Below are positions 1-64,000 of a DNA stretch of 64,000 bases, in pieces. Within the stretch, counting starts at the first letter, position 1. Each line of letters begins with the position of its first letter. The notes below the pieces were generated by a model. The model was not told the DNA's origin. It was given only the letters and a program-made list of their open reading frames with translations, and made no database searches. The stretch is from Nocardia sp. NBC_00565 (lineage in GTDB: Bacteria; Actinomycetota; Actinomycetes; Mycobacteriales; Mycobacteriaceae): the NCBI RefSeq assembly GCF_036345915.1, contig NZ_CP107785.1:2294001-2358000 (forward strand), written 5' to 3'. Position numbers and translations under genes: made by a program.

Positions 1-668
1 ACCTCCCCGATCACCGAATCAAATTGTCCAACACCGTAGTTCCCTACGACCTGCCGCATGTTCTCGAAAGCGCGACAACGGTCTTCGAGCAAGTCGACGC
101 CGCGAAGATCGGCCAAACTCTAACCGCTCTGGCGGCTCAGCTGCAGGGCACGCCCGCACTGGTGCCCCAGGTACTGAAGAACATCGAGAGCCTGGCTTCG
201 GTGCTCGCCGACCGGCGCGGCCAGATCGGTTCGCTGCTCACCAGCACAAGCCAGGTGACGGACGTGATCCACGCCCAACAGGCCAGTCTGGGTGCGTTGG
301 TGCACGACGGCCGAGACCTGTTGCAGGAGATCACCTCCCGGCGAGCAACCGTGGATCTACTCCTCAAAGCCACTACCGACCTGGTGAATCAGCTCCGAGA
401 CATCGTCGTGAACGATCGCCCCGAAATCGACGAACTGCTCACCAGCCTGGACGGGCTGCTGCAGACGCTGAGCAACAACGATCAGTTGCTCCGCAACAGT
501 TTGCAGATACTCCCGGTTTCGCTGCGGAGCTTCACGAACGCGACCGGAACCGCGAACGAGATGGACTTCAACGCCCCCGCCGGACCGCTCATCGATTCGT
601 GGTTGTGTGCCATCAGCGGCCGCGCGGATCAGTTGAATCTGCCGCCCTACCTGAGGGACTGCAAATGA
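1..668 (+). CDS. mceC: Mce family protein, C position (N-terminus outside window)
   Basis: This is the C-terminal part of a Mce-family secreted protein, a component of an ABC-type lipid importer in the envelope of mycolic-acid actinomycetes. The frame is open to the left edge, so the membrane anchor and MCE/MlaD domain lie outside; about 220 residues are visible. They show the long helical stretch rich in leucine and polar heptads that is usual for Mce proteins, then a short tail with cysteines (WLCAI and a final RDCK). The TTG near base 24 is not a credible start because coding continues upstream. Its stop overlaps the next start (ATGA). The order D, lipoprotein E, F downstream assigns this to the C position by inference. 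Confidence 0.85.
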   Translation, partial: LPDHRIKLSNTVVPYDLPHVLESATTVFEQVDAAKIGQTLTALAAQLQGTPALVPQVLKNIESLASVLADRRGQIGSLLTSTSQVTDVIHAQQASLGALVHDGRDLLQEITSRRATVDLLLKATTDLVNQLRDIVVNDRPEIDELLTSLDGLLQTLSNNDQLLRNSLQILPVSLRSFTNATGTANEMDFNAPAGPLIDSWLCAISGRADQLNLPPYLRDCK

Positions 669-1771
669 GATCGTGGGTATCGATTATAAAGCTCGCCGCG
701 ATCGTGGTCATCGCCGCTGTCGGTTGCTCGGGCATTCGGACCGCGACGGCGGACAATCATGAAATCACCGTGACGGCCCAATTCGACAATGGCGCTGGTC
801 TTTACGAAGGAAATTCCGTCGCCGTCCTCGGCATGCCGATCGGGAAGGTTATCGACATCACCCCGAAGGGAACCTTTGTCGAAGTGAAGATGCGGATCGA
901 CTCAGGAGTCGAGATCCCCGCGAATGCCCAGGCCGTCACCGTGTCGACATCGGTATTGACGGACCGGCACGTCGAGTTCACCCCGGTCTACCGCGGGGGA
1001 GCCACGTTGCCGGACAACGCTTTCCTCGGCCTTGATCGCACGAAAACGCCCATCGAGTTCGACCGGCTGCTATCGATGGCCGACAAGATGTCGGTCCAAT
1101 TGCAAGGAGACGGGCAGGGCGGCGGCCCCGTTGCCCAGTTGCTGAACGTAGGCGCCGCGATGACCGGAGGGAATGGGCAGGACATACGGGCGGCATTGAA
1201 CCAACTCTCCGCGGCATTGCAACTCGGCGACGACCACGGGGCCGCGACAGGTAATGCGATCACCACAATTGTGAACAACCTGTCCGCATTGACCAGCGCC
1301 GCCGCGGCCAATGATCGTGACATTCGTGAATTCGGCACGGCGACACGGCAATTGAGCGATATCCTCACGGAAGCCAATGTAGGACTTGGGGATACCGGCG
1401 CCAAGATCAACGAGATCCTCCTCCAGGCGAACGAACTCCTCAGTGCCAACCAGGGCAAGCTGAAATCGACACTGAACAACGCGAATACCGTCACTCAGGC
1501 ATTGACGGACTATCGCCGCGAGCTGTCGGAATTCCTCGATCTGGCCCCGCTCTTGATGGACAACGCGTATAACGCCTTCGACTTCGACAAGCGCGGCGTG
1601 CGGATCCACGCGTTGCTCGACAAAATCTTTTTCGACGGGCAGTTGGTCAAGGAAGTATGCAACATCCTTGGTATGCGCCAGCTCGGCTGCAGTACCGGCA
1701 CGCTGCAGGACTTCGGCCCCGACTTCGGTATCACCGGGATGCTCGAATCCATGGCAGGACTGGCGAAATGA
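665..1771 (+). CDS. mceD: Mce family protein, D position
   Basis: A 368-residue Mce protein. It has an N-terminal hydrophobic segment (about residues 6-22), an MCE/MlaD beta domain at about 33-115 containing the usual GLYEG...V.VLG...GKV pattern, then a long helical region and a C-terminal tail. Mce proteins A-F are thought to form a hexameric tube that carries lipids from the outer layers to the YrbE permeases. The ATG at 665 overlaps the previous stop; an upstream in-frame start would invade the previous gene and is unlikely. A cysteine at residue 21 within IAAVGC is weakly lipobox-like, but the -3 residue is Ala, so lipidation is uncertain. The neighbours and the absence of the SLPLP motif fit position D. 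Confidence 0.9.
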   Translation: MRSWVSIIKLAAIVVIAAVGCSGIRTATADNHEITVTAQFDNGAGLYEGNSVAVLGMPIGKVIDITPKGTFVEVKMRIDSGVEIPANAQAVTVSTSVLTDRHVEFTPVYRGGATLPDNAFLGLDRTKTPIEFDRLLSMADKMSVQLQGDGQGGGPVAQLLNVGAAMTGGNGQDIRAALNQLSAALQLGDDHGAATGNAITTIVNNLSALTSAAAANDRDIREFGTATRQLSDILTEANVGLGDTGAKINEILLQANELLSANQGKLKSTLNNANTVTQALTDYRRELSEFLDLAPLLMDNAYNAFDFDKRGVRIHALLDKIFFDGQLVKEVCNILGMRQLGCSTGTLQDFGPDFGITGMLESMAGLAK

Positions 1772-2877
1772 CGCGCTTTCGGTGGCGAATGGTGGCCATC
1801 GGGATATCGGCCACGGTGGTCCTGCCCACGGCGGCGTGCTCGGTGGGACTGGAAAGTCTGCCATTGCCAACGCCGGGAGTCGGCGGCAATTCGTATACGC
1901 TGCACGCCACGTTTGCCAACGCACTAAATTTGCCGACCAAGGCCAAGGTGAAACTCGCCGGGGCCGACGTCGGTGAGGTGGAGTCCATGAGGGCGCGGGA
2001 CTATACCGCCGTTGTCACGATGAGAATCATGTCCGGCGTGGTCCTGCCGGTCGGTACCAGTGCGGAGTTGCGTTCGGCGACCCCGCTCGGAGACGTCTTC
2101 GTCGCCGTTGCGCCGCCGCCGCCGACAGCGTCGGATACCGCCGTCCTGCGTGACGGCGATACTATTCCGCTCGCGTCGACCTCGGCAGCCGCGACGATCG
2201 AAGAACTGCTGACGACCTCGTCACTCCTGGTCAACGGCGGGGCGATCCGGGATCTGACCAAGATCGTCAACGGGCTCGGCGCCGCCGTCGGTGATCAGGG
2301 CGAACGTATCGCCGACCTGATCAACCAATCGACCCGACTGGTGCAAAGCCTGGCCGCGAGGTCGGGCGAAATCAGCGACGCCCTGGTCCAGACCGATCGC
2401 CTGACGGCGACGCTGGCGGCGCAGCAATCGACAATCGACGACGTGGTCTCCGCCGCCGGTCCGGCCCTGGGCGTCCTATCCGCGAACACCCAGCAGATCC
2501 TCGGCCTCGTCTCGGAGGTCGCTCGAATCAGTCGGCAGATCGCGAAGTTTCCCTCGGTCAACGGCACGGATACCCGCAGTATGGTCGCCGACATCAACCG
2601 AATCGCCGGCGAGCTCAACGATGCCGCGATCAGCCCTGACGGGAGCCTGGACGCCGTCAACAAAATACTGGGACCGATCATCAAGATCACCGACGCAACT
2701 TCGGCGCATGTCAACGTCGACCTTCAGGACCTGGCGATCGGGGCACTGCCGGACCCGCGGCACCCCGGCGATCCCGGAAGTCAGCTACCCGATGCCACAG
2801 ATTGGGCGGCATTCGTCGGAAGTCTCACATACACGTTGCTGCGGTTGCAGGACCGAGTGATCGGACCCGGCAGATGA
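1768..2877 (+). CDS. mceE: Mce family lipoprotein, E position (LprN type)
   Basis: A 369-residue Mce lipoprotein. The signal peptide ends in a cysteine at residue 24 (PTAAC), directly followed by the GLESLPLP motif that marks the lipoprotein member (MceE/LprN) of mce operons. The MCE domain covers about residues 40-120 and is followed by helical repeats. It is expected to be anchored by lipid at the outer face of the cytoplasmic membrane as part of the importer tube. The start overlaps the preceding stop (ATGA), and its own stop overlaps the next start, so translation is probably coupled through the operon. The family assignment is firm; the transported lipid is unknown. Confidence 0.92.
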   Translation: MTRFRWRMVAIGISATVVLPTAACSVGLESLPLPTPGVGGNSYTLHATFANALNLPTKAKVKLAGADVGEVESMRARDYTAVVTMRIMSGVVLPVGTSAELRSATPLGDVFVAVAPPPPTASDTAVLRDGDTIPLASTSAAATIEELLTTSSLLVNGGAIRDLTKIVNGLGAAVGDQGERIADLINQSTRLVQSLAARSGEISDALVQTDRLTATLAAQQSTIDDVVSAAGPALGVLSANTQQILGLVSEVARISRQIAKFPSVNGTDTRSMVADINRIAGELNDAAISPDGSLDAVNKILGPIIKITDATSAHVNVDLQDLAIGALPDPRHPGDPGSQLPDATDWAAFVGSLTYTLLRLQDRVIGPGR

Positions 2878-4169
2878 CGCATCCGACTACAAAGGCGATT
2901 TCGATGCAGCGGCTGCTGGAACCTCCCGCGCGAGTACTCGTCAGCACTGTGCGTGGGTTGGCCGCACACCGACTGCTGGTATCGGCGGTCGCACTGGCCC
3001 TGACTTTGGTTCTCGGACTGATCTACCTGGTGTTCGGAGCTCTCCGAGTCGATCCGACGGCATCGAATATCCATGTGCGGGTGCACCTTTCAGTGTCCGG
3101 CGGACTGCTCCCGAATCAGGACGTAACGCTGCGCGGCGTCGCCATCGGCCGGGTGCAATCCGTCGAACTCGCCGACGGCGGGGTTATCGCGGTCGCCGCC
3201 ATCGATTCGGCGGTGAAGATCCCCAGAGGCGGTGAGGTACGGGTGGCGGGGCTGTCGCTGGCAGGCGAGCAGTACCTCGATTTCAGACCGACAACCGACG
3301 GCGGGCCGTATCTGACCGACGGCGCGGAGATATCCGTCGACCAGACCTCGACACCGGTGGCCCTGGCGACCTTGCTGGGCGATTTGAATGGAACGCTCGC
3401 CCAAATCGATCCCGCGAAACTCGAAACCATCGTGAAGGAGCTGGGAGTGGGGCCCGAGGGCCCACAGAAGCTCGCGGCAATACTCGACGGTGGCACCTTC
3501 CTCATCTCGACGCTGGATTCTGTACTTCCGCAAACGGTCAGCCTGTTGCACGACAGCAAGGTTGTGCTCGGCACGCTGGCCGACATCGGCCCCGGCCTGC
3601 AGGCCACATCGAAAAACTTGTCGACCCTGCTTCGCGGTGTCGAGTCGAAAGACCAGGGGTTTCGCACGTTTGTCGATCGCGCCCCCGCGACAATGCACTC
3701 GATGGACGCCATCATCGCCGACAACTCCCCGACGATGGTGCAGCTACTGGGGAATTTGACCACCGTTGCGCAGCTGGCCTACGTCCATGTGCCCGCCCTC
3801 GACGAGTTCTTCTTCCCGAAATACCGTGCGGGCTCCACCCTCGAAGCGATCGCGACCGTCTTCCACGACGGCGGAATATGGGGGCTGGTCAACATATATC
3901 CGCGGTACTCGTGCGACTACGATCTGGCGCGGCTGCCGCCCTCGGTACCCGACTCTTCCGAGCCGTATCTGCACACCTATTGCCCGAACCAAGATCCCTC
4001 CGTGCTCATCCGCGGTGCGCGCAACGCCCCGCGCCCGCCGGGTGACGACACCGCGGGTCCGCCCGCGGGCGTCACTCCCGACGAGCGTTCGACGCCGACT
4101 CCAGTGGGACCGCAATCCATTCCGGTGCCCTACGGAGGACCCGATATCACCCAGCCGACGCCGAGGTAG
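2874..4169 (+). CDS. mceF: Mce family protein, F position
   Basis: A 431-residue Mce protein, last of the six subunits. A transmembrane segment at about residues 34-56 precedes the MCE domain (about 65-140, with DVTLRGV.IGRV), then a helical region. The tail after residue about 340 is rich in Pro and Gly and carries two cysteines. F subunits commonly have such extended C-termini. The start at the ATGA overlap is preferred over an upstream GTG that would lie deep inside mceE. The next gene begins 39 bases later behind a good ribosome binding site, which closes the six-gene mce block and starts the accessory genes. Confidence 0.9.
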   Translation: MTHPTTKAISMQRLLEPPARVLVSTVRGLAAHRLLVSAVALALTLVLGLIYLVFGALRVDPTASNIHVRVHLSVSGGLLPNQDVTLRGVAIGRVQSVELADGGVIAVAAIDSAVKIPRGGEVRVAGLSLAGEQYLDFRPTTDGGPYLTDGAEISVDQTSTPVALATLLGDLNGTLAQIDPAKLETIVKELGVGPEGPQKLAAILDGGTFLISTLDSVLPQTVSLLHDSKVVLGTLADIGPGLQATSKNLSTLLRGVESKDQGFRTFVDRAPATMHSMDAIIADNSPTMVQLLGNLTTVAQLAYVHVPALDEFFFPKYRAGSTLEAIATVFHDGGIWGLVNIYPRYSCDYDLARLPPSVPDSSEPYLHTYCPNQDPSVLIRGARNAPRPPGDDTAGPPAGVTPDERSTPTPVGPQSIPVPYGGPDITQPTPR

Positions 4170-4208
4170 GCGCTCGCACCAGACTCGAGAACGCAGAGGA
4201 GAAGTCCG

Positions 4209-4892
4209 ATGAGTAAGACGAGCACGACGGAAACAATGACTGCAGAACTGGATTCGGCCACGACGACGGATACCGATGTCGATTCCCTTATCGAGAAATC
4301 GCTTCCGCCCGGTGTCGACGAAACCCCGGCGAGTACCGAGGACGACGAGTTGCCGCCCGAGCCCGGCGCGTCCGCTTCGGACGAAGAGGACCGTCCGCCG
4401 CTGCGTACCCGTCGCTGGTTTCGATGGGCCGCGGTCGGGACCGTCGCCGCACTGGTACTAGTCGCGCTGTCCTGCGCCGGAGTTCTCGGCTGGAAACTGA
4501 AGCAGGCCAGAGACATCGACTCGGCGGCCAACCAAGCGCGTGATGCCGCCAGCCAATACGCGGTCACCTTGACCAGTGTCAACTCGACCGACCTCGACCA
4601 AAACTTCGCCGCGGTGCTCAACGGAGCCACCGGCGAATTCAAGGATATGTACACCCGATCGAGCGCTCAACTGAAGCAACTGCTCGTCGACAACAAAGCC
4701 ACCGCGCACGGCACTGTGGTCGACACCGGAATCAAGTCCGCGTCGACGACGAGGGTCGAGGTTTTATTGTTCATTGATCAAACGATCACCAACACGGTCA
4801 GCCCCGATCCGCGGATCGACCGCAGTCGCGTCGTCATGACCATGGAACTCGTCAACGGCCGCTGGCTCGCCGCCAAGGTGGACCTGCCCTAG
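4209..4892 (+). CDS. Mce-associated membrane protein (Mas)
   Basis: A 227-residue protein of the Mce-associated type found at the 3' end of mce operons. It has an acidic, disordered N-terminus (residues 1-65, rich in Asp, Glu, Pro, Ser and Thr), one transmembrane helix at about 72-94 after a basic RTRRW stretch, and an extracytoplasmic NTF2-like domain of about 130 residues. Relatives such as the Omam/Mam proteins of mycobacteria stabilise or support Mce complexes. A GAGGAGAAG ribosome binding site lies just before the ATG. The gene follows mceF on the same strand and is most likely co-transcribed with it. The exact role here is inferred from position and architecture. Confidence 0.85.
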   Translation: MSKTSTTETMTAELDSATTTDTDVDSLIEKSLPPGVDETPASTEDDELPPEPGASASDEEDRPPLRTRRWFRWAAVGTVAALVLVALSCAGVLGWKLKQARDIDSAANQARDAASQYAVTLTSVNSTDLDQNFAAVLNGATGEFKDMYTRSSAQLKQLLVDNKATAHGTVVDTGIKSASTTRVEVLLFIDQTITNTVSPDPRIDRSRVVMTMELVNGRWLAAKVDLP

Positions 4893-4938
4893 GGGCCGTG
4901 TCTCGGCTGCCACCCCCGACAACCTGCCGAGGATTCTG

Positions 4939-6564
4939 ATGACCTTCGTGATCACCCAACGCTGCTGCAACGACGCCAGCTGTGTCTCCGAATGCCCCGT
5001 CGACTGCATCCGGCCGCGCCCCGACGACCCGGAGTACCGCACCACCGAGATGCTGTACATCGACCCGGACACCTGCATCGATTGTGGGGCCTGTGTGCCG
5101 GCCTGCCCCGTGGACGCGATCTTCGCCGACGACGAACTCCCCGCGTCGATGGGTCGATTCACCGACCTCGGCCGGGCCTACTTCGAGCGGCACCCGCTCA
5201 GCGTGGACCTCGTCGCGCCGCAGTCGGCGCCGCTGCGGTTGCCGAACGAACTCGGGACGCTTCGTGTTGCGATTGTCGGCACTGGGCCAGCGGCCTGCTA
5301 CGCGGCAGAGCAGCTGCTCAGACACGGTGATGTAGAGATCGAGATGTTCGACCGGTTGCCTACACCTTGGGGGCTGATTCGTAGCGGCGTGGCCCCCGAC
5401 CATCCCGAAACCAAGGGCATCGCCGACATTTTCGCTTCGGCGTTCAAGAGCGATGCTGTGCGGTTCTACCTGAATGTCGAAGTGGGTGAGCACATTTCGC
5501 AGGAGGAGCTGCGTCAGCACCATCACGCCGTGCTGTACGCGGTCGGCGCTTCCAGCGATCGCCGGTTAGGTATTCCCGGTGAGGAACTACCCGGGAGCCA
5601 CTCCGCCACCGAGTTCGTTGCTTGGTACAACGGTCATCCCGACCACGCCGACCGCGGTTTCGACCTGTCAGGGGAGCGGGCCCTGATCGTCGGCAACGGG
5701 AACGTCGCACTCGATATCGCGCGGATCCTTACCCTCGACCCCGCCGAGCTGGCCAAGACCGACATCGCCGATCACGCACTCAAAGCCCTGCGCGACAGCA
5801 ACATTCGCGAGGTTGTTGTCCTCGGCCGCCGCGGTCCGCTGCAAGCGGCGTACTCCGTGGCGGAGTTCCTGGCGCTGGGCTATCTGCCCGGGGTCGATAT
5901 CGTCATCGACGAGGCAGAGCTGGCGCTCGACCCGATAAGCAAAGCGAGACTGGACGACTGCGATGCGGAGCCGGCACTGGAACTGAAGTTGCAGCTCGCT
6001 GATGAGTACTCTCGGCGACCGGTCGCGAAGGGCAACAAGCGCATCGTCTTCCGGTATCTGACCTCACCCACCGAACTGCGAGGTAGCGGCTGCGTCGAAT
6101 CGGTACGACTCGTTCGTAACGTGCTCGATGGTGATATGTGCGCTGTAGCGACCGGCGAGACGGAGAGTATCGGTGCGTCACTGGTGCTGCGGTCGGTTGG
6201 TTACCGCGGCGAGCCTGTTGCGGACCTGCCGTTCGACGTTGACCGCGGTGTGATCCCGAACGATCGTGGACGGGTGGATCGTATGGTTGGCGTCTACACG
6301 ACCGGGTGGATCAAACGTGGCGCGCGCGGCGTCATCGGCACCAATCGATCGGACGCGCAGGAGACCGTCTCGGCGCTGCTGGAGGATTTCCTAGCGGGCA
6401 GACTGGCCCCGCCGGAGTCCGATCGCGCGGCGTTGTTCACCCTCCTGACCGAGCGTCGACCGGAATTGATCGACAAGGCTCGATGGCACGACATCGACGA
6501 TGCCGAGAAAGCTGCCGGAATGGCGGTGGGCCGACCCCGGATCAAGACACATCGCTATCCATGA
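4939..6564 (+). CDS. fprB: Ferredoxin-NADP(+) reductase with N-terminal ferredoxin domain
   Basis: A 541-residue fusion of a bacterial-type ferredoxin and an adrenodoxin-reductase-like flavoprotein, the domain order of mycobacterial FprB. Residues 1-75 carry two cysteine clusters (around CVSECPVDC and CIDCGACVPACP) for [3Fe-4S]/[4Fe-4S] centres. The flavoprotein part begins near residue 110 with VAIVGTGPAACYAA (FAD site), continues with the TPWGLIRSGVAPDHP segment typical of FprA-like enzymes, and has an NADP site near VGNGNVALDIARIL. It would move electrons from NADPH to ferredoxins that feed P450s or Rieske oxygenases, several of which are encoded nearby. It starts 46 bases after the Mas gene and may share that transcript. 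Confidence 0.92.
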   Translation: MTFVITQRCCNDASCVSECPVDCIRPRPDDPEYRTTEMLYIDPDTCIDCGACVPACPVDAIFADDELPASMGRFTDLGRAYFERHPLSVDLVAPQSAPLRLPNELGTLRVAIVGTGPAACYAAEQLLRHGDVEIEMFDRLPTPWGLIRSGVAPDHPETKGIADIFASAFKSDAVRFYLNVEVGEHISQEELRQHHHAVLYAVGASSDRRLGIPGEELPGSHSATEFVAWYNGHPDHADRGFDLSGERALIVGNGNVALDIARILTLDPAELAKTDIADHALKALRDSNIREVVVLGRRGPLQAAYSVAEFLALGYLPGVDIVIDEAELALDPISKARLDDCDAEPALELKLQLADEYSRRPVAKGNKRIVFRYLTSPTELRGSGCVESVRLVRNVLDGDMCAVATGETESIGASLVLRSVGYRGEPVADLPFDVDRGVIPNDRGRVDRMVGVYTTGWIKRGARGVIGTNRSDAQETVSALLEDFLAGRLAPPESDRAALFTLLTERRPELIDKARWHDIDDAEKAAGMAVGRPRIKTHRYP

Positions 6565-6569
6565 ACTAC

Positions 6570-6589
6570 CCGCGGTTACATATCCGCGG
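6570..6589. terminator. Short hairpin between convergent genes
   Basis: Two CCGCGG hexamers separated by eight A/T-rich bases can form a 6-bp GC stem. It lies just after the reductase stop and before the end of the convergent Rieske gene. There is no U-tract, so it is only a weak terminator candidate. Confidence 0.3.
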
Positions 6590-6631
6590 CGGGTCCGGCC
6601 CGGTCGATGCAGTTTTCGCGCGTTCAGGCCG

Positions 6632-7693
6632 TCATCCTGGGGCTTTCAACTTCGGCATGTAGCCATTTTCGCCCCCCGGCGCGGCGGCGGTGTCAATGCC
6701 GGGATAGAACTGCTGCACCCACTTGCGGATCCGGCGGAAGCCTCGGCCTTCTTCGACCGCCAAGGCGCCCGGCGGGTCGACGAAGACCTGGTGGTTCCAG
6801 ATCTCGATATCGTCTGGCAGGGCCAGCTTGGCTTCATTGAGACGGCGTTGGTAGGTGCCGTCCTCGAGATCGTTTTCGATGCGGTCGATCCAGTAGGTAG
6901 CGAAGAGTTCGGTCTTGCCATCCTCGACGGGGGTGGTGTTGATGCTGATGATCCGGATGCCCTCGATGGTGTGCTCCACATTGACGCTGACGCCGATTCC
7001 CGACCAAAGAAGTTCGAGGGTGTTCATGGTGTCGGTTCGGAGCGTCCCGTTCTCGTCATTGGGGTTCTTGTGCCACCCGCGGCCGAAGCCGACTCGGGCT
7101 CGCCACTCCGGGCCCTCCACAAGTTCGTCGAGTATGACCGGGCTGATCGGGGTTTTGTGCACGAAGCGGAAGTGATGTCGATCGACCGCGTTCTCGGTCA
7201 CCATCTGCGGATGCACCCGCAGGTCGCCGAAGTGCTCTCGGCCGTTGGGCCATGCTGTGTGAAAGTCCCGGTCGGCTGCTTGCGGTGCCCAGGTGAGCAT
7301 TTCCGGGACGTCCCAGAACGGATCGCGCCCCGCGGCGTCGAACCACACATATATGGCCTCGTTGCGCTCGAGGACGTGCCACGTGCCCAGCTTGGCCGCC
7401 TTGTTGGGACGATCCTGATACGGGATGGACACATTGTGTCCGTCGGGACCCCAGACCCATCCATGGAACGGGCACTGAATGCCCTCGCCGACCACGCAAC
7501 CGCCGTGCGCCAAGCTTGCTCCGAGGTGCTTGCAATACCGGTCGTGCACTCGCACCACGCCGTCTTTGCTCCGGTAGGCCACCAGATCTCGGCCGAAGTA
7601 GCGCAGCGCGACAACCTGATTCCTGTCGATGTCCCCGGACCAGGCCACCTGGAACCACCCGGTCAGCGCGAGATCCAGTCCGTGTAGTTGCAC
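6632..7693 (-). CDS. Rieske non-heme iron oxygenase, oxygenase subunit (KshA/VanA-like)
   Basis: A Rieske-type oxygenase subunit of about 353 residues. The [2Fe-2S] motif is C54-x-H56 and C74-x2-H77, with the 17-residue spacing of KshA- and VanA-like enzymes. The mononuclear iron motif N168-x2-D171-x2-H174-x4-H179 follows. Such enzymes hydroxylate or demethylate steroids and aromatic acids using electrons from a separate reductase, and none is directly adjacent. I chose the GTG at 7693 because a perfect GGAGG lies eight bases before it; an in-frame ATG five codons upstream has no such site. The gene diverges from a TetR regulator, with two palindromes between them, so it is probably repressed by that regulator. 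The substrate is unknown. Confidence 0.9.
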   Translation of the reverse strand: MQLHGLDLALTGWFQVAWSGDIDRNQVVALRYFGRDLVAYRSKDGVVRVHDRYCKHLGASLAHGGCVVGEGIQCPFHGWVWGPDGHNVSIPYQDRPNKAAKLGTWHVLERNEAIYVWFDAAGRDPFWDVPEMLTWAPQAADRDFHTAWPNGREHFGDLRVHPQMVTENAVDRHHFRFVHKTPISPVILDELVEGPEWRARVGFGRGWHKNPNDENGTLRTDTMNTLELLWSGIGVSVNVEHTIEGIRIISINTTPVEDGKTELFATYWIDRIENDLEDGTYQRRLNEAKLALPDDIEIWNHQVFVDPPGALAVEEGRGFRRIRKWVQQFYPGIDTAAAPGGENGYMPKLKAPG

Positions 7694-7733
7694 TGTTCCA
7701 ACCTCCATGTCGCCGTTAGCGTCGAACGCTATC

Positions 7734-7784
7734 TGGGAATGGCATTCCCACACAAGACCGAGTCTACTGGGAATGCGATTCCCG
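7734..7784. promoter_or_regulatory. Two TetR-type operator palindromes between Rieske gene and tetR
   Basis: Two related inverted repeats sit in the divergent promoter gap. The first (7734-7750) is the perfect 17-base palindrome TGGGAATGGCATTCCCA. The second (7768-7784) has arms GGGAAT and ATTCCC around a GCG centre. The centres are 34 bp apart, about three helical turns. They are the obvious binding sites for the TetR protein encoded to the right, which would then control itself and the oxygenase. Confidence 0.75.
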
Positions 7785-7849
7785 TAATTCGGATATTCTA
7801 ACGATGGATACGTTCGGGTGTGCAATCATGGGCGGTCAGGAGGTGGTGC

Positions 7850-8488
7850 ATGAACGGTTCATCGAGCCGGACGAATGTCGGTGGAGGGATCGGTTCAGGT
7901 CAGGCCGTGGCCGATCCGCCAGTGCAGGCCGATCGTGAACGCGCGGCCATCATTCGTGCCGCGCACCGGCTGATCGGGCGCCACGGTGTCGCAACACCGA
8001 TCGAGGACATCCTGCGGGCGGCGAAGGTGAACCGGCGTACGTTCTATCGCCACTTTCCGTCCAAGGACGCTTTGGTACTCGCGATGCAGCGGGAGGCGGG
8101 CGAACTCGTCGAGGACGGGCTGCGCGCCGCCGTCGACGGCAGTCTCAGTGGCAGGGCGGCCGTGGTCGCCTGGATCGAGGAGTTCCTCACCGTCGGCTGG
8201 GACGAGCGTCGGATGCGCGAAGGCAGGACGTTCGTCGCCCCCGAGGTCGGGCTGGTCGTCGGCTTTGCCGATGCGCTCGAGGAGATATACGCCTGCCATC
8301 GCGAAGTTCTCGCCGGTGCCCTGGCCCGTGCCCGCGCCGACGGAAGTCTGCCCGGCGCAATGCCTGAACGGGATGCGTTCGCGATTCACGCGGTCGCCCT
8401 CCGGAGCGTCGAGATGCGGGCCCGTGGGCGGCTGGAACGACCGTACGAGGCTGTACGGGACGACATCGTCGGGCTATTCGTCAGGTGA
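7850..8488 (+). CDS. TetR/AcrR family transcriptional regulator
   Basis: A 212-residue TetR-family repressor. The helix-turn-helix domain spans about residues 30-76 (IIRAAHRLIGRHG ... FYRHFPSKDAL), and the remainder is the ligand-binding helical domain. The ATG at 7850 is chosen because AGGAGG lies just upstream; an in-frame start 30 bases earlier lacks a site. It is divergent from the Rieske oxygenase gene, and two GGGAAT/ATTCCC palindromes fill the gap, so a local repressor role sensing the substrate or its CoA ester is likely. An acyl-CoA synthetase remnant follows immediately. Confidence 0.9.
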   Translation: MNGSSSRTNVGGGIGSGQAVADPPVQADRERAAIIRAAHRLIGRHGVATPIEDILRAAKVNRRTFYRHFPSKDALVLAMQREAGELVEDGLRAAVDGSLSGRAAVVAWIEEFLTVGWDERRMREGRTFVAPEVGLVVGFADALEEIYACHREVLAGALARARADGSLPGAMPERDAFAIHAVALRSVEMRARGRLERPYEAVRDDIVGLFVR

Positions 8489-8543
8489 CCAGGTCGATGG
8501 CGCGCGACGGTTGCCGAAGGTGAAGTCGATTTGTTGATCGCAA

Positions 8544-8898
8544 GTGGTAGAAGCCGTGTTCCTGGATTCGATAGTGAACCCTGATTTTATTGTGCCACAG
8601 TGCCTTTGGCAGTTGATATGCCTGCGGGCCGAGTGGACGCCCGACTGTGTCCTGTTCTCCGACGATCGGGGACGTGCGCTGACCGCGAGCGGTTTCCGCT
8701 TCCCCGACTGCGGCTATGCATGGGAGGCGGGACTTGCCCGTTACAAGACGCCGGGAGCAGGTGAAGACGGTGCCCGCGATACCGCGAAACGCGATGGGGA
8801 AGATCCAGCGTCAGCGGGTCCGCGACATCATCGCGAGCGTGGAAACGAACGCGAAGCTCGGCGAGGCCTCCGCATTCGATCAGCTTCCAATGCCGTGA
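8544..8898 (+). pseudogene. Acyl-CoA synthetase remnant with large internal deletion and frameshift
   Basis: This stretch keeps the two ends of an AMP-forming acyl-CoA synthetase and has lost the middle. The first frame reads about 50 residues of a normal N-terminus (LWQL...RAEWTPD.VLFSDDRGRALT). It then jumps to LARYKTP, a motif from the C-terminal domain of such enzymes. The continuation is found one frame over as VKTVPAIPRNAMGKIQRQRVRD, which carries the conserved C-terminal PRNAMGKIQR element. About 400 residues, including the ATP-binding loop, are missing, so the product cannot be active. The 3' end runs a few bases into the convergent thioesterase gene. It was probably once co-regulated with the preceding tetR. 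Confidence 0.8.
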
Positions 8899-9719
8899 AC
8901 CGGCTGCCGTGGCCCCCCGCAGGTGACAGTGGCGACAGCGCAGGCCTTCCCATCCGGTCGGAGGCATTCGACGCGGACAACCGCAGAGGTGCGGCCGCGG
9001 TAGGCCACCTGGGTTCGGAAGCGTACGGTTCCGGCGACCGGACCGGGACGGATGTAGGCGATGTGCATGGACGCGGCGTCGAGCGGATGCGACTCGGACC
9101 GTACTGCCATCGATGCGGCAATTTCGGACAAGCACGCGACGATGCCGCCGTGGAGGTTGCCCAGTGGGTTGGCGACGTTCGGTCCGGTCGTCAGGTGGAG
9201 TTCGAGTTCGCCGTCGTAGGAACGGGTTGTGGCGTCGAGGAGGTCGAGAATCGTTTGGCTACCGGTCGCCGTGGCCGAATGGTTCGGTCGGCGATTCTCC
9301 CCGGGGGTTCCTGGCACGAATCGGTTCTGCTGGGTGGCTACCGCGACGGTCGAGCCGTCGATGGTCCTGACCTCGCACTGCGAAATGCCGCCTGTTTCGG
9401 TCAGGTGGACGGCTCGGCCTTGGCCGAGCAGCGTTGTATGGTCGATCGGGATCGGCGAACAGAACTCGACCGACATCGAGGTGGTCACGCCCCAGTGCCC
9501 CGGCGGTCTTTCGTTGATCAGTGCGAAGCCGAGGACAACGTCCAGCAGTACGCCGAGCGAGCCGAAGGACGGTCTGGCGTCGGGGCCGAGGACCCACGGG
9601 CCCGTGCTCATCGACCCGGTAGTGGCCGACGAGGAGCCGGTCAGATCCCGCACCCGGAACAGTAGTTCGGGCATCCCGGGGCGGAATTCGACCTCAGGGC
9701 CGACCAATTCGGCTGTCAT
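8880..9719 (-). CDS. Double-hotdog thioesterase (PaaI/acyl-CoA thioesterase superfamily)
   Basis: A 279-residue protein with two tandem hotdog-fold halves. The second half has the PaaI-type signature NPLGNLH190-GG followed by a helix (IVACLSEIAAS), and the first half, about residues 35-140, is more degenerate. Enzymes of this type hydrolyse acyl-CoA or aryl-CoA thioesters in the cytoplasm, releasing CoA when pathway intermediates accumulate. The ATG start is the first in frame. The gene is isolated on the minus strand, converging on an acyl-CoA synthetase pseudogene, with a 450-base non-coding gap upstream. The acyl specificity cannot be read from the sequence. Confidence 0.8.
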   Translation of the reverse strand: MTAELVGPEVEFRPGMPELLFRVRDLTGSSSATTGSMSTGPWVLGPDARPSFGSLGVLLDVVLGFALINERPPGHWGVTTSMSVEFCSPIPIDHTTLLGQGRAVHLTETGGISQCEVRTIDGSTVAVATQQNRFVPGTPGENRRPNHSATATGSQTILDLLDATTRSYDGELELHLTTGPNVANPLGNLHGGIVACLSEIAASMAVRSESHPLDAASMHIAYIRPGPVAGTVRFRTQVAYRGRTSAVVRVECLRPDGKACAVATVTCGGPRQPVHGIGS

Positions 9720-10170
9720 GCGAACTTACGCATCATTCGGCCTGGGTGCGCGCACGTCATACTCTCCGAACTCGGTATCGGCCTGCGCCTGCCTGCGCGG
9801 GACGCCTGAACACTCATATGTCAATAGTCAGATCGTTCAGTTATATCGTCCACGATGGCGGGTGTCGATTCCGGGTGTCTTCCGCGGTTGTTGTCGCGCG
9901 GAGCCGCGCGTCGTGGTCGCGGACGTTTGTCAGTGACTGCCTCGGCCGTGCGATCTAGTTTTGCGCGCTGTCGGCTGGATCCTCTGAGCCCGACGTGCCG
10001 ACTGCCCTTCCGCCGTACCACCTGGTCGCGAGTGGCTGACCATGAGGGCCCGCGGGTTTCCTGCGGTGCGGCCGCGGCCGGACTGCTCGTCGATTGCTTT
10101 AATAGCGAAATCTTTTTACTATATCTGGTGATGGTGTGATGCCCATCACGGGCGAGCGAAAGGGTCTCGA
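9720..10170. other. Non-coding gap between divergent thioesterase and acyl-CoA synthetase
   Basis: No convincing gene is seen here; the short open frames lack family resemblance and ribosome binding sites. The right end is A/T-rich (around 10095-10135) and probably holds the promoter of the synthetase. A small GCCC/GGGC inverted repeat lies about 20-30 bases before its GTG start. Confidence 0.5.
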
Positions 10171-11739
10171 GTGTCTATCGGCGGTGTCGCCTCTCCTGCT
10201 GTTGAGAGCAATCTCACTGCAGCGGAGGGGTTTTGGAGTCTGATTGTCGATCGCGCGGAGAGGTCCGGCGGGCAGCCGATGCTGTCCGATGAGCACGGCA
10301 ACTCGCTCACCTTTTCCGAGTTCCGGGTCAAGGCGGAGCGGGTCGCGGCCGCTCTTCATGCCGAGGGAATCGGCCGGGGAACGACAGTTGCCTGGCAGCT
10401 GCCGACGCGGATCAGCACCGCGCTGGTGATGGCGGCACTGGCCCGCCTCGGCGCGGTCCAAGCGCCGATCATCCCGATCTATCGGGAACGGGAAACCGGT
10501 GCCGCCGTTGCGACCTCGGCCGCCGAAGTGATCCTGGTGCCTGGCGCTTGGCGTGGTACGGACTACGTTGCGATGGCCGAAGGCTTGCCGGGGCACGCAA
10601 GCGTCATGACCATTGGTCTCGATGCGCCCGAGTCGGCAGACGTATCGTCGCTGCCGCCGGCGCCCGGCGTCTCAGAAGATGTGCGGTGGATCTACTTCAC
10701 CTCGGGCTCCTCCGGACTTCCCAAGGGGGTGCGCCATGCCGATGGGTCGTTGCTCGCTGCGGCGCGCGGGTTCGCACTGCGTGGTGGGCTCGGGCAGCAG
10801 CCGGATGAAGTCGGTGGAGTCCCATTCCCGATCGCGCATGTCGGTGGCTTGATCTATCTGATGACGGTGCTGCTGGCAGGATTCCCTGCGGTACTTGTCG
10901 AGGCATTCGATCCGGCGGTGACCGCGGAGTTGTTCCGCAGGCACCGGGTGACCTTTACCGGGGGCAGCACCGTGTTCTACACGGCGCTACTCAATGAGCA
11001 GCGCAAGCTGGCGGCAGGGGAACAGTTGCTGCCGAGTCTGCGTCTGCTCAAGGGTGGTGGTGCGCCGTGTCCGCCGAGTGTGTATTACGCGGTGCGCACC
11101 GAGTTGCATTCCGCGCTCGCGCACGACTACGGGGCGACCGAGGTTCCGATGATCTGCGTGGCCTCACCCGGCGACACCGACGAGCAGCTGGCGCAGACCG
11201 AGGGCAGGCCGATACCCGGCAATCAGGTGCGGATCGTCGACGATGAGGTGGAGTTGCCGACCGGCAGGGATGGCGAGATTCAGGTCAAAGGCGCGGCGGT
11301 GTTTCGTGGATATACCGACCCTGCGCTGACTTCGGCGGCATTCACGGCCGATGGCTGGTTCCGTACCGGCGATCTCGGCCACCTCCGACCGGACGGGCAT
11401 GTCGAGGTGACCGGTCGCCTGAAGGACATGATCATCCGCAAGGGCGAGAACATCGGCCCGGTCGAGGTGGAGGCGCTGATCGCCGAACATCCGGCGGTGG
11501 CCGAAGTCGCGGTGATCGGTCTGCCCGACGACGAGCGCGGCGAACTCGTGTGCGCGGTGATCACGACCCGACCGGCCGTGGCGGCGCCCACGTTGACCGA
11601 TCTCGTCGATCAGTTGCGGGAGGCGGGCCTTATGCCGCAGAAACTGCCCGAGCGGCTCGAGATCGTCGACGAACTTCCCAAGACCGGGATCGGGAAGCCG
11701 GACAAGCAGTCCTTGCGCCGTCGGTTCGTCACGTCGTGA
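10171..11739 (+). CDS. AMP-forming acyl-CoA synthetase (FadD-like)
   Basis: A 522-residue complete acyl-CoA synthetase that activates a carboxylic acid to its CoA thioester through an acyl-adenylate. Visible motifs are the P-loop [12 protein letters not shown] near residue 175, the DYGATE adenylate motif, the TGD and [14 protein letters not shown] hinge regions, and the C-terminal catalytic lysine element [10 protein letters not shown] near residue 505. A GTG start is taken because GAAAGGG lies upstream and the N-terminus then fits family length. It precedes an SDR remnant and a TetR gene and may provide the substrate for the Rieske module that follows. Whether the acid is aromatic or steroid-like is not evident. 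Confidence 0.92.
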
Positions 11740-11872
11740 CGTCGCACGTCTGCCGGTAGAGATGGTGGATCCGGTCGATATCAGCAACGCCGTCGTCTCC
11801 CTCGCCTCCGCCGAATCTCGGTATGTCACCGGCACCATGCTCCCGGTCGATGCCGGTATGACGAATCTGTGA
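11740..11872 (+). pseudogene. SDR C-terminal remnant
   Basis: Immediately after the synthetase stop, a reading frame with no start of its own encodes about 40 residues ending in a stop codon. They contain [20 protein letters not shown] and [10 protein letters not shown], which is the characteristic C-terminus of short-chain dehydrogenases, in particular the mycofactocin-type group (LPVDAG ending). The nucleotide-binding and catalytic parts are absent, so this is the tail of a deleted gene. It marks a deletion joint between the acyl-CoA synthetase and the following tetR. Confidence 0.75.
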
Positions 11873-12002
11873 CCGGGAATTGTTGAGCCCGGCCTGCTGA
11901 TCAACCGTCTCGGACGTGCTGTTCGGCAGTGGGCGCCGGTGGACATGCGTCCGAGATGGGACAATGGCAGCTCGATGGTTGTCCTCGTCGGGAGGAGATG
12001 GG

Positions 12003-12632
12003 ATGTCAGCGCCGGCTCGGATGGGTCGTCCCGTGAACGCGGACGGGGAACGGACCCGGCGGCGGATCATGACGGTCGCGATGGACCATATCGCCGAGGT
12101 CGGCTACGCCAAGGCGACCATGAAGTCGATTGCCGAACAGGCCGGGCTGACCAGCGCCGCGATCTATCACTACTTTCCGTCCAAGGTGCAGCTGGTCATC
12201 GCGACGTTGAACGAACTCATCGATGAGGTAATGGCGCGGTTGGGTAGCGCGGCCGCCGCGCCGGGGACCTTGCCGCAGCGATTCATCGCGCTGCTCGACG
12301 AGGCGATCGCCTGCGTGCGGGACTATCCGTCGGTGGCCAGGTTCGACGCCACCGTCTACCTCGAGTCCGCGCGCTATCCGGACCTCGGGGCCGCGGTGTT
12401 GCGGCGGCAGCGGGCCGAGGAGGCGCTCTACACGCGCCTGGTCGCGGACGCGGTGCGTGCAGGCGAGCTGCGCGCTGGTATCGATCCACAGTCTGTGGTG
12501 GACACGCTGACGTCCATAACGTGGGGGTTGGCGCATCTGTCTGCGACCGTGAGCGCTGATCGGCATCGGGCGGCAGTCCGTGCCACCGAGGCGCTGTTGG
12601 GTGGAACTTTGTTGGTTGAACGCAATGATTAA
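12003..12632 (+). CDS. TetR/AcrR family transcriptional regulator
   Basis: A 209-residue TetR-family regulator. The helix-turn-helix domain covers about residues 18-64 (RIMTVAMDHIAEVGYAKATM ... IYHYFPSKVQL). GGAGGAG lies five bases before the chosen ATG. The gene precedes, on the same strand, a Rieske oxygenase operon, and a 28-base inverted repeat lies between them. It is therefore the likely regulator of that operon, though binding has to be shown. Alternative upstream starts in frame have no ribosome binding site. Confidence 0.9.
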   Translation: MSAPARMGRPVNADGERTRRRIMTVAMDHIAEVGYAKATMKSIAEQAGLTSAAIYHYFPSKVQLVIATLNELIDEVMARLGSAAAAPGTLPQRFIALLDEAIACVRDYPSVARFDATVYLESARYPDLGAAVLRRQRAEEALYTRLVADAVRAGELRAGIDPQSVVDTLTSITWGLAHLSATVSADRHRAAVRATEALLGGTLLVERND

Positions 12633-12688
12633 GCGGATTGTGTAGATAATCACTCGAAACCATTGACGTGACCGGCGCCACATCTCTA

Positions 12689-12716
12689 AAGTAACTTATC
12701 AGTTAGTTAGTTACTT
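12689..12716. promoter_or_regulatory. Inverted repeat upstream of Rieske operon
   Basis: Perfect 8-bp arms AAGTAACT and AGTTACTT flank a 12-base centre that itself contains the smaller repeat AACT-TATC-AGTT. The element lies 31 bases before the oxygenase start, in an A/T-rich patch unlike the surrounding sequence, and is the best operator candidate for the TetR protein encoded just upstream. Confidence 0.65.
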
Positions 12717-12746
12717 GGCAGTTCTGTCACGAGGAGGTGGCTGGCT

Positions 12747-14090
12747 TTGACCATCCACGCTGAACCTAGGATCCAACGGCCCGCACCCGCAGCGGCTGGT
12801 ATCCCGTTCGCGATCACCGATTCCGCCAAAGTTCCTGCGGGACGGTATTTTTCCCCGGAGTTCGCCCGACTGGAGAAGGAGAAACTCTGGACCCACGTCT
12901 GGCAGATGGCCTGTCGGCTCGATGAGATCCCGCGGCCGGGCGACTTCGTCGAGTACCAGATCAACGATCAGTCGATCATCGTCGTGCGTCAGCGCGACGA
13001 CACCGTCAAGGCGTACTTCAACGCGTGCCGGCATCGTGCCACGGCGCTGGGTGTCGGTACCGGGAGCTTCCACGGCGGACAGATCGTTTGTCCGTACCAC
13101 GGCTGGCGCTGGAACCTGGACGGCTCCAACTCCTACGTGTACGCCGAACGTGGCTTCGCCGCGCGCTGCCTCGAGCCGGAGTCGTTGCGGTTGGCGGATT
13201 GTCAGGTCGGCGAATTGTTCGGGCTGGTGTGGATCAATATGGATCTGACCGCGCCACCGTTGCTGGAGGCGATGGCCGGGATAGCCGAGGCGCTGGCACC
13301 GATCGGCTTCGAACGGATGCAGGTGCGCTGGTGGCGCCACCTCATTCTGCCGGGGAACTGGAAGGTCGCCCAGGAGGCGTTCATGGAGGCGTATCACGTG
13401 ATGCAGGCGCACCCGTCGCTGGCCATGGGCGCGTCCGACGAGGACTTCAACCTCGACGCGTTCGGTGGCAGTTTCGAGTGTTTCGACGGCGGCCACTCAC
13501 ACATGCTTCCGGTCTCCGGTGAGATTCCGGTCGCTGGGATGTCTGCGGCGGACTACTTCGTCCAGTACAACAACGCGCTGTACTTCGGCACTGACGCCTA
13601 CGCCACCGAACGGGAGATGTTCATCCAGCAGGGCCTACTGGAGCGCGACATTGATCCCGAGCAGTTCCCGCTGGCATTCTTCGGCGCGCTGTACGAATAC
13701 GCCAAAGGGGCGGGTATCGATTTGCCGGCGCCGCCGACGAACACCAGCGGTTACGCTCACATTTTCCCGAACATCACAGTGTTGCCTGCCTACGGCAATT
13801 CGATTATGTACAGGGTGCGCCCCAATGGCGACGATCCCGAATCGTGCGTCTTCGAGGTATGGGCGCTGCAGATCCCGGCGGCGGGCGAGGAGAAGACGGA
13901 TCGCCCCGAGCTCGAGGGGCCGATCCCGGTCGAGGACTGGCCGCAGATCCTCAAGGAGGACTTCCACAACATCATTGCCCAGCAGAAGGGCCTGAAGACC
14001 CAGGGGCTCGATGAGCTGACCCTGTCCGAACCGTACGAGGCGATGATCGTCAACAGCCACCGGACCATCGATCAGTATCTGGCGCGGTGA
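12747..14090 (+). CDS. Aromatic-ring-hydroxylating Rieske dioxygenase, alpha subunit
   Basis: A 447-residue Rieske oxygenase large subunit. The cluster ligands are C94-x-H96 and C115-x2-H118 (CPYHGW). The catalytic-iron segment EAFMEAYHVMQAH provides H217 and H222. The N-terminal RYFSPEFARLEKEKLWTHVWQMACR is typical of the SRPBCC-type alpha subunits. The TTG start is supported by GAGGAGG upstream; no ATG or GTG fits. No beta subunit follows, so the enzyme is probably an alpha-only oligomer. A [2Fe-2S] ferredoxin gene comes seven bases downstream and should donate electrons. Ring or side-chain hydroxylation of an aromatic or alicyclic acid is a reasonable inference, but the substrate is unknown. 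Confidence 0.92.
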   Translation: MTIHAEPRIQRPAPAAAGIPFAITDSAKVPAGRYFSPEFARLEKEKLWTHVWQMACRLDEIPRPGDFVEYQINDQSIIVVRQRDDTVKAYFNACRHRATALGVGTGSFHGGQIVCPYHGWRWNLDGSNSYVYAERGFAARCLEPESLRLADCQVGELFGLVWINMDLTAPPLLEAMAGIAEALAPIGFERMQVRWWRHLILPGNWKVAQEAFMEAYHVMQAHPSLAMGASDEDFNLDAFGGSFECFDGGHSHMLPVSGEIPVAGMSAADYFVQYNNALYFGTDAYATEREMFIQQGLLERDIDPEQFPLAFFGALYEYAKGAGIDLPAPPTNTSGYAHIFPNITVLPAYGNSIMYRVRPNGDDPESCVFEVWALQIPAAGEEKTDRPELEGPIPVEDWPQILKEDFHNIIAQQKGLKTQGLDELTLSEPYEAMIVNSHRTIDQYLAR

Positions 14091-14096
14091 TCCGCC

Positions 14097-14438
14097 GTGG
14101 CGGTGGTGCGGGTGGATCCGGCCGGGTTCGAACTGGCCGTCCGCGACGGTGAGACGCTCTTCGAGGCCGCGCTGCGGGAGGGGGCGCGCTGGCCGACGAT
14201 CTGCTACGGGCAGGCCCGCTGCACGGCCTGCGTGGTACGCGTGCTCGACGGTCATCAGCATCTCGGTCCGATCGGCGACGAGGAGCGAGATGTGTTGCGG
14301 CAGATAACGAATCGGCGGCGCGGGTGGTCGGTGCGAGATACCCGCCTGGCCTGCCGGCTGATGGTGACCGGTGACATCACTGTGGAAAAGCGGGCTGCCC
14401 GGCCTGCGGCGGCCGAAATGCCCGAAAATGAGGAGTAG
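14097..14438 (+). CDS. [2Fe-2S] ferredoxin (adrenodoxin/plant type)
   Basis: A 113-residue ferredoxin. Cysteines C36, C42, C45 and C86 give the C-x5-C-x2-C ... C pattern of adrenodoxin- and putidaredoxin-type [2Fe-2S] proteins, with C86 in DTRLACRL. A GTG start six bases after the oxygenase stop indicates tight coupling. It is probably the electron donor of the Rieske oxygenase, reduced in turn by a flavoprotein. The flavoprotein that follows is a dehydrogenase rather than a ferredoxin reductase, so the reductase may be encoded elsewhere, for example the FprB-type gene in this window. Confidence 0.9.
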   Translation: MAVVRVDPAGFELAVRDGETLFEAALREGARWPTICYGQARCTACVVRVLDGHQHLGPIGDEERDVLRQITNRRRGWSVRDTRLACRLMVTGDITVEKRAARPAAAEMPENEE

Positions 14439-14442
14439 TGCG

Positions 14443-16083
14443 GTGAGTGTGCAAGAACCGACAGCGGAGTCGGCACAGGTATACGACGTCGTGGTGGTGG
14501 GATTCGGTGGAGCGGGCGCCTGCGCGGCGATCGCGGCCGCCGATGCGGGGGCCTCGGTGCTCGTGCTGGACAGGTTCTACGGCGGCGGATCCACCGTGCA
14601 TTCCGGCGGCGTGGTCTACGCAGGGGGCGCAACGACGGTACAGCGGGAGGCGGGAGTCACCGACTCTGCCGAGGCGATGTTCGCGTACCTGAGTCATGAG
14701 GTCGGCGACGCGGTCGCCGAATCGACGCTGCGCCGGTTCGTCGACGGCAGCCCGGAGATGATCGAGTGGTTGTCTCAGCAGGGTGTGCCGTTCGAAGGCA
14801 GCCTGTGCCCGTACAAGACCTCCTATCCGACCAATCGGCATTATCTGTACTACTCCGGCAATGAGCAGGTGCCGAGCTATGCCGACGACGCCGCGCCGGC
14901 TCCGCGTGGGCACCGCGTGCGGGCCAAGAACTTCAGCGGGGCTGCCTTTTACGGCATTCTGCGAGATTCCGCGTTGCGCAAGGGCGTTACGTTCCGGCCA
15001 CTGGCCGAGGTGTGCCGCCTGATCATCGAGGATGGTGCGGTGGTGGGCGTCGAATTCGACGCTCCGCGCGGCAGTGGGCTCGGGCGCGTTCACCGGATTC
15101 GAACCGAGATCGCGACCAAGGCCGAGGTCTGGCATCCTCCGCTCGGTGACCGGCTGATGGCGAAAGTGGTTGCCGCCCAACGGCGGCAGAGTACCCGGCA
15201 GCAGGTCCGGGCCAGGGGCGGGGTGGTGCTGTCGACCGGCGGCTTCGGGCAGAACAAGGAACTGGTGCGCCGGTATGCGCCTGCCTGGACTGAGGTTTCG
15301 CCGCTGGCGGCGGGCGGCGACGACGGCTCCGCGCTGCGGCTCGGTGCGCAAGTGGACGCGGCCACGAGCCATTTGAACAAGATGTCGGGCTGGAAGTTCA
15401 TCTCGCCGCCGTCCGCGTTCATCGAGGGCGTCGCGGTGAGCATGGATGGGAATAGGTTCGCCAACGAGCAGCTCTACGGCGCGACCATGTCGGAACCACT
15501 GGTCGAGCGGCACGGCGGTCGCGGATTTCTGATCCTCGACGCGCAGGCGTGGCGCATGGCCAGACGTCAGGCTCGTTCGCAGTCGGCCTTCTTCCAGATT
15601 CCCCAATGCCTCTATATTTTCAGCTCTTTCGGCCACCGCAAGGCTGCCACACCGGCGGCGCTGGCTGCCGCGTGTGGCGTCGATCCGGACGGGTTGGCGG
15701 CGACCATCACGCAGTACAACCAGGCGATCGAGGCCGGGCGGCCGGACCAGTTCGGCAAGAAGGACGAGTACCGACGGGCGCTGAACCGCGGACCGTACTT
15801 CGCGGTGGACCTCGCACCGAATATCAGCCCCGCGTATCCGTTCCCGTTCATCACGCTCGGCGGGTTGGCGGTGGAAGAGGAGACCGGGGCGGTGCGTAAG
15901 GCGGCCGGCGGTAGCCTCGCCGGGCTCTACGCGGCCGGCCGCGCGGCGGTCGGAATCTGCAGCAACAGCTACATTTCCGGGCTTTCGCTCGCCGATGCCG
16001 TCTTTTCCGGACGCCGGGCGGGCGAGCATGCGGCCCGGTCTGCCCATGCCCAGATCGAATCACAGAACCAGGAGACCAGGTGA
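14443..16083 (+). CDS. FAD-dependent dehydrogenase (3-ketosteroid delta1-dehydrogenase/fumarate reductase family)
   Basis: A 546-residue flavoprotein of the fumarate reductase/KstD superfamily. The dinucleotide site VVVVG20-FGGAGACAA opens the protein, followed by GGGSTVHSGG, a second FAD contact region near GGVVLSTGGFGQN, and the C-terminal YISGLSLADAVFSGRRAGEHAA that closes the FAD domain. Members remove hydrogens from rings or reduce enoyl bonds. The GTG at 14443 is preferred because GAGGAG lies seven bases before it; the upstream ATG has no such site. It lies within the Rieske operon and overlaps the E1alpha gene by four bases. A desaturation step in ring degradation is plausible, but KstD activity itself is not proven by sequence. 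Confidence 0.85.
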   Translation: MSVQEPTAESAQVYDVVVVGFGGAGACAAIAAADAGASVLVLDRFYGGGSTVHSGGVVYAGGATTVQREAGVTDSAEAMFAYLSHEVGDAVAESTLRRFVDGSPEMIEWLSQQGVPFEGSLCPYKTSYPTNRHYLYYSGNEQVPSYADDAAPAPRGHRVRAKNFSGAAFYGILRDSALRKGVTFRPLAEVCRLIIEDGAVVGVEFDAPRGSGLGRVHRIRTEIATKAEVWHPPLGDRLMAKVVAAQRRQSTRQQVRARGGVVLSTGGFGQNKELVRRYAPAWTEVSPLAAGGDDGSALRLGAQVDAATSHLNKMSGWKFISPPSAFIEGVAVSMDGNRFANEQLYGATMSEPLVERHGGRGFLILDAQAWRMARRQARSQSAFFQIPQCLYIFSSFGHRKAATPAALAAACGVDPDGLAATITQYNQAIEAGRPDQFGKKDEYRRALNRGPYFAVDLAPNISPAYPFPFITLGGLAVEEETGAVRKAAGGSLAGLYAAGRAAVGICSNSYISGLSLADAVFSGRRAGEHAARSAHAQIESQNQETR

Positions 16084-17069
16084 GTTCATCCACACCGGAG
16101 CCGAGCGCCGAGGTACAGCGCGAGATCTTCCGTACCGCAACCCGAATTGCGTTGTCCGACGGGAAGTATCGCTCGCTTATGCTGAGCGGCAAGATCGGCG
16201 GAATGTACTACTCGCCGCGGGGCCAGGAGTTTGCCGCGGCGTCGGTCGCGGCGCATCTGCGCCGGGACGACTACGTGGTGACGACCTACCGCGGGCTGCA
16301 CGACCAAGTCGCCAAGGGGGTGCCGCTGCGGGAGCTGTGGGCCGAATACCTCGGCAAGGCCGCCGGAACATGTGGCGGTAAGGGCGGACCGATGCATGTG
16401 ACCGCACCGGAGTACGGACTGATGGTCACCACCGGTGTGGTCGGCTCCGGCCTGCCGATCGCCAACGGACTCGGCCTGTCGGCCCAGATGCGCGGCACGG
16501 ATCAGGTGACCGTGGTGAACTTCGGTGACGGGGCGTCCAACATCGGCGCATTCCACGAGGCGCTGAACCTGGCGTCGGTATGGCGGCTGCCGGTCGTATT
16601 CGTTTGCCAGAACAACAAATATGCCGAATACACACCACTGCTCGAAGGCACATCGGTGGAACAGATCGCCACCAGAGCGGCGGGTTATTCGATGCCCGGA
16701 GTCACCGTGGACGGCAACGATCCGATCGCGACGTACCAGGCCGCCGGTGACGCGATCGACCGGGCGCGGCGCGGTGACGGGCCAACCTTGCTGGAGGCCA
16801 TGACCTTCCGATTCTGTGGGCACATCATGGGCGACCAGCAGGTGTACATGCCCAAGGAGGAATTGGCCGCGGCGATGGCAGACGACCCGCTGCCCCGGTT
16901 CCGCGCGAAGCTGATCGAGACCGGAGTGGCCACCGTCGAGCAGATCGAAGCGATCGAACGGGCCGCTGCCGAGGAGGTCGCCGACGCCGCCGAATTCGCG
17001 CTCGACGCGCCACTGCCCGATCCGGCAGTGCTCACCACAGACGTATACGCGGAAGGAGTGGCGGTATGA
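16080..17069 (+). CDS. Thiamine-diphosphate dehydrogenase E1 component, alpha subunit (acetoin/pyruvate dehydrogenase type)
   Basis: A 329-residue E1alpha subunit of a 2-oxoacid or acetoin dehydrogenase. The thiamine-diphosphate motif is GDGASNIGAFHEALNLAS running to QNN (about residues 149-179), preceded by the GGKGGPMH segment common in this family. E1 decarboxylates the oxoacid, or cleaves acetoin, and passes the acyl unit to a lipoyl group. The GTG start overlaps the flavoprotein stop, and the E1beta gene overlaps its own end, so the three are translationally coupled. No E2 acyltransferase or E3 gene is present nearby, which is unusual for such an operon. Confidence 0.93.
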   Translation: MSSSTPEPSAEVQREIFRTATRIALSDGKYRSLMLSGKIGGMYYSPRGQEFAAASVAAHLRRDDYVVTTYRGLHDQVAKGVPLRELWAEYLGKAAGTCGGKGGPMHVTAPEYGLMVTTGVVGSGLPIANGLGLSAQMRGTDQVTVVNFGDGASNIGAFHEALNLASVWRLPVVFVCQNNKYAEYTPLLEGTSVEQIATRAAGYSMPGVTVDGNDPIATYQAAGDAIDRARRGDGPTLLEAMTFRFCGHIMGDQQVYMPKEELAAAMADDPLPRFRAKLIETGVATVEQIEAIERAAAEEVADAAEFALDAPLPDPAVLTTDVYAEGVAV

Positions 17070-18070
17070 CCATCGCACAAGAGACGGTGCAGACCCGCAA
17101 GCTCGGTTTCGTCCAGGCGATCAACGAGGCACTGGATATCGCGCTGGCCACCGACGATCGGGTGTTCGCACTCGGCGAGGACATCCAGGAGCCGGGTGGC
17201 GGTGGCTTCGGAGTGTTCAAGGGACTGGGCAACAAGTATGGCGCACAACGGATTCGGCATACGCCGATCTCGGAGCAGGCGATCATGGGCGCCGCCATCG
17301 GCGCGGCCATCTCCGGCATGCGTCCGGTTCCCGAGATAATGCTGATGAACTTCACCCACGTATGCATGGACCAGCTGGTCAACCACGCGGCCAAATTGCG
17401 CTACATGTCGGGCGGTCGCACCCCGGTGCCGATCACCGTGCGCACCGCAACGGGTGCCGGTGGCGGCTTCGGTGCGCAGCATTCGGACATGCTCGAAGCC
17501 CAACTGGTCCATGCCGCCGGGCTCAAGGTCGTGGTGCCGAGCAATCCTGCCGACGCGAAAGGTCTACTGCTGTCGTCGATTTTCGATGACGACCCGGTGG
17601 TCTTCGTGGAGATGTTCGGGCTGTACTTCGCCTCGCGCGGTGAGGTGCCCGTGGGTGACTATCGAGTCCCCCTCGGCAAGGCCAACATTGCGCGGGCCGG
17701 CTCGGATGCCACCATTGTGACCTACGGGCGTCAAGTGGTGGACTGTCTGGCTGTCGCCGACCAGCTCGCCGCCGAGGGCATCGACATCGAGGTGGTGGAC
17801 CTGCGCACGCTGCAGCCCCTGGACACCGCGACCGTGCTCGGTTCGGTGGCCAAGACCAAGCGTGCGGTGGTGGTGCACGAGGCGGTGCGGCGCAACGGAT
17901 TCGGCGCCGAACTCGCCGCCACGATCCACGCCGAGCTGTTCGGCGAGCTGGCTCGTCCGGTGCTGCGGGTGACCGCGCCGAACACGCCGGTGCCGTACGC
18001 CAAATCCCTGGAGCAGGCCTACATTCCCGGACCGCCGCAGATCGAAGCCGCAGTGCGCTCGCTGCTGTGA
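17066..18070 (+). CDS. Thiamine-diphosphate dehydrogenase E1 component, beta subunit
   Basis: A 334-residue E1beta subunit. It has the transketolase-like pyrimidine-binding domain (VFALGEDI, TPISEQAIMGAAIGAA) and the C-terminal transketolase domain (DIEVVDLRTLQPLD, VVHEAVRRNGFGAEL). With the preceding E1alpha it forms the heterotetrameric decarboxylase. It begins four bases inside E1alpha and is followed 42 bases later by a single lipoyl-domain gene. The context in a Rieske oxygenase operon suggests it handles a keto compound from the catabolic pathway rather than central pyruvate, but this is inference. Confidence 0.93.
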   Translation: MTIAQETVQTRKLGFVQAINEALDIALATDDRVFALGEDIQEPGGGGFGVFKGLGNKYGAQRIRHTPISEQAIMGAAIGAAISGMRPVPEIMLMNFTHVCMDQLVNHAAKLRYMSGGRTPVPITVRTATGAGGGFGAQHSDMLEAQLVHAAGLKVVVPSNPADAKGLLLSSIFDDDPVVFVEMFGLYFASRGEVPVGDYRVPLGKANIARAGSDATIVTYGRQVVDCLAVADQLAAEGIDIEVVDLRTLQPLDTATVLGSVAKTKRAVVVHEAVRRNGFGAELAATIHAELFGELARPVLRVTAPNTPVPYAKSLEQAYIPGPPQIEAAVRSLL

Positions 18071-18112
18071 GATACCGACAAACCCGAATTATCACGAGAG
18101 GAGACGCCGTCC

Positions 18113-18343
18113 GTGGCGCAAGAACTGTCAATACCCCAGCTCGGTGTGACAATGACCGAGGGAGTCATCACCGAATGGCTGGTGGAGGACGGCGCAACCG
18201 TGCAACAGGGCGACCCGCTCTACACGCTGGGCACCGATAAGACCGAGACCGAGATCGAGTCGCCGGCCGCGGGCACGCTGGTCATCCTCGGCGAAATCGA
18301 AGTCGATTACGCGGTCGGCACTGTCATCGGCCGGATCGAGTGA
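18113..18343 (+). CDS. Free-standing lipoyl (biotinyl-lipoyl-like) domain protein
   Basis: A 76-residue protein that is nothing but a lipoyl domain. The lipoylation lysine is K43 in the GTDKTETE hairpin, with the symmetric G-x11-G-type frame (VTEG...VGTVIG) of E2 domains. It lacks the E1/E3-binding and acyltransferase domains of a normal E2. A GAGGAGAC ribosome binding site precedes the GTG start. Lying directly behind E1alpha and E1beta, it is presumably their acyl acceptor. The transfer to CoA would need a separate E2 core, or the carrier may work in a different way, as free lipoyl proteins do in some other systems. Confidence 0.88.
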   Translation: MAQELSIPQLGVTMTEGVITEWLVEDGATVQQGDPLYTLGTDKTETEIESPAAGTLVILGEIEVDYAVGTVIGRIE

Positions 18344-18780
18344 ATGTCGCGCCGGGGATCTTGCCGCGAGGTGACCCAGCGGGGCTGGGCGAAGACATCA
18401 CTCTCGGCCGCGCGATTCACGTGGCCGTATTCCGATTCGCGGCGACGAGTGTGCGCTATGACGGCTCGACGCCGCGTACCACGACTGTCGGCGAGATCCA
18501 CAGTGCCGCACTGAGTATCGCGGGTGGGTTGTTTACGCTTGGGGTCCGGCCGGGTGATGCCTTCGCGGTGCAGTTGCCGAACCGGTATGCGGTTGCCGTG
18601 GCTTACGAAGCGGCGCTGCTGATCGGCGCCGTGCTGGTTCCGATCGGGCACATGTGCGGCCGCCGAGAGGTCGAATTCATCCGCACCGAGTCGGGTGCGC
18701 GGGTGCTCGTGCGGCCCGGCCGCGGGGGTTCGGTCGAACACGGTGATCGAGGGCTGCCAGACCGGCTGCGCTGCAAGCGA
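18340..18780 (+). pseudogene. Acyl-CoA synthetase N-terminal remnant
   Basis: An open frame overlapping the lipoyl gene stop by four bases encodes about 130 residues resembling the N-terminal part of an AMP-binding acyl-CoA synthetase: TTTVGEIHSAALSIAGGLFTLGVRPGDAFAVQL with a following hydrophobic helix and VPIGHM segment. Resemblance then stops, before the P-loop, and the frame runs out into the next gene. No adenylation motif is present anywhere downstream, so it is a truncated gene. The intact start and overlap suggest it was once the last enzyme of this operon. Confidence 0.7.
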
Positions 18781-18814
18781 TCCCGAAATGTCAATCCATC
18801 GGAGGAGGAACAGT

Positions 18815-19186
18815 ATGGCCCGAGGAATCCTGTACGTCGAGACACAGCCCAGTGCTCCGGAGCGCACGGCAGAATACCACGCCTGGTACGACGAAACGCA
18901 TCTGCGTGAGGTGGTGGCGATGGACGGGTTCGTGTCTGCGCGACGACTGGCGCCGCCCGCCGACGACGGGCCGTTCGTCGCCCTGTACGAGATCGAGGCC
19001 GACGATCTGCAAGCGGTGGTCGACCGGCTGCTCGAGGCGGTGCTCGGCGGAGAATTTCACATGTCCGACGCCCTGCGCACCGACCCGATGCCCCTCTTCC
19101 GCCTGTTGGAGACGATCACCGTGTACGAAGCCGAACCGGTCTCGGGGCGGCATGCCTCGGTCGGACGCGACGGCGTCGCTGGATGA
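18815..19186 (+). CDS. Small EthD-like ferredoxin-fold protein
   Basis: A 123-residue protein with a perfect GGAGGAGG ribosome binding site before the ATG. The pattern GILYVETQPSAPERTAEYHAWYDETHLREVV.MDGFVSARR is that of dimeric alpha/beta-barrel (EthD/DUF4286-like) proteins, where HAWYDETH is the conserved element. Such proteins accompany oxygenase and P450 operons; some are lyases or cyclases and many have unknown roles. It is the last intact gene of the Rieske/E1 operon and overlaps nothing downstream. The assignment to the fold is moderately sure, and the function is unknown. Confidence 0.65.
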   Translation: MARGILYVETQPSAPERTAEYHAWYDETHLREVVAMDGFVSARRLAPPADDGPFVALYEIEADDLQAVVDRLLEAVLGGEFHMSDALRTDPMPLFRLLETITVYEAEPVSGRHASVGRDGVAG

Positions 19187-19560
19187 TCTGAGTGAACCGG
19201 TGGTCATCGGATCGTCGGCCGGGAGACGGCTTTCCGGTGGCGGACCCTCCCAGATGATCATCCGCGTAAGACCCGCGAGATCGCCGACCGGAATACCGGT
19301 CGGCTCGAAATCCGTCGCATTCATGGTTCTGTCAGCTGAGTTCCGATATCTGGTGCGATGCCTATTATGCGGAGCGTCCTGAAGTGACAGTTCGATCCGG
19401 ATTCGGTGCCCTGCGGGAGCAGCGCGAACAATAAATTGTCGGTCGATCGACTCTCGCGGCACTGTTCATTCCGGTTGGTGCCGTGGCGCTGGATGAATAT
19501 TTCGAACCCGATTCATGATCCACTGGCCTCGGCTACCTTTCAGTGCTTATGCTGTGGCGC
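19187..19560. other. Non-coding gap
   Basis: About 370 bases in which I see no gene. The short frames on both strands overlap the neighbouring genes and show no family pattern. It contains the end of the Rieske/E1 operon and, presumably, the promoter of the next small membrane protein gene. Confidence 0.4.
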
Positions 19561-19995
19561 ATGAATGCTCCGTTGAGCCGTGGTCTTGGACTCGCGGCAC
19601 TGCATGTGGCTGTCCAATTCGTGCTGGGTCTCGCTGTGCAGTACTGGACGCCACAGACTTCGTCGGCCCGATTGATCGCACTGGTGCTCGTCGCGGGTAT
19701 GGCGATTGCCTGGGGCGCGGTCGACGGCCGCCGCGATCGGTTGGCACACGGTGAACAGTCCGAGGTGGACTTTCCGATTCTGTGGCTGCAAGCGGGAGTC
19801 ATCGGCGGGCTCGCCGCGGGCGCGTCGACTTGGCTTATCGACAAACTTCCCGGTCTCGACCTGAGCGGGAACTCGCTGTTGTTCGAACTCACCGCGGCCG
19901 CCGCGTGGATCTTGCTGCTGATCTATGTCCCCGCCACGATCGGTGTCGGCCTTGGTCGACTGCTCGCGAATCGGGCTACGGCGCGCGTCAGCTGA
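19561..19995 (+). CDS. Four-helix small membrane protein (B-4DMT-like)
   Basis: A 144-residue integral membrane protein with four predicted transmembrane helices (about 8-26, 35-54, 74-94 and 105-130). The sequence pattern (WGAVDGRRD between helices 2 and 3, LPGLDLSGNSLLFELT.. before helix 4) resembles the actinobacterial B-4DMT family of putative transporters found in Nocardia, Rhodococcus and mycobacteria. No ribosome binding site is obvious; an in-frame ATG four codons earlier and a GTG six codons earlier are alternatives. It stands alone between the Rieske/E1 operon and a decayed regulator, so nothing ties it to catabolism. Confidence 0.7.
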   Translation: MNAPLSRGLGLAALHVAVQFVLGLAVQYWTPQTSSARLIALVLVAGMAIAWGAVDGRRDRLAHGEQSEVDFPILWLQAGVIGGLAAGASTWLIDKLPGLDLSGNSLLFELTAAAAWILLLIYVPATIGVGLGRLLANRATARVS

Positions 19996-20026
19996 CCTCC
20001 GACCAGCTGGGCGCAACTGGCTGTTC

Positions 20027-20460
20027 TCATGCTCGGTTCGATCCCGCCGCGGTGAGCATTCGTTGCAGGACCGAAGGGCGAATCACAGTGGGCGGCACGG
20101 ATTCCCGTAGCACGATCGCGAGATCAGGGTCGATGCGCGGTCCGTAGTCCGTCGCGAAACGAAACATCCCGAGTTCGGCGCATCGCGCGAGGGCTGGGAT
20201 GAGCACGGCCGTGCTGTCGTGATCCAGGGGAGTCCGATGCGGATCTTCTCGTTGACGATCCATGCCGACAGCCGCGCAAGGCCGAGGTTCTCGGCGATTG
20301 CGGCACCCTGCGCCAGCCGGGTCTCGGCGGCCGCCAAATCCCCGCGTGCTGCTTTGACCCGAGTGCCGGTGCCGTAGGTGGCCAGCATGAATTCGACGAC
20401 AGCGCCCTCGGGACCGAGCTTGGCGCTCAGCCCGGTCAAATCGACAGATCGCGTCAACAC
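20027..20460 (-). pseudogene. LuxR/MalT-type (LAL) regulator remnant
   Basis: On the minus strand two overlapping frames together resemble the TPR-like middle region of large ATP-dependent LuxR regulators: first KAARGDLAAAETRLAQGAAIAENLG..RLSAWIVNEKIRIGLPW. After a frameshift near 20215-20225 follows CAELGMFRFATDYGPRIDPDLAIVL, the segment that usually precedes the C-terminal helix-turn-helix. The N-terminal ATPase and the DNA-binding domain are both missing. The stretch is therefore a decayed fragment, not an expressed gene. The assignment rests on residue patterns only. Confidence 0.5.
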
Positions 20461-20651
20461 GCCAGTCGAACAGCAATGTCAGACCACTGGGGCCGATTCT
20501 GCGATTAATGCCGGAAGTATGATTGTCGACAGGGAAGCACGCTATTGACGAGAGTGTCAGATTCTCTCTAGGGTGGGTTCGATCAGGTGGCTGCGACGGG
20601 TCTGACGACGGCGTCGCACGGACACGGGACGTGACTACGTTGAGGGAACAG

Positions 20652-21113
20652 ATGGACGGTCGACCACACGGTGATGTGACGGTCGAATACGTCCGGCCGG
20701 AGGTGCGGCTGCTGCCCGCGCCCACGCCGGAGTCGGAGGCATTCTGGACCGGAGGCAGGGACGGGCGGTTGCTCATCTACCGGTGCCGCAGCTGCAAGCA
20801 ATGGTTCCACCCCGGTTCCGCGGCCTGCTTCCGCTGTCGCAGCACCGATGTCGCGCCGGAACCGGTTTCCGGCCGGGGCCGGGTTGCCGCGTACACGATC
20901 AACCGGCAGCCGTGGCTTCCGGGATTCCCCCCGCCCTACGTGGTGGCGATGATCGAGCTCGCCGAACAACCCGACGTGCGAATCGTCAGCAATGTCGTCG
21001 GTGTGGTGCCGGAGGCTGTTGTTCCAGGGCTCGAGGTCGAGGTGTTCTTCGAGCAATGGGATGACATCTGGCTCCCGTTGTTCCGTCCCGCCGGAGGAGT
21101 TGGCGATGAGTGA
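20652..21113 (+). CDS. DUF35/OB-fold zinc-ribbon protein (acyl-CoA-binding partner of thiolase-like protein)
   Basis: A 153-residue DUF35-family protein. An N-terminal helix precedes a rubredoxin-like zinc ribbon with C45, C48, C59 and C62 (YRCRSCKQW ... CFRCRS), then an OB-fold domain. These proteins bind acyl-CoA and act with thiolase-like partners; in cholesterol side-chain degradation a DUF35 domain pairs with the aldolase Ltp2. The ATG at 20652 follows GAGGGAA; upstream GTG and TTG codons in frame are alternatives. Its 3' end overlaps the thiolase-like gene by eight bases, so the two almost certainly form a complex. Confidence 0.9.
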   Translation: MDGRPHGDVTVEYVRPEVRLLPAPTPESEAFWTGGRDGRLLIYRCRSCKQWFHPGSAACFRCRSTDVAPEPVSGRGRVAAYTINRQPWLPGFPPPYVVAMIELAEQPDVRIVSNVVGVVPEAVVPGLEVEVFFEQWDDIWLPLFRPAGGVGDE

Positions 21114-22299
21114 GCGTACGAGCCTGTTTCAGGGCAGTGCCGTGTTGACCGGTGCCGGTAAGTCGCAGGTAGGCAGGCGGCTCGGGCGGGGTGGACTGGA
21201 GCTGACGGTCGAGGCGGCACTGCGGGCGATCGAGGACGCGGGTTTGGACCCGGACGATATCGACGGTGTCGCGAGCTACCCGGGGCCTGGCGTTCCGGAT
21301 CCCGGGTTCTCCGGTGCCACGGTCCACGATCTGCGCAATGCGCTGGGGCTGCGGAGCCGGTGGTTCATGAGTAGTGCCGAGACCGCGGGACAGATAGGTC
21401 CGGCGATCGATGCGTGCATGGCCGTGGCGACGGGATTGGCCGAACACGTTCTGGTGTTTCGATCGGTGTGGGAGTCGACCGCGCAGACCGCCGGGCGTGC
21501 TTCGGTTCTGTTCGGAAGTGGGCGACTACCCGGGCACCTGGAATATTTCGGTCCATTCGGCGCGGTGTCCGCGGCCAACTGGCTCGCCATGCCTGCGCAG
21601 CGTTATATGTATGAACACGGGCTCACCCGTGCACAGCTCGGCGCGATCGCGGTAAATGCGCGTCGAAATGCGGGACTGAATCCCGACGCCGTATATCGCA
21701 CTCCGATGAGTTTGGACGAATACCTCGATGCGAGGATGATTTCGGATCCGTTGTGCCTTTATGACTGCGATGTGCCGTGCGACGGGGCGACCGCGGTGAT
21801 TATCTCGCGGCGCGAAGCCGCCGCCGGTTTGCGGAAACCGCCGCTGACTGTCGAATCCGTGGGCACCGGGATGTTCGAGCGTGCGACCTGGGACCAACGG
21901 GTCGATATCACGACGATGGCCGCGCATGACGCGGCGACCACGCTGTGGGAGCGAACGGCACTGCGACCGGCCGATGTCGATATCGCGCAGTTGTACGACG
22001 GGTTCAGTTTCCTGACCGTCCAATGGCTGGAGGCGCTGGGGTTCTGCGAGCACGGGCAGGTCGGTGAATTCATCGAAGGCGGGCATCGCATCGCCCTGGA
22101 CGGGGAGCTGCCACTGAACACCAGCGGTGGCCAGCTGTCCGGCGGCCGCCTGCACGGGATGGGTTTCCTGCACGAAGCCTGCGTCCAACTCTGGGGCGAA
22201 GGCGGTGACCGACAGGCTCCGGGAAATCCGGAACTCGCGGCGGTCGCGGTGGGTGGTGGTCCCGTGGCGGGCGCCATGCTCGTCAGCCGACGTGATTGA
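21106..22299 (+). CDS. Thiolase-like lipid-transfer protein, probably Ltp2-type retro-aldolase
   Basis: A 397-residue thiolase-superfamily protein of the non-condensing SCP2/lipid-transfer type. The position of the nucleophilic cysteine (about residue 89) reads MSSAETAG, so the thiolase cysteine is missing. Conserved later elements are the AQLYDGFS segment and NTSGGQLSGGRLHGMGF. The combination of no Cys, the YDGF motif and an overlapping DUF35 gene matches Ltp2-type aldolases, which cleave a beta-hydroxy acyl-CoA side chain from a steroid ring. Thiolase activity is therefore unlikely, and aldol cleavage of a tertiary hydroxyacyl-CoA is the best inference. GGAGGAG precedes the ATG. Confidence 0.88.
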   Translation: MSERTSLFQGSAVLTGAGKSQVGRRLGRGGLELTVEAALRAIEDAGLDPDDIDGVASYPGPGVPDPGFSGATVHDLRNALGLRSRWFMSSAETAGQIGPAIDACMAVATGLAEHVLVFRSVWESTAQTAGRASVLFGSGRLPGHLEYFGPFGAVSAANWLAMPAQRYMYEHGLTRAQLGAIAVNARRNAGLNPDAVYRTPMSLDEYLDARMISDPLCLYDCDVPCDGATAVIISRREAAAGLRKPPLTVESVGTGMFERATWDQRVDITTMAAHDAATTLWERTALRPADVDIAQLYDGFSFLTVQWLEALGFCEHGQVGEFIEGGHRIALDGELPLNTSGGQLSGGRLHGMGFLHEACVQLWGEGGDRQAPGNPELAAVAVGGGPVAGAMLVSRRD

Positions 22300-22399
22300 C
22301 GAAGGTGTCTCCGGTGCGTGCGCGGTGATCCGTGAACGGGCAGCACTTCGACCCCACCACCTGGAGGTTTGTGATGACAGATACGGCAAAGGAGCCGAT

Positions 22400-22486
22400 A
22401 TGACGTTCGATTTCGTCGATGGAGTTCAGTCCCTGGTGCGCACGATCGCGTGGTTGCTGATCCGAGGCCAGCTGCCACCGGCGTAA
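22400..22486 (+). CDS. Possible 28-residue small protein
   Basis: A short frame (MTFDFVDG ... IRGQLPPA) preceded by GGAGCC. Its ATG overlaps the stop of an even smaller nine-codon frame that has its own GGAGG (starting near 22374), which gives a coupled look. It has one amphipathic or hydrophobic helix. I do not recognise it, and it could equally be chance or a remnant in the gap between two operons. Confidence 0.25.
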   Translation: MTFDFVDGVQSLVRTIAWLLIRGQLPPA

Positions 22487-22521
22487 CGGCGCGGCATAAG
22501 GTCAATCATCCATTGAAGTCT

Positions 22522-22552
22522 ATTGATATCAATTATCTGACTATATATAGTC
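22522..22552. promoter_or_regulatory. Two palindromes upstream of aldehyde dehydrogenase operon
   Basis: Within an A/T-rich patch lie the perfect palindromes ATTGATATCAAT (22522-22533) and GACTATATATAGTC (22539-22552). They sit 70-100 bases before the aldehyde dehydrogenase start and are probably operator and promoter elements. The core TTGATATCAA recurs upstream of the minus-strand acyl-CoA synthetase near 31.9 kb, again just after GTCTA. Confidence 0.55.
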
Positions 22553-22622
22553 GGTGTGACGCGCGCCACGCAGGCGCGGCGAATTTATGAACCTGGTCCG
22601 ACACGAAGGAGTCTCGGCAACC

Positions 22623-24104
22623 ATGACAGCTCCCACGGCATCCGATATCGCACGCGGCGAGGCGCGCATGCTGATCGATGGTGTCCTGGCCGATGCCGCT
22701 TCCGGCGCCCGGTACGACAACATCAACCCGGCGACCGAGGATGTCATCGGCGACACCGCCGACGCTGCGGCATCGGACATGGACCGTGCGATCGCCGCGG
22801 CTCGCAGGGCCTTCGACGAAGGGACCTGGTCTACGGATCGGGAGTTCCGCAAGCACTGCCTGCGACAACTGCACGAAGCGTTGCAGGAGGAGAAGGAATC
22901 CTTCCGCGCGGACTTGGTCGCCGAGGCGGGGACACCGATCTCGATCACCTATCTCGCCCAACTCGACTGGCCGTTCGCCGAAGGGATCAGCTATCCCGCC
23001 GACCTGATCGACGAGTTCGGTTGGGAGCGTTCGCTGCCCGACACCGAGCTCTTCGGTGCGGTCAGTCATCGCCGGGTGATGAAGGAGCCCATCGGTGTGG
23101 TTGCGGCCATCGTGCCGTGGAACTTCCCCATCGAAGTCGCCATCAACAAGATCGGCCCGGCGCTCGCCACGGGCAACACGGTGGTGCTCAAGCCGGCCCC
23201 AGACACCCCGTGGAGCGCTACCCGGCTCGGCCGCATCGTCGCCGAGCGAACCGACATTCCGGCGGGCGTGCTCAATGTGGTGACGACCTCGGACAACCAG
23301 GTCGCGGAACAATTACTGGTCGACCCCCGGGTGGACATGGTTTCGTTCACCGGCTCGACCGGAGTCGGCAAGCGGATCGTGGAACTGTCGGCTTCGACGA
23401 TGAAGCGGACGTTTCTCGAGCTCGGTGGCAAGAACGCGATGGTTGTGCTCGACGACGCCGATTTCGCCGCGGTCATCCCGCAGTCGATGATCGCGTGTAT
23501 GCACGCCGGTCAGGGCTGCGCCCTCCCGTCGCGGCTGCTCGTGCCGCGCAGCCGTTATGCCGAGGCGGTCGAGATCGCGACGGCGACATTTGGCGGCATC
23601 GGGTACGGGGATCCCACCGACCCGGCCACATTCTGCGGCCCGCTGGTCAACGCGCGCCAACGGGATCGCGTGCTGGGCTATATAGAGAAGGGTCGTCAGG
23701 AAGGGGCCAGGGTCACCGTCGGAGGTGGCCGGCCCGAGCATCTGCCCAAGGGCTACTACGTCGAGCCGACAGTCTTCGCCGACGTCGAGAACGCGATGAC
23801 CATCGCACAGGAGGAGATTTTCGGCCCTGTGCTCGCGGTGATCCCATTCGACAACGACAGCGATGCCATCCGGATCGCCAACGACAGTCCGTATGGTTTG
23901 TCCGGCTCGGTCTGGGGCACCGCGCCGGAGCGGGTCGACGCGGTAGCGCGGGGCATCCGGACCGGCAGTCTGATGATCAACGGCGGGATGTTCTACGGCG
24001 CCGATTCGCCGTACGGGGGCTACAAGCAGAGCGGCAATGGCAGGCAGAACGGTCGTGAGGGTTTCGAACAGTACCTCCAGACAAAAGCCGTCGGATTCCG
24101 TTGA
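22623..24104 (+). CDS. NAD(P)-dependent aldehyde dehydrogenase
   Basis: A 493-residue aldehyde dehydrogenase. The oxyanion/cofactor segment PWNFPIEVAINKIGPALATGN, the general base E266 in FLELGGKNA, and the nucleophile C299 in GQGCALP are all in place, as is the C-terminal EIFGPVLAV. The start at 22623 is preceded by AAGGAG at a slightly long distance; an ATG 12 codons upstream is an alternative. It oxidises an aldehyde to the acid, which the CoA transferase encoded 49 bases later could then activate. It heads the operon ALDH, CoA transferase, SDR, extradiol dioxygenase, NTF2-like. Confidence 0.93.
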   Translation: MTAPTASDIARGEARMLIDGVLADAASGARYDNINPATEDVIGDTADAAASDMDRAIAAARRAFDEGTWSTDREFRKHCLRQLHEALQEEKESFRADLVAEAGTPISITYLAQLDWPFAEGISYPADLIDEFGWERSLPDTELFGAVSHRRVMKEPIGVVAAIVPWNFPIEVAINKIGPALATGNTVVLKPAPDTPWSATRLGRIVAERTDIPAGVLNVVTTSDNQVAEQLLVDPRVDMVSFTGSTGVGKRIVELSASTMKRTFLELGGKNAMVVLDDADFAAVIPQSMIACMHAGQGCALPSRLLVPRSRYAEAVEIATATFGGIGYGDPTDPATFCGPLVNARQRDRVLGYIEKGRQEGARVTVGGGRPEHLPKGYYVEPTVFADVENAMTIAQEEIFGPVLAVIPFDNDSDAIRIANDSPYGLSGSVWGTAPERVDAVARGIRTGSLMINGGMFYGADSPYGGYKQSGNGRQNGREGFEQYLQTKAVGFR

Positions 24105-24153
24105 CGGTCGGGGGCGTCCCCGGAACAGAGTGGATCAGGAAAGGATTCTGGCG

Positions 24154-25365
24154 ATGGAGCCAATTCTCGAAGGCGTGAAAGTCATCGAACTTGCCGCATG
24201 GACTTTCGTGCCGTCCGCGGGGGCGGTACTCGCGGACTGGGGCGCCGACGTCATCAAAATCGAACACCCGGAGACCGGAGACCCACAGCGCGGCTTGGTC
24301 AATTCCGGTGTGGTCGCCGGTGCCGCCGGCGTGAACCATTTCATTGAGCAGCCCAATCGCGGCAAGCGTAGCGTCGGTCTCGATGTCGCCAATCCACAAG
24401 GATTGGAGATCCTGTACAAGCTCATCGAGCAGGCGGACGTTTTCACCACCAATCTGCTGCCCGGCTCGCAGCAGCGCCTCGGCATCGACATCGAATCCAT
24501 CCGGGCGCGGAACCCGAAGATCATCTATGCGCGCGGGCACGGTTATGGCCCGAAGGGACCGCAGGCCGATCGCGGTGGCTTCGACCTCGCGGCCTACTGG
24601 GCTCGAGGTGGCATCGGTGACGCGCTGGCGGCCGGAGACGGTAGCTACCCGCCGATTCAGCGCCCGGCATTCGGTGACGTGTTCGCAGGCTTCGCCATCG
24701 CGGGCGGTGTCGCCGCGGCGCTGTACAAGCGGGAACGGACCGGCAAGCCTTCGCTGGTCGACGTGTCGCTTTTGTCGACCGCGCTGTGGCAGCTCGGGCC
24801 GGATGTCGTCGGTTCCAAGGTCATCGGTTCGAACATTCCCAAGTACGACCTCGATGAGATGCCCAACCCGGTAACCAGTATCTACCGGACCGGCGACAAT
24901 CGTTTCCTGGCACTGGTCCTGCTGCAATCGGATCGTTTTTGGCCGGATCTGTGTGCGCGTATCGGTCGTCCCGATCTGATCGCCGACGAGCGATTTGCCG
25001 ATGCCCGGGCGCGTTTCGCCAATCGCAAGGAATGCACCGCAGAGCTACGCCGTACGTTCGAATCCCAGCCGCTGGCGCACTGGTGCAAGCAGTTGGAGGA
25101 TTTCGACGGCGTATGGGACGCGTTCCAGTCCGCGCTCGAAATGCACGATGACCCGCAGGTCGAAGCGAACGGGTATCTGCCAGAGGTGACCGACGCCAAT
25201 GGCAACACGTTTGCATTGGCGGCCAATCCAGTGCAGTTCGATGAGACGCCCGCCCCATTGCGCCCCGCGCCCGGCCACGGTGAACACACCGACGAGGTTT
25301 TGCAGGAGCTGGGTCTGGATTGGGACCAGATCATTGCACTGAAAGAGGCAGCGGCCGTCATCTGA
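24154..25365 (+). CDS. CaiB/BaiF-type CoA transferase
   Basis: A 403-residue class III CoA transferase. The N-terminus VIELAAW.FVPSAGAVLADWGADVIKIEHP is diagnostic, and the nucleophilic aspartate is probably D175 in FGDVFAGFA. The enzyme moves CoA between carboxylic acids without ATP. AGGAAAGG lies before the chosen ATG; the longer upstream frame overlaps the aldehyde dehydrogenase and is rejected. It lies second in the ALDH operon and could activate the acid made by that enzyme. A second complete family member (racemase type) is encoded on the other strand downstream. Confidence 0.92.
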   Translation: MEPILEGVKVIELAAWTFVPSAGAVLADWGADVIKIEHPETGDPQRGLVNSGVVAGAAGVNHFIEQPNRGKRSVGLDVANPQGLEILYKLIEQADVFTTNLLPGSQQRLGIDIESIRARNPKIIYARGHGYGPKGPQADRGGFDLAAYWARGGIGDALAAGDGSYPPIQRPAFGDVFAGFAIAGGVAAALYKRERTGKPSLVDVSLLSTALWQLGPDVVGSKVIGSNIPKYDLDEMPNPVTSIYRTGDNRFLALVLLQSDRFWPDLCARIGRPDLIADERFADARARFANRKECTAELRRTFESQPLAHWCKQLEDFDGVWDAFQSALEMHDDPQVEANGYLPEVTDANGNTFALAANPVQFDETPAPLRPAPGHGEHTDEVLQELGLDWDQIIALKEAAAVI

Positions 25366-25422
25366 CGTGGCCGCACGCCGAGCTGACCGCGGTCGCGGCC
25401 GGAGATTCGAAAGGACAATATA

Positions 25423-26262
25423 GTGGGAAAATTGGACGACCGGGTTGTGTTCATCACCGGTGCGGCGCGCGGTCAAGGCCGGTCGCATGCGATTCGTTGC
25501 GCGGAGGAAGGCGCCGATATCGTCGGCGTCGACATCTGCGAGAACATCGACGGTGTCCCCTACAACCTCGGTACGGCCGAAGACCTCGAGGAGACCACCC
25601 AGCTGGTCGAAAAGGCCGGTCGGACGATGTTGGCACGTAAGGCCGACATCCGGGATCTAGCGGCCTTGCAGGCGGCGTTCGACGCGGGTGTCGAGCAGTT
25701 CGGTCACATCGACACCGTCCTGGCCAATGCGGGTGTGCTGCTGAGCAACACGAAGGAACAAGACCCCGCCGAGGCCTTCCGCCTCGGTATCGACATTCTG
25801 CTGGTCGGGCAGTGGAATACCATCCGGGTCGCGTTGCCCCATCTGATCGAGCGGGGCGAGCAGGGACATAAGGACGGCAACATCGTGGTGACCAGCTCGA
25901 TGGCCGCCATGCTCGGTTTGGGTAATGGCAGAGGCGGCGACGACGCCTACGGTACGGCGAAACTCGCACTGACCGGATTGGTCCGTCAGTACGCGAACTA
26001 TCTCGCTCAATATCACGTTCGCGTGAATGGCGTCGCGCCGACGAATTGCGCGACTCCGATGGTGCTCGAGAACCCGGAACTGTTCAATGTGCTCGGCGAG
26101 TATCCGCATCTGGCCAACGCGATGCAGACACTGCTCCCGGATCTGCCGATGATCGAACCGCGGGATGTCAGCGAGGCGATCCTTTTCTTGATCTCGGAGT
26201 CGGGTCGTTCTTTCACGGGCAGCACCCTCAATGTCGACGCGGGCATGGCGACACGTCGATAA
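25423..26262 (+). CDS. Mycofactocin-type short-chain dehydrogenase (SDR)
   Basis: A 279-residue SDR. The cofactor site reads TGAARGQGRSHA at residue 12, the signature of the mycofactocin-coupled SDR group, in which tightly bound NAD is re-oxidised through mycofactocin rather than exchanged. The catalytic pattern YGTAK and the ending LNVDAGMA are present. The GTG start follows GAAAGGACAATATA. Expected role: oxidation of a secondary alcohol on the pathway substrate in the cytoplasm. No mycofactocin biosynthesis gene lies in this window, so it would depend on genes elsewhere in the genome. Confidence 0.92.
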   Translation: MGKLDDRVVFITGAARGQGRSHAIRCAEEGADIVGVDICENIDGVPYNLGTAEDLEETTQLVEKAGRTMLARKADIRDLAALQAAFDAGVEQFGHIDTVLANAGVLLSNTKEQDPAEAFRLGIDILLVGQWNTIRVALPHLIERGEQGHKDGNIVVTSSMAAMLGLGNGRGGDDAYGTAKLALTGLVRQYANYLAQYHVRVNGVAPTNCATPMVLENPELFNVLGEYPHLANAMQTLLPDLPMIEPRDVSEAILFLISESGRSFTGSTLNVDAGMATRR

Positions 26263-26332
26263 CCGATACCGTGCCCCGACCGTGCTACGGGGCATTCGAG
26301 CTGGGACTGAATCAGATTCGAGGAGGCTTGTC

Positions 26333-27196
26333 ATGTCCGTGGCAGATCGGCTGGTTGTCTGCGCTAGTCACAGTCCGGGAATGATGCGTGACGTGGAGCA
26401 TGTGCTCGGCCGCTCGTTCCGGTCCGGTCTCGAGCAGGTGCGCGGCATGGTCGAGGAATTCGATCCCGATGTCATAGTGCTCTTCGGCGGTGACCATCGT
26501 CGAACATTCCGGCAGGTGGTTCCATCCTTCGCGGTCGCGTTGAGCGCTGGCATCATGGCCGAGGCCGGGCGCGAGGCCGGTGAGTTGCGCGTCCCCGCGG
26601 ATCGCGCGCGGGCCCTCGCGGATCATCTGCTGGGGTCGGGATTCGATATCACGGTATGCCGCGATATCGAATTGGATCACGCGTTCGCGCAACCGCTGCA
26701 TGATCTGACGGCCGGGCTCGGCGTGTATCCGGTGATCCCCGTGGCGATCAATTGCGCGACCGCGCCGCTGCCGCGGCCGGAACGCGTCCTCGAATTCGGC
26801 GCCGAGGTCGGCCGCTTCCTCGACGGTATCGGCGATCGCGTGCTGGTCATCGGCACCGGGGGACTCTCGCATTCCCCGCCGAGCCTCGAGGTCGATACGC
26901 ACGATATGAGCGATGCGGAGCGTGCGCGAATCATCGCCGCGGGCTATGCCGCGGCCGAGCAGAAGATCAAGCCCGAATGGGACAAAGCCTTCCTCGACGC
27001 GCTGTCGTCCTGGGACGCAACAAGTTTAACCGAGCTCGCCACCGTCGCGCACGAGCAGGCCGGTGCGGGCGCGAACGAAGTCCGGACCTGGCTGGCCGCC
27101 GGAGCGGCCGGTGGGGGCAAGCCGTTCGAATGCATTGCCTACGAACCGGTGCAGAAATGGATCACCGGTATGGGGGTGGCGGTTTCCGGTCGCTGA
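26333..27196 (+). CDS. Class III extradiol ring-cleavage dioxygenase (MhpB-like)
   Basis: A 287-residue LigB-superfamily dioxygenase close in pattern to 2,3-dihydroxyphenylpropionate 1,2-dioxygenase MhpB. Shared elements are ASHSPGM at the N-terminus, LFGGDH, LDH116-AFAQPL and GTGGLSH180-SPP. H116 and H180 match the positions of catalytic histidines in the E. coli enzyme. It cleaves a catechol-type ring next to the hydroxyls using Fe(II) and O2. AGGAGG precedes the ATG at 26333; the longer frame begins inside the SDR gene. This makes the operon an aromatic-ring pathway at some stage, although the catechol itself is unknown. Confidence 0.92.
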   Translation: MSVADRLVVCASHSPGMMRDVEHVLGRSFRSGLEQVRGMVEEFDPDVIVLFGGDHRRTFRQVVPSFAVALSAGIMAEAGREAGELRVPADRARALADHLLGSGFDITVCRDIELDHAFAQPLHDLTAGLGVYPVIPVAINCATAPLPRPERVLEFGAEVGRFLDGIGDRVLVIGTGGLSHSPPSLEVDTHDMSDAERARIIAAGYAAAEQKIKPEWDKAFLDALSSWDATSLTELATVAHEQAGAGANEVRTWLAAGAAGGGKPFECIAYEPVQKWITGMGVAVSGR

Positions 27197-27231
27197 AACC
27201 CGGTTACGCCGCGAACAACAAGGAGGCGGAA

Positions 27232-27819
27232 ATGGCCGATTTCGATCGATCCGAGGTCGAGGAATCCTTCCGGAATTATGTAATGACCGGCCTGGTCTAC
27301 GAGGATTGGGAGGCGTGGGCGAATCTATTCACCGACGACGCCACCTACACCGATCACTACTACGGTCGTTTCACCGGACCTCAGGAGATCACCCGATTTC
27401 TGGAGGGGACGATGGGGTTCGCCCCGCACGTCTACACCGTGCTGGTGTGGTATGTGATCGACGGAAACAGGATCGTATACAAAGCAATCAACCGTGCCGA
27501 CAATCCGGAACCCGGTGCGGCTCCCATCGATTTTCCGTCGTTCCAGATCATCGAGTACGCGGGTGATGGAAAATGGCGGTCCGAGGAGGATATCTGGACC
27601 GTTCGGGAAATGGTCGCTTTCTCCAAGGAATACAGCCGAGCGCTGAAGGCATTTCCGCAGACCCTCGAGGAGAAGCTGAGCCGCAAGGACTGGGGTCCGT
27701 GGGTTGAGTGGGCCCGTCCGGAGCCCGGCCACGTGGCGAAGCCGTCCTGGCTGACCCGCGACGGCTTCACACCGATCTCCAGCATCGCCGAATTCGATTT
27801 CGGTGTGCGAACCCACTGA
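27232..27819 (+). CDS. NTF2-like (SnoaL-like) protein
   Basis: A 195-residue protein with an NTF2-like fold in its first 135 residues (VEESFRNYVMTGLVYEDWEAWANLFTDDATYTDHYYGRF.GP.EI) and a basic C-terminal extension. AAGGAGG precedes the ATG. Family members include ketosteroid isomerase, dehydratases and small subunits of ring hydroxylases, so isomerase or hydratase work on the ring-cleavage product is possible. It is the last gene of the operon, 17 bases before a strong hairpin terminator. The fold call is good, but the reaction is not known. Confidence 0.75.
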   Translation: MADFDRSEVEESFRNYVMTGLVYEDWEAWANLFTDDATYTDHYYGRFTGPQEITRFLEGTMGFAPHVYTVLVWYVIDGNRIVYKAINRADNPEPGAAPIDFPSFQIIEYAGDGKWRSEEDIWTVREMVAFSKEYSRALKAFPQTLEEKLSRKDWGPWVEWARPEPGHVAKPSWLTRDGFTPISSIAEFDFGVRTH

Positions 27820-27835
27820 CGTACGGAGATAGGAC

Positions 27836-27877
27836 AAATGCGGGGTGTGTGGAGAAATATCCACACACCCCGCATTT
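27836..27877. terminator. Strong bidirectional terminator
   Basis: A perfect 17-bp stem (arms starting AAATGCGGGG and ending CCCCGCATTT) closes an eight-base A/T-rich loop. It sits exactly between the 3' ends of two convergent genes. The A/T ends of the stem give T-runs on either strand, so it can stop transcription from both sides. Confidence 0.85.
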
Positions 27878-27892
27878 CCGGCTTTCGGTAGG

Positions 27893-28705
27893 TCAGCAAC
27901 CCTGCCAAACGGGGAGACGTTTCTCGGCGAAGGCCAAGGGGCCTTCCTTGGCGTCCGCCGAAGCGAAGATGGCAGCGGATTCCGTGGCGGTCGCCGCCCA
28001 TCCCCGCTGGTCGGCAGGGCGGTCTCCGGTGCTGCTCTGGTCAAGGGCGATGCGTTTGGTGGCCTGGACTGCCAGTGGTGCGTTATTCGCGATCCGCTGA
28101 GCAAGTGCCAGTGCCTCATCCAGTACCTGAGCCGCCGGGACGACGCGGTTGACCAGATTCAATTCGAGTGCGCGCTGGGCCGAGATCGGGTCTCCGGTGA
28201 GCAGCAACTCCATCGCGATCGTCGGTGGCAGCTTGTCGGCAAGCCGGAACGCCCCACCGGCCGCGGCGATCAGCCCTCGGCTCACCTCGGGCAGGCCGAA
28301 GACCGCGGTGTCCGCGGCTACCGCCAGGTCACTCGCGAGGACCAGTTCGGTTCCGCCACCGAGGGCGGGCCCGTTCACGGCGGCGATGGTCGGTTTGCTG
28401 ATCGCGTGGGATACATAGCCGGCCAATCCCCAGTGCTCGCGTCCCTCCGGGATCACGGACTCACCACGGGCGATTGCCTTCAGATCCGCTCCAGCGCAGA
28501 AGGCTTTGTCCCCGGCGCCGGTGAGGACTACCACCCGGATGTCGGGATCCTGGTCGGCCGATTCGAGCGCGTCGCCGACCTGCAGACACATCTCGGCGTT
28601 GACGGCGTTGCGTGCGTCCGGGCGGTTGAGGGTGATCACCAGGACGTGGCCGCGGCGTTCGAAAAGAACTGTCTGCGAGGCGATGTCGGTGTGGCTATTG
28701 GTCAA
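27893..28705 (-). CDS. Enoyl-CoA hydratase/isomerase
   Basis: A 270-residue crotonase-fold protein. The CoA-binding segment AFCAGADLKAIA and the oxyanion-hole/catalytic region NGPALGGGTELVLASDL, GLPEVSRGL are intact, with the glutamate of PEVSRG in the usual place of a hydratase acid/base. It would hydrate or isomerise an enoyl-CoA in side-chain beta-oxidation. It is the last gene of a minus-strand group behind the racemase, acyl-CoA synthetase and small unknown protein, with a 26-base gap to the racemase. Confidence 0.9.
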   Translation of the reverse strand: MTNSHTDIASQTVLFERRGHVLVITLNRPDARNAVNAEMCLQVGDALESADQDPDIRVVVLTGAGDKAFCAGADLKAIARGESVIPEGREHWGLAGYVSHAISKPTIAAVNGPALGGGTELVLASDLAVAADTAVFGLPEVSRGLIAAAGGAFRLADKLPPTIAMELLLTGDPISAQRALELNLVNRVVPAAQVLDEALALAQRIANNAPLAVQATKRIALDQSSTGDRPADQRGWAATATESAAIFASADAKEGPLAFAEKRLPVWQGC

Positions 28706-28731
28706 GGTGGGTTCCTTCCCTGCGGGGCGAC

Positions 28732-29880
28732 TCAGGCCCAGAGTGTGGTGATGTCGACCGGTCGACGTGGCGGCGGTGACGGAAGATTCGGGGGAGTCCT
28801 CGAAAACGACGGGGCCGGAGCCGGCTGGATCGCACCGTCGACGTCGATGAACACCGATCGTGCGGTCATGTGGTCGTCGGCTTCGGCTTCAGCGAAGGAC
28901 AGCACCGGGGTCACGCACGCATCCAGGGTGGCGAAAAGCTTGGCCCAATCGTCGCGCGGACGGGATGCGAATCGTTCGCTGAACATCGCCCGCATGTGTG
29001 GCCATCCTTGCGGATCACGTTGCGGGCCCAGTGTTTCCGGTGCGATGTCCAATGCCCGGAGCAGTTCGGCATAGAACTGCGGCTCCAGTGCGCCGACTGC
29101 CACGTACTGTCCGTCGGCGCACTCGTAGGTGTCGTAGAACGGCGCGGAGCCGTCGAAAACGTTGGTGCCGCGCTCGTCGGACCATCGCCCGGCCGCGCGC
29201 ATCGACCACAGCAGATGGCCCAGGGCCGGGGCTCCGTTGACCATCGCGGCGTCGATAACCTGGCCTCGACCGGAGTGCTGGCGCTCGATCAGCGCGGCGA
29301 GCACGCCGACGACGAGATACATTGATCCGCCGCCGAAGTCGCCGAACAGATTCAGCGGCGGTACCGGGCGTTCGCCTGCCCGGCCGACCGCGTGTAGCAG
29401 CCCGGTGACGGAGATGTAGTTGAGGTCGTGACCGGCTTGCTGTGCACGCGGCCCGGTCTGCCCCCAACCGGTGACCCGTCCATAGATCAGCCGGGGGTTG
29501 CGATCGAGGGCGACCTGCGGCCCGATTCCCAGGCGCTCGGTGACGCCGGGGCGAAACCCCTCGATCAAGACGTCGGCTCTTTCGGCGAGGCGCAAGATCT
29601 CCTCGATGTCGTCCGGGTTCTTCAAGTCGGCTTCGACCAGTGTGCGTCCGCGTTGCTGGGCCGGGCGCACCGTCGGCACAACGCCCGGTGTGCTGGGACG
29701 CTCGATCAGCACTACGTCGGCGCCCAGGTCCGCCATGGTCATCGCGGCGTGCGGTGCGGGGCCCATGCCCGCTATTTCGATGACGCGAACGCCCGCGAGT
29801 GGCCCTGGGCCGGCCGTGTCCTCTGCGGCGGCCGTATCGTGCCGGATCAGTCGGCGGCCGTCTAGCCCCGGGTCAGTCAC
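28732..29880 (-). CDS. Alpha-methylacyl-CoA racemase-like CoA transferase family protein
   Basis: A 382-residue CaiB/BaiF superfamily member of the racemase branch. The region [25 protein letters not shown] and the pair AGH151-DLNY and GD181-FGGGSMYLV match the catalytic His and Asp of alpha-methylacyl-CoA racemases (MCR/AMACR). These enzymes invert the 2-methyl centre of branched acyl-CoA, as in sterol or bile-acid side chains, before beta-oxidation. Residues about 1-25 are a non-conserved extension. It overlaps the preceding small gene by eight bases. Racemase rather than CoA-transfer activity is inferred from the His/Asp pair. Confidence 0.88.
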
Positions 29881-30178
29881 TGGCAGGAAGGGGTTTCGCG
29901 GCCTTCAGTGTCAACGTGGTCGCGCCGAGCGCGAGAGTGCCCTTGCCTGGCTTGGTGACGAGGACCTCGACGCTATCGGCGTCGTCTGTGTATCGCTTTC
30001 CGATAAGACTGCCTTCGGCGAAATCGCCGGCCAACGTAAACTCTGAATCCTGCGGATGCGTGAGATCGACCATTGGGAAGCCGCCACAGTTGAGTGCCGC
30101 GGACTCGTCGCCCGCCCGCACCACGATGACTTCCGTCGTGCAGACTTGACTGCGCAAACGAACTCCGACTTTCAGCAT
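29873..30178 (-). CDS. Small unknown protein next to acyl-CoA synthetase
   Basis: A 101-residue soluble protein that I do not recognise with certainty. It is rich in beta-type segments ([42 protein letters not shown]), with two cysteines (C14 in SQVCTTE and C32 in ALNCGGFPM) that could bind a metal. It has no signal or membrane segment. GGAAAGGA lies six bases before the ATG, and another in-frame ATG two codons earlier overlaps the synthetase stop. Tight packing between an acyl-CoA synthetase and a racemase suggests an accessory role in that pathway, but no function should be assigned. Confidence 0.7.
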
Positions 30179-30180
30179 TG

Positions 30181-31719
30181 TCATTCCTTTCCGGGACTCG
30201 TGAGTCCGATGGCGGAGCCGCTCACTTCCGCGAGGTAGTCGGCGGCGATCTCCTTGCGGAGAATCTTTCCGGTCGGTGTCGCCGGCAGTTCCGTGCGGAA
30301 GATGAGCCGATCCGGCGTTCTCGAGGATCGAAGCCGGGATCGAACGAATTCGCATAATTGATCGGAACTCGGATTCGTGTCACCGTCGAGGACGACGGCC
30401 GCGAGAATCGCTTGACCCCAGTGCTCGTCGGGTATCCCCACGACGGCGACCGATCGGACGGCGGGATGCTGGACCAGGACGTCCTCGATTTCGGCCGGGG
30501 CGATGTTCTCGCCACCGCGGATGATCGTGTCATCGTTGCGGCCGACAATGAATACGAAGCCCTCGGAGTCCTGGTAGGCCAGATCGCGCGTCGGGAACCA
30601 GCCCTGCGCGTCCAGGACCGAGCCCGAACCCATGTATTCGCCGGAGACCTGGGGTCCGCGGACCCACAACTCGCCGTGTTCGCCGGTCCCGACCGGCTTT
30701 TCATCGACACCGCGGATGTCTATCTCGATATCGGGCACCGGACGCCCGATTGCCCCGAGGCGAGCGCGCACGCCGGGGTCGTCGCTGTCCAGCGCGGCGC
30801 GGTGGTCTTCGGGGCCGAGCAGGGCAATGGTCGAGCTGGTTTCGGTCAGTCCGTAGGCGTTCACGAATCCGGTATCCGGGAAGGCGCGCAGCGCGGCCTC
30901 GAGTGTCGGGCGCGGCATGCGGGCTCCGCCATAGGACAGCGAGCGCAGCGAGGGTACATCGGCGGTATTGCCGTCCAATGCCGTGACGATCCGGTCGAGC
31001 ATGGTGGGAACGACCATCGCGGAGGTGGCAGCTTCGTCGCGGACGAGACGCAACCACTCCGCCGCATCGAAGTCGGGCAGGTAGATCATCCGCCGGCCCG
31101 CGTACACGTTCGTCAGGATCGTGCCGATACCGGCGACGTGATAGGGCGGCACGGTGATGAGCGCTCCATCCGACGAGTCGGCGGAACCGAATTCGACGGT
31201 ACCCATCACATAGCTCAGCAAATGACTATGACGGAGCACCACCGCCTTCGGCTCCGCGGTCGTGCCACTCGTGAACAGGAGGACAGCCGGACCTTCGGGG
31301 TCGGCTTCGGCCGCCGGTAACGGCTCGGGCGCTGCTTTGCGCGCGCGGGCGAAGAACGCGTCGGTGGTTTCGACGGTGGCGTCGGCTGCCGCGACGGATT
31401 CGGCGTAGCGCGGTGCGGCGACTACGAGAGCGTTACCGACTCGGTTGATGAGCTGAACGAGGCGCGCGCCGTCGAGTCGGTAGTTGATCGGTATGAAGGG
31501 GATGCCCGCGTAGGCCGCGCCGAAGAGCAGGGCAGGCAACTCGAGGCCGGAACCGCCCAAATACACCAGGTTCTTGGCACCGGACTGCCGCAGCGCGGTG
31601 CCGGTGCTCTGGACCAGGTCGGCGAACTGCTGGTAGGTCAGCGATTCGGCGCCCGAGGTGATGGCGGTGCGGTCCGGGTGTCCCGATACCGACATGTCGA
31701 GGAGGAGAGAGATCGTCAT
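30181..31719 (-). CDS. AMP-forming acyl-CoA synthetase
   Basis: A 512-residue acyl-CoA synthetase with LLFTSGTTAEPKAVVLRHS (P-loop), NAYGLTETSST (adenylate motif), RDLAY and GRNDDTIIRGGENIAP, and the C-terminal catalytic lysine in LPATPTGKILRKE. The ATG chosen gives a normal family N-terminus; 43 extra residues of open frame upstream are basic and non-conserved. It begins the minus-strand unit synthetase, small protein, racemase, hydratase. A TTGATATCAA palindrome lies about 165 bases upstream. It presumably activates a branched or ring-bearing acid for side-chain oxidation. Confidence 0.92.
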   Translation of the reverse strand: MTISLLLDMSVSGHPDRTAITSGAESLTYQQFADLVQSTGTALRQSGAKNLVYLGGSGLELPALLFGAAYAGIPFIPINYRLDGARLVQLINRVGNALVVAAPRYAESVAAADATVETTDAFFARARKAAPEPLPAAEADPEGPAVLLFTSGTTAEPKAVVLRHSHLLSYVMGTVEFGSADSSDGALITVPPYHVAGIGTILTNVYAGRRMIYLPDFDAAEWLRLVRDEAATSAMVVPTMLDRIVTALDGNTADVPSLRSLSYGGARMPRPTLEAALRAFPDTGFVNAYGLTETSSTIALLGPEDHRAALDSDDPGVRARLGAIGRPVPDIEIDIRGVDEKPVGTGEHGELWVRGPQVSGEYMGSGSVLDAQGWFPTRDLAYQDSEGFVFIVGRNDDTIIRGGENIAPAEIEDVLVQHPAVRSVAVVGIPDEHWGQAILAAVVLDGDTNPSSDQLCEFVRSRLRSSRTPDRLIFRTELPATPTGKILRKEIAADYLAEVSGSAIGLTSPGKE

Positions 31720-32064
31720 CGTGGATTCCAGTCGGAGTTGTTCGGTGCGGCCTCGTCGACGCGAGCCCGCTCCACCGAACCGGCGTCGGATCTGTAGGTG
31801 ACGTGTGGCACAGCGACTCGATGTTCCTATCTGTGGGGTCTGGGTCACCTCACGGTATTCGATGATCTGACACCTTGTCTACATTGATATCAAACCCGCA
31901 GTCGAACGCGTTTAATGCCATCCACTGTGTATAAGTGGCCTGCGGTGGAGGCGGAGCTGGATTGCCTCCACCGACGATCTATAGTCTCCATCTGACAGCG
32001 TAGGTCAGATGCGTGCGCTGCCGGTCGATGTTGTGCACGGCTGCGAGGTTGCTCGCGGGAACGA
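31720..32064. promoter_or_regulatory. Intergenic region with TTGATATCAA palindrome (31884-31893)
   Basis: This gap separates the divergent acyl-CoA synthetase and a CoA transferase remnant. The only clear element is the perfect palindrome TTGATATCAA at 31884-31893, preceded by GTCTA. The same pairing occurs before the aldehyde dehydrogenase operon near 22.5 kb. No gene is seen in the gap. Confidence 0.5.
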
Positions 32065-32202
32065 GTGAGGGAGAACCCGATACACCAATTGCCGCTCGAC
32101 GGCGTGGTCGTTGTGAGTATCGAACAAGCGGTGGCGGCGCCGTACGCCACTCGCCAACTGGCTGACCTGGGTGCCCGGGTGATCAAGATCGAGCGGCCCG
32201 GA
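32065..32202 (+). pseudogene. CaiB/BaiF CoA transferase N-terminal remnant
   Basis: About 46 residues with the unmistakable start of a class III CoA transferase: [22 protein letters not shown] followed by [15 protein letters not shown]. Resemblance stops abruptly at about 32202. Seventy bases later the 3' end of the RDD protein gene begins on the other strand. The remaining 350 or so residues of the transferase are gone. The GTG start and upstream region are preserved, so this is a deletion joint placed between the catabolic genes and the second mce operon. Confidence 0.8.
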
Positions 32203-32271
32203 TATCGCAACGACGTATTCCGCCGAGGAGATATGGCAGCTCCATTCCGGCGGCATCGTCTGATCCGGTGC

Positions 32272-33300
32272 TCAGATCGGCTCGAACTGCGAAATCCGCC
32301 ATTCGTGACCGATCTCGACCAGGTCGACCCGTACGGTGCTGGACATCGTTGCGGGCTGAGGGTTTTCCGCGGTCGTGGTCGTCTGATTGATGAAGACCAG
32401 CACGGTGGCATGGTGGTCGTCGGCGGAGATGACGGCCGTGCCGGCGGCCTGGGCCCGGGTGCTGACCTTCTTTTCCTTGGCGGCCGGAATGACGACCTTC
32501 TTGGTGTAATCCTCGTAGTAGCTCAGGAAGTCCCCGGTGAGTTTCGACGAGGCGGCGGCGAGGTCGGCGTCCACGGTCTCGGGTTTGTAGGACAGCAAGG
32601 CGACGGTCGCGTCGGTGGCAATCCGGGGTGCGTCGGACCGAACCTGTTCGGACGCGTGATCTCGCCGGTAGTCGTAGGTGTACTGGGTCGCCGCGAGTCC
32701 GACGGTCGCGAGCGCGAGCAAGGCGAAGGCACCGAGGGCCATCGATCGTGCGCGCGCCCGGTCGTTGTCGGTGATGTCGGCAGGCGTGGCGGATACGATC
32801 GTATCGGCCAGCTTGTCCGAGAACGTCTGGCCGCGGGCATCGCGCATCGGCCAGAACCAGCCGATCAGCACCGGCACCGTGTCGGCGACGCGGGCGGCTT
32901 CCCGGAACAAGGCACGAACGACACCCGGGGGCGTCCCGGCGTGCACCCGGTCGGTGCGGATGCCGAGCATCGTCTTGCCGAACGTGCGGCCGGTCTTCCC
33001 CTGCCGGAATCCGACATTCCAGACCGTGGCGGCCAGGACGGCTCCGGCGACGATGATGGCGGGCAGTTGCACCCAGTGATCGGAATCCGCGGAAGCGGCG
33101 GTCCCGAGGAGCGCCGCTATGGTGGCAGCCGGACAGCCCACGTCGATGAGGTAGGCGAAGGCCCGCGCCCGCCAACTCGCGAAGTCTCGAGTTGCAACGG
33201 TGTCGGCACCAGACTCGGGGCTGTCCGTGGCGGGGTCGTCGATGGTGGCGGGCTCGGTCGCTTCGGCGGCTTCGGTCTTGTCGTTCAGCTGTGTGGTCAT
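32272..33300 (-). CDS. RDD-family membrane protein fused to Mce-associated domain
   Basis: A 342-residue protein with two parts. Residues about 40-165 are an RDD domain ([18 protein letters not shown] with Arg and Asp in the first helix, then [11 protein letters not shown]), with hydrophobic helices. After a further transmembrane helix at about 187-205 comes an extracytoplasmic Mce-associated domain ending in [19 protein letters not shown]. It is the last gene of the minus-strand mce operon and overlaps the preceding Mas gene by four bases. It probably helps assemble or stabilise the Mce complex at the membrane. The fusion of RDD and Mas parts is seen directly, while the role is inferred. Confidence 0.85.
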
Positions 33301-34013
33301 GACGGGACGTACTCCATCTTTGCGATCTTCAGCCGTCCCGCGTCGGGCGCGACCGTTACCCGGAGCCGGAAGGTTCGTTGCTCGTTGCTGGCGCCTGCCG
33401 AGTTCGACACCTTGGACTTGGCGGCCACCAGCACCTGGGCGGTGCCGTCGTCGTTGCGGTGCTCGAGTCCGGCCGCGGTGACCTCGGCGGTGGTCACCAC
33501 CTTCGATTTCTGCACGACATCGGTGAAGGGCTGTGCCTGCGGTGCGAATTCCTCGCGCCAGGCTCCGGTGGCGTCCTCGAGGATGCGCTTGACATCGTTG
33601 TTCGCGGAGTTGAAGTCGACACTGAGGATGTTGACAACTCCCTGCCGCGCCGCTTGGACGTAGTCCAACCGCTCATCGGCCTGGTGGACTGCGTCCCGAT
33701 GCGCTATTGCGAAGTACGCGCTGGCTCCCGCGGCCGCGATGGTGACCACAGCGATCAGCGCGACGGCGGCTACGCGCCGCCTTTTGGGAGATCGAGCGAC
33801 GGGTTTGTCGGCGACCCCCGCTGTCGTCTGCTCGGGTTTGTCGGCGACATCTGCATTCGTCTGCTCGAGCTGCCGGTCGAGCGCTGCCGCTGCCGCTTCG
33901 GCCTCGGCCAAGGCGGCCTTGGCTGCCTCCTGCGCGGCAAGCGCCTGGGCGCGGGCCGCCTCGAGCCCGGACCGATCGGCTGTCACCGGGTCGGGATCAA
34001 CATCGTCTGCCAT
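33297..34013 (-). CDS. Mce-associated membrane protein (Mas) with coiled-coil N-terminus
   Basis: A 238-residue protein. Residues about 17-50 form an Ala/Glu-rich coiled coil ([20 protein letters not shown]), followed by a linker with two [18 protein letters not shown] repeats and a basic patch. One transmembrane helix follows (about 80-102), then a Mas-type extracytoplasmic domain. AAGGAG precedes the ATG. The start lies 31 bases inside the end of mceF, and its stop overlaps the RDD gene, so the pair is coupled to the mce operon. A supporting role in the importer is inferred. Confidence 0.85.
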
Positions 34014-35425
34014 GTCGTCTCCTTGTGTGCGGCCGCGCTCACCGGCGCGACATTTTCCAGGGTGTAGCTGCGGCCATCGGATCCGACATAAGAGCCATCG
34101 CCAGGGTTGTAGCGGGCCGTGGTCACCGGTCGTATCGCGCCGGCGGCCGGAGGCGGGCTGTTGTTGCCGTACGAACTGGGGTGGTACTGCGGGTTGTCGA
34201 CGTATGCCTGGGACTCGCCGATCCACGGATTGGTGCCCAGCGGCTGATATTGCTCGTCGCTCTTGCACATCTCCACCGTGGGTGCCCGCTTGCCCGGGTT
34301 GTCCATGCACGGATAGTTCCGCGCGCCGCGGGCCGCGTTCTGGTCCGATTGCGGCAACGCGCAATAGAGGGGCTTGGCAGGACGGGTCGGGGCGTCTTCC
34401 GCGCTGCCGTCCCTGCGTTCGGACGCAGGTAGGTACCCGACGGTGCAGGGTTCGGGCATGTTCAGGTTGAGGTTGAAGGAGAGGAATCCGGACAGCGTGG
34501 ACGAGCGGTTCGGATAGGTAACGGTGTCCAGCGCGCTCGCGCCCGCGGGTAGCAGCACGAGCAGTTGCTCGAGCGCGGCGTTGTAGGTGACGGCTACCTG
34601 GCCGAGGCTGACCAGGTTCGCCAGCAGGATGGAGGTGGTCGGACGCAGCTGCTGGAACAGTGCAGTCGCCTGGTCGGCCGCGGCGCGTCCGGACACCAGC
34701 AGGCCGCGCAGATGTTCGTCGGAGGAGGACAGCTGAGCAGTTAGCGCGTCGACGTTCTGTGCCCACGCCCGGATAGCGGGATCACTGGCGACGACGGCGT
34801 CGAGTACGGGTCCGGAGTCTTTGATCAGGGAGGTGATCGGAGACATATTGTCGTGGGTGCCGCTGATCAGCGCGTGGGACGAGTCGAAAAGTCGCCCCAG
34901 TGCGGGGCCGGTTCCGTGGAACGCCGTGTAGCTCTCATCGATCACCGTCTGCAGATTTCCGCTGGGCAGCGCTTCGAGGCTCCTGTTGATGGTATCGATC
35001 AGGGGCCCGACGTCTTGGGGCACGGAGGTGCGGTCGACCGGTATGACATCGCCGTCGCGAAGATAGGGCGGCGAGTTCGTTCGCGGTGCGAGATCGACAT
35101 ACTGCTCGCCGATGGCGGACCTACTGTGCACACTGGCGTCGAGGTCGGCCGGAATCTTCGTGCGGCTGAACATGCTGAGTGTGACAGCGACACCGGCACG
35201 ACTCGGTTGCAGGTCGACGACCCGGCCGACGGTCTCCCCGCGGTAGGTGACGTTCGCCGTTTTGTAGAGATTGGCGTTGTAGGTCAGCTCGACCTTGATT
35301 TCGTATCTGCCGATGCCCAGTAGTGACGGGACCTGCATGAACTGGATTCCCATCACGGTCAGCGCGACGACGGTGAGGATCGAGAAGATGATGAGCTGCG
35401 TGCGGACGAACTTGGTCAACTTCAT
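33983..35425 (-). CDS. mceF: Mce family protein, F position
   Basis: A 480-residue Mce protein. The N-terminal helix at about 8-30 precedes the MCE domain (about 38-120, NLYKTANVTYRGETVGRV), then helical repeats. The long tail after residue about 345 contains several cysteines and Pro/Gly/Tyr-rich sequence typical of MceF. The ATG overlaps the mceE stop (ATGA). It completes the six-subunit block of the second operon. The longer upstream frame lies inside mceE and is rejected. Confidence 0.92.
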   Translation of the reverse strand: MKLTKFVRTQLIIFSILTVVALTVMGIQFMQVPSLLGIGRYEIKVELTYNANLYKTANVTYRGETVGRVVDLQPSRAGVAVTLSMFSRTKIPADLDASVHSRSAIGEQYVDLAPRTNSPPYLRDGDVIPVDRTSVPQDVGPLIDTINRSLEALPSGNLQTVIDESYTAFHGTGPALGRLFDSSHALISGTHDNMSPITSLIKDSGPVLDAVVASDPAIRAWAQNVDALTAQLSSSDEHLRGLLVSGRAAADQATALFQQLRPTTSILLANLVSLGQVAVTYNAALEQLLVLLPAGASALDTVTYPNRSSTLSGFLSFNLNLNMPEPCTVGYLPASERRDGSAEDAPTRPAKPLYCALPQSDQNAARGARNYPCMDNPGKRAPTVEMCKSDEQYQPLGTNPWIGESQAYVDNPQYHPSSYGNNSPPPAAGAIRPVTTARYNPGDGSYVGSDGRSYTLENVAPVSAAAHKETTWQTMLIPTR

Positions 35426-36576
35426 CAGCGGCCTCCCGACGAAATCGGTCCGGTCAGCGGGTTGGGCGTTCCCAGTCCCGGCTGTCGGCCGACGGTGCGG
35501 CCGAGCGCTGTCTCCAGCGCGGTGAGCTGCCCTTCCCACGGCGTGCCCTGCATCAGGGAATTGTCGAGTCGGCCGAGCGTGAGGTCGATGGTGGCGCTGA
35601 GGTTCGCATAGTCGCCCCGAACCCATTTGGGCAGGTTGATTTCGGGCCACGGGAAGGTGGAGTAGAACCCGAGCGACTGGGTGAGGTCGTGTCCGGCGTC
35701 GGCGAGCCCGGTCAGGGCGGGCTGTAGATTACGCAGGTTCGCGATGATGTCGTTGCGGCTGGTGGTCACGACGTCATTGCCGACGTCGGCGAAGTTGCCG
35801 ACGGCCGTGGTTGCCGTCAGCAGATTGTCGCGTTGGGAGTTCAGCACCTCGAGCGCGGGCGGTATGGCGCGCAGCGCGTTCGCGAGGACGTCGTTCTGGC
35901 GATTGACGGTGTCGGCCAGCTGGTTCAGGCCCGACATTGCCGCGACGATGTCCCCGGTCTGCTGGTCGAGCTGGCCGGTGAAGGTGTTCAGTTGGTCGAG
36001 CAGGCTCCGGACGTCGGTTTCGTGACCGGACAGTGCGGCGTTGAGCTCGGTATTTATCTGCTGAAGCTGGCCGAGTCCACCACCGTTGAGGACCATCGAC
36101 ACCGCGGCGAGGGTCTGCTCGGTGGTCGGGAATTGGCTGGCTCGTTCGAGCGGAATGACATCTCCGTCGTGTAACCGCCCGGTCGGCGCCACACCGATCG
36201 GTGCGGCGAGCTCGATGTGCTGGCTGCCGAGCAGACTGGTCTGGCCGATCGCCGCTGTCGCGTTCGCGGGCAGGACGACGTCGCCGTCGATGCTCACCGT
36301 GACGAGTGCGTGCCAGTCCTCGCGTTCGATCTTGGTGATCGAACCGATATTGACGTCAGCGACTCGCACGCGTGAGTTCTCTTGTATTGCAGTGACATTC
36401 GGCATCTGGATCCGGACCCGGTACGAGCCGGCACTGTGCCCTTCGGCGCCGGGCAGCGGCAGCGAATTGAGACCCTTCCACTGTCCGCAGCCGGTGAGCA
36501 GCAGCATCGCCGCCGCACAGCAGGCCACCGCGGCGGGCGCGGCGCGCGTTGGCCCACGTTTCTTGTCGGTTGTCAT
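35425..36576 (-). CDS. mceE: Mce family lipoprotein, E position (LprN type)
   Basis: A 383-residue Mce lipoprotein. The signal peptide ends in a clean lipobox LLTG-C30, followed by GLNSLPLPG, the marker of MceE/LprN. The MCE domain covers about residues 48-130 (SRVRVADVNIGSI.K), then the helical region with repeated Leu/Asn heptads. It is expected at the outer face of the cytoplasmic membrane as part of the hexameric tube. Four-base overlaps with both neighbours indicate translational coupling. Confidence 0.94.
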   Translation of the reverse strand: MTTDKKRGPTRAAPAAVACCAAAMLLLTGCGQWKGLNSLPLPGAEGHSAGSYRVRIQMPNVTAIQENSRVRVADVNIGSITKIEREDWHALVTVSIDGDVVLPANATAAIGQTSLLGSQHIELAAPIGVAPTGRLHDGDVIPLERASQFPTTEQTLAAVSMVLNGGGLGQLQQINTELNAALSGHETDVRSLLDQLNTFTGQLDQQTGDIVAAMSGLNQLADTVNRQNDVLANALRAIPPALEVLNSQRDNLLTATTAVGNFADVGNDVVTTSRNDIIANLRNLQPALTGLADAGHDLTQSLGFYSTFPWPEINLPKWVRGDYANLSATIDLTLGRLDNSLMQGTPWEGQLTALETALGRTVGRQPGLGTPNPLTGPISSGGR

Positions 36577-37832
36577 CGTTGTCCTGTCTGGCCGAACAGC
36601 CCGGGCAGTCCGCTACCCGAGGCAACCGAGGCATCGGAGCCCTCTGGATACGGGTTGAGGAACGGTTCGCTGTAATCGACTTGATCGCGCCGGGCCTGCA
36701 CTCCGGTCAGCGGGTTGATGCCTACCGGTGGATAGTTGAATTTGATGCTGCTCAAGACCGGGCCCAGGTATTGCACGCACAGCTTCGCCGATTCGGCGGC
36801 ACCCAGTTGGCTCGCGGCTTGGATGGCGCCACAGATGAATTGGATCGGGTTCTGCATCTGGGAGACCGCAAGGGCACCGGTCAGCGCGCCTTGCGCTGGC
36901 TGATAGATGTTGTACATGTTGCTGAACGCATGGGGTGCCACGTGCAGGAGCTGTTCCACAGTGGATCTGTTGTTGTTCAGCATGGTGCTGATGGCGGCGA
37001 ACTGATCGACCGAATGCTGCAGCCGGTCTCGGTTGTCGGCCACGAACTGCGCTATATCGGCCGCGACGGTGTCCAGTTCGGACAAGGCGGAGGAGAGCTC
37101 GTCGTCCGAATTGACCAGGACCTGAGTGACCGACGCCAGATGACCGTTGATTTCGACGATCTGCTGGTCGCTCGCGGCGAGCGCGCTGATGAATACCTGC
37201 AGGTTGCGGATTGTGCTGAACAGGTCGTCGCGACTGTTCGCGATCGTCGTCACGGCATCGGAGAGCTGAGTGATCGTCGCGTTGAGCCGGTTTCCGTTGC
37301 CCTGCAATGTATTCGCCGCAGAATTGATGAATGATCCCAAGGGGCCCGATGGTTGGTCCTGCGTCGGACCGAGTGACTCCGCGAGTCGCTGCAGCTGCAT
37401 CCGGAAGTCATCCCACTCGACGGGAACCGCGGTGTGCGTGATGTCGATGGTGGCTCCGTCGGCCATCTCTGGTCCGCCGGAATACGCGGGAGTCAGCTGG
37501 ATGGCGCGGGAGGACACCAATGTCGGTGAGAGGATGACGGCCTTGGCGTCCCGCGGAATTTTCACCGATGAGTCGTAGTGGAAGTCGACCTTCATCCGCT
37601 GGCCTTCGGGCTCGATGCGATCGATGCGACCGATCTTCAGTCCGAGCACCAGCACGTCGTCGCCCTCGTAGAGCCCGTTGGTGTTGGTGAAGTAGGCGGT
37701 GACGTCGTTGCGGGTGAGGACGGCGTGGGTGTACCAGCCGGCGATCGCCAGCACGAGCACGGTGACTGCTGCTCCGGCGCGTATGACCGCGCGGCGCGAG
37801 GGCGCCGGCCACTTCATGGGCGGGGTCCTCAT
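36573..37832 (-). CDS. mceD: Mce family protein, D position
   Basis: A 419-residue Mce protein with a transmembrane segment at about 17-39, an MCE domain at about 44-125 (NGLYEGDDVLVLGLKIGRIDRI), helical repeats, and a C-terminal tail with PPVGINPLTGVQ and a Gly/Ser-rich end. The NGLYEG.DV.VLG pattern is also seen in the D subunit of the first operon in this window. The start overlaps the mceC stop. An ATG five codons downstream is a possible alternative. Confidence 0.92.
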   Translation of the reverse strand: MRTPPMKWPAPSRRAVIRAGAAVTVLVLAIAGWYTHAVLTRNDVTAYFTNTNGLYEGDDVLVLGLKIGRIDRIEPEGQRMKVDFHYDSSVKIPRDAKAVILSPTLVSSRAIQLTPAYSGGPEMADGATIDITHTAVPVEWDDFRMQLQRLAESLGPTQDQPSGPLGSFINSAANTLQGNGNRLNATITQLSDAVTTIANSRDDLFSTIRNLQVFISALAASDQQIVEINGHLASVTQVLVNSDDELSSALSELDTVAADIAQFVADNRDRLQHSVDQFAAISTMLNNNRSTVEQLLHVAPHAFSNMYNIYQPAQGALTGALAVSQMQNPIQFICGAIQAASQLGAAESAKLCVQYLGPVLSSIKFNYPPVGINPLTGVQARRDQVDYSEPFLNPYPEGSDASVASGSGLPGLFGQTGQR

Positions 37833-38995
37833 CGTTGTCCTCCCATCCCCGGGATGGGCGGAATTGTCGGAAATGGCGGCGCGGGCGCGGGCGGCACCGG
37901 TGTGTTCGGTCCGGGGGCCGTGTCAGTGGGTGGAACTACACCGGGTGGACTGTTGTATCCGCCGTCGATCTTGAAGGTCGAGGAGCCCAGGATTCCGGGA
38001 TCCACACCTGCCTGGGAGAACGCCGCGTCGATGAACGGCTGTAGGAACTGTCCGGGCAGCAGATTGCCGACGTATGCCTTGAAGAACGGGCCGGAAGCCA
38101 CGGATTCGCCGAGAGACAGCGCGTATTGACTCAACGGGAGCAGTGCCTGTTCGATGTCGGTCTTTCGCTTCTCGAGTAGGTCGGCGACGTTGTTCAACCG
38201 GTCCAGGACGGGGCCCAGTTGGTCCCGGTTTTCGGCGACCAGCGTGGTGAGCTGGGCCGATACCGCGGATAGGTTGGTCAGCAGGTGGTCGAGTGCCTGG
38301 CGGCGGTCGTCGAGGGCGGAAAACAGGACGTTGCCGTCCAAGATCAGTGCGTTGAGTTGGGTGCTGCGTTTCGCGAGCACTTCGGTGACGCCGGAGGCAT
38401 TGGAGAGCAGCTTCTTGATCAGGTCGTCGCGGCTGCTGATCGTCGTCGATAGGCGGGTTACCCCGTCCAGCGCCGCGGCGACATTGGGTTGTGCCTTGTC
38501 CAGGGTGTCGCTCAGGACCTTCAATGCGTCGGTGAGGTCGGTGGTGTTCAGGCCACTGATGGTGGTGGTGAGGTCGCCGAGCGTATCGGTCAGCCGATAT
38601 GGCGTCGATGTGTGCTCGATGCCGATGATCGCGTTCGGAGCGAGTTCGGTGCTGCCGCGTGGTCGCAATTCGAGCGCCTTGCTACCGAGTACGGTGTGCG
38701 TCTTGATCGCGGCCTCGGTGTCGGTCCCAAGCGTCACGCCGTTCGCGGAGAATCGAACGAGCACCTGGTTGCCGTCGAGCTCGAGCTTGGATACCTTCCC
38801 GACCTGTATACCCGCGACCTCGACGGGCGCGCCCGGTTTGAGACCGGCCGCCTCCGCGAAGTGTGCGCGGTAGTCACGATGCGCGCCGAGGTACGGAACT
38901 TTGTCGTAATTCTGAGCAGTGAGCACCGCCGCCGCGGTAACGAGAATTCCGATGATCCCGAGCCGGAACGTGTTCGGTGTTGCGATGGCATTCAT
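37829..38995 (-). CDS. mceC: Mce family protein, C position
   Basis: A 388-residue Mce protein. The N-terminal hydrophobic segment (about 10-28) is followed by the MCE domain (about 38-118, AAGLKPGAPVEVAGIQVGKV) and long helical repeats. The tail is strongly proline-rich (PPAPAPPFPTIPPIPG), a feature common in MceC subunits. The ATG overlaps the mceB stop. It is part of the complete minus-strand mce operon. Confidence 0.92.
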   Translation of the reverse strand: MNAIATPNTFRLGIIGILVTAAAVLTAQNYDKVPYLGAHRDYRAHFAEAAGLKPGAPVEVAGIQVGKVSKLELDGNQVLVRFSANGVTLGTDTEAAIKTHTVLGSKALELRPRGSTELAPNAIIGIEHTSTPYRLTDTLGDLTTTISGLNTTDLTDALKVLSDTLDKAQPNVAAALDGVTRLSTTISSRDDLIKKLLSNASGVTEVLAKRSTQLNALILDGNVLFSALDDRRQALDHLLTNLSAVSAQLTTLVAENRDQLGPVLDRLNNVADLLEKRKTDIEQALLPLSQYALSLGESVASGPFFKAYVGNLLPGQFLQPFIDAAFSQAGVDPGILGSSTFKIDGGYNSPPGVVPPTDTAPGPNTPVPPAPAPPFPTIPPIPGMGGQR

Positions 38996-40017
38996 TTCGG
39001 CGGCGTGCACCTTCCCGCTCGTTGACCGACGACGTTGATGTAGACGGGATCGCCGTTCGGGCCGTTGACCTTCAGCGTGACGTCGCACAGATAGAAGCTG
39101 AAGAAGTCGCCGTACAGTCCGAGCCGACTCAATCGCTGGTAGTCGCTGGGCAGCCGGGACAGCACCCCGTCGACGTAATCGCGATCGTCGTCGATATTGC
39201 TGCTCACTCGGCCCAGTTGGGTCACATCCGAGGCAATGTTCGCGTGCGTGACATCCAGCAGCGAGGCGACGTTCCCGGCCGCGGAGCTGATCCGCGTCAG
39301 CGCATCGGCGACCGGTTGTGCCTGCGCGGAAATGCCGCTGATCAGGAGTTGCAGGTTGTCGACCAGCGAGTCGAACTGACGGTTGCGGTCGTTGACGGTG
39401 CCGAGCACGCCATTGAGGTTGGTGATGACGGCGCCGATCAGTTGGTCACGGTCGGCGAGCGTCGCGGTGAGTTGCGCCGTATGGCTCGCGATGCCGGCGA
39501 TTGTTCCGCCTTGTCCTTGCAGGGTGGCGATCAGCTCCGCGGAGAGTTTGTTCACCTGCCCTGGATCGAGTGCCTTGAACAGGGGACGGAATCCACCGAT
39601 CACGGCATCGAGGTCCAAGGCGGGCGCGGTGTGGTCGACGTCGAGGGTGGCGCCGTCGGGCAACCGCTGCGCCGAGCCGGGGCCTTGGCTCAATTCCATG
39701 TACCGGTCGCCGACGAGGTTTTCGTACCGGACCTCCGCGCGGGTCGCCTGGGTCATCGGGACATCACGGTCGAGGGAGAAGGTGACCAGTGCCCGGGTGT
39801 TGCCGGTCACCGAGAGGTGCTCGACGCGTCCGACCTCCACACCGGCGATTCGGACGAACTGGCCCGCTTTGAGACCGGAGACATTGTCGAACAAGGCCGA
39901 GTATTCCGACCGGTTCTCGAATCGGAGCTTGCCGAACACCGCCACGATCGCGAAGAGGAATATCCCCATTGTCACAGCGAAGATCGTGAACTTCAGCATG
40001 GGTGCGGTGATTCTCAT
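38992..40017 (-). CDS. mceB: Mce family protein, B position
   Basis: A 341-residue Mce protein with a transmembrane helix at about 8-28 and an MCE domain at about 36-115 (VSGLKAGQFVRIAGVEVGRVEHL). A helical region follows, then a C-terminus with two cysteines (FYLCDVTLKVNG.NG and GRCTPPK). The LCDV..KVNGP.G ending is typical of MceB. The ATG overlaps the mceA stop by four bases; the longer open frame upstream is inside mceA. Confidence 0.93.
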   Translation of the reverse strand: MRITAPMLKFTIFAVTMGIFLFAIVAVFGKLRFENRSEYSALFDNVSGLKAGQFVRIAGVEVGRVEHLSVTGNTRALVTFSLDRDVPMTQATRAEVRYENLVGDRYMELSQGPGSAQRLPDGATLDVDHTAPALDLDAVIGGFRPLFKALDPGQVNKLSAELIATLQGQGGTIAGIASHTAQLTATLADRDQLIGAVITNLNGVLGTVNDRNRQFDSLVDNLQLLISGISAQAQPVADALTRISSAAGNVASLLDVTHANIASDVTQLGRVSSNIDDDRDYVDGVLSRLPSDYQRLSRLGLYGDFFSFYLCDVTLKVNGPNGDPVYINVVGQRAGRCTPPK

Positions 40018-41222
40018 GGGCGCCCCTTCCCATTGAGCGCGTTCCCGAATAGGTATTCGATGACGCTGGGAGACCCCAGCTGCGGGTGATCCGTACCGGG
40101 GCCGTTGAGCGGAGCCCCGGTGTTCATTCGCAGGTACGGCGCGGGATAGGTGTCCCAGGAAGCCGGCTGATAGCACCCCGGCCGGCCACCTGGCCCGCCC
40201 TTGGCCGCTGCGACCGGCAGGTTCTCCGGGGCGGTGTAGGGATCGTCGCCGAGTAGAAGTCCGACATCGAGGGCAACCGAGTATCCGGTCTTATCGACGA
40301 GCGGCGGTTCGTTGGCGGCGTCCAGTGCGCCCAGGTGGAACATACAGGGGAATGACGGGCTGTACTCGGCCAGCAAAGCCGTTGACGGTGTGAGTAGACG
40401 CATCGAGTCGACAATTCCGTTTCTATTTTCTCCGAGGAAACTGCCGCCGGTGGAGCCCAATCCGATGACGGATATCAGCAGAGCTGCCACATTGTCCTGC
40501 TGGTCGACGATCGAATCCGAGGTCACGGCAACGTTGCGCAGAATTGACATCAGATCGGCTCCGGCGTCACCGAGGGTCTGCGCCGCCGCGGCGGTACTTC
40601 GCAGGTCGTTCTGCAGCTGTGGCAATTGAGGATTCAGCTGTTTCAAGGTGCCATCGAGTTGGCCAATTGTCTGTCCCAGGTTTTCGCCCCGGCCGCGCAA
40701 GCCGTCGTTGATCGCGGTGAGTGTCGCGTTCAGCTTGTCCGGCTCGATCTTGTTCATGATCGCGCCGATATTCTCGAATACGGTGTTGATCTCGGTGGTG
40801 ACACCGTGGGCTCGGATTCGGGCGCCGGCGCTCAGGCTCGTGGCCGCCGGACCGTCGGGCGTCACCAGTTCGACGTACTTTGCGCCGAAGACCGTGGTCG
40901 GCTTGATCTCGGCTTCGACATTCGACGGGATGCCATGCAGCGTCGAAGGATCGAGGGAGAGAACAATCGTGGCGTCATCCCCTGTCGTGGTGACCCCGTC
41001 GACTCGGCCGATCTCCACACCGTGCAGTCTGACCTTGGAGCCGACTTCCAGCACGAGACCTGATCGCACTGCTACGACCGTGACCGGGACCGTCTCGGTG
41101 AAGGCGCCCCGGAAGGAGGCGAGGCAGAAGATGACGAGAGCGGTGATCGCGCCGACGAACACGACCGAAATGGACTTGTATGGCGGGGTTCGGTGATGCG
41201 AACGCTGCTTGCGGCCGAGCAT
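40014..41222 (-). CDS. mceA: Mce family protein, A position
   Basis: A 402-residue Mce protein, first of the six. The transmembrane helix is at about 17-38, the MCE domain at about 46-125 (VLEVGSKVRLHGVEIGRVDGV), then a helical domain with GDAGADLMSIL. The C-terminal part carries FPCMFHLGALD and the PYTAPENLPVAAAKGGPGGRPGC segment, a pattern I associate with MceA subunits. GGAGG lies five bases before the ATG. It starts ten bases after yrbEB, so the permease and tube genes are one unit. Confidence 0.93.
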   Translation of the reverse strand: MLGRKQRSHHRTPPYKSISVVFVGAITALVIFCLASFRGAFTETVPVTVVAVRSGLVLEVGSKVRLHGVEIGRVDGVTTTGDDATIVLSLDPSTLHGIPSNVEAEIKPTTVFGAKYVELVTPDGPAATSLSAGARIRAHGVTTEINTVFENIGAIMNKIEPDKLNATLTAINDGLRGRGENLGQTIGQLDGTLKQLNPQLPQLQNDLRSTAAAAQTLGDAGADLMSILRNVAVTSDSIVDQQDNVAALLISVIGLGSTGGSFLGENRNGIVDSMRLLTPSTALLAEYSPSFPCMFHLGALDAANEPPLVDKTGYSVALDVGLLLGDDPYTAPENLPVAAAKGGPGGRPGCYQPASWDTYPAPYLRMNTGAPLNGPGTDHPQLGSPSVIEYLFGNALNGKGRP

Positions 41223-41232
41223 TATTCCTCCG

Positions 41233-42090
41233 TCATCCGGCAAGGTTGAAGTTGCCCGAGGTGCCGTACACCGCAAGCGAGACCAAAAGGGTGACCATGA
41301 CAACGGCGACGAGTGAGGCGCGAACCGCGCGACCGACCGCATGACCGACACCGGCGGGTCCACCCGCCGCATTGAAGCCGTAGTAGCAGTGGATCAGCAT
41401 GACGGTCAGCGCCATCGCAATCGCCTGGACGAATGACCACATCAAATCCGTCGGCCGGAGAAATGTGTAGAAATAGTGGTTGTACACGCCGGCGGACTGG
41501 CCTGCCACCAGTGTCGTGTACAGCTGGGAGGACAGGAACGACATCAAGACCGCCATGGCGTACACGGGCACGATGACGATGAGACCGCTGATCACTCGTG
41601 TCGACACGACGTAAGAGATCGACCGGATCGCCATGACCTCCAGGGCATCGATTTCCTCGCTGATCCGCATCGCGCCGATTCGAGCGGTCGCCCCGGCGCC
41701 GATGGTTGCGGCCAGGGCGATTCCCGCGGTGACCGGCACGACGATGCGTACGTTGATGAAGGCAGAGAAGAAGCCGGTCAGAGCTTCGACGCCGATATCT
41801 CCCAGCGAGGCGAAACCTTGGATCGCGAGGAGGGCTCCCGCCGACAGCGTCATGAACCCGACGATCACGACGGTGCCGCCGATAATCGCCAAAGCTCCAG
41901 TACCCATGCCCATCTCGGCCACGATGCGCAGTACTTCCATGCGGTAAGCCGTGACCGCGTGGCCCATTTGGCGGAATCCCTGGTAGAAGAACCAGCCTTG
42001 ATGGCCTATGCGATCCATTGTCTGCACCGGTTTGTCGAGCAGCCGTGCCGCACGGGGATACCTGCTCCGAAATACCGAAATCTCAGTCAT
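41233..42090 (-). CDS. yrbEB: YrbE/MlaE family ABC permease, B subunit
   Basis: A 285-residue permease of the MlaE/YrbE family with about five to six transmembrane helices. The conserved cytoplasmic loop ATARIGAMRISEEIDALEVMAI (EE-ID element) contacts the ATPase. Together with YrbEA it forms the membrane channel of the Mce importer; the ATPase MceG is normally encoded elsewhere and is not seen here. It begins three bases after yrbEA and is followed closely by mceA. Confidence 0.94.
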   Translation of the reverse strand: MTEISVFRSRYPRAARLLDKPVQTMDRIGHQGWFFYQGFRQMGHAVTAYRMEVLRIVAEMGMGTGALAIIGGTVVIVGFMTLSAGALLAIQGFASLGDIGVEALTGFFSAFINVRIVVPVTAGIALAATIGAGATARIGAMRISEEIDALEVMAIRSISYVVSTRVISGLIVIVPVYAMAVLMSFLSSQLYTTLVAGQSAGVYNHYFYTFLRPTDLMWSFVQAIAMALTVMLIHCYYGFNAAGGPAGVGHAVGRAVRASLVAVVMVTLLVSLAVYGTSGNFNLAG

Positions 42091-42093
42091 CTG

Positions 42094-42882
42094 CTATCCC
42101 AATGTCGCTTTGACGCCTACGGCGGTGACGACGACGTTCACCGCGAACAATGCCATGAACGCGTAGACGACTGTTTCGTTGACCGCGTCGCCGACGCCTT
42201 TGGGTCCGCCCTTGACGGTGAGACCCATATGGCTGGCAACGAGCGCGGCGATGAGCCCGAACAAGCCGGCTTTGATCTCCGAGATCATCACTTCGGGTAC
42301 TCCGGTGACCAGCGTCAGGCTCGAGACGTAGGCGCCGGGTGTCACATTCTGCACGTACACCGAGAACAGGAATCCCCCGACGAGGCCGATGGTGATAACC
42401 AGTCCGTTCAATAACAGCGCGACAATGGTCGAGGCGAATACTCGCGGAACCACGAGCCGGTGTATCGGATCAATGCCGAGGACCTTGATCGCATCGATCT
42501 CTTCGCGAATCGTCCGAGAGCCGAGATCGGCACATATTGCCGTGGCACCCGCGCCGGCGACGATCAGGACGGTGACCAGCGGCCCGACCTGAGTTACCGC
42601 GCCCAGTCCCGCGCCGGCCCCGGACAAATCGGCGGCACCGAATTCGACGAGCAGAATATTGAGCGTAAAAATCACCAGCACGGTGAAGGGGATGGCGACC
42701 AGCAGGGTCGGGACCAAGGCCACCCGCACCAGGAACCAGCCCTGCTCGAAGAACTCGCCCCACTGGAACGGCCGTTTCGTTGCCGCTCGGGCGGTGGCGG
42801 CGCACATGGAGAAGAATCCACCGACAGCCCGCACCGGTACTTCGATTTTGTTCAGCACCGGCGTATCGAGTTTCAACTGCAC
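42094..42882 (-). CDS. yrbEA: YrbE/MlaE family ABC permease, A subunit
   Basis: A 262-residue MlaE/YrbE permease, first gene of the second mce operon. The conserved loop ICADLGSRTIREEIDAIKVLGIDP and the end GLTVKGGPKGVGDAVNETVV are clear. AAGGAGG lies eight bases before the GTG start. The upstream 600 bases are mostly non-coding and contain palindromic elements. One of these matches the repeated TGAC-N6-GTCA motif found at other promoters in this window, so regulation by the tandem TetR protein encoded upstream is likely. Confidence 0.94.
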   Translation of the reverse strand: MQLKLDTPVLNKIEVPVRAVGGFFSMCAATARAATKRPFQWGEFFEQGWFLVRVALVPTLLVAIPFTVLVIFTLNILLVEFGAADLSGAGAGLGAVTQVGPLVTVLIVAGAGATAICADLGSRTIREEIDAIKVLGIDPIHRLVVPRVFASTIVALLLNGLVITIGLVGGFLFSVYVQNVTPGAYVSSLTLVTGVPEVMISEIKAGLFGLIAALVASHMGLTVKGGPKGVGDAVNETVVYAFMALFAVNVVVTAVGVKATLG

Positions 42883-42885
42883 GGT

Positions 42886-43487
42886 GACCTCCTTATTCGG
42901 TTCCCGGCTGGTGAAGGGCGCCGGCCCTGACGCCCAAGGCGGCGAGTACGTCCGGTTTTCGGCTATTTCGGATCACGTAGTTCGGTCTGGTGCGGCAATC
43001 AGCGCAACGTGCCGGGGAGATGTCGTCGGCGGGAGGGGATCGTGCTGCGACTCCCGAGCACCGCAGGGTCGCTGCTGGGCGGCCGGAGTATGCCGGGCTG
43101 CTCGATGTTCGGGTTCGACCCGCCGGGTGAGGGTGATAGCACACGAGAGGACGCGGCGGCTGTAGCCGCTGGCCGTGTCGCTGTGCCCGCCATCACATTC
43201 ATCTCGGCAACTAAGATGACATAAACGTCAGAAGAGGTCAATAGGTTGAATAGATTATCTGAATAAACCTAATGGCTACCCGGCAAATTTCAGGCGCCGC
43301 GCCACTCATGAATAAATAGTTATATGATTATGCTATCAAAAGTTGCTCGAGCGGCGGGAGGTCATGGCGGAGCTCCCTGAGACCGGGGAAACTGGATGAA
43401 CAGTCCCTTCGTCATCGGACGTGCACGAGGCGCGGGCTCACCTGGACGCCGCCGCGATGGGCACGCTGGCTTGGCTCGCACAGTCGT
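42886..43487. promoter_or_regulatory. Promoter/operator region of the second mce operon
   Basis: No gene is seen in these 600 bases. The part from about 43200 to 43345 is markedly A/T-rich. It contains TGAC-ATAAAC-GTCA-GAAG (43217-43234), a copy of the motif shared with promoters at 47, 48, 52 and 56 kb. Close by is an inverted repeat with arms TAGGTT (43242-43247) and AACCTA (43266-43271). These are the likely operator and promoter for the minus-strand mce genes, with a leader of about 300 bases. Confidence 0.6.
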
Positions 43488-43556
43488 TCAGCGGGAGACG
43501 AGGCCGCGGCTGATCACCAGATGTTGAATCTGGTTGGTGCCCTCGAAGATCAGCGT
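43488..43556 (-). pseudogene. Acyl-CoA dehydrogenase C-terminal remnant
   Basis: Directly after the tandem TetR gene, a minus-strand frame encodes TLIFEGTNQIQHLVISRGL-VSR and a stop. This is the typical C-terminus of acyl-CoA dehydrogenases (IYEGTNQIQ..VIAR). Only 22 residues remain, with no start and no room for the rest. An acyl-CoA dehydrogenase gene was therefore lost here by a deletion that ended at the tetR stop codon. Confidence 0.8.
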
Positions 43557-44918
43557 TCAGTCTTCCGGCGCGAGAGTCGCGGTCCGGTCCCGGCTGTGGG
43601 AAAAGAAGCCGCGTTCGATGATTGTGGCCATCAGATCCACCACCTGGTCGTGAGTCAGCGGGGTCTCGATCTCCTGGGATGCGCGCGCCAGTCGCTCCAA
43701 GATCGCTCGAAAGACCAGGACCGCACCGATCGGGTCGAAGGGGAAGCCCGGCCGGTCGACGGTGCTGAGGTAGTCGAGGATGGCGGAGTCCGTCATGGCT
43801 TCGCCGTATACGCCCAGGTCCGCGACCAGCGATCGCTCGGCGGTGCGTTCGGTCCACACGTCGATCGATCCGCCGAACTGTGTCTCGAACTGCACGAAGC
43901 TGGACAGCCACGCGCGCAACGTCGCGCGATCGGTACTCGGTGGGGCGAGTTGGCGGAGTTCGTCGTCCAGCACGAGAGCCCGTGCGGCTGCCTCCGCACA
44001 GACTGTGAGAAGCAAATCCTGTTTCTCGTTGAAGTACTTGTAGAACGTTCCGCGTGCGTAACCGGCGGCGGCGACGATGTCGTCAACATTGGCACGGTAG
44101 TAGCCGCGGGCGGCGAACTGGGTTGCTCCGGCGGCGACCAGACGTTCGACGGTCTGGCGTGCCCTCTTGCTGATACCGGAGGTGCGCTCTTCGATCGACA
44201 ATCCCGATGCCGCCGGCGGGTGCGGGATACTGATGACCTGTGCGGAGTCGACGCGCAAGGGCAGGGTGTCGAACACACTCGGGGGAGTGTCCGGGAAGAA
44301 CATCAGTTGTAGAAAGACCGAGAGTGCGTCGACGACGGATTCGATGCTTCGGCCGTGCGCGCGGTCGGTGTGCAGGTAGAGATTCACCCGGTGGACAACG
44401 GCCATCATCGCCATGGCGGCGGACTCGGGGTCGAGTCCGCCGAGATCCGTATTCGCCAGGCGGCCCGCGAGTTGGTGCTGGTATCGACCGACGAATCGAT
44501 CGATCTCCGGTTGCACGACGCTCTCCGTCGCGGCGACATTGGCCCACTGCACGAACATCGTCGAGTAGCGCTCGAAGACCCAGCTCCACTCGCCGAGCCA
44601 CCAGTTCAAGTTGTCGAAACCCGTGGGCGTCGGGCCCAGCGCGCCGATACGCCGGGTGACGCGCAGCAGCGCGCTGCCGCATTCGTCCATCAGCTCCAGG
44701 AAGATCTCGTCTTTGCCTGGAAAATACTGATAGAGGGTAGCCCGGGAGACACCTGCTTCCTTGGCGATGGCATCCACCGAGGTGTTGAAGAAGCCGAGTT
44801 CGCCGAAGAGCCTGAGGGACACATCGACGATCTTGCGTCGTGTGTTGGTGCCCCGGCTGCCGATCTCGGGGCTGGACGGACCATAACTGGCCCGGCGCAG
44901 ACTTCGGTTCTCTGACAT
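43557..44918 (-). CDS. Tandem two-domain TetR regulator (Mce3R-like architecture)
   Basis: A 453-residue protein made of two complete TetR units in one chain. The first helix-turn-helix is at about residues 27-73 (SLRLFGELGFFNTSVDAIAK ... LYQYFPGKDEI), and the second at about 253-302 (GATQFAARGYYRANVDDIVA ... FYKYFNEKQDL). Each is followed by a helical ligand-binding domain. M. tuberculosis Mce3R, the repressor of the mce3 operon and of lipid-oxidation genes, has this rare layout. The gene lies upstream of the yrbE/mce operon on the same strand. It should bind asymmetric or doubled sites without needing a dimer. A GACTA-CTT-TAGTC palindrome just before its start may be an autoregulatory site. 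Confidence 0.92.
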   Translation of the reverse strand: MSENRSLRRASYGPSSPEIGSRGTNTRRKIVDVSLRLFGELGFFNTSVDAIAKEAGVSRATLYQYFPGKDEIFLELMDECGSALLRVTRRIGALGPTPTGFDNLNWWLGEWSWVFERYSTMFVQWANVAATESVVQPEIDRFVGRYQHQLAGRLANTDLGGLDPESAAMAMMAVVHRVNLYLHTDRAHGRSIESVVDALSVFLQLMFFPDTPPSVFDTLPLRVDSAQVISIPHPPAASGLSIEERTSGISKRARQTVERLVAAGATQFAARGYYRANVDDIVAAAGYARGTFYKYFNEKQDLLLTVCAEAAARALVLDDELRQLAPPSTDRATLRAWLSSFVQFETQFGGSIDVWTERTAERSLVADLGVYGEAMTDSAILDYLSTVDRPGFPFDPIGAVLVFRAILERLARASQEIETPLTHDQVVDLMATIIERGFFSHSRDRTATLAPED

Positions 44919-44952
44919 CAGTGACTACTTTAGTCGATGGTCCAGGTCCGGC

Positions 44953-45399
44953 TCACGTGTGCGTGACCGGCGAGTTGTATCCCTCGTCGAGCAAGAAGTC
45001 AGCGGAGCCGGCGAGGGCGGTTCCGCCTGTCTGACGGGCGCAGACGAGGTCGACGGTCACCAGCCGGCCGCTGCCTGTCGGCGTGCTCGACACCACGGTT
45101 CCGGTGCAGGTGAGGGTGTCGCCGGGCCAGACCTGCTCCCGGAACCGGATGCCGAATCGGCGGAGGTTCGCGGCGCCCAGCCAGTCGGTGGCAAATGTCG
45201 CGAGCAACGCGCCCTGATGCATTCCCTGAGAAAAGACCGAGGGAAATCCGGCGGCGGTGGCCATGGTGTCGTCGTAGTGCATCGGGTTGAGGTCGCCGGA
45301 CGCGCCGGAGTAGCGCACGAACATCTGCCGGGTCAACGGTCCGAAGGTGCGCGGTTCCGCGGTGGTGCCCACCTCGAGTGCGATGGCGTGTGTGGTCAC
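44953..45399 (-). CDS. MaoC-like (R)-specific enoyl-CoA hydratase
   Basis: A 148-residue hotdog hydratase. The catalytic hydratase-2 motif YSGASGD36-LNPMH41-YDD followed by AGFPSVFSQGMHQGALLA is present. It would add water to a trans-2-enoyl-CoA to give the (R)-3-hydroxyacyl-CoA. Its start overlaps the end of a second hotdog gene by four bases. Such pairs commonly form heterodimeric hydratases, as in ChsH1/ChsH2 and HadAB-type enzymes. It is the last gene of a kinase, hydratase, hydratase unit. Confidence 0.9.
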   Translation of the reverse strand: MTTHAIALEVGTTAEPRTFGPLTRQMFVRYSGASGDLNPMHYDDTMATAAGFPSVFSQGMHQGALLATFATDWLGAANLRRFGIRFREQVWPGDTLTCTGTVVSSTPTGSGRLVTVDLVCARQTGGTALAGSADFLLDEGYNSPVTHT

Positions 45400-45833
45400 G
45401 AAATCTTCTCCTTGGCGGCGGTCTCGATGAAGGTGGCACGCGCTTCCGCGACGAGTTCACCGTCGGGCGTGCGGAATTCGGTGGCTACCACCGCAAATCG
45501 CATGACGCCGCCGCGCTTACCCGGCTTCTCGAATCGGTCGAGGACTTTTTCCTGTGCTGTCAGGTGGTCGCCTACCTGGGGCAGCGTGCCATGGAAGATG
45601 TACTCCTGCTCTCCGTGCAGGAGTCGCTTGCGGTCGAATCCGACATTGACGCGAACACCGGCAGGCGCCCATTGTCCGGCGGTAACCAGAAAGGTCGGCG
45701 GAATGATTGCCTCAGCTCCGCTGTACGCGGGATTCTGCGACTGCATGGCGTTCGCGAACTCACGAATCTTTCCGCGTTCGATGATCACCTCCCACGGGGT
45801 GCCCACCGTTCCGATCGGTGCGGGTTCGTTCAT
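45396..45833 (-). CDS. MaoC-like/FAS1-type dehydratase partner subunit
   Basis: A 145-residue hotdog protein of the type that forms the non-catalytic half of heterodimeric MaoC hydratases: GKIREFANAMQSQNPAYSG, IIPPTFLVTAGQW and RLLHGEQEYIFHGTLPQVGD are typical. It lacks the D-x4-H pair of the active half, which is supplied by the overlapping downstream gene. AAGGAG lies nine bases before the ATG at 45833; the long upstream frame lies in the kinase gene. Together the two should hydrate a bulky enoyl-CoA. Confidence 0.88.
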   Translation of the reverse strand: MNEPAPIGTVGTPWEVIIERGKIREFANAMQSQNPAYSGAEAIIPPTFLVTAGQWAPAGVRVNVGFDRKRLLHGEQEYIFHGTLPQVGDHLTAQEKVLDRFEKPGKRGGVMRFAVVATEFRTPDGELVAEARATFIETAAKEKIS

Positions 45834-46936
45834 CGCGTAGTACTCCTTTGTTCGATTCGTTCGTCGAGGTACCGCCGGATCAGCTCGGCCGCTGCCGTCG
45901 GATAGGTGTGGGCGATCGCGGGTTCCAGCCCGTCCCGGATGAGCAGGACGGCAAGCTGGTTGGTGATCAGCGTCAGCACGAAAGCGGCGAGCAGCGTGTA
46001 GTAGCTGATATCGCCGGTCGGCCGGCCACCGAGCTGCTCGTAGCGGCGCACGATGTCGCGGTCGTCGGGCACCCCGTCGGGGCGGTGCAGGCCGATGCTT
46101 TCGCAGAGGAATCGCTCGAACATGAGCCACCAGCCGAGGTCGATATCGGGAGGCCCGGTGGTCGCGCCTTCCCAGTCGAACAGCGCGGCGACGGATAGGT
46201 CTTCGGCGAAGGACATGTTTCCCACCCGGGCATCTCCCCAGACGATGCCCTCGGCCGTCGTGGCAGGCATGTTCTCGACCAACTCGGCAAATGCCGCGGC
46301 GAGCAATTCGGGGTCGACCAGAAGAGTGTCCCGGCTGGTGCTGTACCAGCGACGCAGACTATCCAGGTAGCGCGCTATCGCGGAGCCTGGGCCGGGCGCG
46401 GCCAGTGCCCCGACATCGCCCGGGTCGCTGATGCGATGCAATGCGACCAAGGTACGTAACGCGTTGTCATACAGCAGCTCTCGCTCGTCGGCCGCGAGAT
46501 CCGCGGTCCACCCCGCTTTGTGCCAGCTCGGCACGTCCGAGGGTATGCGTCCGTCCACGCGGTCCATCAGATAGAAGGGCGCACCGAGCACCTCGGGATC
46601 GGGTTCCTGGGCGACGACATTCGGCATCGGCACGCCGCTATGTCGTCCGAGTCGGCGGATGACCTCGGCCTGCCGGATGGCGTCGGGCGTCATGAAGAGT
46701 TGATGGTCGGGCGCCTGCATCCGTAGCACGAGATCGCGGTGGGCCCGTTGTCCGTTCGGGCTCGTCCAGGACGCGGTAAAGAACACCGTTTTCCCGGAGT
46801 ATCCGGCGTTCGGCGCGGAGAAGTCCGAGATCTGGAAGTCTTCGTGGCCTCGCGGTGCGATGTGCGCGGCGGCCCAGCTCGTGAGCGTGCCACGCGCGTC
46901 CTCGTCGAGCCTGCCTCGCTGGGCGGTGTAACGCAC
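45830..46936 (-). CDS. APH-type phosphotransferase (ACAD10/11- and LvaA-like kinase fold)
   Basis: A 368-residue protein of the aminoglycoside phosphotransferase superfamily. The catalytic loop reads VWGD235-ARVGNM and the metal-binding segment FDWEGATTGPPDIDLGWW. Tryptophan replaces the usual histidine before the GD. Catabolic relatives phosphorylate hydroxyacyl-CoA intermediates, as LvaA does in levulinate breakdown; antibiotic resistance is not implied. I place the start at the GTG at 46936 because the ATG at 46990 lies inside the shared operator element. The gene overlaps the hydratase genes, so it probably acts on the same acyl-CoA. Confidence 0.82.
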   Translation of the reverse strand: MRYTAQRGRLDEDARGTLTSWAAAHIAPRGHEDFQISDFSAPNAGYSGKTVFFTASWTSPNGQRAHRDLVLRMQAPDHQLFMTPDAIRQAEVIRRLGRHSGVPMPNVVAQEPDPEVLGAPFYLMDRVDGRIPSDVPSWHKAGWTADLAADERELLYDNALRTLVALHRISDPGDVGALAAPGPGSAIARYLDSLRRWYSTSRDTLLVDPELLAAAFAELVENMPATTAEGIVWGDARVGNMSFAEDLSVAALFDWEGATTGPPDIDLGWWLMFERFLCESIGLHRPDGVPDDRDIVRRYEQLGGRPTGDISYYTLLAAFVLTLITNQLAVLLIRDGLEPAIAHTYPTAAAELIRRYLDERIEQRSTTR

Positions 46937-46981
46937 TTGAACCCACTTTCTCGGAAAACGTGTGGCCTCGATCGAACCAAA

Positions 46982-47002
46982 AGTGACCATTACTGTCAGA
47001 AT
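46982..47002. promoter_or_regulatory. Shared TGAC/GTCA operator motif, copy at divergent kinase/LLM promoter
   Basis: The element reads AG-TGAC, seven bases, GTCA-GAAT. It lies between the divergent APH-type kinase and LLM oxidoreductase genes. On the plus strand CAGAAT fits a -10 box (xANNNT) exactly six bases before the ATG of the LLM gene, implying a leaderless mRNA with the operator over the core promoter. Confidence 0.65.
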
Positions 47003-47008
47003 ATAGCT

Positions 47009-48061
47009 ATGAGTGAGCAAAAATCCAGGGATGTGAAGTCGTTGGGAAGGCTGGGTGCGTATGTGATCCCCGGCCGCGTGGCAGATCCGGGGCCGGCGCT
47101 GACGCAGGCGGTAGAAGCCGAACGGCTCGGGCTGGGCACCGTCTGGATCAGCGAGCGGTGGGGGGCCAAGGACTTCGGCGTCCTCGTCGGCGCGCTCAGT
47201 CAGGTCACCAGCGGGATCGACATCGCGGCGGGCGTGACTCACCTGAACTCGCGACATCCGGCCCTGCTCGCATCGATGGCGATGACCGCGCAAGCGCTGT
47301 CGGGTGGCCGCCTGATTCTCGGTGTCGGCCGGTCGGTCGCCGCCATGTGGCGGTCGGTCGGGCTGCCGGTGCCGACGAACCAGTCGCTGGCCGACTCCGC
47401 CGACATCTTCCGTCGGCTCTGCCGCGGGGAGAAGGTCAGCTACCGCGGGCCCGCGGGCGACTATCCCGCATTGCGCCTCAACGATGTGCCTGATCAGCCG
47501 GTGCCCCCGCTCGTTCTCGCGGCCATCGGACCGCGCGGTCTCGAGTTGGCGGGCCGCCACTTCGACGGTGCGATCCTGCATCCCTTCCTGACTCGAGAGG
47601 CGGTCGCCCGTTCGGTCGTTCGGATCCGCGACGCGGCTCGAGCCGCTGGTCGGGCACCCGATGCCGTGCGGATCTATGCGACCGTTGTCGTTGCCTCGCA
47701 ACTGGATCCGGCCGCCGAAGCGGCGACGGTCGCGGGCCGGGCGGTGAGCTATTACCAGATTCCGGGGCTCGGCGAGCAGCTTGCGCGGGTCAACGGCTGG
47801 GATCCGGGTCGGCTCGAAATCCTGCGCGCCCATCCCCAACTCGCCGGCGTGCGAGGTTCGGCGGACTCGGTTCGGACGACCGCGCAGCTGGCCGAGGCCG
47901 CGACCGCGCTGCCCACGCGGTGGATCACCGAAGCCGCGGCGGTGGGCACCGCGACAGAGTGCCGTGCGACGTTCGACCGATTCCTCGACGCGGGAGCTGA
48001 CGAATTGATCCTGCACGGCAGCACACCGGATCAGCTGGCGTCGGTCGTCGCGTCGAAGTAG
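47009..48061 (+). CDS. LLM-class (luciferase-like, F420-dependent type) oxidoreductase
   Basis: A 350-residue TIM-barrel protein of the luciferase-like family. Typical elements are TVWISERWGAKDFGVLVGALSQVTSGIDIAAGVTHLN split over strands 2-4, MAMTAQALSGGRLILGVG, and GPRGLELAGRHFDGAILHPFL. In actinomycetes most such proteins use F420 or FMN. No ribosome binding site precedes the ATG; the -10-like CAGAAT is six bases away, so translation is probably leaderless. The TGAC/GTCA element overlaps this promoter. It is a single gene, with another promoter copy following its end. The substrate is unknown. Confidence 0.9.
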   Translation: MSEQKSRDVKSLGRLGAYVIPGRVADPGPALTQAVEAERLGLGTVWISERWGAKDFGVLVGALSQVTSGIDIAAGVTHLNSRHPALLASMAMTAQALSGGRLILGVGRSVAAMWRSVGLPVPTNQSLADSADIFRRLCRGEKVSYRGPAGDYPALRLNDVPDQPVPPLVLAAIGPRGLELAGRHFDGAILHPFLTREAVARSVVRIRDAARAAGRAPDAVRIYATVVVASQLDPAAEAATVAGRAVSYYQIPGLGEQLARVNGWDPGRLEILRAHPQLAGVRGSADSVRTTAQLAEAATALPTRWITEAAAVGTATECRATFDRFLDAGADELILHGSTPDQLASVVASK

Positions 48062-48075
48062 AAGCTTGCGCCATA

Positions 48076-48095
48076 AGTGACATTACTGCCAGAAT
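48076..48095. promoter_or_regulatory. Shared TGAC/GCCA operator motif, copy before aldehyde dehydrogenase
   Basis: The element is AG-TGAC-ATTACT-GCCA-GAAT, nearly the same string as the copy 1.1 kb upstream. The CAGAAT end lies seven bases before the ATG at 48103, again placing a -10-like box at leaderless distance. Confidence 0.65.
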
Positions 48096-48102
48096 CTTGG
48101 GC

Positions 48103-49605
48103 ATGCGGGATGCTCGGCAACTCGCTCCGGCGTCAGTGCCGGCCACAGTTATGGACAGAGAGGCAGCGGTGCGCGCATACGAAGGGACCTACGTCGCGGG
48201 CAAGTGGCGTCCGACGGACGGACCGCGCATCGACGTGGTGTCGCCGGCCTCCGGCGCGCTGCTCGGCTGCGTGACCGAGGCGTCCGGTGACGATGTCGCG
48301 GCGGCCGTTGTGGCGGCCCGTGCGGCCTTGAACAGCGAGCCATGGGCGGCGACCACACCCACCGACCGAGCCGCGTTGTTGAACGGCTTGGCCGCTGGAC
48401 TGAAGCGCCGATCCGCCGAGTTCGCCGACCTGCTCTCCGCGGAGGTGGGCTCGCCGCGCAGCTTCGCGTCGTTCGGCCAGGTCGGATTTGCTATTGGAGT
48501 GTTCCGCTCACACGCGCGCATGCTGGAGCGTTTCGATTTCGAGGAGACTCGGCCGTCGGGCGCCGGGGGCGAGGTCCTGGTACGTCGTGTTCCGGTTGGT
48601 GTGGTCGGTGCGATCGTGCCGTGGAATGTCCCGCTGTTCGCTGCCGCGCTGAAGCTCGCACCAGCTCTCTCGGCGGGGTGCACCATCGTACTGAAGCCCG
48701 CGCCCGACGCTCCGCTGGGTCTGTCGATGCTGACCGAGGTGGTCGAGGAGGCAGGCCTGCCACCGGGGGTGATCAACATCGTCTCCGGCGGGGTGCAGAC
48801 GGGCGAGGCGCTGGTATCGCATCCGGAGGTGGACAAGGTGAGTTTCACCGGGTCCACGGCGGCGGGCAAGCGCATCGGCGCGGTCTGTGCCGCCGCGGTC
48901 CGGCGGTGTGCGCTGGAACTGGGCGGCAAGTCGCCGGCGATCGTCCTCGACGACACCCCGTTCGACGCCGAGACAATCGGTGGATTGGTCACCGGAGTGA
49001 TGGCCAATAACGGTGAGGTATGTGCGGCGCAGACGCGCATTCTGATCCCGGCCACGCGCTACGAGGAATTTCTGGATGTGTTCGGCGCGGCCGTGCGCGC
49101 GCTGCGGATCGGTGATCCGGCAGACCTGTCCACCGATGTCGGCCCGCTGATCAACCAGGCCGCGCTGCAGCGGGTCGAAGCCATGGTGTCGGCGGCGGTC
49201 GCGGCGGGCGCGCGGGTCGTCGCCGGCGGCGCCCGTCCCGATGGATTCGAGACCGGCTGGTATTACGCGCCGACCGTGCTGGCGGATGTCGACAACCAGA
49301 CGGCCATCGCCAGGAACGAAGTCTTCGGACCGGTGGCAGTGGTAATTCCCTACGCCGATGACGACGATGCCGTGCGTATCGCGAACGATTCCGACTACGG
49401 CCTCGCGGCGGCGGTCTGGTCCGCCGATCGAGCGCGCGCCGCTCGGGTGGCAGTGCGGCTGCGGGTCGGATCGGTCTCGATCAATTCGCCGGCCCCCGTG
49501 GATTTCGGCAGCCCGTTCGGCGGCTTCAAAGAGTCGGGAATCGGCAGAGAAGGCGGACCGGAAGGTATCGCGGGATTCCTGGAATCCCAGTCGATCATCT
49601 GCTGA
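48103..49605 (+). CDS. NAD(P)-dependent aldehyde dehydrogenase
   Basis: A 500-residue aldehyde dehydrogenase. The general base is E272 in CALELGGKSPA and the nucleophile is C307 in NGEVCAAQTR; PWNVPLFAAALKLAPALSAG and EVFGPVAVV are also typical. The ATG at 48103 is chosen as a leaderless start seven bases behind a -10-like CAGAAT; an ATG 16 codons later is an alternative. It is followed by an alcohol dehydrogenase, so the two may oxidise an alcohol to an acid in sequence. Both are probably under the shared TGAC/GCCA operator. Confidence 0.93.
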   Translation: MRDARQLAPASVPATVMDREAAVRAYEGTYVAGKWRPTDGPRIDVVSPASGALLGCVTEASGDDVAAAVVAARAALNSEPWAATTPTDRAALLNGLAAGLKRRSAEFADLLSAEVGSPRSFASFGQVGFAIGVFRSHARMLERFDFEETRPSGAGGEVLVRRVPVGVVGAIVPWNVPLFAAALKLAPALSAGCTIVLKPAPDAPLGLSMLTEVVEEAGLPPGVINIVSGGVQTGEALVSHPEVDKVSFTGSTAAGKRIGAVCAAAVRRCALELGGKSPAIVLDDTPFDAETIGGLVTGVMANNGEVCAAQTRILIPATRYEEFLDVFGAAVRALRIGDPADLSTDVGPLINQAALQRVEAMVSAAVAAGARVVAGGARPDGFETGWYYAPTVLADVDNQTAIARNEVFGPVAVVIPYADDDDAVRIANDSDYGLAAAVWSADRARAARVAVRLRVGSVSINSPAPVDFGSPFGGFKESGIGREGGPEGIAGFLESQSIIC

Positions 49606-49662
49606 CCGCCGACAGAACCATATGCCGTTGTCGATCCGACGGCGGTAGAAGAGAGGAACGTA

Positions 49663-50805
49663 ATGGAGACCACTGCCGCCGTGCTCTGGGAGCGCAACTC
49701 ACCGTGGTCGGTGGAGACAATCGAGCTGGATCCGCCGAAGGACGAGGAGGTGCTGGTAGAGCTGCACGCCTCGGGCATGTGCCATTCGGATGAGCACATC
49801 GTCACCGGCGATATGCCGTTCCAGCTGCCCTGTATCGGCGGCCACGAGGGTGCGGGCGTAGTGAAACAGGTCGGCTCGAGCGTTTCGTGGCTGAAGGAAG
49901 GCGATCACGTCGTGTTCGGCTTCATTCCGTCGTGCGGGCGCTGCCCGTCCTGCGCGACCGGCCACCAGAGTCTCTGCGATCTCGGTGCCAAGATTTACAG
50001 TGGCAGGCAGATTTTCGACGACACCGCCCGCCACCACGCCAGGGGGAAGGATCTCGCGCTCGCGTGCGGAGTCGGCTCCTTCGCCCATCACACGGTCGTG
50101 CACGAGGCCAGCTGCATCAAGATCGAGCCGCATCACCCGCTGGACCGGGCCTGCCTGCTCGGCTGCGGATTCGTCACCGGCTGGGGATCGGCTGTCTACG
50201 CCGCCGGCATCCGGCCGGGGCACAACGTCGTGGTTGCCGGTGTCGGTGGCATCGGTGCGGCCGCGGTCCAGGGCGCCCGGTTGTCCGGAGCGCGGACGAT
50301 CGTCGCGATCGATCCGTCCGAGTACAAGCGCGAGCAAGCGTTGAAGATGGGTGCCACTCACGTTGCGGCGTCCTGGGATGAGGCGCCCGGTGTCGTCAGC
50401 GAGGCGACCTGGAACCGCGGTGCCGACCGGTTCATCTGCGCCATGGGCGTGGGTGAGGGTCGCCTGGTCAAGAAGGCCTTGGCGATGACCGCCAAACGCG
50501 GCGAGCTCATCGTGACGAACATCCATCCGATGGCGGAGAACGAGATCTCGGTCAACATGATGGATTTGACCCTGACCGAGAAGCGGATCATCGGAACCCT
50601 GTACGGCTCGGCGAATCCGCGAGCCGATATCCCGAAGATCCTCGAGCTCTGGAGCGCCGGGCAAGTCGACCTCGATTCGGTGGTGACCAGGACCTATCCG
50701 CTGGAGAAGATCAACGACGGGTACGACGACATGCGCGGCGGCCGGAACCTCCGTGGCGTGCTCCGATACCCGGCTGCCGACGCACTGTCGCGGTCGGCTG
50801 AATAG
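49663..50805 (+). CDS. Zinc alcohol dehydrogenase, NDMA-dependent (mycofactocin-linked) type
   Basis: A 380-residue medium-chain alcohol dehydrogenase. The catalytic zinc ligands are C40 and H61-E62; the structural zinc set is C91, C94, C97 and C105. VVVAGVGGIGAAAVQGARLSGA binds NAD. The overall pattern (VLWE.N.PWSVE.IELDPPK, ASGMCHSDEH, IPSCGRCPSCATGHQSLCD, LTEKRIIGTLYGSANPR) matches the NDMA-dependent methanol/alcohol dehydrogenase group, whose tightly bound NADH is recycled through mycofactocin. GAGAGGAACGTA precedes the ATG. It forms an operon with the aldehyde dehydrogenase and a membrane protein. Confidence 0.92.
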   Translation: METTAAVLWERNSPWSVETIELDPPKDEEVLVELHASGMCHSDEHIVTGDMPFQLPCIGGHEGAGVVKQVGSSVSWLKEGDHVVFGFIPSCGRCPSCATGHQSLCDLGAKIYSGRQIFDDTARHHARGKDLALACGVGSFAHHTVVHEASCIKIEPHHPLDRACLLGCGFVTGWGSAVYAAGIRPGHNVVVAGVGGIGAAAVQGARLSGARTIVAIDPSEYKREQALKMGATHVAASWDEAPGVVSEATWNRGADRFICAMGVGEGRLVKKALAMTAKRGELIVTNIHPMAENEISVNMMDLTLTEKRIIGTLYGSANPRADIPKILELWSAGQVDLDSVVTRTYPLEKINDGYDDMRGGRNLRGVLRYPAADALSRSAE

Positions 50806-50814
50806 GAGCTCATC

Positions 50815-51609
50815 ATGGAATGGGACATGCCGGTGCACTCGAGTCCTACGGGGCCGTCCGCGGTGTTCACGATCGGTTGTTTGGTGATCCTCGTCGGCCT
50901 GATCGTGTGGTGGGCCCTGTCGGGCGAATCCAAACGTGGCCCGGCGCTTCCGCTGTTCATGCTGGGAACCGCGATCTCGGCGGTAGCGGTGGAACCGGTT
51001 TTCGACAACACGCTGCTCTATTGGTATCCCCCCGACAACGGACTGGGCGTCTTCGCGGCCTACGGCCGCACGGTGCCATGGTTCGTCCCGCTCGGGTACG
51101 CGTGGTTCTTCGGTGGAATCGCCTACGTCGTGTGGCGGTATCTGCAACTCGGTGTCGACCGGCGGCAGGTGTGGTGGACATTCGCCGTTGTCGCGCTGAT
51201 CGACGCGCTCGCGACCTCGCTGGCCGGCTGGCTCGACTTGAGCGGGTTCTACGGTCCACAGCCGTTCATGTTCGGCGGCGTGAACGTGTGGTTCGCCTTC
51301 GCGGACGCGACCGGCGTACTGGTCGGTGCCACCATTCTGTTTGTGCTTACGCCGCTGTTGTCGGGCCGAAACTGGTTGTGGCTCCTGGTTATTCCGTCGA
51401 TCTCCTACGGTGCGGTGCTCGGCGGAGTCTCCGGGCCGGTGACCCTCGGCCTGCATTCGGACTGGCCGACGCCGGTGCGTTGGCTGGCGGGTGCGGTGAC
51501 GATAGGTCTGTGCTGCGCCGTCATACACGGATGCTCGTATCTCACCGCCGGGGCACGTCCCACCGAGTTGTGGGCTGAGAAGGGCAGCCGGGAATCGGCG
51601 TCCTCGTAG
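50815..51609 (+). CDS. Polytopic membrane protein, AveC-like (tentative)
   Basis: A 264-residue integral membrane protein with about seven hydrophobic helices and short loops. Conserved-looking loop motifs are EPVFDNTLLYWYPP after helix 2 and VPWFVPLGYAWFFGG. The layout resembles actinobacterial proteins annotated as AveC-like spirocyclases, and a second similar protein is encoded near 60 kb, but the match is by pattern only. GGAGCTC precedes the ATG, nine bases after the alcohol dehydrogenase. It may act on or transport the lipophilic substrate at the membrane, and no catalytic residues can be named. Confidence 0.6.
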   Translation: MEWDMPVHSSPTGPSAVFTIGCLVILVGLIVWWALSGESKRGPALPLFMLGTAISAVAVEPVFDNTLLYWYPPDNGLGVFAAYGRTVPWFVPLGYAWFFGGIAYVVWRYLQLGVDRRQVWWTFAVVALIDALATSLAGWLDLSGFYGPQPFMFGGVNVWFAFADATGVLVGATILFVLTPLLSGRNWLWLLVIPSISYGAVLGGVSGPVTLGLHSDWPTPVRWLAGAVTIGLCCAVIHGCSYLTAGARPTELWAEKGSRESASS

Positions 51610-51630
51610 CGAGTCGAACGGCGGGGCGAG

Positions 51631-51667
51631 GGACAGTGGGGAGCGCTCGGCGCGTTGCCCACTGTCC
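51631..51667. terminator. Bidirectional terminator between convergent genes
   Basis: Perfect 10-bp arms GGACAGTGGG and CCCACTGTCC enclose a 17-base loop that can itself pair in part. It lies in the 66-base gap between the membrane protein gene and the convergent SDR gene. Confidence 0.65.
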
Positions 51668-51675
51668 GGCTCAGG

Positions 51676-52467
51676 TCAGAAGTTCGTGCCGCCGTCGATA
51701 TTGATCAGCGCACCGGTGAGGAAGCCGGCCCGGGGCGAGAGCAGGAACGCGATCAGCTCGCCTACCTCGTGCGGCTGTCCCGGTCGGCCCAATGCCGCCG
51801 TGAAGCCCCATTCTTCGACCATGACTCGTTCGAGGGCTTCGTCGTGCGGATAGCCGCGCTCCTTCGCGATGTAATCCCGGACCGCACGCAGCGTCTCGGT
51901 CTCCACGGCGCCAGGGCAGACACAATTCGCTCGGACGCCATGTTTTCCGTACTCCTTCGCGATCCCTTTGGTGAAGACGGCGACGGCGCTCTTGAGACCG
52001 GCGAACGGCAGTCGCGCGATCTCGGGTGATCGAATCGAATAGGCGGCCGTGGTGACGATAGTGCCTTTGGTTGAGACCAGGTGGGGCAGTGCGGCTTCGA
52101 TCGTTCGGGTCGTGCCGAGCAGGACGTCGCGGAACGCGGCGGTCCACGTCTCATCGCTTGCCGAAATCGGCTCGTGCCCGGTCGTGCCCGTGGTGATCGC
52201 GACACCATCGAGTCGCCCGAGGAATTCGACTGCCTCCTCGACCGAGCGCGCCGCGCCGCCGTGCTTGCCGACATCGAAGGACAGGCTGGTCGCGCGTGCG
52301 GCGCCGGCCTCGAGGATTTCGGCGGCGGCCTTGCTGCCTCGTTCCTGATCTCGGCCGACAACGACGACCGCTGCTCCGTCTTCGGCCAGCGATCGTGCGG
52401 CGGCAAGCCCGATCCCTGCGGTTCCACCGACGACGAGATAGCCCTTTTCGCGAACTGACAGATCCAT
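51676..52467 (-). CDS. SDR-family protein with altered catalytic tyrosine
   Basis: A 263-residue short-chain dehydrogenase. The cofactor loop GGTAGIGLAAARSLAEDGA and the ending GFLTGALINIDGGTNF are normal. In the catalytic stretch the family Y-x3-K motif reads F-AGL-K (LPFAGLKSAVAVF), so the catalytic tyrosine is phenylalanine; a nearby tyrosine in TTAAYS might take over. It may be a weak or binding-only enzyme, or use a different proton donor. The ATG at 52467 follows AGAGGGA; a start nine codons upstream is possible. The TGAC/GTCA element lies 30-50 bases upstream, so it is probably a member of the same regulon. Confidence 0.85.
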   Translation of the reverse strand: MDLSVREKGYLVVGGTAGIGLAAARSLAEDGAAVVVVGRDQERGSKAAAEILEAGAARATSLSFDVGKHGGAARSVEEAVEFLGRLDGVAITTGTTGHEPISASDETWTAAFRDVLLGTTRTIEAALPHLVSTKGTIVTTAAYSIRSPEIARLPFAGLKSAVAVFTKGIAKEYGKHGVRANCVCPGAVETETLRAVRDYIAKERGYPHDEALERVMVEEWGFTAALGRPGQPHEVGELIAFLLSPRAGFLTGALINIDGGTNF

Positions 52468-52496
52468 GAACCAGATTCCCTCTCGCAATGACACGT

Positions 52497-52516
52497 AGTG
52501 ACGGTGTTGTCAGAAT
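52497..52516. promoter_or_regulatory. Shared TGAC/GTCA operator motif, copy before SDR gene
   Basis: The element reads AG-TGAC-GGTGTT-GTCA-GAAT in the gap between the divergent SDR and amidohydrolase genes. A second, weaker right half-site (GTGTCAGAAG) occurs at about 52632-52641, nearer the amidohydrolase. Confidence 0.6.
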
Positions 52517-52710
52517 ATGGGTTTCGAGGGTTCCTGTATAGGTCGGCAGGAGCTATCTAAAGGCGATCAGATCTGGCATCCAACCACGTAGAGACCACAT
52601 GTTGACTGTTGTGACTGCGATCACTAGAGTACACGGTGTCAGAAGTTGATCCTGGATCCGATCGTGTCGACGCACTCCGGGGTTATCGTTTTTAAGCCAA
52701 GGGAGGCGTT

Positions 52711-53925
52711 GTGCCGCTGCAAGATTCCATGCAGATGATTTCGGTGGATGATCATTTGATCGAGCCACCGTCGGTGTGGGTTGATCGGTTGCCGAAGAAG
52801 TTCGTCGAGGACGGCCCGCGCATCGTCGAGATGGATATGTCCCAGAGCGGTGGCGATGAGGAACTGTCGAGGGTGCTTCTCGACGCGGCGCGCGCCGGCA
52901 GCACGGGCCAGAAGCGGCTCGCCGAGGTCTGGGTGTACGAGGGCCGGGTGTATCCGAATATCGGATTGAACGCGGTGGCGGGGAAGAAGCCGCAGGAATA
53001 CGGCATGGATCCGACGCGGTATTCCGACATGCTGCCGGGCTGCTACGACCCGGTGGCCCGGGTCGCCGATATGGATGTGGACGGTGTCCAAGCGGCACTG
53101 TGTTTCCCGTCGTTCCCCCGCTTCTCTGGCACCGTCTTCCTGGAGGGTAAGGACAAGGAGCTGGCGTTGCTGTCGGTGCGGGCGTGGAATGACTTCCACC
53201 TCGATGAGTGGGCGGCCGCCGCGCCGGATCGATTCATTCCGCTGATGATCCTGCCGCTGTGGGACCCGGTGGCCGCGGCCGCCGAGATCTACCGCTGCGC
53301 CGCGAAGGGCGCCAAGGCGATCTCGTTCCCGGAATGTGCTGTGCCGCTTGGGTTGCCGTCGTTCTACACCGACCACTGGGATCCCGTCTTCGCCGCCGCG
53401 CAGGAGACGGGCATGCCGCTGTGCATGCACTTCGGGTCGTCGGGCCGTGCGCCGATCACCTCGCCCGAGGCGCCGATGGCGGTGATGATCTCGCTGTTCG
53501 GCACGAACTCGATGTACGCGACGGCCGATCTGTTGTTCTCTCCGGTCTTCTACAAGTTCCCGAATCTGAAGGTGGCCCTGTCCGAGGGCGGCGTTGGTTG
53601 GGTGCCATATCTGCTCGAGCGGATCGACCAGGTGTGGGAGAAGCACCGCTGGTACCAGAACATCAACAAGGAAGTGCGCCCGTCGGACCTGTTCCGGGAG
53701 CACATCTGGGGCTGCTTCATCGACGACTCCGAGGGCATCGTGCGGCGGGACGCGATCGGTGTCGACAACATTCTGTGGGAGTGCGACTACCCGCACTCGG
53801 ATTCGAACTGGCCCAACAGCCGGGAGTTCACCGCGAAGCTACTGCAGGACGTTCCGGACGCGGAGGCCCACAAGATCGTGGAGTTGAACGCGCGCAAGCT
53901 GTACAACTTCCCCCGGGTCGGCTGA
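52711..53925 (+). CDS. Amidohydrolase family (TIM-barrel) metal-dependent hydrolase
   Basis: A 404-residue amidohydrolase-2 family protein. The N-terminal MISVDDHLIEPPSVWVDRLP metal motif (D-D-H), a middle MCLHFGSSG-like stretch, and the C-terminal LWECDYPHSDSNWPNS with the metal aspartate are visible. In actinomycetes many such proteins sit in steroid and aromatic clusters, as decarboxylases or hydrolases of ring-cleavage products. GGGAGG precedes the GTG start. It begins the plus-strand group amidohydrolase, small helical protein, P450, ferredoxin. The exact reaction is unknown. Confidence 0.9.
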   Translation: MPLQDSMQMISVDDHLIEPPSVWVDRLPKKFVEDGPRIVEMDMSQSGGDEELSRVLLDAARAGSTGQKRLAEVWVYEGRVYPNIGLNAVAGKKPQEYGMDPTRYSDMLPGCYDPVARVADMDVDGVQAALCFPSFPRFSGTVFLEGKDKELALLSVRAWNDFHLDEWAAAAPDRFIPLMILPLWDPVAAAAEIYRCAAKGAKAISFPECAVPLGLPSFYTDHWDPVFAAAQETGMPLCMHFGSSGRAPITSPEAPMAVMISLFGTNSMYATADLLFSPVFYKFPNLKVALSEGGVGWVPYLLERIDQVWEKHRWYQNINKEVRPSDLFREHIWGCFIDDSEGIVRRDAIGVDNILWECDYPHSDSNWPNSREFTAKLLQDVPDAEAHKIVELNARKLYNFPRVG

Positions 53926-53938
53926 GAGGCGGATCGTC

Positions 53939-54154
53939 GTGGCTGGCAAGGATATCGACGCGGCAGACTGGATCGATCAGGATCTGCTCACCAGGGACGA
54001 AGCGGGCGAACGTCTGGACGAGGAGATCGTTCGGGTCAGGGCCCGGCTACGGGATCTCGAGTCAGGTCCCGGGGATGATCCCGCGGTCGCGTCATCGGTG
54101 GCAATGGTCTCTCGTCGCCTCGCGGCGATGGAGTCGATTCGCAACTCGCTCTAG
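53939..54154 (+). CDS. Small helical coiled-coil protein
   Basis: A 71-residue protein beginning with GTG 13 bases after the amidohydrolase. The middle (LTRDEAGERLDEEIVRVRARLRDLE) and the end (VASSVAMVSRRLAAMESIRNSL) form two charged amphipathic helices. It has no signal, membrane segment or cysteine. I do not recognise a family. Its position between the amidohydrolase and P450 suggests a subunit or chaperone role for the hydrolase, which is only a guess. Codon usage and spacing support expression. Confidence 0.65.
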   Translation: MAGKDIDAADWIDQDLLTRDEAGERLDEEIVRVRARLRDLESGPGDDPAVASSVAMVSRRLAAMESIRNSL

Positions 54155-54261
54155 GCTTCCGGGCCACCGTGCCGGGTCTTGAGGGCTGAATTATTTAGCT
54201 ATACAGTTTGCTAGCGGCCGGTTGCCATCGGTCTACGAGCGGGAAGTAACAAGGGTCAGTG

Positions 54262-55452
54262 ATGACAACCGAAGCATCAGGTGTGATCAATACGGATAAC
54301 CTGCCGATGGCGCAGGACCGTGACGGTTCCTGGCGCACGATGCGCCGGCATCCGTTGGTCGAGGTCGAAGGCGGTTACGCGGTGACCCATCGCGATCTTG
54401 TCGAGACCGTACTCAAGCAGCCGGGGATCTTCTCCTCGAAGAAGGCCTTCGATGTGCTGGCCAGCCCGATTCCGCTGGTTCCGGTGGCCTTCGATCCGCC
54501 GGAGCAGACCCGCTACCGGCGGATTCTGCAGCCGTTCTTCAGTCCGCGGGTCATCAAGCCGATGGAGCCCGAGCTCCGCAGACAGGCGATCGAGCTCATC
54601 GAGCCGATCGCGAAGCGGGGCAGCTGTGACTTCGTTGCCGAGGTCGGTGGTGTCTTCCCGGTTCAGGTCTTCCTGACCTTGTTCGGACTTCCGCTGGAGA
54701 TGCGCGATCAGTTCGTCGAATGGAAGGACGCGGTTCTCGGTCTCACCAGCGCCAGCGGCCAGACCTCGGTCGGCGCCGCCGCCGACGAGGGGCTGCAGAA
54801 AGCGGCCGAGCTGTTCATGTACCTGTCGGAGCTGATCCAGCAGCGGCGCGGTCAGCCAGGTGACGATGTGCTCAGCCGGGTGCTTGCGCTGGAGGGCGAG
54901 GATGCCTTGAGCGACGAGGAGGCCATCGGATTGTGCTTCCTCTTCGTGCTGGCCGGCCTCGACACCGTGATGGATGCGCTCGGTTTCGGTATGCAACGCC
55001 TGGCCGAGAACCCGGACAAGCGTCAGCAGATCCTGGATGATCCCGCGCTGATTCCGGCCGCGACCGAGGAATTGCTGCGGCTGGATCCGCCTGCGCCGTT
55101 CATTCCGCGCGTGACTGCCGAGGAGACGGTGCTGGACGGGCAGTTGCTGCCGGCCGGAACCCGGGTGACCGCCTATCTGGCCGCCGCGAACCGGGATGAG
55201 GACCGGCATCTCGACCCGTACGCCGTCGACTTCCATCGCGGCGAGAACCCGCACATCAGTTTCGGCATGGGCGTGCACCGCTGCCTGGGATCGCATCTCG
55301 CGCGGCTGGAGATGCACATCGTCTACGAAGAGTGGCACCGGCTCATCCCGCACTACCGCATCACCTCCGGCACAACTCCCCAAGTCCATTGGCCGCGTGG
55401 GACAACGGGGCTCGAGTCGCTGCACCTTACTTTTGACGGGAAGGACACCTGA
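54262..55452 (+). CDS. Cytochrome P450
   Basis: A 396-residue soluble P450. The heme-binding motif is FGMGVHRC341-LGSHLARLEM, the I-helix reads VLAGLDTVMD (acid-Thr pair present as DT), and the K-helix ExxR is in TEELLRLDPP. ATG at 54262 follows AAGGGT; a GTG one codon earlier is an alternative. A [3Fe-4S]-type ferredoxin gene overlaps its stop and should be the redox partner, fed by an FprB-type reductase. Neighbouring genes point to oxidation of a lipophilic ring or side chain. The subfamily cannot be fixed from motifs alone. Confidence 0.93.
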   Translation: MTTEASGVINTDNLPMAQDRDGSWRTMRRHPLVEVEGGYAVTHRDLVETVLKQPGIFSSKKAFDVLASPIPLVPVAFDPPEQTRYRRILQPFFSPRVIKPMEPELRRQAIELIEPIAKRGSCDFVAEVGGVFPVQVFLTLFGLPLEMRDQFVEWKDAVLGLTSASGQTSVGAAADEGLQKAAELFMYLSELIQQRRGQPGDDVLSRVLALEGEDALSDEEAIGLCFLFVLAGLDTVMDALGFGMQRLAENPDKRQQILDDPALIPAATEELLRLDPPAPFIPRVTAEETVLDGQLLPAGTRVTAYLAAANRDEDRHLDPYAVDFHRGENPHISFGMGVHRCLGSHLARLEMHIVYEEWHRLIPHYRITSGTTPQVHWPRGTTGLESLHLTFDGKDT

Positions 55453-55646
55453 TGAAGGTCTCGATTGATCACAGTGTGTGCACCGGCCATGGCATGTGCT
55501 ACATGAGCGCGCCGGATGTCTTCACCGACGATGAGCAGGGGTACGGACAGGTCATCGGGGATCGGGTGGTGGCCGACGAACTGGCCGAGTCGGCTCGCCA
55601 CGGCGCGAACAGCTGCCCGGAGCGAGCGATCACTGTCGAGGACTGA
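55452..55646 (+). CDS. [3Fe-4S]/[4Fe-4S] ferredoxin of P450 type
   Basis: A 64-residue ferredoxin. Cysteines C10, C16 and C55 (C-x5-C ... CP) are those of the single-cluster [3Fe-4S] ferredoxins that serve actinobacterial P450s; the position of the second cysteine of a [4Fe-4S] motif is occupied by His (TGHGMC). The ATG overlaps the P450 stop by one base, so the pair is co-translated. A strong hairpin follows 50 bases downstream. Confidence 0.93.
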   Translation: MKVSIDHSVCTGHGMCYMSAPDVFTDDEQGYGQVIGDRVVADELAESARHGANSCPERAITVED

Positions 55647-55699
55647 TCGTCGCTCGAAGTGGCGGGCGTCGCCATGCCGGCGGATGGCATTCTGTTGCT

Positions 55700-55728
55700 C
55701 CGCCGCTCGCAGTACATGCGAGCGGCGG
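55700..55728. terminator. Hairpin terminator after P450-ferredoxin operon
   Basis: An 11-bp perfect stem (CCGCCGCTCGC with GCGAGCGGCGG) closes a seven-base loop and is followed by a T-containing stretch. It ends the amidohydrolase-P450-ferredoxin unit and separates it from the next P450 operon. Confidence 0.7.
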
Positions 55729-55836
55729 GGCTGTTTCTCGTTGTCGGCGGGTGTGGTGAAAGCCGGACAGCAGGTACCGGGCATGTGGTGCCACGTGAAT
55801 CGCGCTCGGTGAACAGGGATCAGCTGCCGTGACTTT

Positions 55837-55934
55837 AGTGACACTGATGGCAAGTGTTGGCCATAGTCAAGATCTAAAATTAGGAAAACGCGCAGGTGAA
55901 GCCAGTTGCAAATTAGTGACACTAGTGCCAGAAT
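55837..55934. promoter_or_regulatory. Two copies of shared TGAC operator motif before second P450 operon
   Basis: Copy one (55837-55856) reads AG-TGAC-ACTGAT-GGCA-AGTG; copy two (55915-55934) reads AG-TGAC-ACTAGT-GCCA-GAAT. Both start with TTAGTGACACT and are 78 bp apart. They lie in a 400-base gap with no gene and probably form the control region of the P450, hydratase, DUF35, SDR operon. Confidence 0.6.
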
Positions 55935-56052
55935 CGAAGTCGGTGATCGGATCGCCGGACAGTCCCCTTTCGCGGCGGTCCGGTCACCGGCCGCGATCCG
56001 GCACCGGCCGGACGTCACTGCACATGTGGGAACGACAAGCGAGGAACAGCGG

Positions 56053-57309
56053 ATGATCGGAGCCGACGAGGCCGCGGACGTGCTCATTAATTTCGACTGG
56101 TGGCAGCAGACCGACCGTGCGGAGCGTGACGCGAAGTTCGACGCGCTTCGGCGGCACGCCGGACGGGTATTCGTGCCACTCGGCGACCCGAAGACGGGAT
56201 CCTCGAAAGGGTTCTGGGCGTTGGTTCGGTATGAAGATGTGCTGGAGGTGAGCCGTCGCCCCGAGGACTTCGCATCCGGCGAGGGCACCCAGATCTTCGA
56301 TCAGCCTGCCGCGTTGCGCGAATATCGCGGATCGATTATCGACATGGACAATCCCGAGCACTCCCGCATGCGGAAGATCGTGTCTCGTGGATTCACCAAT
56401 AAGAACCTCGAGTCGATTCGAGATCTGGTCGAGTCGACGACCCATGAAATTCTGGACGAAATGCCGGCTTCGGGGGAGTGCGACTTCGTCGACAACTTCG
56501 CGGCACTGCTGCCGCTCCGCATTATCAGTAATATGCTGGGAATTCCGCGTGCGCACGAAGCCGATATTCTCGCGGCCACCAATACGATCCTGGGTGCCTC
56601 CGACGCCGAGTACATTCCGGACCAATCCGGAGCGGGCATCGGCGCCGCGGTAACGAAGGCGAGCGAGGATCTGATCCAGCTGCTCCAGAGTTTGTCCGAA
56701 GAGCGGATCGCCGAACCGCGCGACGACTTGATCACCATGATGGTTGCTGCCAAGGAGGGGGACAATTTGACCCCCCAGGAAATGGCGAAGTTTTTCATTC
56801 TACTGGTCGGGGCGGGTAACGAAACCACGCGAAATGCCTTGACTCATGGTGTGTATGCGCTGAGCCAGCATCCTGACCAGCGAGACACCTGGATGGCCGA
56901 CTACCGCAGCCATGCCCGCACCGCCATCGAGGAGATTCTGCGCTGGGCCAGCCCGGTGATCCACATGCGTCGCACGGTTACCAGTGATGGCGTGCAGCTC
57001 GGTGAGCAGGTGTTCGCCAAGGGCGACAAGGTTGTCCTGTGGTACACATCGGCGAACCGTGACGAGAGCAAGTTCGCCGACCCGTACGTTTTCGACATCA
57101 CCCGCAACCCGAATCCGCACCTGGCCTTCGGCGCACCGGGACCGCATTTCTGCCTGGGCGCACATCTGGCCCGACTGGAGCTGGATGTCGCCTTCGAGGC
57201 GCTGTTCGCGCGCTTCCCCGACATTCACGCGGTCGGTGCTCCAACCATGCTGCGATCGAACTTCGTGAACGGCATCAAGCACCTGAACGTGAGGTACACG
57301 CCGAAATGA
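56053..57309 (+). CDS. Cytochrome P450 of the CYP124/125/142-like group
   Basis: A 418-residue P450. The heme motif is FGAPGPHFC367-LGAHLARLEL, the I-helix is LLVGAGNETTRNAL, the K-helix TAIEEILRW. The IDMDNPEHSRMRKIVSRGFT segment is common in the mycobacterial CYP124/125/142 enzymes that hydroxylate the terminal methyl of sterol or branched side chains. The ATG at 56053 follows GAGGAAC; the frame is open further upstream through the control region, but I reject that. It overlaps the enoyl-CoA hydratase gene by four bases. Terminal side-chain hydroxylation is a sensible inference, not a demonstrated function. Confidence 0.9.
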   Translation: MIGADEAADVLINFDWWQQTDRAERDAKFDALRRHAGRVFVPLGDPKTGSSKGFWALVRYEDVLEVSRRPEDFASGEGTQIFDQPAALREYRGSIIDMDNPEHSRMRKIVSRGFTNKNLESIRDLVESTTHEILDEMPASGECDFVDNFAALLPLRIISNMLGIPRAHEADILAATNTILGASDAEYIPDQSGAGIGAAVTKASEDLIQLLQSLSEERIAEPRDDLITMMVAAKEGDNLTPQEMAKFFILLVGAGNETTRNALTHGVYALSQHPDQRDTWMADYRSHARTAIEEILRWASPVIHMRRTVTSDGVQLGEQVFAKGDKVVLWYTSANRDESKFADPYVFDITRNPNPHLAFGAPGPHFCLGAHLARLELDVAFEALFARFPDIHAVGAPTMLRSNFVNGIKHLNVRYTPK

Positions 57310-58103
57310 CCGAAACGGTCTTGCGGAAGACGGAAAATGGCGTCCTCACGATCACACTGAATCGCCCGGAGGCCGCGAATGCCATCCGGCCCGACGACCG
57401 GGACGGGCTTATCGAACTGTTCGCCGCGGCCGACGCGGACCCGGAGATCCGGGTGGTCGTGCTGCGCGCGAACGGCAAGCACTTCTGCTCCGGCGCGGAT
57501 GTCGTGAAACTCGCCGACGGTCACGCGAAGAACGTCAAGCGGGTCACCGATCCGATGCGCCGGATCATGACCGGCGCACAGCGCTTGATCGCCTCGGTGC
57601 TCGACTGCGGAAAGCCGGTGATCACCGTGGTGCACGGCGCGGCCGCCGGCATCGGTGCGCACCTGGCATACGCCTCGGATCTGGTGCTCGCCACTGACAC
57701 GGCCTACTTTTCGGAGTCGTTCGTCAAACGTGGACTGGTGGTCGACGGGGGCGGCGCCTACCTGCTGCCGCGCCTGATCGGAATGCAGCGGGCCAAGGAG
57801 ATGGTGTTCTTCGGAGACAAGCTTTCGGCCGCCGAGGCATTCGGGCTCGGGTTGGTGAACCGGGTTGTTCCGGAAGAAGAGCTGGAGTCGGTGATCGACG
57901 AGATCACCGGTCGGCTGGCCACCGCGCCGACGAGTTCGATTGCGCTGACGAAGCGTCTGTTCAACAGCTCCCTGGACGGCGATCGCGCCGCGGCATTTCT
58001 GGCCGAAGCGATGGCCCAGGAAATTCAGTCGTACTCGGCCGATGCCAAGGAGGGCGTGCGCTCGTTCGTCGAGCGGCGCCCCGCCGAATACCACGGCTGG
58101 TGA
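57306..58103 (+). CDS. Enoyl-CoA hydratase/isomerase
   Basis: A 265-residue crotonase-fold protein with HFCSGADVVKLAD (CoA-binding), HGAAAGIGAHLAYASDLVLA (oxyanion hole) and FSESFVKRGLVVDGG (catalytic region). In the last segment the usual PE.x.GL glutamates are replaced by FVKRGL, so the exact chemistry (hydratase, isomerase or hydrolase) is unclear. The ATG overlaps the P450 stop, giving tight coupling. It would act on the enoyl-CoA formed after side-chain activation. Confidence 0.9.
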   Translation: MTETVLRKTENGVLTITLNRPEAANAIRPDDRDGLIELFAAADADPEIRVVVLRANGKHFCSGADVVKLADGHAKNVKRVTDPMRRIMTGAQRLIASVLDCGKPVITVVHGAAAGIGAHLAYASDLVLATDTAYFSESFVKRGLVVDGGGAYLLPRLIGMQRAKEMVFFGDKLSAAEAFGLGLVNRVVPEEELESVIDEITGRLATAPTSSIALTKRLFNSSLDGDRAAAFLAEAMAQEIQSYSADAKEGVRSFVERRPAEYHGW

Positions 58104-58152
58104 CGCTGATGAATACGGCAGCGACGCGGCGATCGCGCCAGGAGGATCAGTG

Positions 58153-58566
58153 ATGTCGAAAAATCGTGCCGATGTTCCCGTTGTCGAGGGCATCAGTCGC
58201 CAGTACTGGGACGCGGCTCGCGAAGGCAGACTGCTCATCGCGCAGTGCGCGGACTGCGGGCGAGTTCACCACTACCCCAGGGTGTTGTGCCCCTTCTGCT
58301 GGAGCGAGGCGGTCTCGCCGATCGAAGCAACAGGTACCGGGGCCGTCTACTCGTATTCCACGGTGTACGTGAACGACCTCGAGCCGTTCAAGTCGCGGCT
58401 GCCGTATGTGGCCGCGGTCGTCGAACTCGACGAGGGACCTCGCGTTGTCACCAATATCGACGGCATCGAACCTGACCAGGTGCGGGTCGGAATGCCCGTG
58501 CGGGCCGCATTCCGGGAAATCGTCGACCAGACCTATGCGGTCGTCTTCACGCCGATCGAGTCGTGA
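58153..58566 (+). CDS. DUF35/OB-fold zinc-ribbon protein
   Basis: A 137-residue DUF35 protein. The zinc ribbon has C32, C35, C46 and C49 (AQCADCGRVHHYPRVLCPFC), followed by an OB-fold (TGTGAVYSYSTVYVND ... VAAVVELDEGPRVVTNI). GGAGGATC precedes the ATG. Partners are normally thiolase-like or MaoC-like proteins, but no thiolase-like gene lies next to it; the nearest is the one paired with the other DUF35 gene 36 kb away. It may bind a MaoC subunit or a partner encoded elsewhere. Confidence 0.9.
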   Translation: MSKNRADVPVVEGISRQYWDAAREGRLLIAQCADCGRVHHYPRVLCPFCWSEAVSPIEATGTGAVYSYSTVYVNDLEPFKSRLPYVAAVVELDEGPRVVTNIDGIEPDQVRVGMPVRAAFREIVDQTYAVVFTPIES

Positions 58567-58603
58567 CGGCAGCACATACCGATTCTGAGGAGGATCGCTA
58601 GAC

Positions 58604-59527
58604 ATGAGCGGATTGCTCGACGGAAAAGTCGCACTTGTGACAGGCGCTGGGCACGGGATCGGGCGTGGACACGCGCTCGAACTGGCCAAGCATGGCGCGA
58701 CGGTGATCGTCAACGACCTTGGCACCTCGATCGAGGGCGAGGGGACCGGCAAGGTCGCTGATGAGGTGGTGCGCATCATCGAGGACCGCGGTGGTAAGGC
58801 GATCTCGGATTTCAGTGATGTCGGCGATGAAGAGCAGGTCGATCTGCTGGTCGAGCGAGCGTATTCCCAGCTCGGCCGGCTCGACATCGTTGTCAATAAT
58901 GCGGGCATTGTCCGCGACCGGGCGGTCTGGAACATGAGCGCCGACGATTTCGACCTGGTGATGCGAGTGCACGTCCGCGGCACTTGGCTGACGAGCCGGG
59001 CGGCGGCCAGGAAGTGGCGGGACGAATCGAAGGCAACGGGTGCGAAGGTGTACGGCCGCATCATCAATACGACCTCCGGTGCGGGCCTGCAGGGTCACTT
59101 CGGACAGACGAACTACAGCGCCGCGAAGGCGGCCATCGTCGGATTGACCCAAACGCTGAGCCTCGAACTCGCATCCATCGGTGTGACCGTGAATGCCATC
59201 AGCCCGGGCGGGCGCACCCGCATGTCTGCGACCATGGCAGGCGCGGCCGCGCCGATCGAGCCCGGCGAGCGCGCCGACGAGGAGTTCGACCCGAAGGACC
59301 CGTCCCTGGGCTCCCCGGTTGTCGCGTGGCTGGCCAGCCCCGAAGCCGGTCATGTCAGCGGTCAGGTCGTCCGAGCAATGGGTGAGACGATTCAGCTGAT
59401 GCGCGGCTGGACTCCGGTTGCCACGGTGTCGAGCAATGGAAAGCGTTGGGACGCGGACAAACTCGGTGTCGTCCTGGGAACGGACGTATTCGGCACTCGC
59501 GCGGCCGGCCTGCGGTTCGGCGGGTAG
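58604..59527 (+). CDS. SDR, peroxisomal MFE-2/17beta-HSD4-like hydroxyacyl dehydrogenase
   Basis: A 307-residue SDR with TGAGHGIGRGHALELAKHGA (NAD site), NNAGIVRD and the catalytic NYSAAKAAIVGL. The long form, with a loop after NDLG that carries SIEGEGTG and a C-terminal GWTPV segment, fits the (3R)-hydroxyacyl-CoA dehydrogenase domain of multifunctional enzyme 2. It would oxidise the (R)-3-hydroxyacyl-CoA made by the MaoC-type hydratases of this region. GAGGA precedes the ATG. It is the last gene of the second P450 operon. Confidence 0.9.
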   Translation: MSGLLDGKVALVTGAGHGIGRGHALELAKHGATVIVNDLGTSIEGEGTGKVADEVVRIIEDRGGKAISDFSDVGDEEQVDLLVERAYSQLGRLDIVVNNAGIVRDRAVWNMSADDFDLVMRVHVRGTWLTSRAAARKWRDESKATGAKVYGRIINTTSGAGLQGHFGQTNYSAAKAAIVGLTQTLSLELASIGVTVNAISPGGRTRMSATMAGAAAPIEPGERADEEFDPKDPSLGSPVVAWLASPEAGHVSGQVVRAMGETIQLMRGWTPVATVSSNGKRWDADKLGVVLGTDVFGTRAAGLRFGG

Positions 59528-59570
59528 GACGGCGAGTACCGGGTACGTGCCGAGATGGTGGTCGATGAAG

Positions 59571-59585
59571 CCCGCCGTCGGCGGG
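59571..59585. terminator. Short GC hairpin between convergent genes
   Basis: CCCGCC-GTC-GGCGGG can form a tight 6-bp stem between the SDR end and the convergent membrane protein gene. It is short and lacks a T-run, so it is only a possible terminator. Confidence 0.35.
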
Positions 59586-59609
59586 GAGGAACGCGCGACC
59601 TCTCACACC

Positions 59610-60539
59610 TCAGGGGACGTAGATGCTGTCGTGTCCGGTCAGCATGTGCATCGCGACCAGCGGAACGATCAGTAGCACGAAGAAGCTGACCTGGAAGACG
59701 ACGAACCAGGCGCCGAACCTGGCCGCCTCGAATTTCCATCGCGGGATCGTTATTTCGTACTCGAGCAGGGCGTCGTGTTGTTCCCGTTTGCCGATCCGTG
59801 TGCTGCGTTGTGCGGCGAGGGCCACCAGGCCTCGGTCGCTCTGGCCCGGTCCGGTCGAATCAGGGGTGGCCGCCGCGGGTTTCGGTCGCGTGAAGCGGTC
59901 GAGCCGGAAGAAGCGTTCGAAGTGGTTGAGCGTGCGGACTGGGGGCTTGCCCGCCCAGTAGGCGATGAGGTTGGGCCAGAACGTCATCAAGCCCACCGTC
60001 CACAGCAGGGTGACTTGGCCCCCTTCCGCGAACCGGAGCACGGGACCGAATCCGGGATCGTAGGTCCACCAGCCCATCCGTGCGGCGATGCCCTCGACGA
60101 AGATGTCCCAGACATAGTTGACCGGCAGGGCCAGCACCGCCATCGACTTCAACAGGCTCCAGCCGAGACGTTCGACCAGCATCTGGCCGAGGGCGAGCAC
60201 CACCAGTGCGTGCACGGTCCAGTAGACCGCGTACGCGAACGGCATGAACATCGGATCGTTGGGCGTCTTCAACGGCAGCCAGTCGAGCAGATGGTGCTGT
60301 CTGAAGACCGGACTGTAGACGAGCTGCTGGCCCCAGTCGCCGACCGTCTCCATCCAGTAGACCAGCATGCTATTGACCAAAAATAGAAAACCCCAGGTCA
60401 GCCGCCGTCGCCGGATCACGTCGAGCACGGCGGCCAGCAGGATCAGCCCCCCGGCCACCGGTATCACCCAGTCGAAGAACCAGGTGCCGCTCGGCGCGAG
60501 AAGGGCGGGGGGTGTGGGCGGGCTGGCATGCAGAAGCAT
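59610..60539 (-). CDS. Polytopic membrane protein, AveC-like (tentative)
   Basis: A 309-residue membrane protein with about six to seven helices and a cytoplasmic loop near residues 210-265. Motifs include FLVNSMLVYWMETVGDWGQQLVYSPVF, NDPMFMPFAYAVYWTVHAL and a MGWWTYDPGFGP loop. These resemble proteins annotated as AveC-like spirocyclases in mycobacteria and Nocardia. It shares the theme of an aromatic W/Y-rich loop with the protein encoded at 50.8 kb. GGGAGAA precedes the ATG. A promoter-like 16-mer shared with the next minus-strand gene lies 35-50 bases upstream. The function is uncertain. Confidence 0.65.
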   Translation of the reverse strand: MLLHASPPTPPALLAPSGTWFFDWVIPVAGGLILLAAVLDVIRRRRLTWGFLFLVNSMLVYWMETVGDWGQQLVYSPVFRQHHLLDWLPLKTPNDPMFMPFAYAVYWTVHALVVLALGQMLVERLGWSLLKSMAVLALPVNYVWDIFVEGIAARMGWWTYDPGFGPVLRFAEGGQVTLLWTVGLMTFWPNLIAYWAGKPPVRTLNHFERFFRLDRFTRPKPAAATPDSTGPGQSDRGLVALAAQRSTRIGKREQHDALLEYEITIPRWKFEAARFGAWFVVFQVSFFVLLIVPLVAMHMLTGHDSIYVP

Positions 60540-60573
60540 CGGCGGTTCTCCCGGCTTGTCGCCGCTGGGCGAC

Positions 60574-60589
60574 AGTTCATCTAGATTCG
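60574..60589 (-). promoter_or_regulatory. Repeated 16-mer promoter element, copy 1
   Basis: The plus-strand string AGTTCATCTAGATTCG matches AGATTATCTAGATTCG at 62085-62100 in 14 of 16 positions. Both lie shortly upstream of minus-strand genes, suggesting a common promoter or operator. Confidence 0.5.
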
Positions 60590-60645
60590 AGCGATCGTCG
60601 GCTCTGTCCGCGTTGACCCTGCTGCGGCACAACGCGGAAGCGATC

Positions 60646-61833
60646 TCAGCCGAGTGCCGCGCGGAGGGCTTTGTCGACTTCGAGATCCTCGATGGTGGCG
60701 TTCGCGCGCCGGAAGGCAGCGTCGACATTGGCGGGATTTTGGAGGCCCGGCCATACGGTGCAGATAGCGGCCGAGTCCCAGGCGTCGAAGGCGAAATACC
60801 GATAGTCGTCCCATGCCTGATCGAAGGTCGGGGCGTCGGGCACTCCCTGTTCGTTCAAGGTCTCCAAATAGCGGCGCAGCAGGTCCTTCTCGTGCTGACG
60901 GCGCAGCTCCGTCCCTAGCGAGTGGGTGAGGAAATACGACACCTCTCGCATGCCGGGTGCCCTGCCGACGACCTGCCAATCGAGCAGACCCGCCCGGCCG
61001 TCGGCCAGCCGGAAGGTATTGCCGAGATGGGAGTCGCCGTGGATCAGTGTGAGCGGACCGTCTTCCCAGCGCGCGTGCAGCTGCCAGTCGTGTTCGTTGA
61101 CGAACTCGGCCATCCGGTGCACGGCGCCCGGAAGTTCATACTCACCGGATCGCATCAGTGTCTTGCGCATCTTGCGGAACTGTCCCAGCATCAGGCCGAA
61201 TCCGGGGCGTCTGCTCTGCGTGACCGCATAGGCAAGGTCTGTGGCGAAGCGAGGGCTCTCCCAGAAGGTGGCATGCAAGGAACCGAGGGCGACCATGAGG
61301 CCTTCGGCGTGTTCGAGCGTGCAGTCATCGGCCATGGCGTAGGTGGTGTGGCCGTCCGCGACGAGGTCTTGTAAGAGGAGTAGGTGGCGTGCTCCATGGC
61401 CGGCATGTGCCGCGAATGCGGTCGGTGCCACGCCGTCGGGCAGGGTGGGGCGGGCCGTCAGATAGAACTTCACTTCGTTGACGGCCATGTCGAGCGCGGC
61501 GACCATGGTGCGATTCTTGCCGCTCAGCGGGGTGGACTTCACGAACAGTGAATCCGGTAGTCCGGCATCGCGCCCCGCCGTATTCCAGCCGACCCGGACC
61601 CGGCGACGGTCGGTCGTACCAGTGGTGCCGCCGACGTCTCGAACGTCCTCGGCGATGGCTCCTGGCGCACGATCGGCGAAGACCGACGTGATCCATTTCG
61701 GCGTGACGTCTTTGGCGGCGTGCGGCTTGGGCCCCGGTGCCCACGGTGACAATGCGAGTGCGACCTGACCGAGCGCACGCGCCAGGGTCGTCGTCTGGTG
61801 CCACCGGTGGGGCCGGCCGAATGTGTTGTTCAT
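60646..61833 (-). CDS. APH-type phosphotransferase family protein
   Basis: A 395-residue protein of the aminoglycoside phosphotransferase/choline kinase superfamily. The catalytic loop is LIH265-GDSHLGNTF and the metal motif LLDWQVVGRAPGMREVSYFL. An N-lobe with LFVKS and a long helical C-lobe are present. GAAGAAGG precedes the ATG at 61833; a longer frame upstream overlaps the small membrane protein and is rejected. In catabolic clusters such kinases act on hydroxylated CoA esters or small alcohols, and resistance to antibiotics is not indicated. A 50-residue membrane protein gene precedes it by 34 bases. Confidence 0.85.
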   Translation of the reverse strand: MNNTFGRPHRWHQTTTLARALGQVALALSPWAPGPKPHAAKDVTPKWITSVFADRAPGAIAEDVRDVGGTTGTTDRRRVRVGWNTAGRDAGLPDSLFVKSTPLSGKNRTMVAALDMAVNEVKFYLTARPTLPDGVAPTAFAAHAGHGARHLLLLQDLVADGHTTYAMADDCTLEHAEGLMVALGSLHATFWESPRFATDLAYAVTQSRRPGFGLMLGQFRKMRKTLMRSGEYELPGAVHRMAEFVNEHDWQLHARWEDGPLTLIHGDSHLGNTFRLADGRAGLLDWQVVGRAPGMREVSYFLTHSLGTELRRQHEKDLLRRYLETLNEQGVPDAPTFDQAWDDYRYFAFDAWDSAAICTVWPGLQNPANVDAAFRRANATIEDLEVDKALRAALG

Positions 61834-61867
61834 GGATGTTGGGCCTTCTTCGACAGAGATGACTGGA

Positions 61868-62020
61868 TCACGTAACGGTGAGGAGATAGACCACGAGGAA
61901 AAGTGCGGCGATTCCGCCGACACACGCCAGGAGCAAGGCGAAGGTCTGCTTCGCCAGTGCTTCTTTGCCTGCCGGTGGCAGCATCCTTGCCACGACTTCG
62001 TCGTTCATCTTGTGCTCCAT
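61868..62020 (-). CDS. 50-residue single-helix membrane protein
   Basis: A very short gene with a good ribosome binding site (GAGGAAA) eight bases before its ATG. The product starts with a charged stretch (MEHKMNDEVVARMLPP), then a linker, and ends in one strong transmembrane helix (FALLLACVGGIAALFLVVYLL). The gene ends 34 bases before the APH-type kinase and is on the same strand, so they form an operon. An ATG four codons later is an alternative. I know no family; a membrane tether or partner for the kinase is a guess. Confidence 0.65.
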   Translation of the reverse strand: MEHKMNDEVVARMLPPAGKEALAKQTFALLLACVGGIAALFLVVYLLTVT

Positions 62021-62083
62021 CACGGTTTCCTCGAGCCTCGGTACCTACACCTCACCGCATGTGGGCTTGCTCACTTGAGAGTA

Positions 62084-62100
62084 TAGATTATCTAGATTCG
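62084..62100. promoter_or_regulatory. Palindrome and repeated 16-mer, copy 2
   Basis: The perfect palindrome TAGATTATCTA (62084-62094) lies inside a 16-mer repeated upstream of the AveC-like gene at 60.6 kb. It is in the divergent gap between the small membrane protein and a plus-strand hypothetical gene, and eight bases before the latter's ATG. Confidence 0.5.
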
Positions 62101-62108
62101 CAGACTGT

Positions 62109-62477
62109 ATGAATTGCGCAAGATCCACGGGAGCCATCGGCTTCGAGGCCATAAGTGCGCTTATATTTGGCGCTGCCTGGAAGGTCCTGGATCTGTTGAT
62201 CGAGTGGCGTCTGGTGCAGCTCGGCATCCACGAGAGCAAGAAAAAGCCGCTGCACTACACCATCGAGTTCAAGACGAAGGCCATCGGCAAGGGCGACCTG
62301 AAGCCTATGGCACCGTTTGATGCTCAGCCGGACCTGTGGGAGCGGATTGCCGAAACATATGCGGCTACCGCGAATCTTCGGCGTTCGCTCGTCCATCGGC
62401 GAATTTTGGAGGATGCTCCTCCTGGCCCTGTTCGGCTTTCCGTGAGTCAGCCACCGGACTGGTCGCGGTGGATGTAG
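62109..62477 (+). CDS. Conserved-looking hypothetical protein with possible HEPN-like motif
   Basis: A 122-residue protein. The stretch IFGAAWKVLDLLIEWRLVQLG is an amphipathic helix, followed by a short beta-like segment and a helix ending in ATANLRRSLVHRR. The R-x4-H pattern (RRSLVH) and helical make-up recall HEPN-type RNases, but the protein is short and the assignment is weak. There is no ribosome binding site; a palindromic promoter element ends eight bases before the ATG, so it may be leaderless. It has no evident tie to the catabolic genes. Downstream to 62727 no convincing gene is seen apart from a 60-codon frame without support. Confidence 0.4.
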   Translation: MNCARSTGAIGFEAISALIFGAAWKVLDLLIEWRLVQLGIHESKKKPLHYTIEFKTKAIGKGDLKPMAPFDAQPDLWERIAETYAATANLRRSLVHRRILEDAPPGPVRLSVSQPPDWSRWM

Positions 62478-62727
62478 CGTAAAAACCCGTTTCAGGCCGG
62501 TTCGCCTACGTGGATACGGTTGGGCGGAAATGCCGACCACGGAAGAGCTGGATTTGGTCGAGGGCCGCGTCCTCGGCTACTGCAGCGAAGAACCCGGTGG
62601 CGCTATCGAACTCGCATCTGACCTGGGCACCTTGATTGGACTGCGGGAGCGCCGGGTATCTCATTCGCAGCTTCCGCCGACAGTGCAATTAGCCCCTAAC
62701 CTGCGCCTTTGAGATTTGACCGGCGCC

Positions 62728-62931
62728 TCAAGAAGCCCACCGGATGGCGCTCATCGGGCAGGCGCCGATGCCCGCCTCAGCGTCGCTGACGAGTTCGCTC
62801 GATACTTCGAAGTCTTGCCTCAGGGCGAAGCCGTCGTCATCCAAGTCATAAATGCCGGGAGCTGTTGCCGCACAGAGCCCGTGCCCCTCGCACTGTTCTA
62901 GCTCGATGTGGATCTGTCGCGGAGCGCTCAT
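62728..62931 (-). CDS. [3Fe-4S]/[4Fe-4S] ferredoxin of P450 type
   Basis: A 67-residue single-cluster ferredoxin with C14-x5-C20 and C58-P, and His (GHG) at the position of the second cysteine, as in ferredoxins that serve actinobacterial P450s. Its start overlaps the stop of the acyl-CoA synthetase upstream (ATGA). No P450 gene lies directly next to it inside the window, so the partner may be beyond the right edge or may be one of the P450s 6-8 kb away. Confidence 0.9.
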   Translation of the reverse strand: MSAPRQIHIELEQCEGHGLCAATAPGIYDLDDDGFALRQDFEVSSELVSDAEAGIGACPMSAIRWAS

Positions 62932-64000
62932 GATTGCGCCTTTCTGGGCGGGGGCGGATTGTCGGCGGCCAAGTGCCGCAGCCGATTCCGGTCGATTTTG
63001 GACATCGCGGTCAGCGGCAATTCGTCGAGCACGATCAAGTGGTCGGGGGCCTTGTAGTCGGACAGGTGGGCTTTCGCCCAATCCCGAAGTGCTGGTAGCG
63101 AAATCGGGTCGGCTGGGTCGTCGGGGACGACGAACGCGACGCCGATCTCGCCGATCACGTCGGCAGGATGTCCGACGACGGCGGCGTTGCGCACGCGGGG
63201 GTGCTCGGCCAGCACCTGCTCGACCTCGACCGGGTGGATGTTGAATCCGCCCCTGATGTACATGTCACCGGAGCGGCCGACCAGCACGAGGTTTCCGTCG
63301 GTGTCGAATTTGCCGAGATCGCCGCTGACCAGATATCCCTCGGCGTCGAAAGCCGAGTCGGTCAACGGCTGGTTCTGCCAATAGCCGCGCATGACACAGC
63401 CACCCTTGATGCGTACCCGCCCGACTTCTCCAGTGGGCACCGACAATCCGGTGTCGTCGGTGATTCTGACGTCGACGCCGGCCTGGGGGCGACCCACGGT
63501 CCGGTACTGGACCTCCGGGGGATCGTCGGGCTCGGTTCCGCAGATTGTCGGTGATTCGGTCATCGCATACCGCACCACCAGGGCGACGCCGAGGCGCTCG
63601 GCAGTCTGCGCGACCAGCGCGGGCGATGCGGGTGCGGTCGCGACGACGCCGATCCGTAAGCAGGGGAGTGCTTCGGGTGTGACGCCGGGCAGATCCAGCA
63701 GTTTGGCCCACTGCGTCGGCACCGCACCCGCGACCGTGATTCGTTCGGCGCGTAAGACATCGAACATCCCGGCCGCGGTCCAAGGTGCCGGGGAGATCAC
63801 TATCGTTGTGCCCCAAACCAATTGGTCCCAGAGCTTGGACATGTAGCCGACATGGGCGAACGGGGTCGAGGTCAGCCGCCGGTCATACGGCGCGCTCATG
63901 ACTCCCGCGGCCGCCGCCGACGCGGCGAGATTGTCCGCGTCGAACCAGGCGCCCTTCGGCAAACCGGTTGTGCCACTGGTGAATACGATCGACACTGGGA
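62928..64000 (-). CDS. AMP-forming acyl-CoA synthetase (N-terminus outside window)
   Basis: The C-terminal 355 or so residues of an acyl-CoA synthetase; the frame is open to the right edge. The P-loop SIVFTSGTTGLPKGAWFD is at the very edge, followed by RYAMTESPTICG (adenylate motif), SGDLGKFD, GRSGDMYIRGGFNIHPVEVE and the catalytic-lysine segment LPLTAMSKIDRNRL. In the last, SKIDR replaces the more usual GKIxR, with the lysine kept. It overlaps the ferredoxin gene and is part of a minus-strand operon that continues outside. Confidence 0.92.
   Translation of the reverse strand, partial: PVSIVFTSGTTGLPKGAWFDADNLAASAAAAGVMSAPYDRRLTSTPFAHVGYMSKLWDQLVWGTTIVISPAPWTAAGMFDVLRAERITVAGAVPTQWAKLLDLPGVTPEALPCLRIGVVATAPASPALVAQTAERLGVALVVRYAMTESPTICGTEPDDPPEVQYRTVGRPQAGVDVRITDDTGLSVPTGEVGRVRIKGGCVMRGYWQNQPLTDSAFDAEGYLVSGDLGKFDTDGNLVLVGRSGDMYIRGGFNIHPVEVEQVLAEHPRVRNAAVVGHPADVIGEIGVAFVVPDDPADPISLPALRDWAKAHLSDYKAPDHLIVLDELPLTAMSKIDRNRLRHLAADNPPPPRKAQS

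Follow-up and report, generated by a model that had tools for sequence, protein, structure and literature searches.

A spacer-nested DNA element as the predicted operator of a tandem TetR family resembling, but distinct from, Mce3R

KstR and KstR2, the TetR regulators of cholesterol catabolism, are single-domain dimers with short palindromic operators. The regulator described here is like them in belonging to the TetR family and in being predicted to regulate genes for steroid or lipid catabolism, although its element differs from their palindromes, and it scored 37 bits against the NCBIfam KstR model NF033703, for which the cut-off is 280. Its best NCBIfam match, reached through the HTHs, was the mycofactocin regulator MftR (TIGR03968, a 190-position model), also below the cut-off (83 bits against 224.9). 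One Gordonia relative carries the source annotation putative MftR. Mce3R of M. tuberculosis (Rv1963c; PDB 9b7y), which controls an mce operon in that organism, carries a tandem double TetR_N arrangement in a chain of 400-450 residues. Mce3R is reported to have two 25-bp sites 53 bp apart, equal to 78 bp from start to start, and to contact DNA through Arg53 and Lys262, with Arg53 being needed for binding (PMC11667970).

In the window, meaning the whole 64-kb stretch of DNA that was analysed, a regulator of likewise tandem build is encoded as the last gene of an apparent kinase - hydratase - MaoC - TetR operon (Table 1). The original prediction called the system Mce3R-like, and with respect to tandem architecture and predicted fold this description holds, as the fold is closest to Mce3R and the model matches 9b7y over residues 17-440. 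Membership in the Mce3R family does not hold. The present family shares 18-25% identity with four Mce3R orthologs that are 68-88% identical among themselves, and Arg53 of Mce3R is replaced by Gln64, which is invariant in 20 aligned members, whereas Lys262 is retained as K299. The best matrix scores for the element in four 8-kb Mce3R ortholog loci were 9.7-13.8 bits, and the four genomes that clearly encode Mce3R orthologs contained neither the present regulator nor any motif match. A reading that takes the regulator for an Mce3R ortholog and the elements for the Mce3R regulon of a Nocardia could point to the shared architecture, the best structural match and the mce operon that follows the regulator gene in the window; however, mce genes lie near only 1 of 76 regulator relatives and are not a core neighbour in this family. 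We consider that reading highly improbable and reject Mce3R membership on sequence and contact residue, with the absence of the motif in support. The tandem TetR family is thus one that resembles Mce3R but is distinct from it, and it is widespread: the scoring of 7995 candidates gave 435 relatives at E<=1e-10. Rhodococcus globerulus is one of its carriers. Adding weaker matches to a 71-residue piece of Mce3R (E<=1e-12) gave 143 of 201 family genomes in total, a figure in which families are unsorted. Among the literature matches listed, no description of this tandem TetR family or its operator was found.

Six copies of an element had been noted earlier around the regulator gene, and all six are present. 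With no mismatch allowed, the pattern RTGACN6GYCAGAAK has four matches in the window (43216, 48077, 52498 and 55916, all on the + strand) compared to 0.02 expected, and four or more were reached in 0 of 100 shuffles. With up to two mismatches the count of 10 is not unusual (8.7 expected), and therefore the signal is confined to near-perfect copies. The copies had been placed in promoter gaps, and those in the window do lie between genes as called by a simple codon-usage caller, which overran the gap at 46982, where the kinase and LLM starts are at 46936 and 47009. The copy assigned to the mce operon leader is present as well, but the first mce gene starts 332 nt further downstream, and the copy faces away from this gene.

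Table 1. Predicted operators and neighbouring genes in the window
Feature	Position	Strand	Sequence	Remarks
Candidate site	20544..20563	+	ATTGACGAGAGTGTCAGATT	19.8 bits, below strong class
YrbE/MlaE permease	42094..42882	-		First gene of mce operon
Operator (predicted)	43215..43234	+	GATGACATAAACGTCAGAAG	332 nt before mce operon
Tandem TetR regulator, 453 aa	43557..44918	-		Two TetR_N HTHs (Pfam, two stretches); predicted element binder
MaoC-like hydratase	44953..45399	-		Pfam; same apparent operon as regulator
HadA/FAS1_DH-like hydratase	45396..45833	-		Second-island counterpart fused to kinase
APH-family kinase-like protein	45830..46936	-		Pfam; first gene of regulator's apparent operon
Spacer-7 operator form	46982..47002	+		Divergent promoter of LLM (+) / kinase-TetR operon (-)
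F420-dependent LLM oxidoreductase	47009..48061	+		TIGR03857
Operator (predicted)	48076..48095	+	AGTGACATTACTGCCAGAAT	Precedes ALDH - NDMA-dependent ADH genes
Aldehyde dehydrogenase	48169..49605	+		In-frame start further upstream possible
NDMA-dependent alcohol dehydrogenase	49663..50805	+		TIGR03989
SDR	51676..52467	-		Profile match
Operator (predicted)	52497..52516	+	AGTGACGGTGTTGTCAGAAT	Between SDR (-) and amidohydrolase (+)
Amidohydrolase family 2	52711..53925	+		Profile match
Weak second copy	55837..55856	+		13.7 bits; 78 bp upstream of 55915 copy
Operator (predicted)	55915..55934	+	AGTGACACTAGTGCCAGAAT	Precedes P450 - enoyl-CoA hydratase - OB-fold protein - SDR; TTG at -9
Cytochrome P450	56053..57309	+		Closest solved relatives CYP125MRCA (CYP125 entry) and CYP124

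A relaxed pattern, RRTGACRNNNNYGYYAGAW, matched 14 times in the 9.7-Mb genome and its reversed control 0 times. Four of these matches lie in the window and one just past it (window coordinate 67889), eight belong to a second island spanning 3.67-3.73 Mb, and one is at 2.440 Mb. The second island is 1.4 Mb from the window and surrounds a paralog of the tandem TetR (3718130-3719452; 57% identity), the sole full-length one in the genome, so that the regulon cannot be called local, as had been supposed. Random scatter inside genes, named beforehand as the outcome that would speak against a regulon, is the opposite of what was observed, with 13 of the 14 matches falling in the two islands and only 2 of 120 distinct sites from relatives' loci (both in L112) lying inside called ORFs. 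The islands encode P450, alcohol/aldehyde oxidation, beta-oxidation and ring-cleavage enzymes, and one island also carries an mce importer. The two HTHs of one regulator chain are similar and non-identical. The two paralogous regulators have identical recognition-helix cores.

A matrix was built from 12 sites of this genome, which makes own-genome scores partly circular, and was applied to loci outside the training set, 80 of 99 confirmed relatives being kept as 76 distinct loci. At 17 bits or more, it found 159 sites in these loci compared to 1 in reversed DNA; the set at 20 bits or more comprised 144 sites, or 120 after duplicate removal; through shared ancestry, the sites are not independent of one another. 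Across 166,798 bases of control loci there were three sites at 17 bits or more, two of which are themselves candidate members (L020, window 20544; L146, 2439887). Across 148 genomes of the same genus and 201 of the family, all with the regulator had at least three motif matches and all without it at most two. No site of at least 17 bits was found in 21 of the 76 loci; three of these are Nocardia contigs (L042, L043, L045), each with a spacer-7 site, and 16 belong to Frankia/Parafrankia/Frankiales or Pseudonocardia, in which the operator has diverged or disappeared. The sites in relatives' loci and the co-occurrence across genomes bear out the earlier link between regulator and motif as very probable, and on this sequence evidence the tandem TetR in the window very probably reads these sites.

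As linked genes are inseparable by co-occurrence, another protein travelling with the tandem TetR might bind the element instead. The called genes of window 26-80 kb, of the second island (3655-3735 kb) and of the 76 loci were surveyed for linked genes, and the regulators compared were TetR genes. In 17 loci a single TetR recurs, but all members listed are mycobacterial. Of three further TetR-like genes, one lies in the second island (ORF around 3687722-3688048) and two lie in the window (7850-8488 and 12021-12632); at >=40% identity over >=120 residues, none has a counterpart in the opposite island or in any of the 76 loci. We regard binding by such a companion protein as improbable.

Among sites ending in AAT, 51 of 59 have TTG where a 17-bp spacer sets the -35, compared to 0 of 61 other sites. 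As the element thus lies between -35 and -10, repression by promoter occlusion is predicted. Orientation was assessed with 35 + 33 of the 120 sites, the 52 omitted lying mostly between two nearby starts; among sites of the >=20-bit set flanked on either side by a nearby start, 48 of 68 have T as their last letter. Within the window, the 55915 copy is the sole site with TTG exactly at its usual place; at 48076 the TTG is one base beyond the usual -9, and at 52497 the -35 place reads ATGACA instead of TTGNNN. Read on the - strand, the 43215 site is flanked by TTGACC and CATCTT with a 17-bp spacer, and this nesting of operator in promoter before the mce operon is conserved between the window and N. 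jiangxiensis, although in N. jiangxiensis the right half is one base short.

This geometry, together with called start codons 6-9 nt downstream at 21 sites, could also be read as a conserved promoter only, a -35/-10 pair perhaps used by a special sigma factor, with no operator. However, TGAC falls within the spacer, the element is found mainly in genomes that encode the tandem TetR, and opposite-orientation sites retain TGAC-N6-GTCAGA even though they lack TTG and mostly the terminal T. A sigma-factor element is further disfavoured in that the centres of TGAC and GTCA are 10 bp apart, closer than a -35/-10 pair would allow, and in that reverse-oriented sites drop the -10 letters and keep the rest. 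We consider a promoter-only element improbable.

Instead, at a probability of roughly 0.85, we read the element as the predicted operator of a tandem TetR repressor family, nested between -35 and -10. Each of the two HTHs in one chain is predicted to read one half of a near-palindromic, asymmetric site, (A/G)(A/G)TGAC-N6-G(T/C)(C/T)AGA(A/T), whose right half, CAGAAT, is in one orientation the -10 itself. Once bound, the repressor would obstruct RNA polymerase until a metabolite of the pathway, perhaps an acyl-CoA, released it from the DNA, and the two paralogous repressors would share one code over both islands. A broader proposal, which we put at slightly under an even chance, is that this is a second, actinobacteria-wide tandem TetR family in which HTH fusion permits an asymmetric, spacer-nested operator, either half being able to supply the -10 (CAGAAT in one direction, CATCTT/CATTTT in the other) and orientation encoding promoter direction, and that the two paralogs here may unite the two islands, 1.4 Mb from each other, in a single regulon serving a lipophilic substrate that bears a ring. 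A large, unnamed family of regulators thereby gains a precise predicted operator, a target list and a promoter geometry, and is set apart from Mce3R, with which tandem TetRs linked to mce genes may be grouped because they resemble it. It also offers a natural comparison for how a tandem TetR reads non-palindromic DNA, and the outline of co-regulated genes (P450, F420-LLM, NDMA-dependent ADH, ALDH, ring cleavage) should aid the search for the substrate.

At the kinase/LLM divergent promoter, the LLM ATG is 6 nt downstream of the spacer-7 site, which is likely autoregulatory. The spacer-7 form occurs at the orthologous promoter in 14 of 20 sequences with the gene pair (window and second island counted), and this recurrence marks it as conserved and no chance variant. 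The two copies before the P450 have the start-to-start distance given above for Mce3R; looping by this pair is not claimed because the upstream copy is weak.

The importer, kinase/hydratase set, alcohol/aldehyde oxidation and P450 had been placed under one control, which agrees with their shared predicted sites, except that the mce operon is an occasional neighbour, not a core one. Directly after the regulator, the second island and 11 of 76 loci have an SDR gene, and the mce operon takes this place in the window and N. jiangxiensis only; no SDR remnant was found between regulator and mce operon (best E 2.3). No strong site of their own was found for HpaH-, HpcH- and Rieske-type genes across the 76 loci, nor any site for the window ring-cleavage gene at 26333-27196, while matches to the ring-cleavage gene have a site in 16 of 28 loci. 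By the same count, which takes the best match with at least 60% coverage and includes some distant paralogs, 37 of the 43 loci with an ALDH match have a site just ahead of it, and a site precedes the match in 6 of 7 loci for the SDR and in 20 of 31 for the CYP124/125-like P450. The candidate site at 20544 lies 88 nt ahead of a ChsH2-like OB-fold gene at 20652.

The tandem TetR of the window is strongly supported by comparative evidence, from the footprint of its relatives and from co-occurrence, as the predicted reader of the TGAC-N6-GTCA-type element, a link that had been a guess in the original prediction. The six copies of the element claimed there are all present in the window. Perfect matches to RTGACN6GYCAGAAK number four against 0.02 expected, a count reached in 0 of 100 shuffles; with up to two mismatches the count is ordinary (10 vs 8.7 expected). 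Chromosome-wide (9.71 Mb), there are five perfect matches to AGTGACN6GYCAGAAT, three in the window and two in one other region, and 14 matches to RRTGACRNNNNYGYYAGAW, the backwards-read pattern having none. These 14 comprise four in the window, one just past it, one at 2.440 Mb and eight at 3.674-3.729 Mb, around a regulator paralog, so the element is not local as first proposed. The 2.440-Mb match stands upstream of a fused branched-chain-type ABC transporter gene, and is one of two candidate sites past the end of the window, at distances of 17 and 82 kb (table).

Using the window regulator as query, a single full-length paralog (57% identity) was found, located within this second island; the next match (E 2.6e-14) covered half of the protein. 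The site adjoining the paralog, AATGACACAAACGTCAGAAA, is the twin of GATGACATAAACGTCAGAAG in the window. Many other genes of one island have a counterpart in the other at about 56-90% identity, among them those for ALDH, ADH, two hydratases, kinase, acyl-CoA dehydrogenases, thiolases, Rieske oxygenase and ring-cleavage dioxygenase, and the ALDH operator is the same 20-mer, letter for letter, in both. Because the HTH cores SRATLYQYFPGKD and ARGTFYKYF do not differ between the two paralogs, cross-regulation between their islands would be expected.

Features of the window and the Nocardia sp. NBC_00565 chromosome (G000:C1), with one mycobacterial locus
Feature	Coordinates	Sequence or score
Tandem TetR regulator (-)	window 43557-44918	
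Site 3' of regulator	window 43215	GATGACATAAACGTCAGAAG
Spacer-7 site, gap between LLM gene and kinase-hydratase-MaoC-TetR genes	window 46982-47002	AGTGACCATTACTGTCAGAAT
Kinase and FAS1_DH-like hydratase, two genes	window 45396-46936	
MhpB-like dioxygenase gene	window 26333-27196	
RRTGACRNNNNYGYYAGAW match just past window	window coordinate 67889	
Candidate site, 17 kb beyond window	G000:C1:2375186	24.8 bits
Candidate site, 82 kb beyond window	G000:C1:2439887	22.6 bits
Regulator paralog	G000:C1:3718130-3719452	
Kinase-hydratase fusion, 518 aa	G000:C1:3716083-3717639	
P450 C-terminal remnant, 82 aa	G000:C1:3684054-3684302	
Operator upstream of P450 remnant	G000:C1:3684592	
Single-domain TetR, example	L062:17125-17715	

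A search for regulator relatives in named genomes matched 122 stretches, of which 99 were confirmed and 80 kept, giving 76 distinct loci in Nocardia, Rhodococcus, Williamsia, Gordonia, Tomitella, Nocardioides, Mycobacterium, Streptomyces, Frankia, Pseudonocardia and others. A matrix built from 12 own-genome sites detected, at 17 bits or more, 159 sites in these loci vs one on the reversed sequences, and 55 of the 76 carry at least one such site, with sites still present at a regulator identity as low as 37% (Subtercola, L112). The 21 site-less loci comprise 10 from Frankia/Parafrankia/Frankiales, six from Pseudonocardia, three Nocardia contigs, each with a spacer-7 site, and two others. Only two of the 120 distinct sites of at least 20 bits (both islands included) fall within called ORFs, both in L112.

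Co-occurrence was assessed with RRTGACRNNNNTGYYAGAW in a same-genus sample (148 genomes; regulator presence at E<=1e-60) and a family sample (201), which overlap in some genomes, the window's own among them. Five same-genus genomes have the regulator and carry 9, 4, 4, 5 and 4 matches, vs 13 matches spread over 12 of the 143 regulator-less genomes. In the family sample, 10 regulator-bearing genomes hold 3 to 9 matches each (47 in total), vs 28 matches in 27 of 191 regulator-less genomes, with a maximum of two each. Separation by motif count is complete in both samples. A 19-mer, AATGACATCATTGCTAGAA, perhaps a different conserved element, occurs once each in five regulator-less genomes of one genus (G227, G240, G263, G274 and G302) and once, slightly altered, in a sixth (G212).

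Alternative regulators were surveyed among TetR-type genes. Seventeen mycobacterial loci share a conserved single-domain TetR gene some kilobases 3' of the tandem TetR. Three further genes, one TetR-like ORF in the second island and two TetRs in the window outside its island, had no counterpart (at least 40% over at least 120 residues) in the 76 loci or the other island.

The sites also reveal a promoter layout. Among distinct sites, TTG begins exactly nine bases upstream in 51 of the 59 with an AAT end vs 0 of the 61 without it, which points to TTGNNN as -35 and, across a 17-bp spacer, CAGAAT as -10, the latter usually preceded by TG as in an extended -10. The window site at 55915 fits exactly, that at 48076 has TTG one base farther out, and that at 52497 has ATGACA at the -35 place. 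In 21 sites a called start codon lies 6-9 nt downstream, a spacing as in leaderless transcripts. A T-end was found in 35/35 sites facing a nearby gene vs 9/33 facing only away (Fisher 2.6e-11; 52 sites excluded, and sites not independent by descent). Mirror geometry is seen at the site 3' of the regulator gene in both islands and in nine of the 11 named loci, with TTG seven bases before the reversed site, 17 bp, then CATCTT or CATTTT; variants are CATGTT (L054) and CACTTT (L070), and exceptions are L051 (TTG one base farther) and L110 (TTG absent). In these two classes only, the operator is thus nested between -35 and -10. Both share TGAC-N6-GTCAGA, with asymmetric outer bases.

Counting the window and second island, the spacer-7 site scores in the LLM/kinase gap of 14 of 20 sequences with this gene pair; none was found there in L048, L051, L054, L105 or L106, and L115 has an irregular match only. 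It is likely autoregulatory, because the apparent kinase-hydratase-MaoC-TetR operon ends with the regulator gene. Directly 3' of the regulator stands an SDR gene in 11 named loci as well as the second island. The window and N. jiangxiensis (L044) alone have an mce operon at that place; in L044 the site before mce retains the promoter letters and left half, its right half being one base short. The shared control of mce put forward originally is plausible in Nocardia sp. NBC_00565 and is not a family trait, and the reading as an Mce3R regulon, after the M. tuberculosis tandem TetR, is corrected.

Among matches that include distant paralogs, a site lies just 5' of the ALDH in 37/43 loci, the CYP124/125-like P450 in 20/31, the regulator-operon hydratase in 24/47, the MhpB-like extradiol dioxygenase in 16/28 and the SDR in 10/14; no operator was found for the window MhpB-like gene. 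NCBIfam models above cut-off identify an NDMA-dependent ADH, an F420 LLM enzyme, a 2-oxo-hept-4-ene-1,7-dioate hydratase and a 3-carboxyethylcatechol-dioxygenase-type enzyme, and Pfam models further indicate Rieske oxygenase, HpcH/HpaI aldolase, CoA-transferases, thiolases and acyl-CoA dehydrogenases. Three of these gene types, hydratase, aldolase and Rieske, are island members that lack a strong individual site. The likely pathway would begin with terminal oxidation of a chain by P450, ADH and ALDH, followed by beta-oxidation and then meta-cleavage of a ring. A literature search found no description of this tandem TetR family or its operator.

The kinase and FAS1_DH-like hydratase genes of the window are fused in the second island, which suggests that their products act together. 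Only a remnant of the P450 is called there, with its upstream operator and downstream hydratase and OB-fold genes still in place. Long stretches at window coordinates 62.9-80 kb (L025) pair with G000:C1:3662-3678 kb at 60-90% identity; an AMP ligase-ECH fusion, Rieske oxygenase and thiolases are among the genes they carry. They would reflect either an ancient segmental duplication or acquisition on two occasions.
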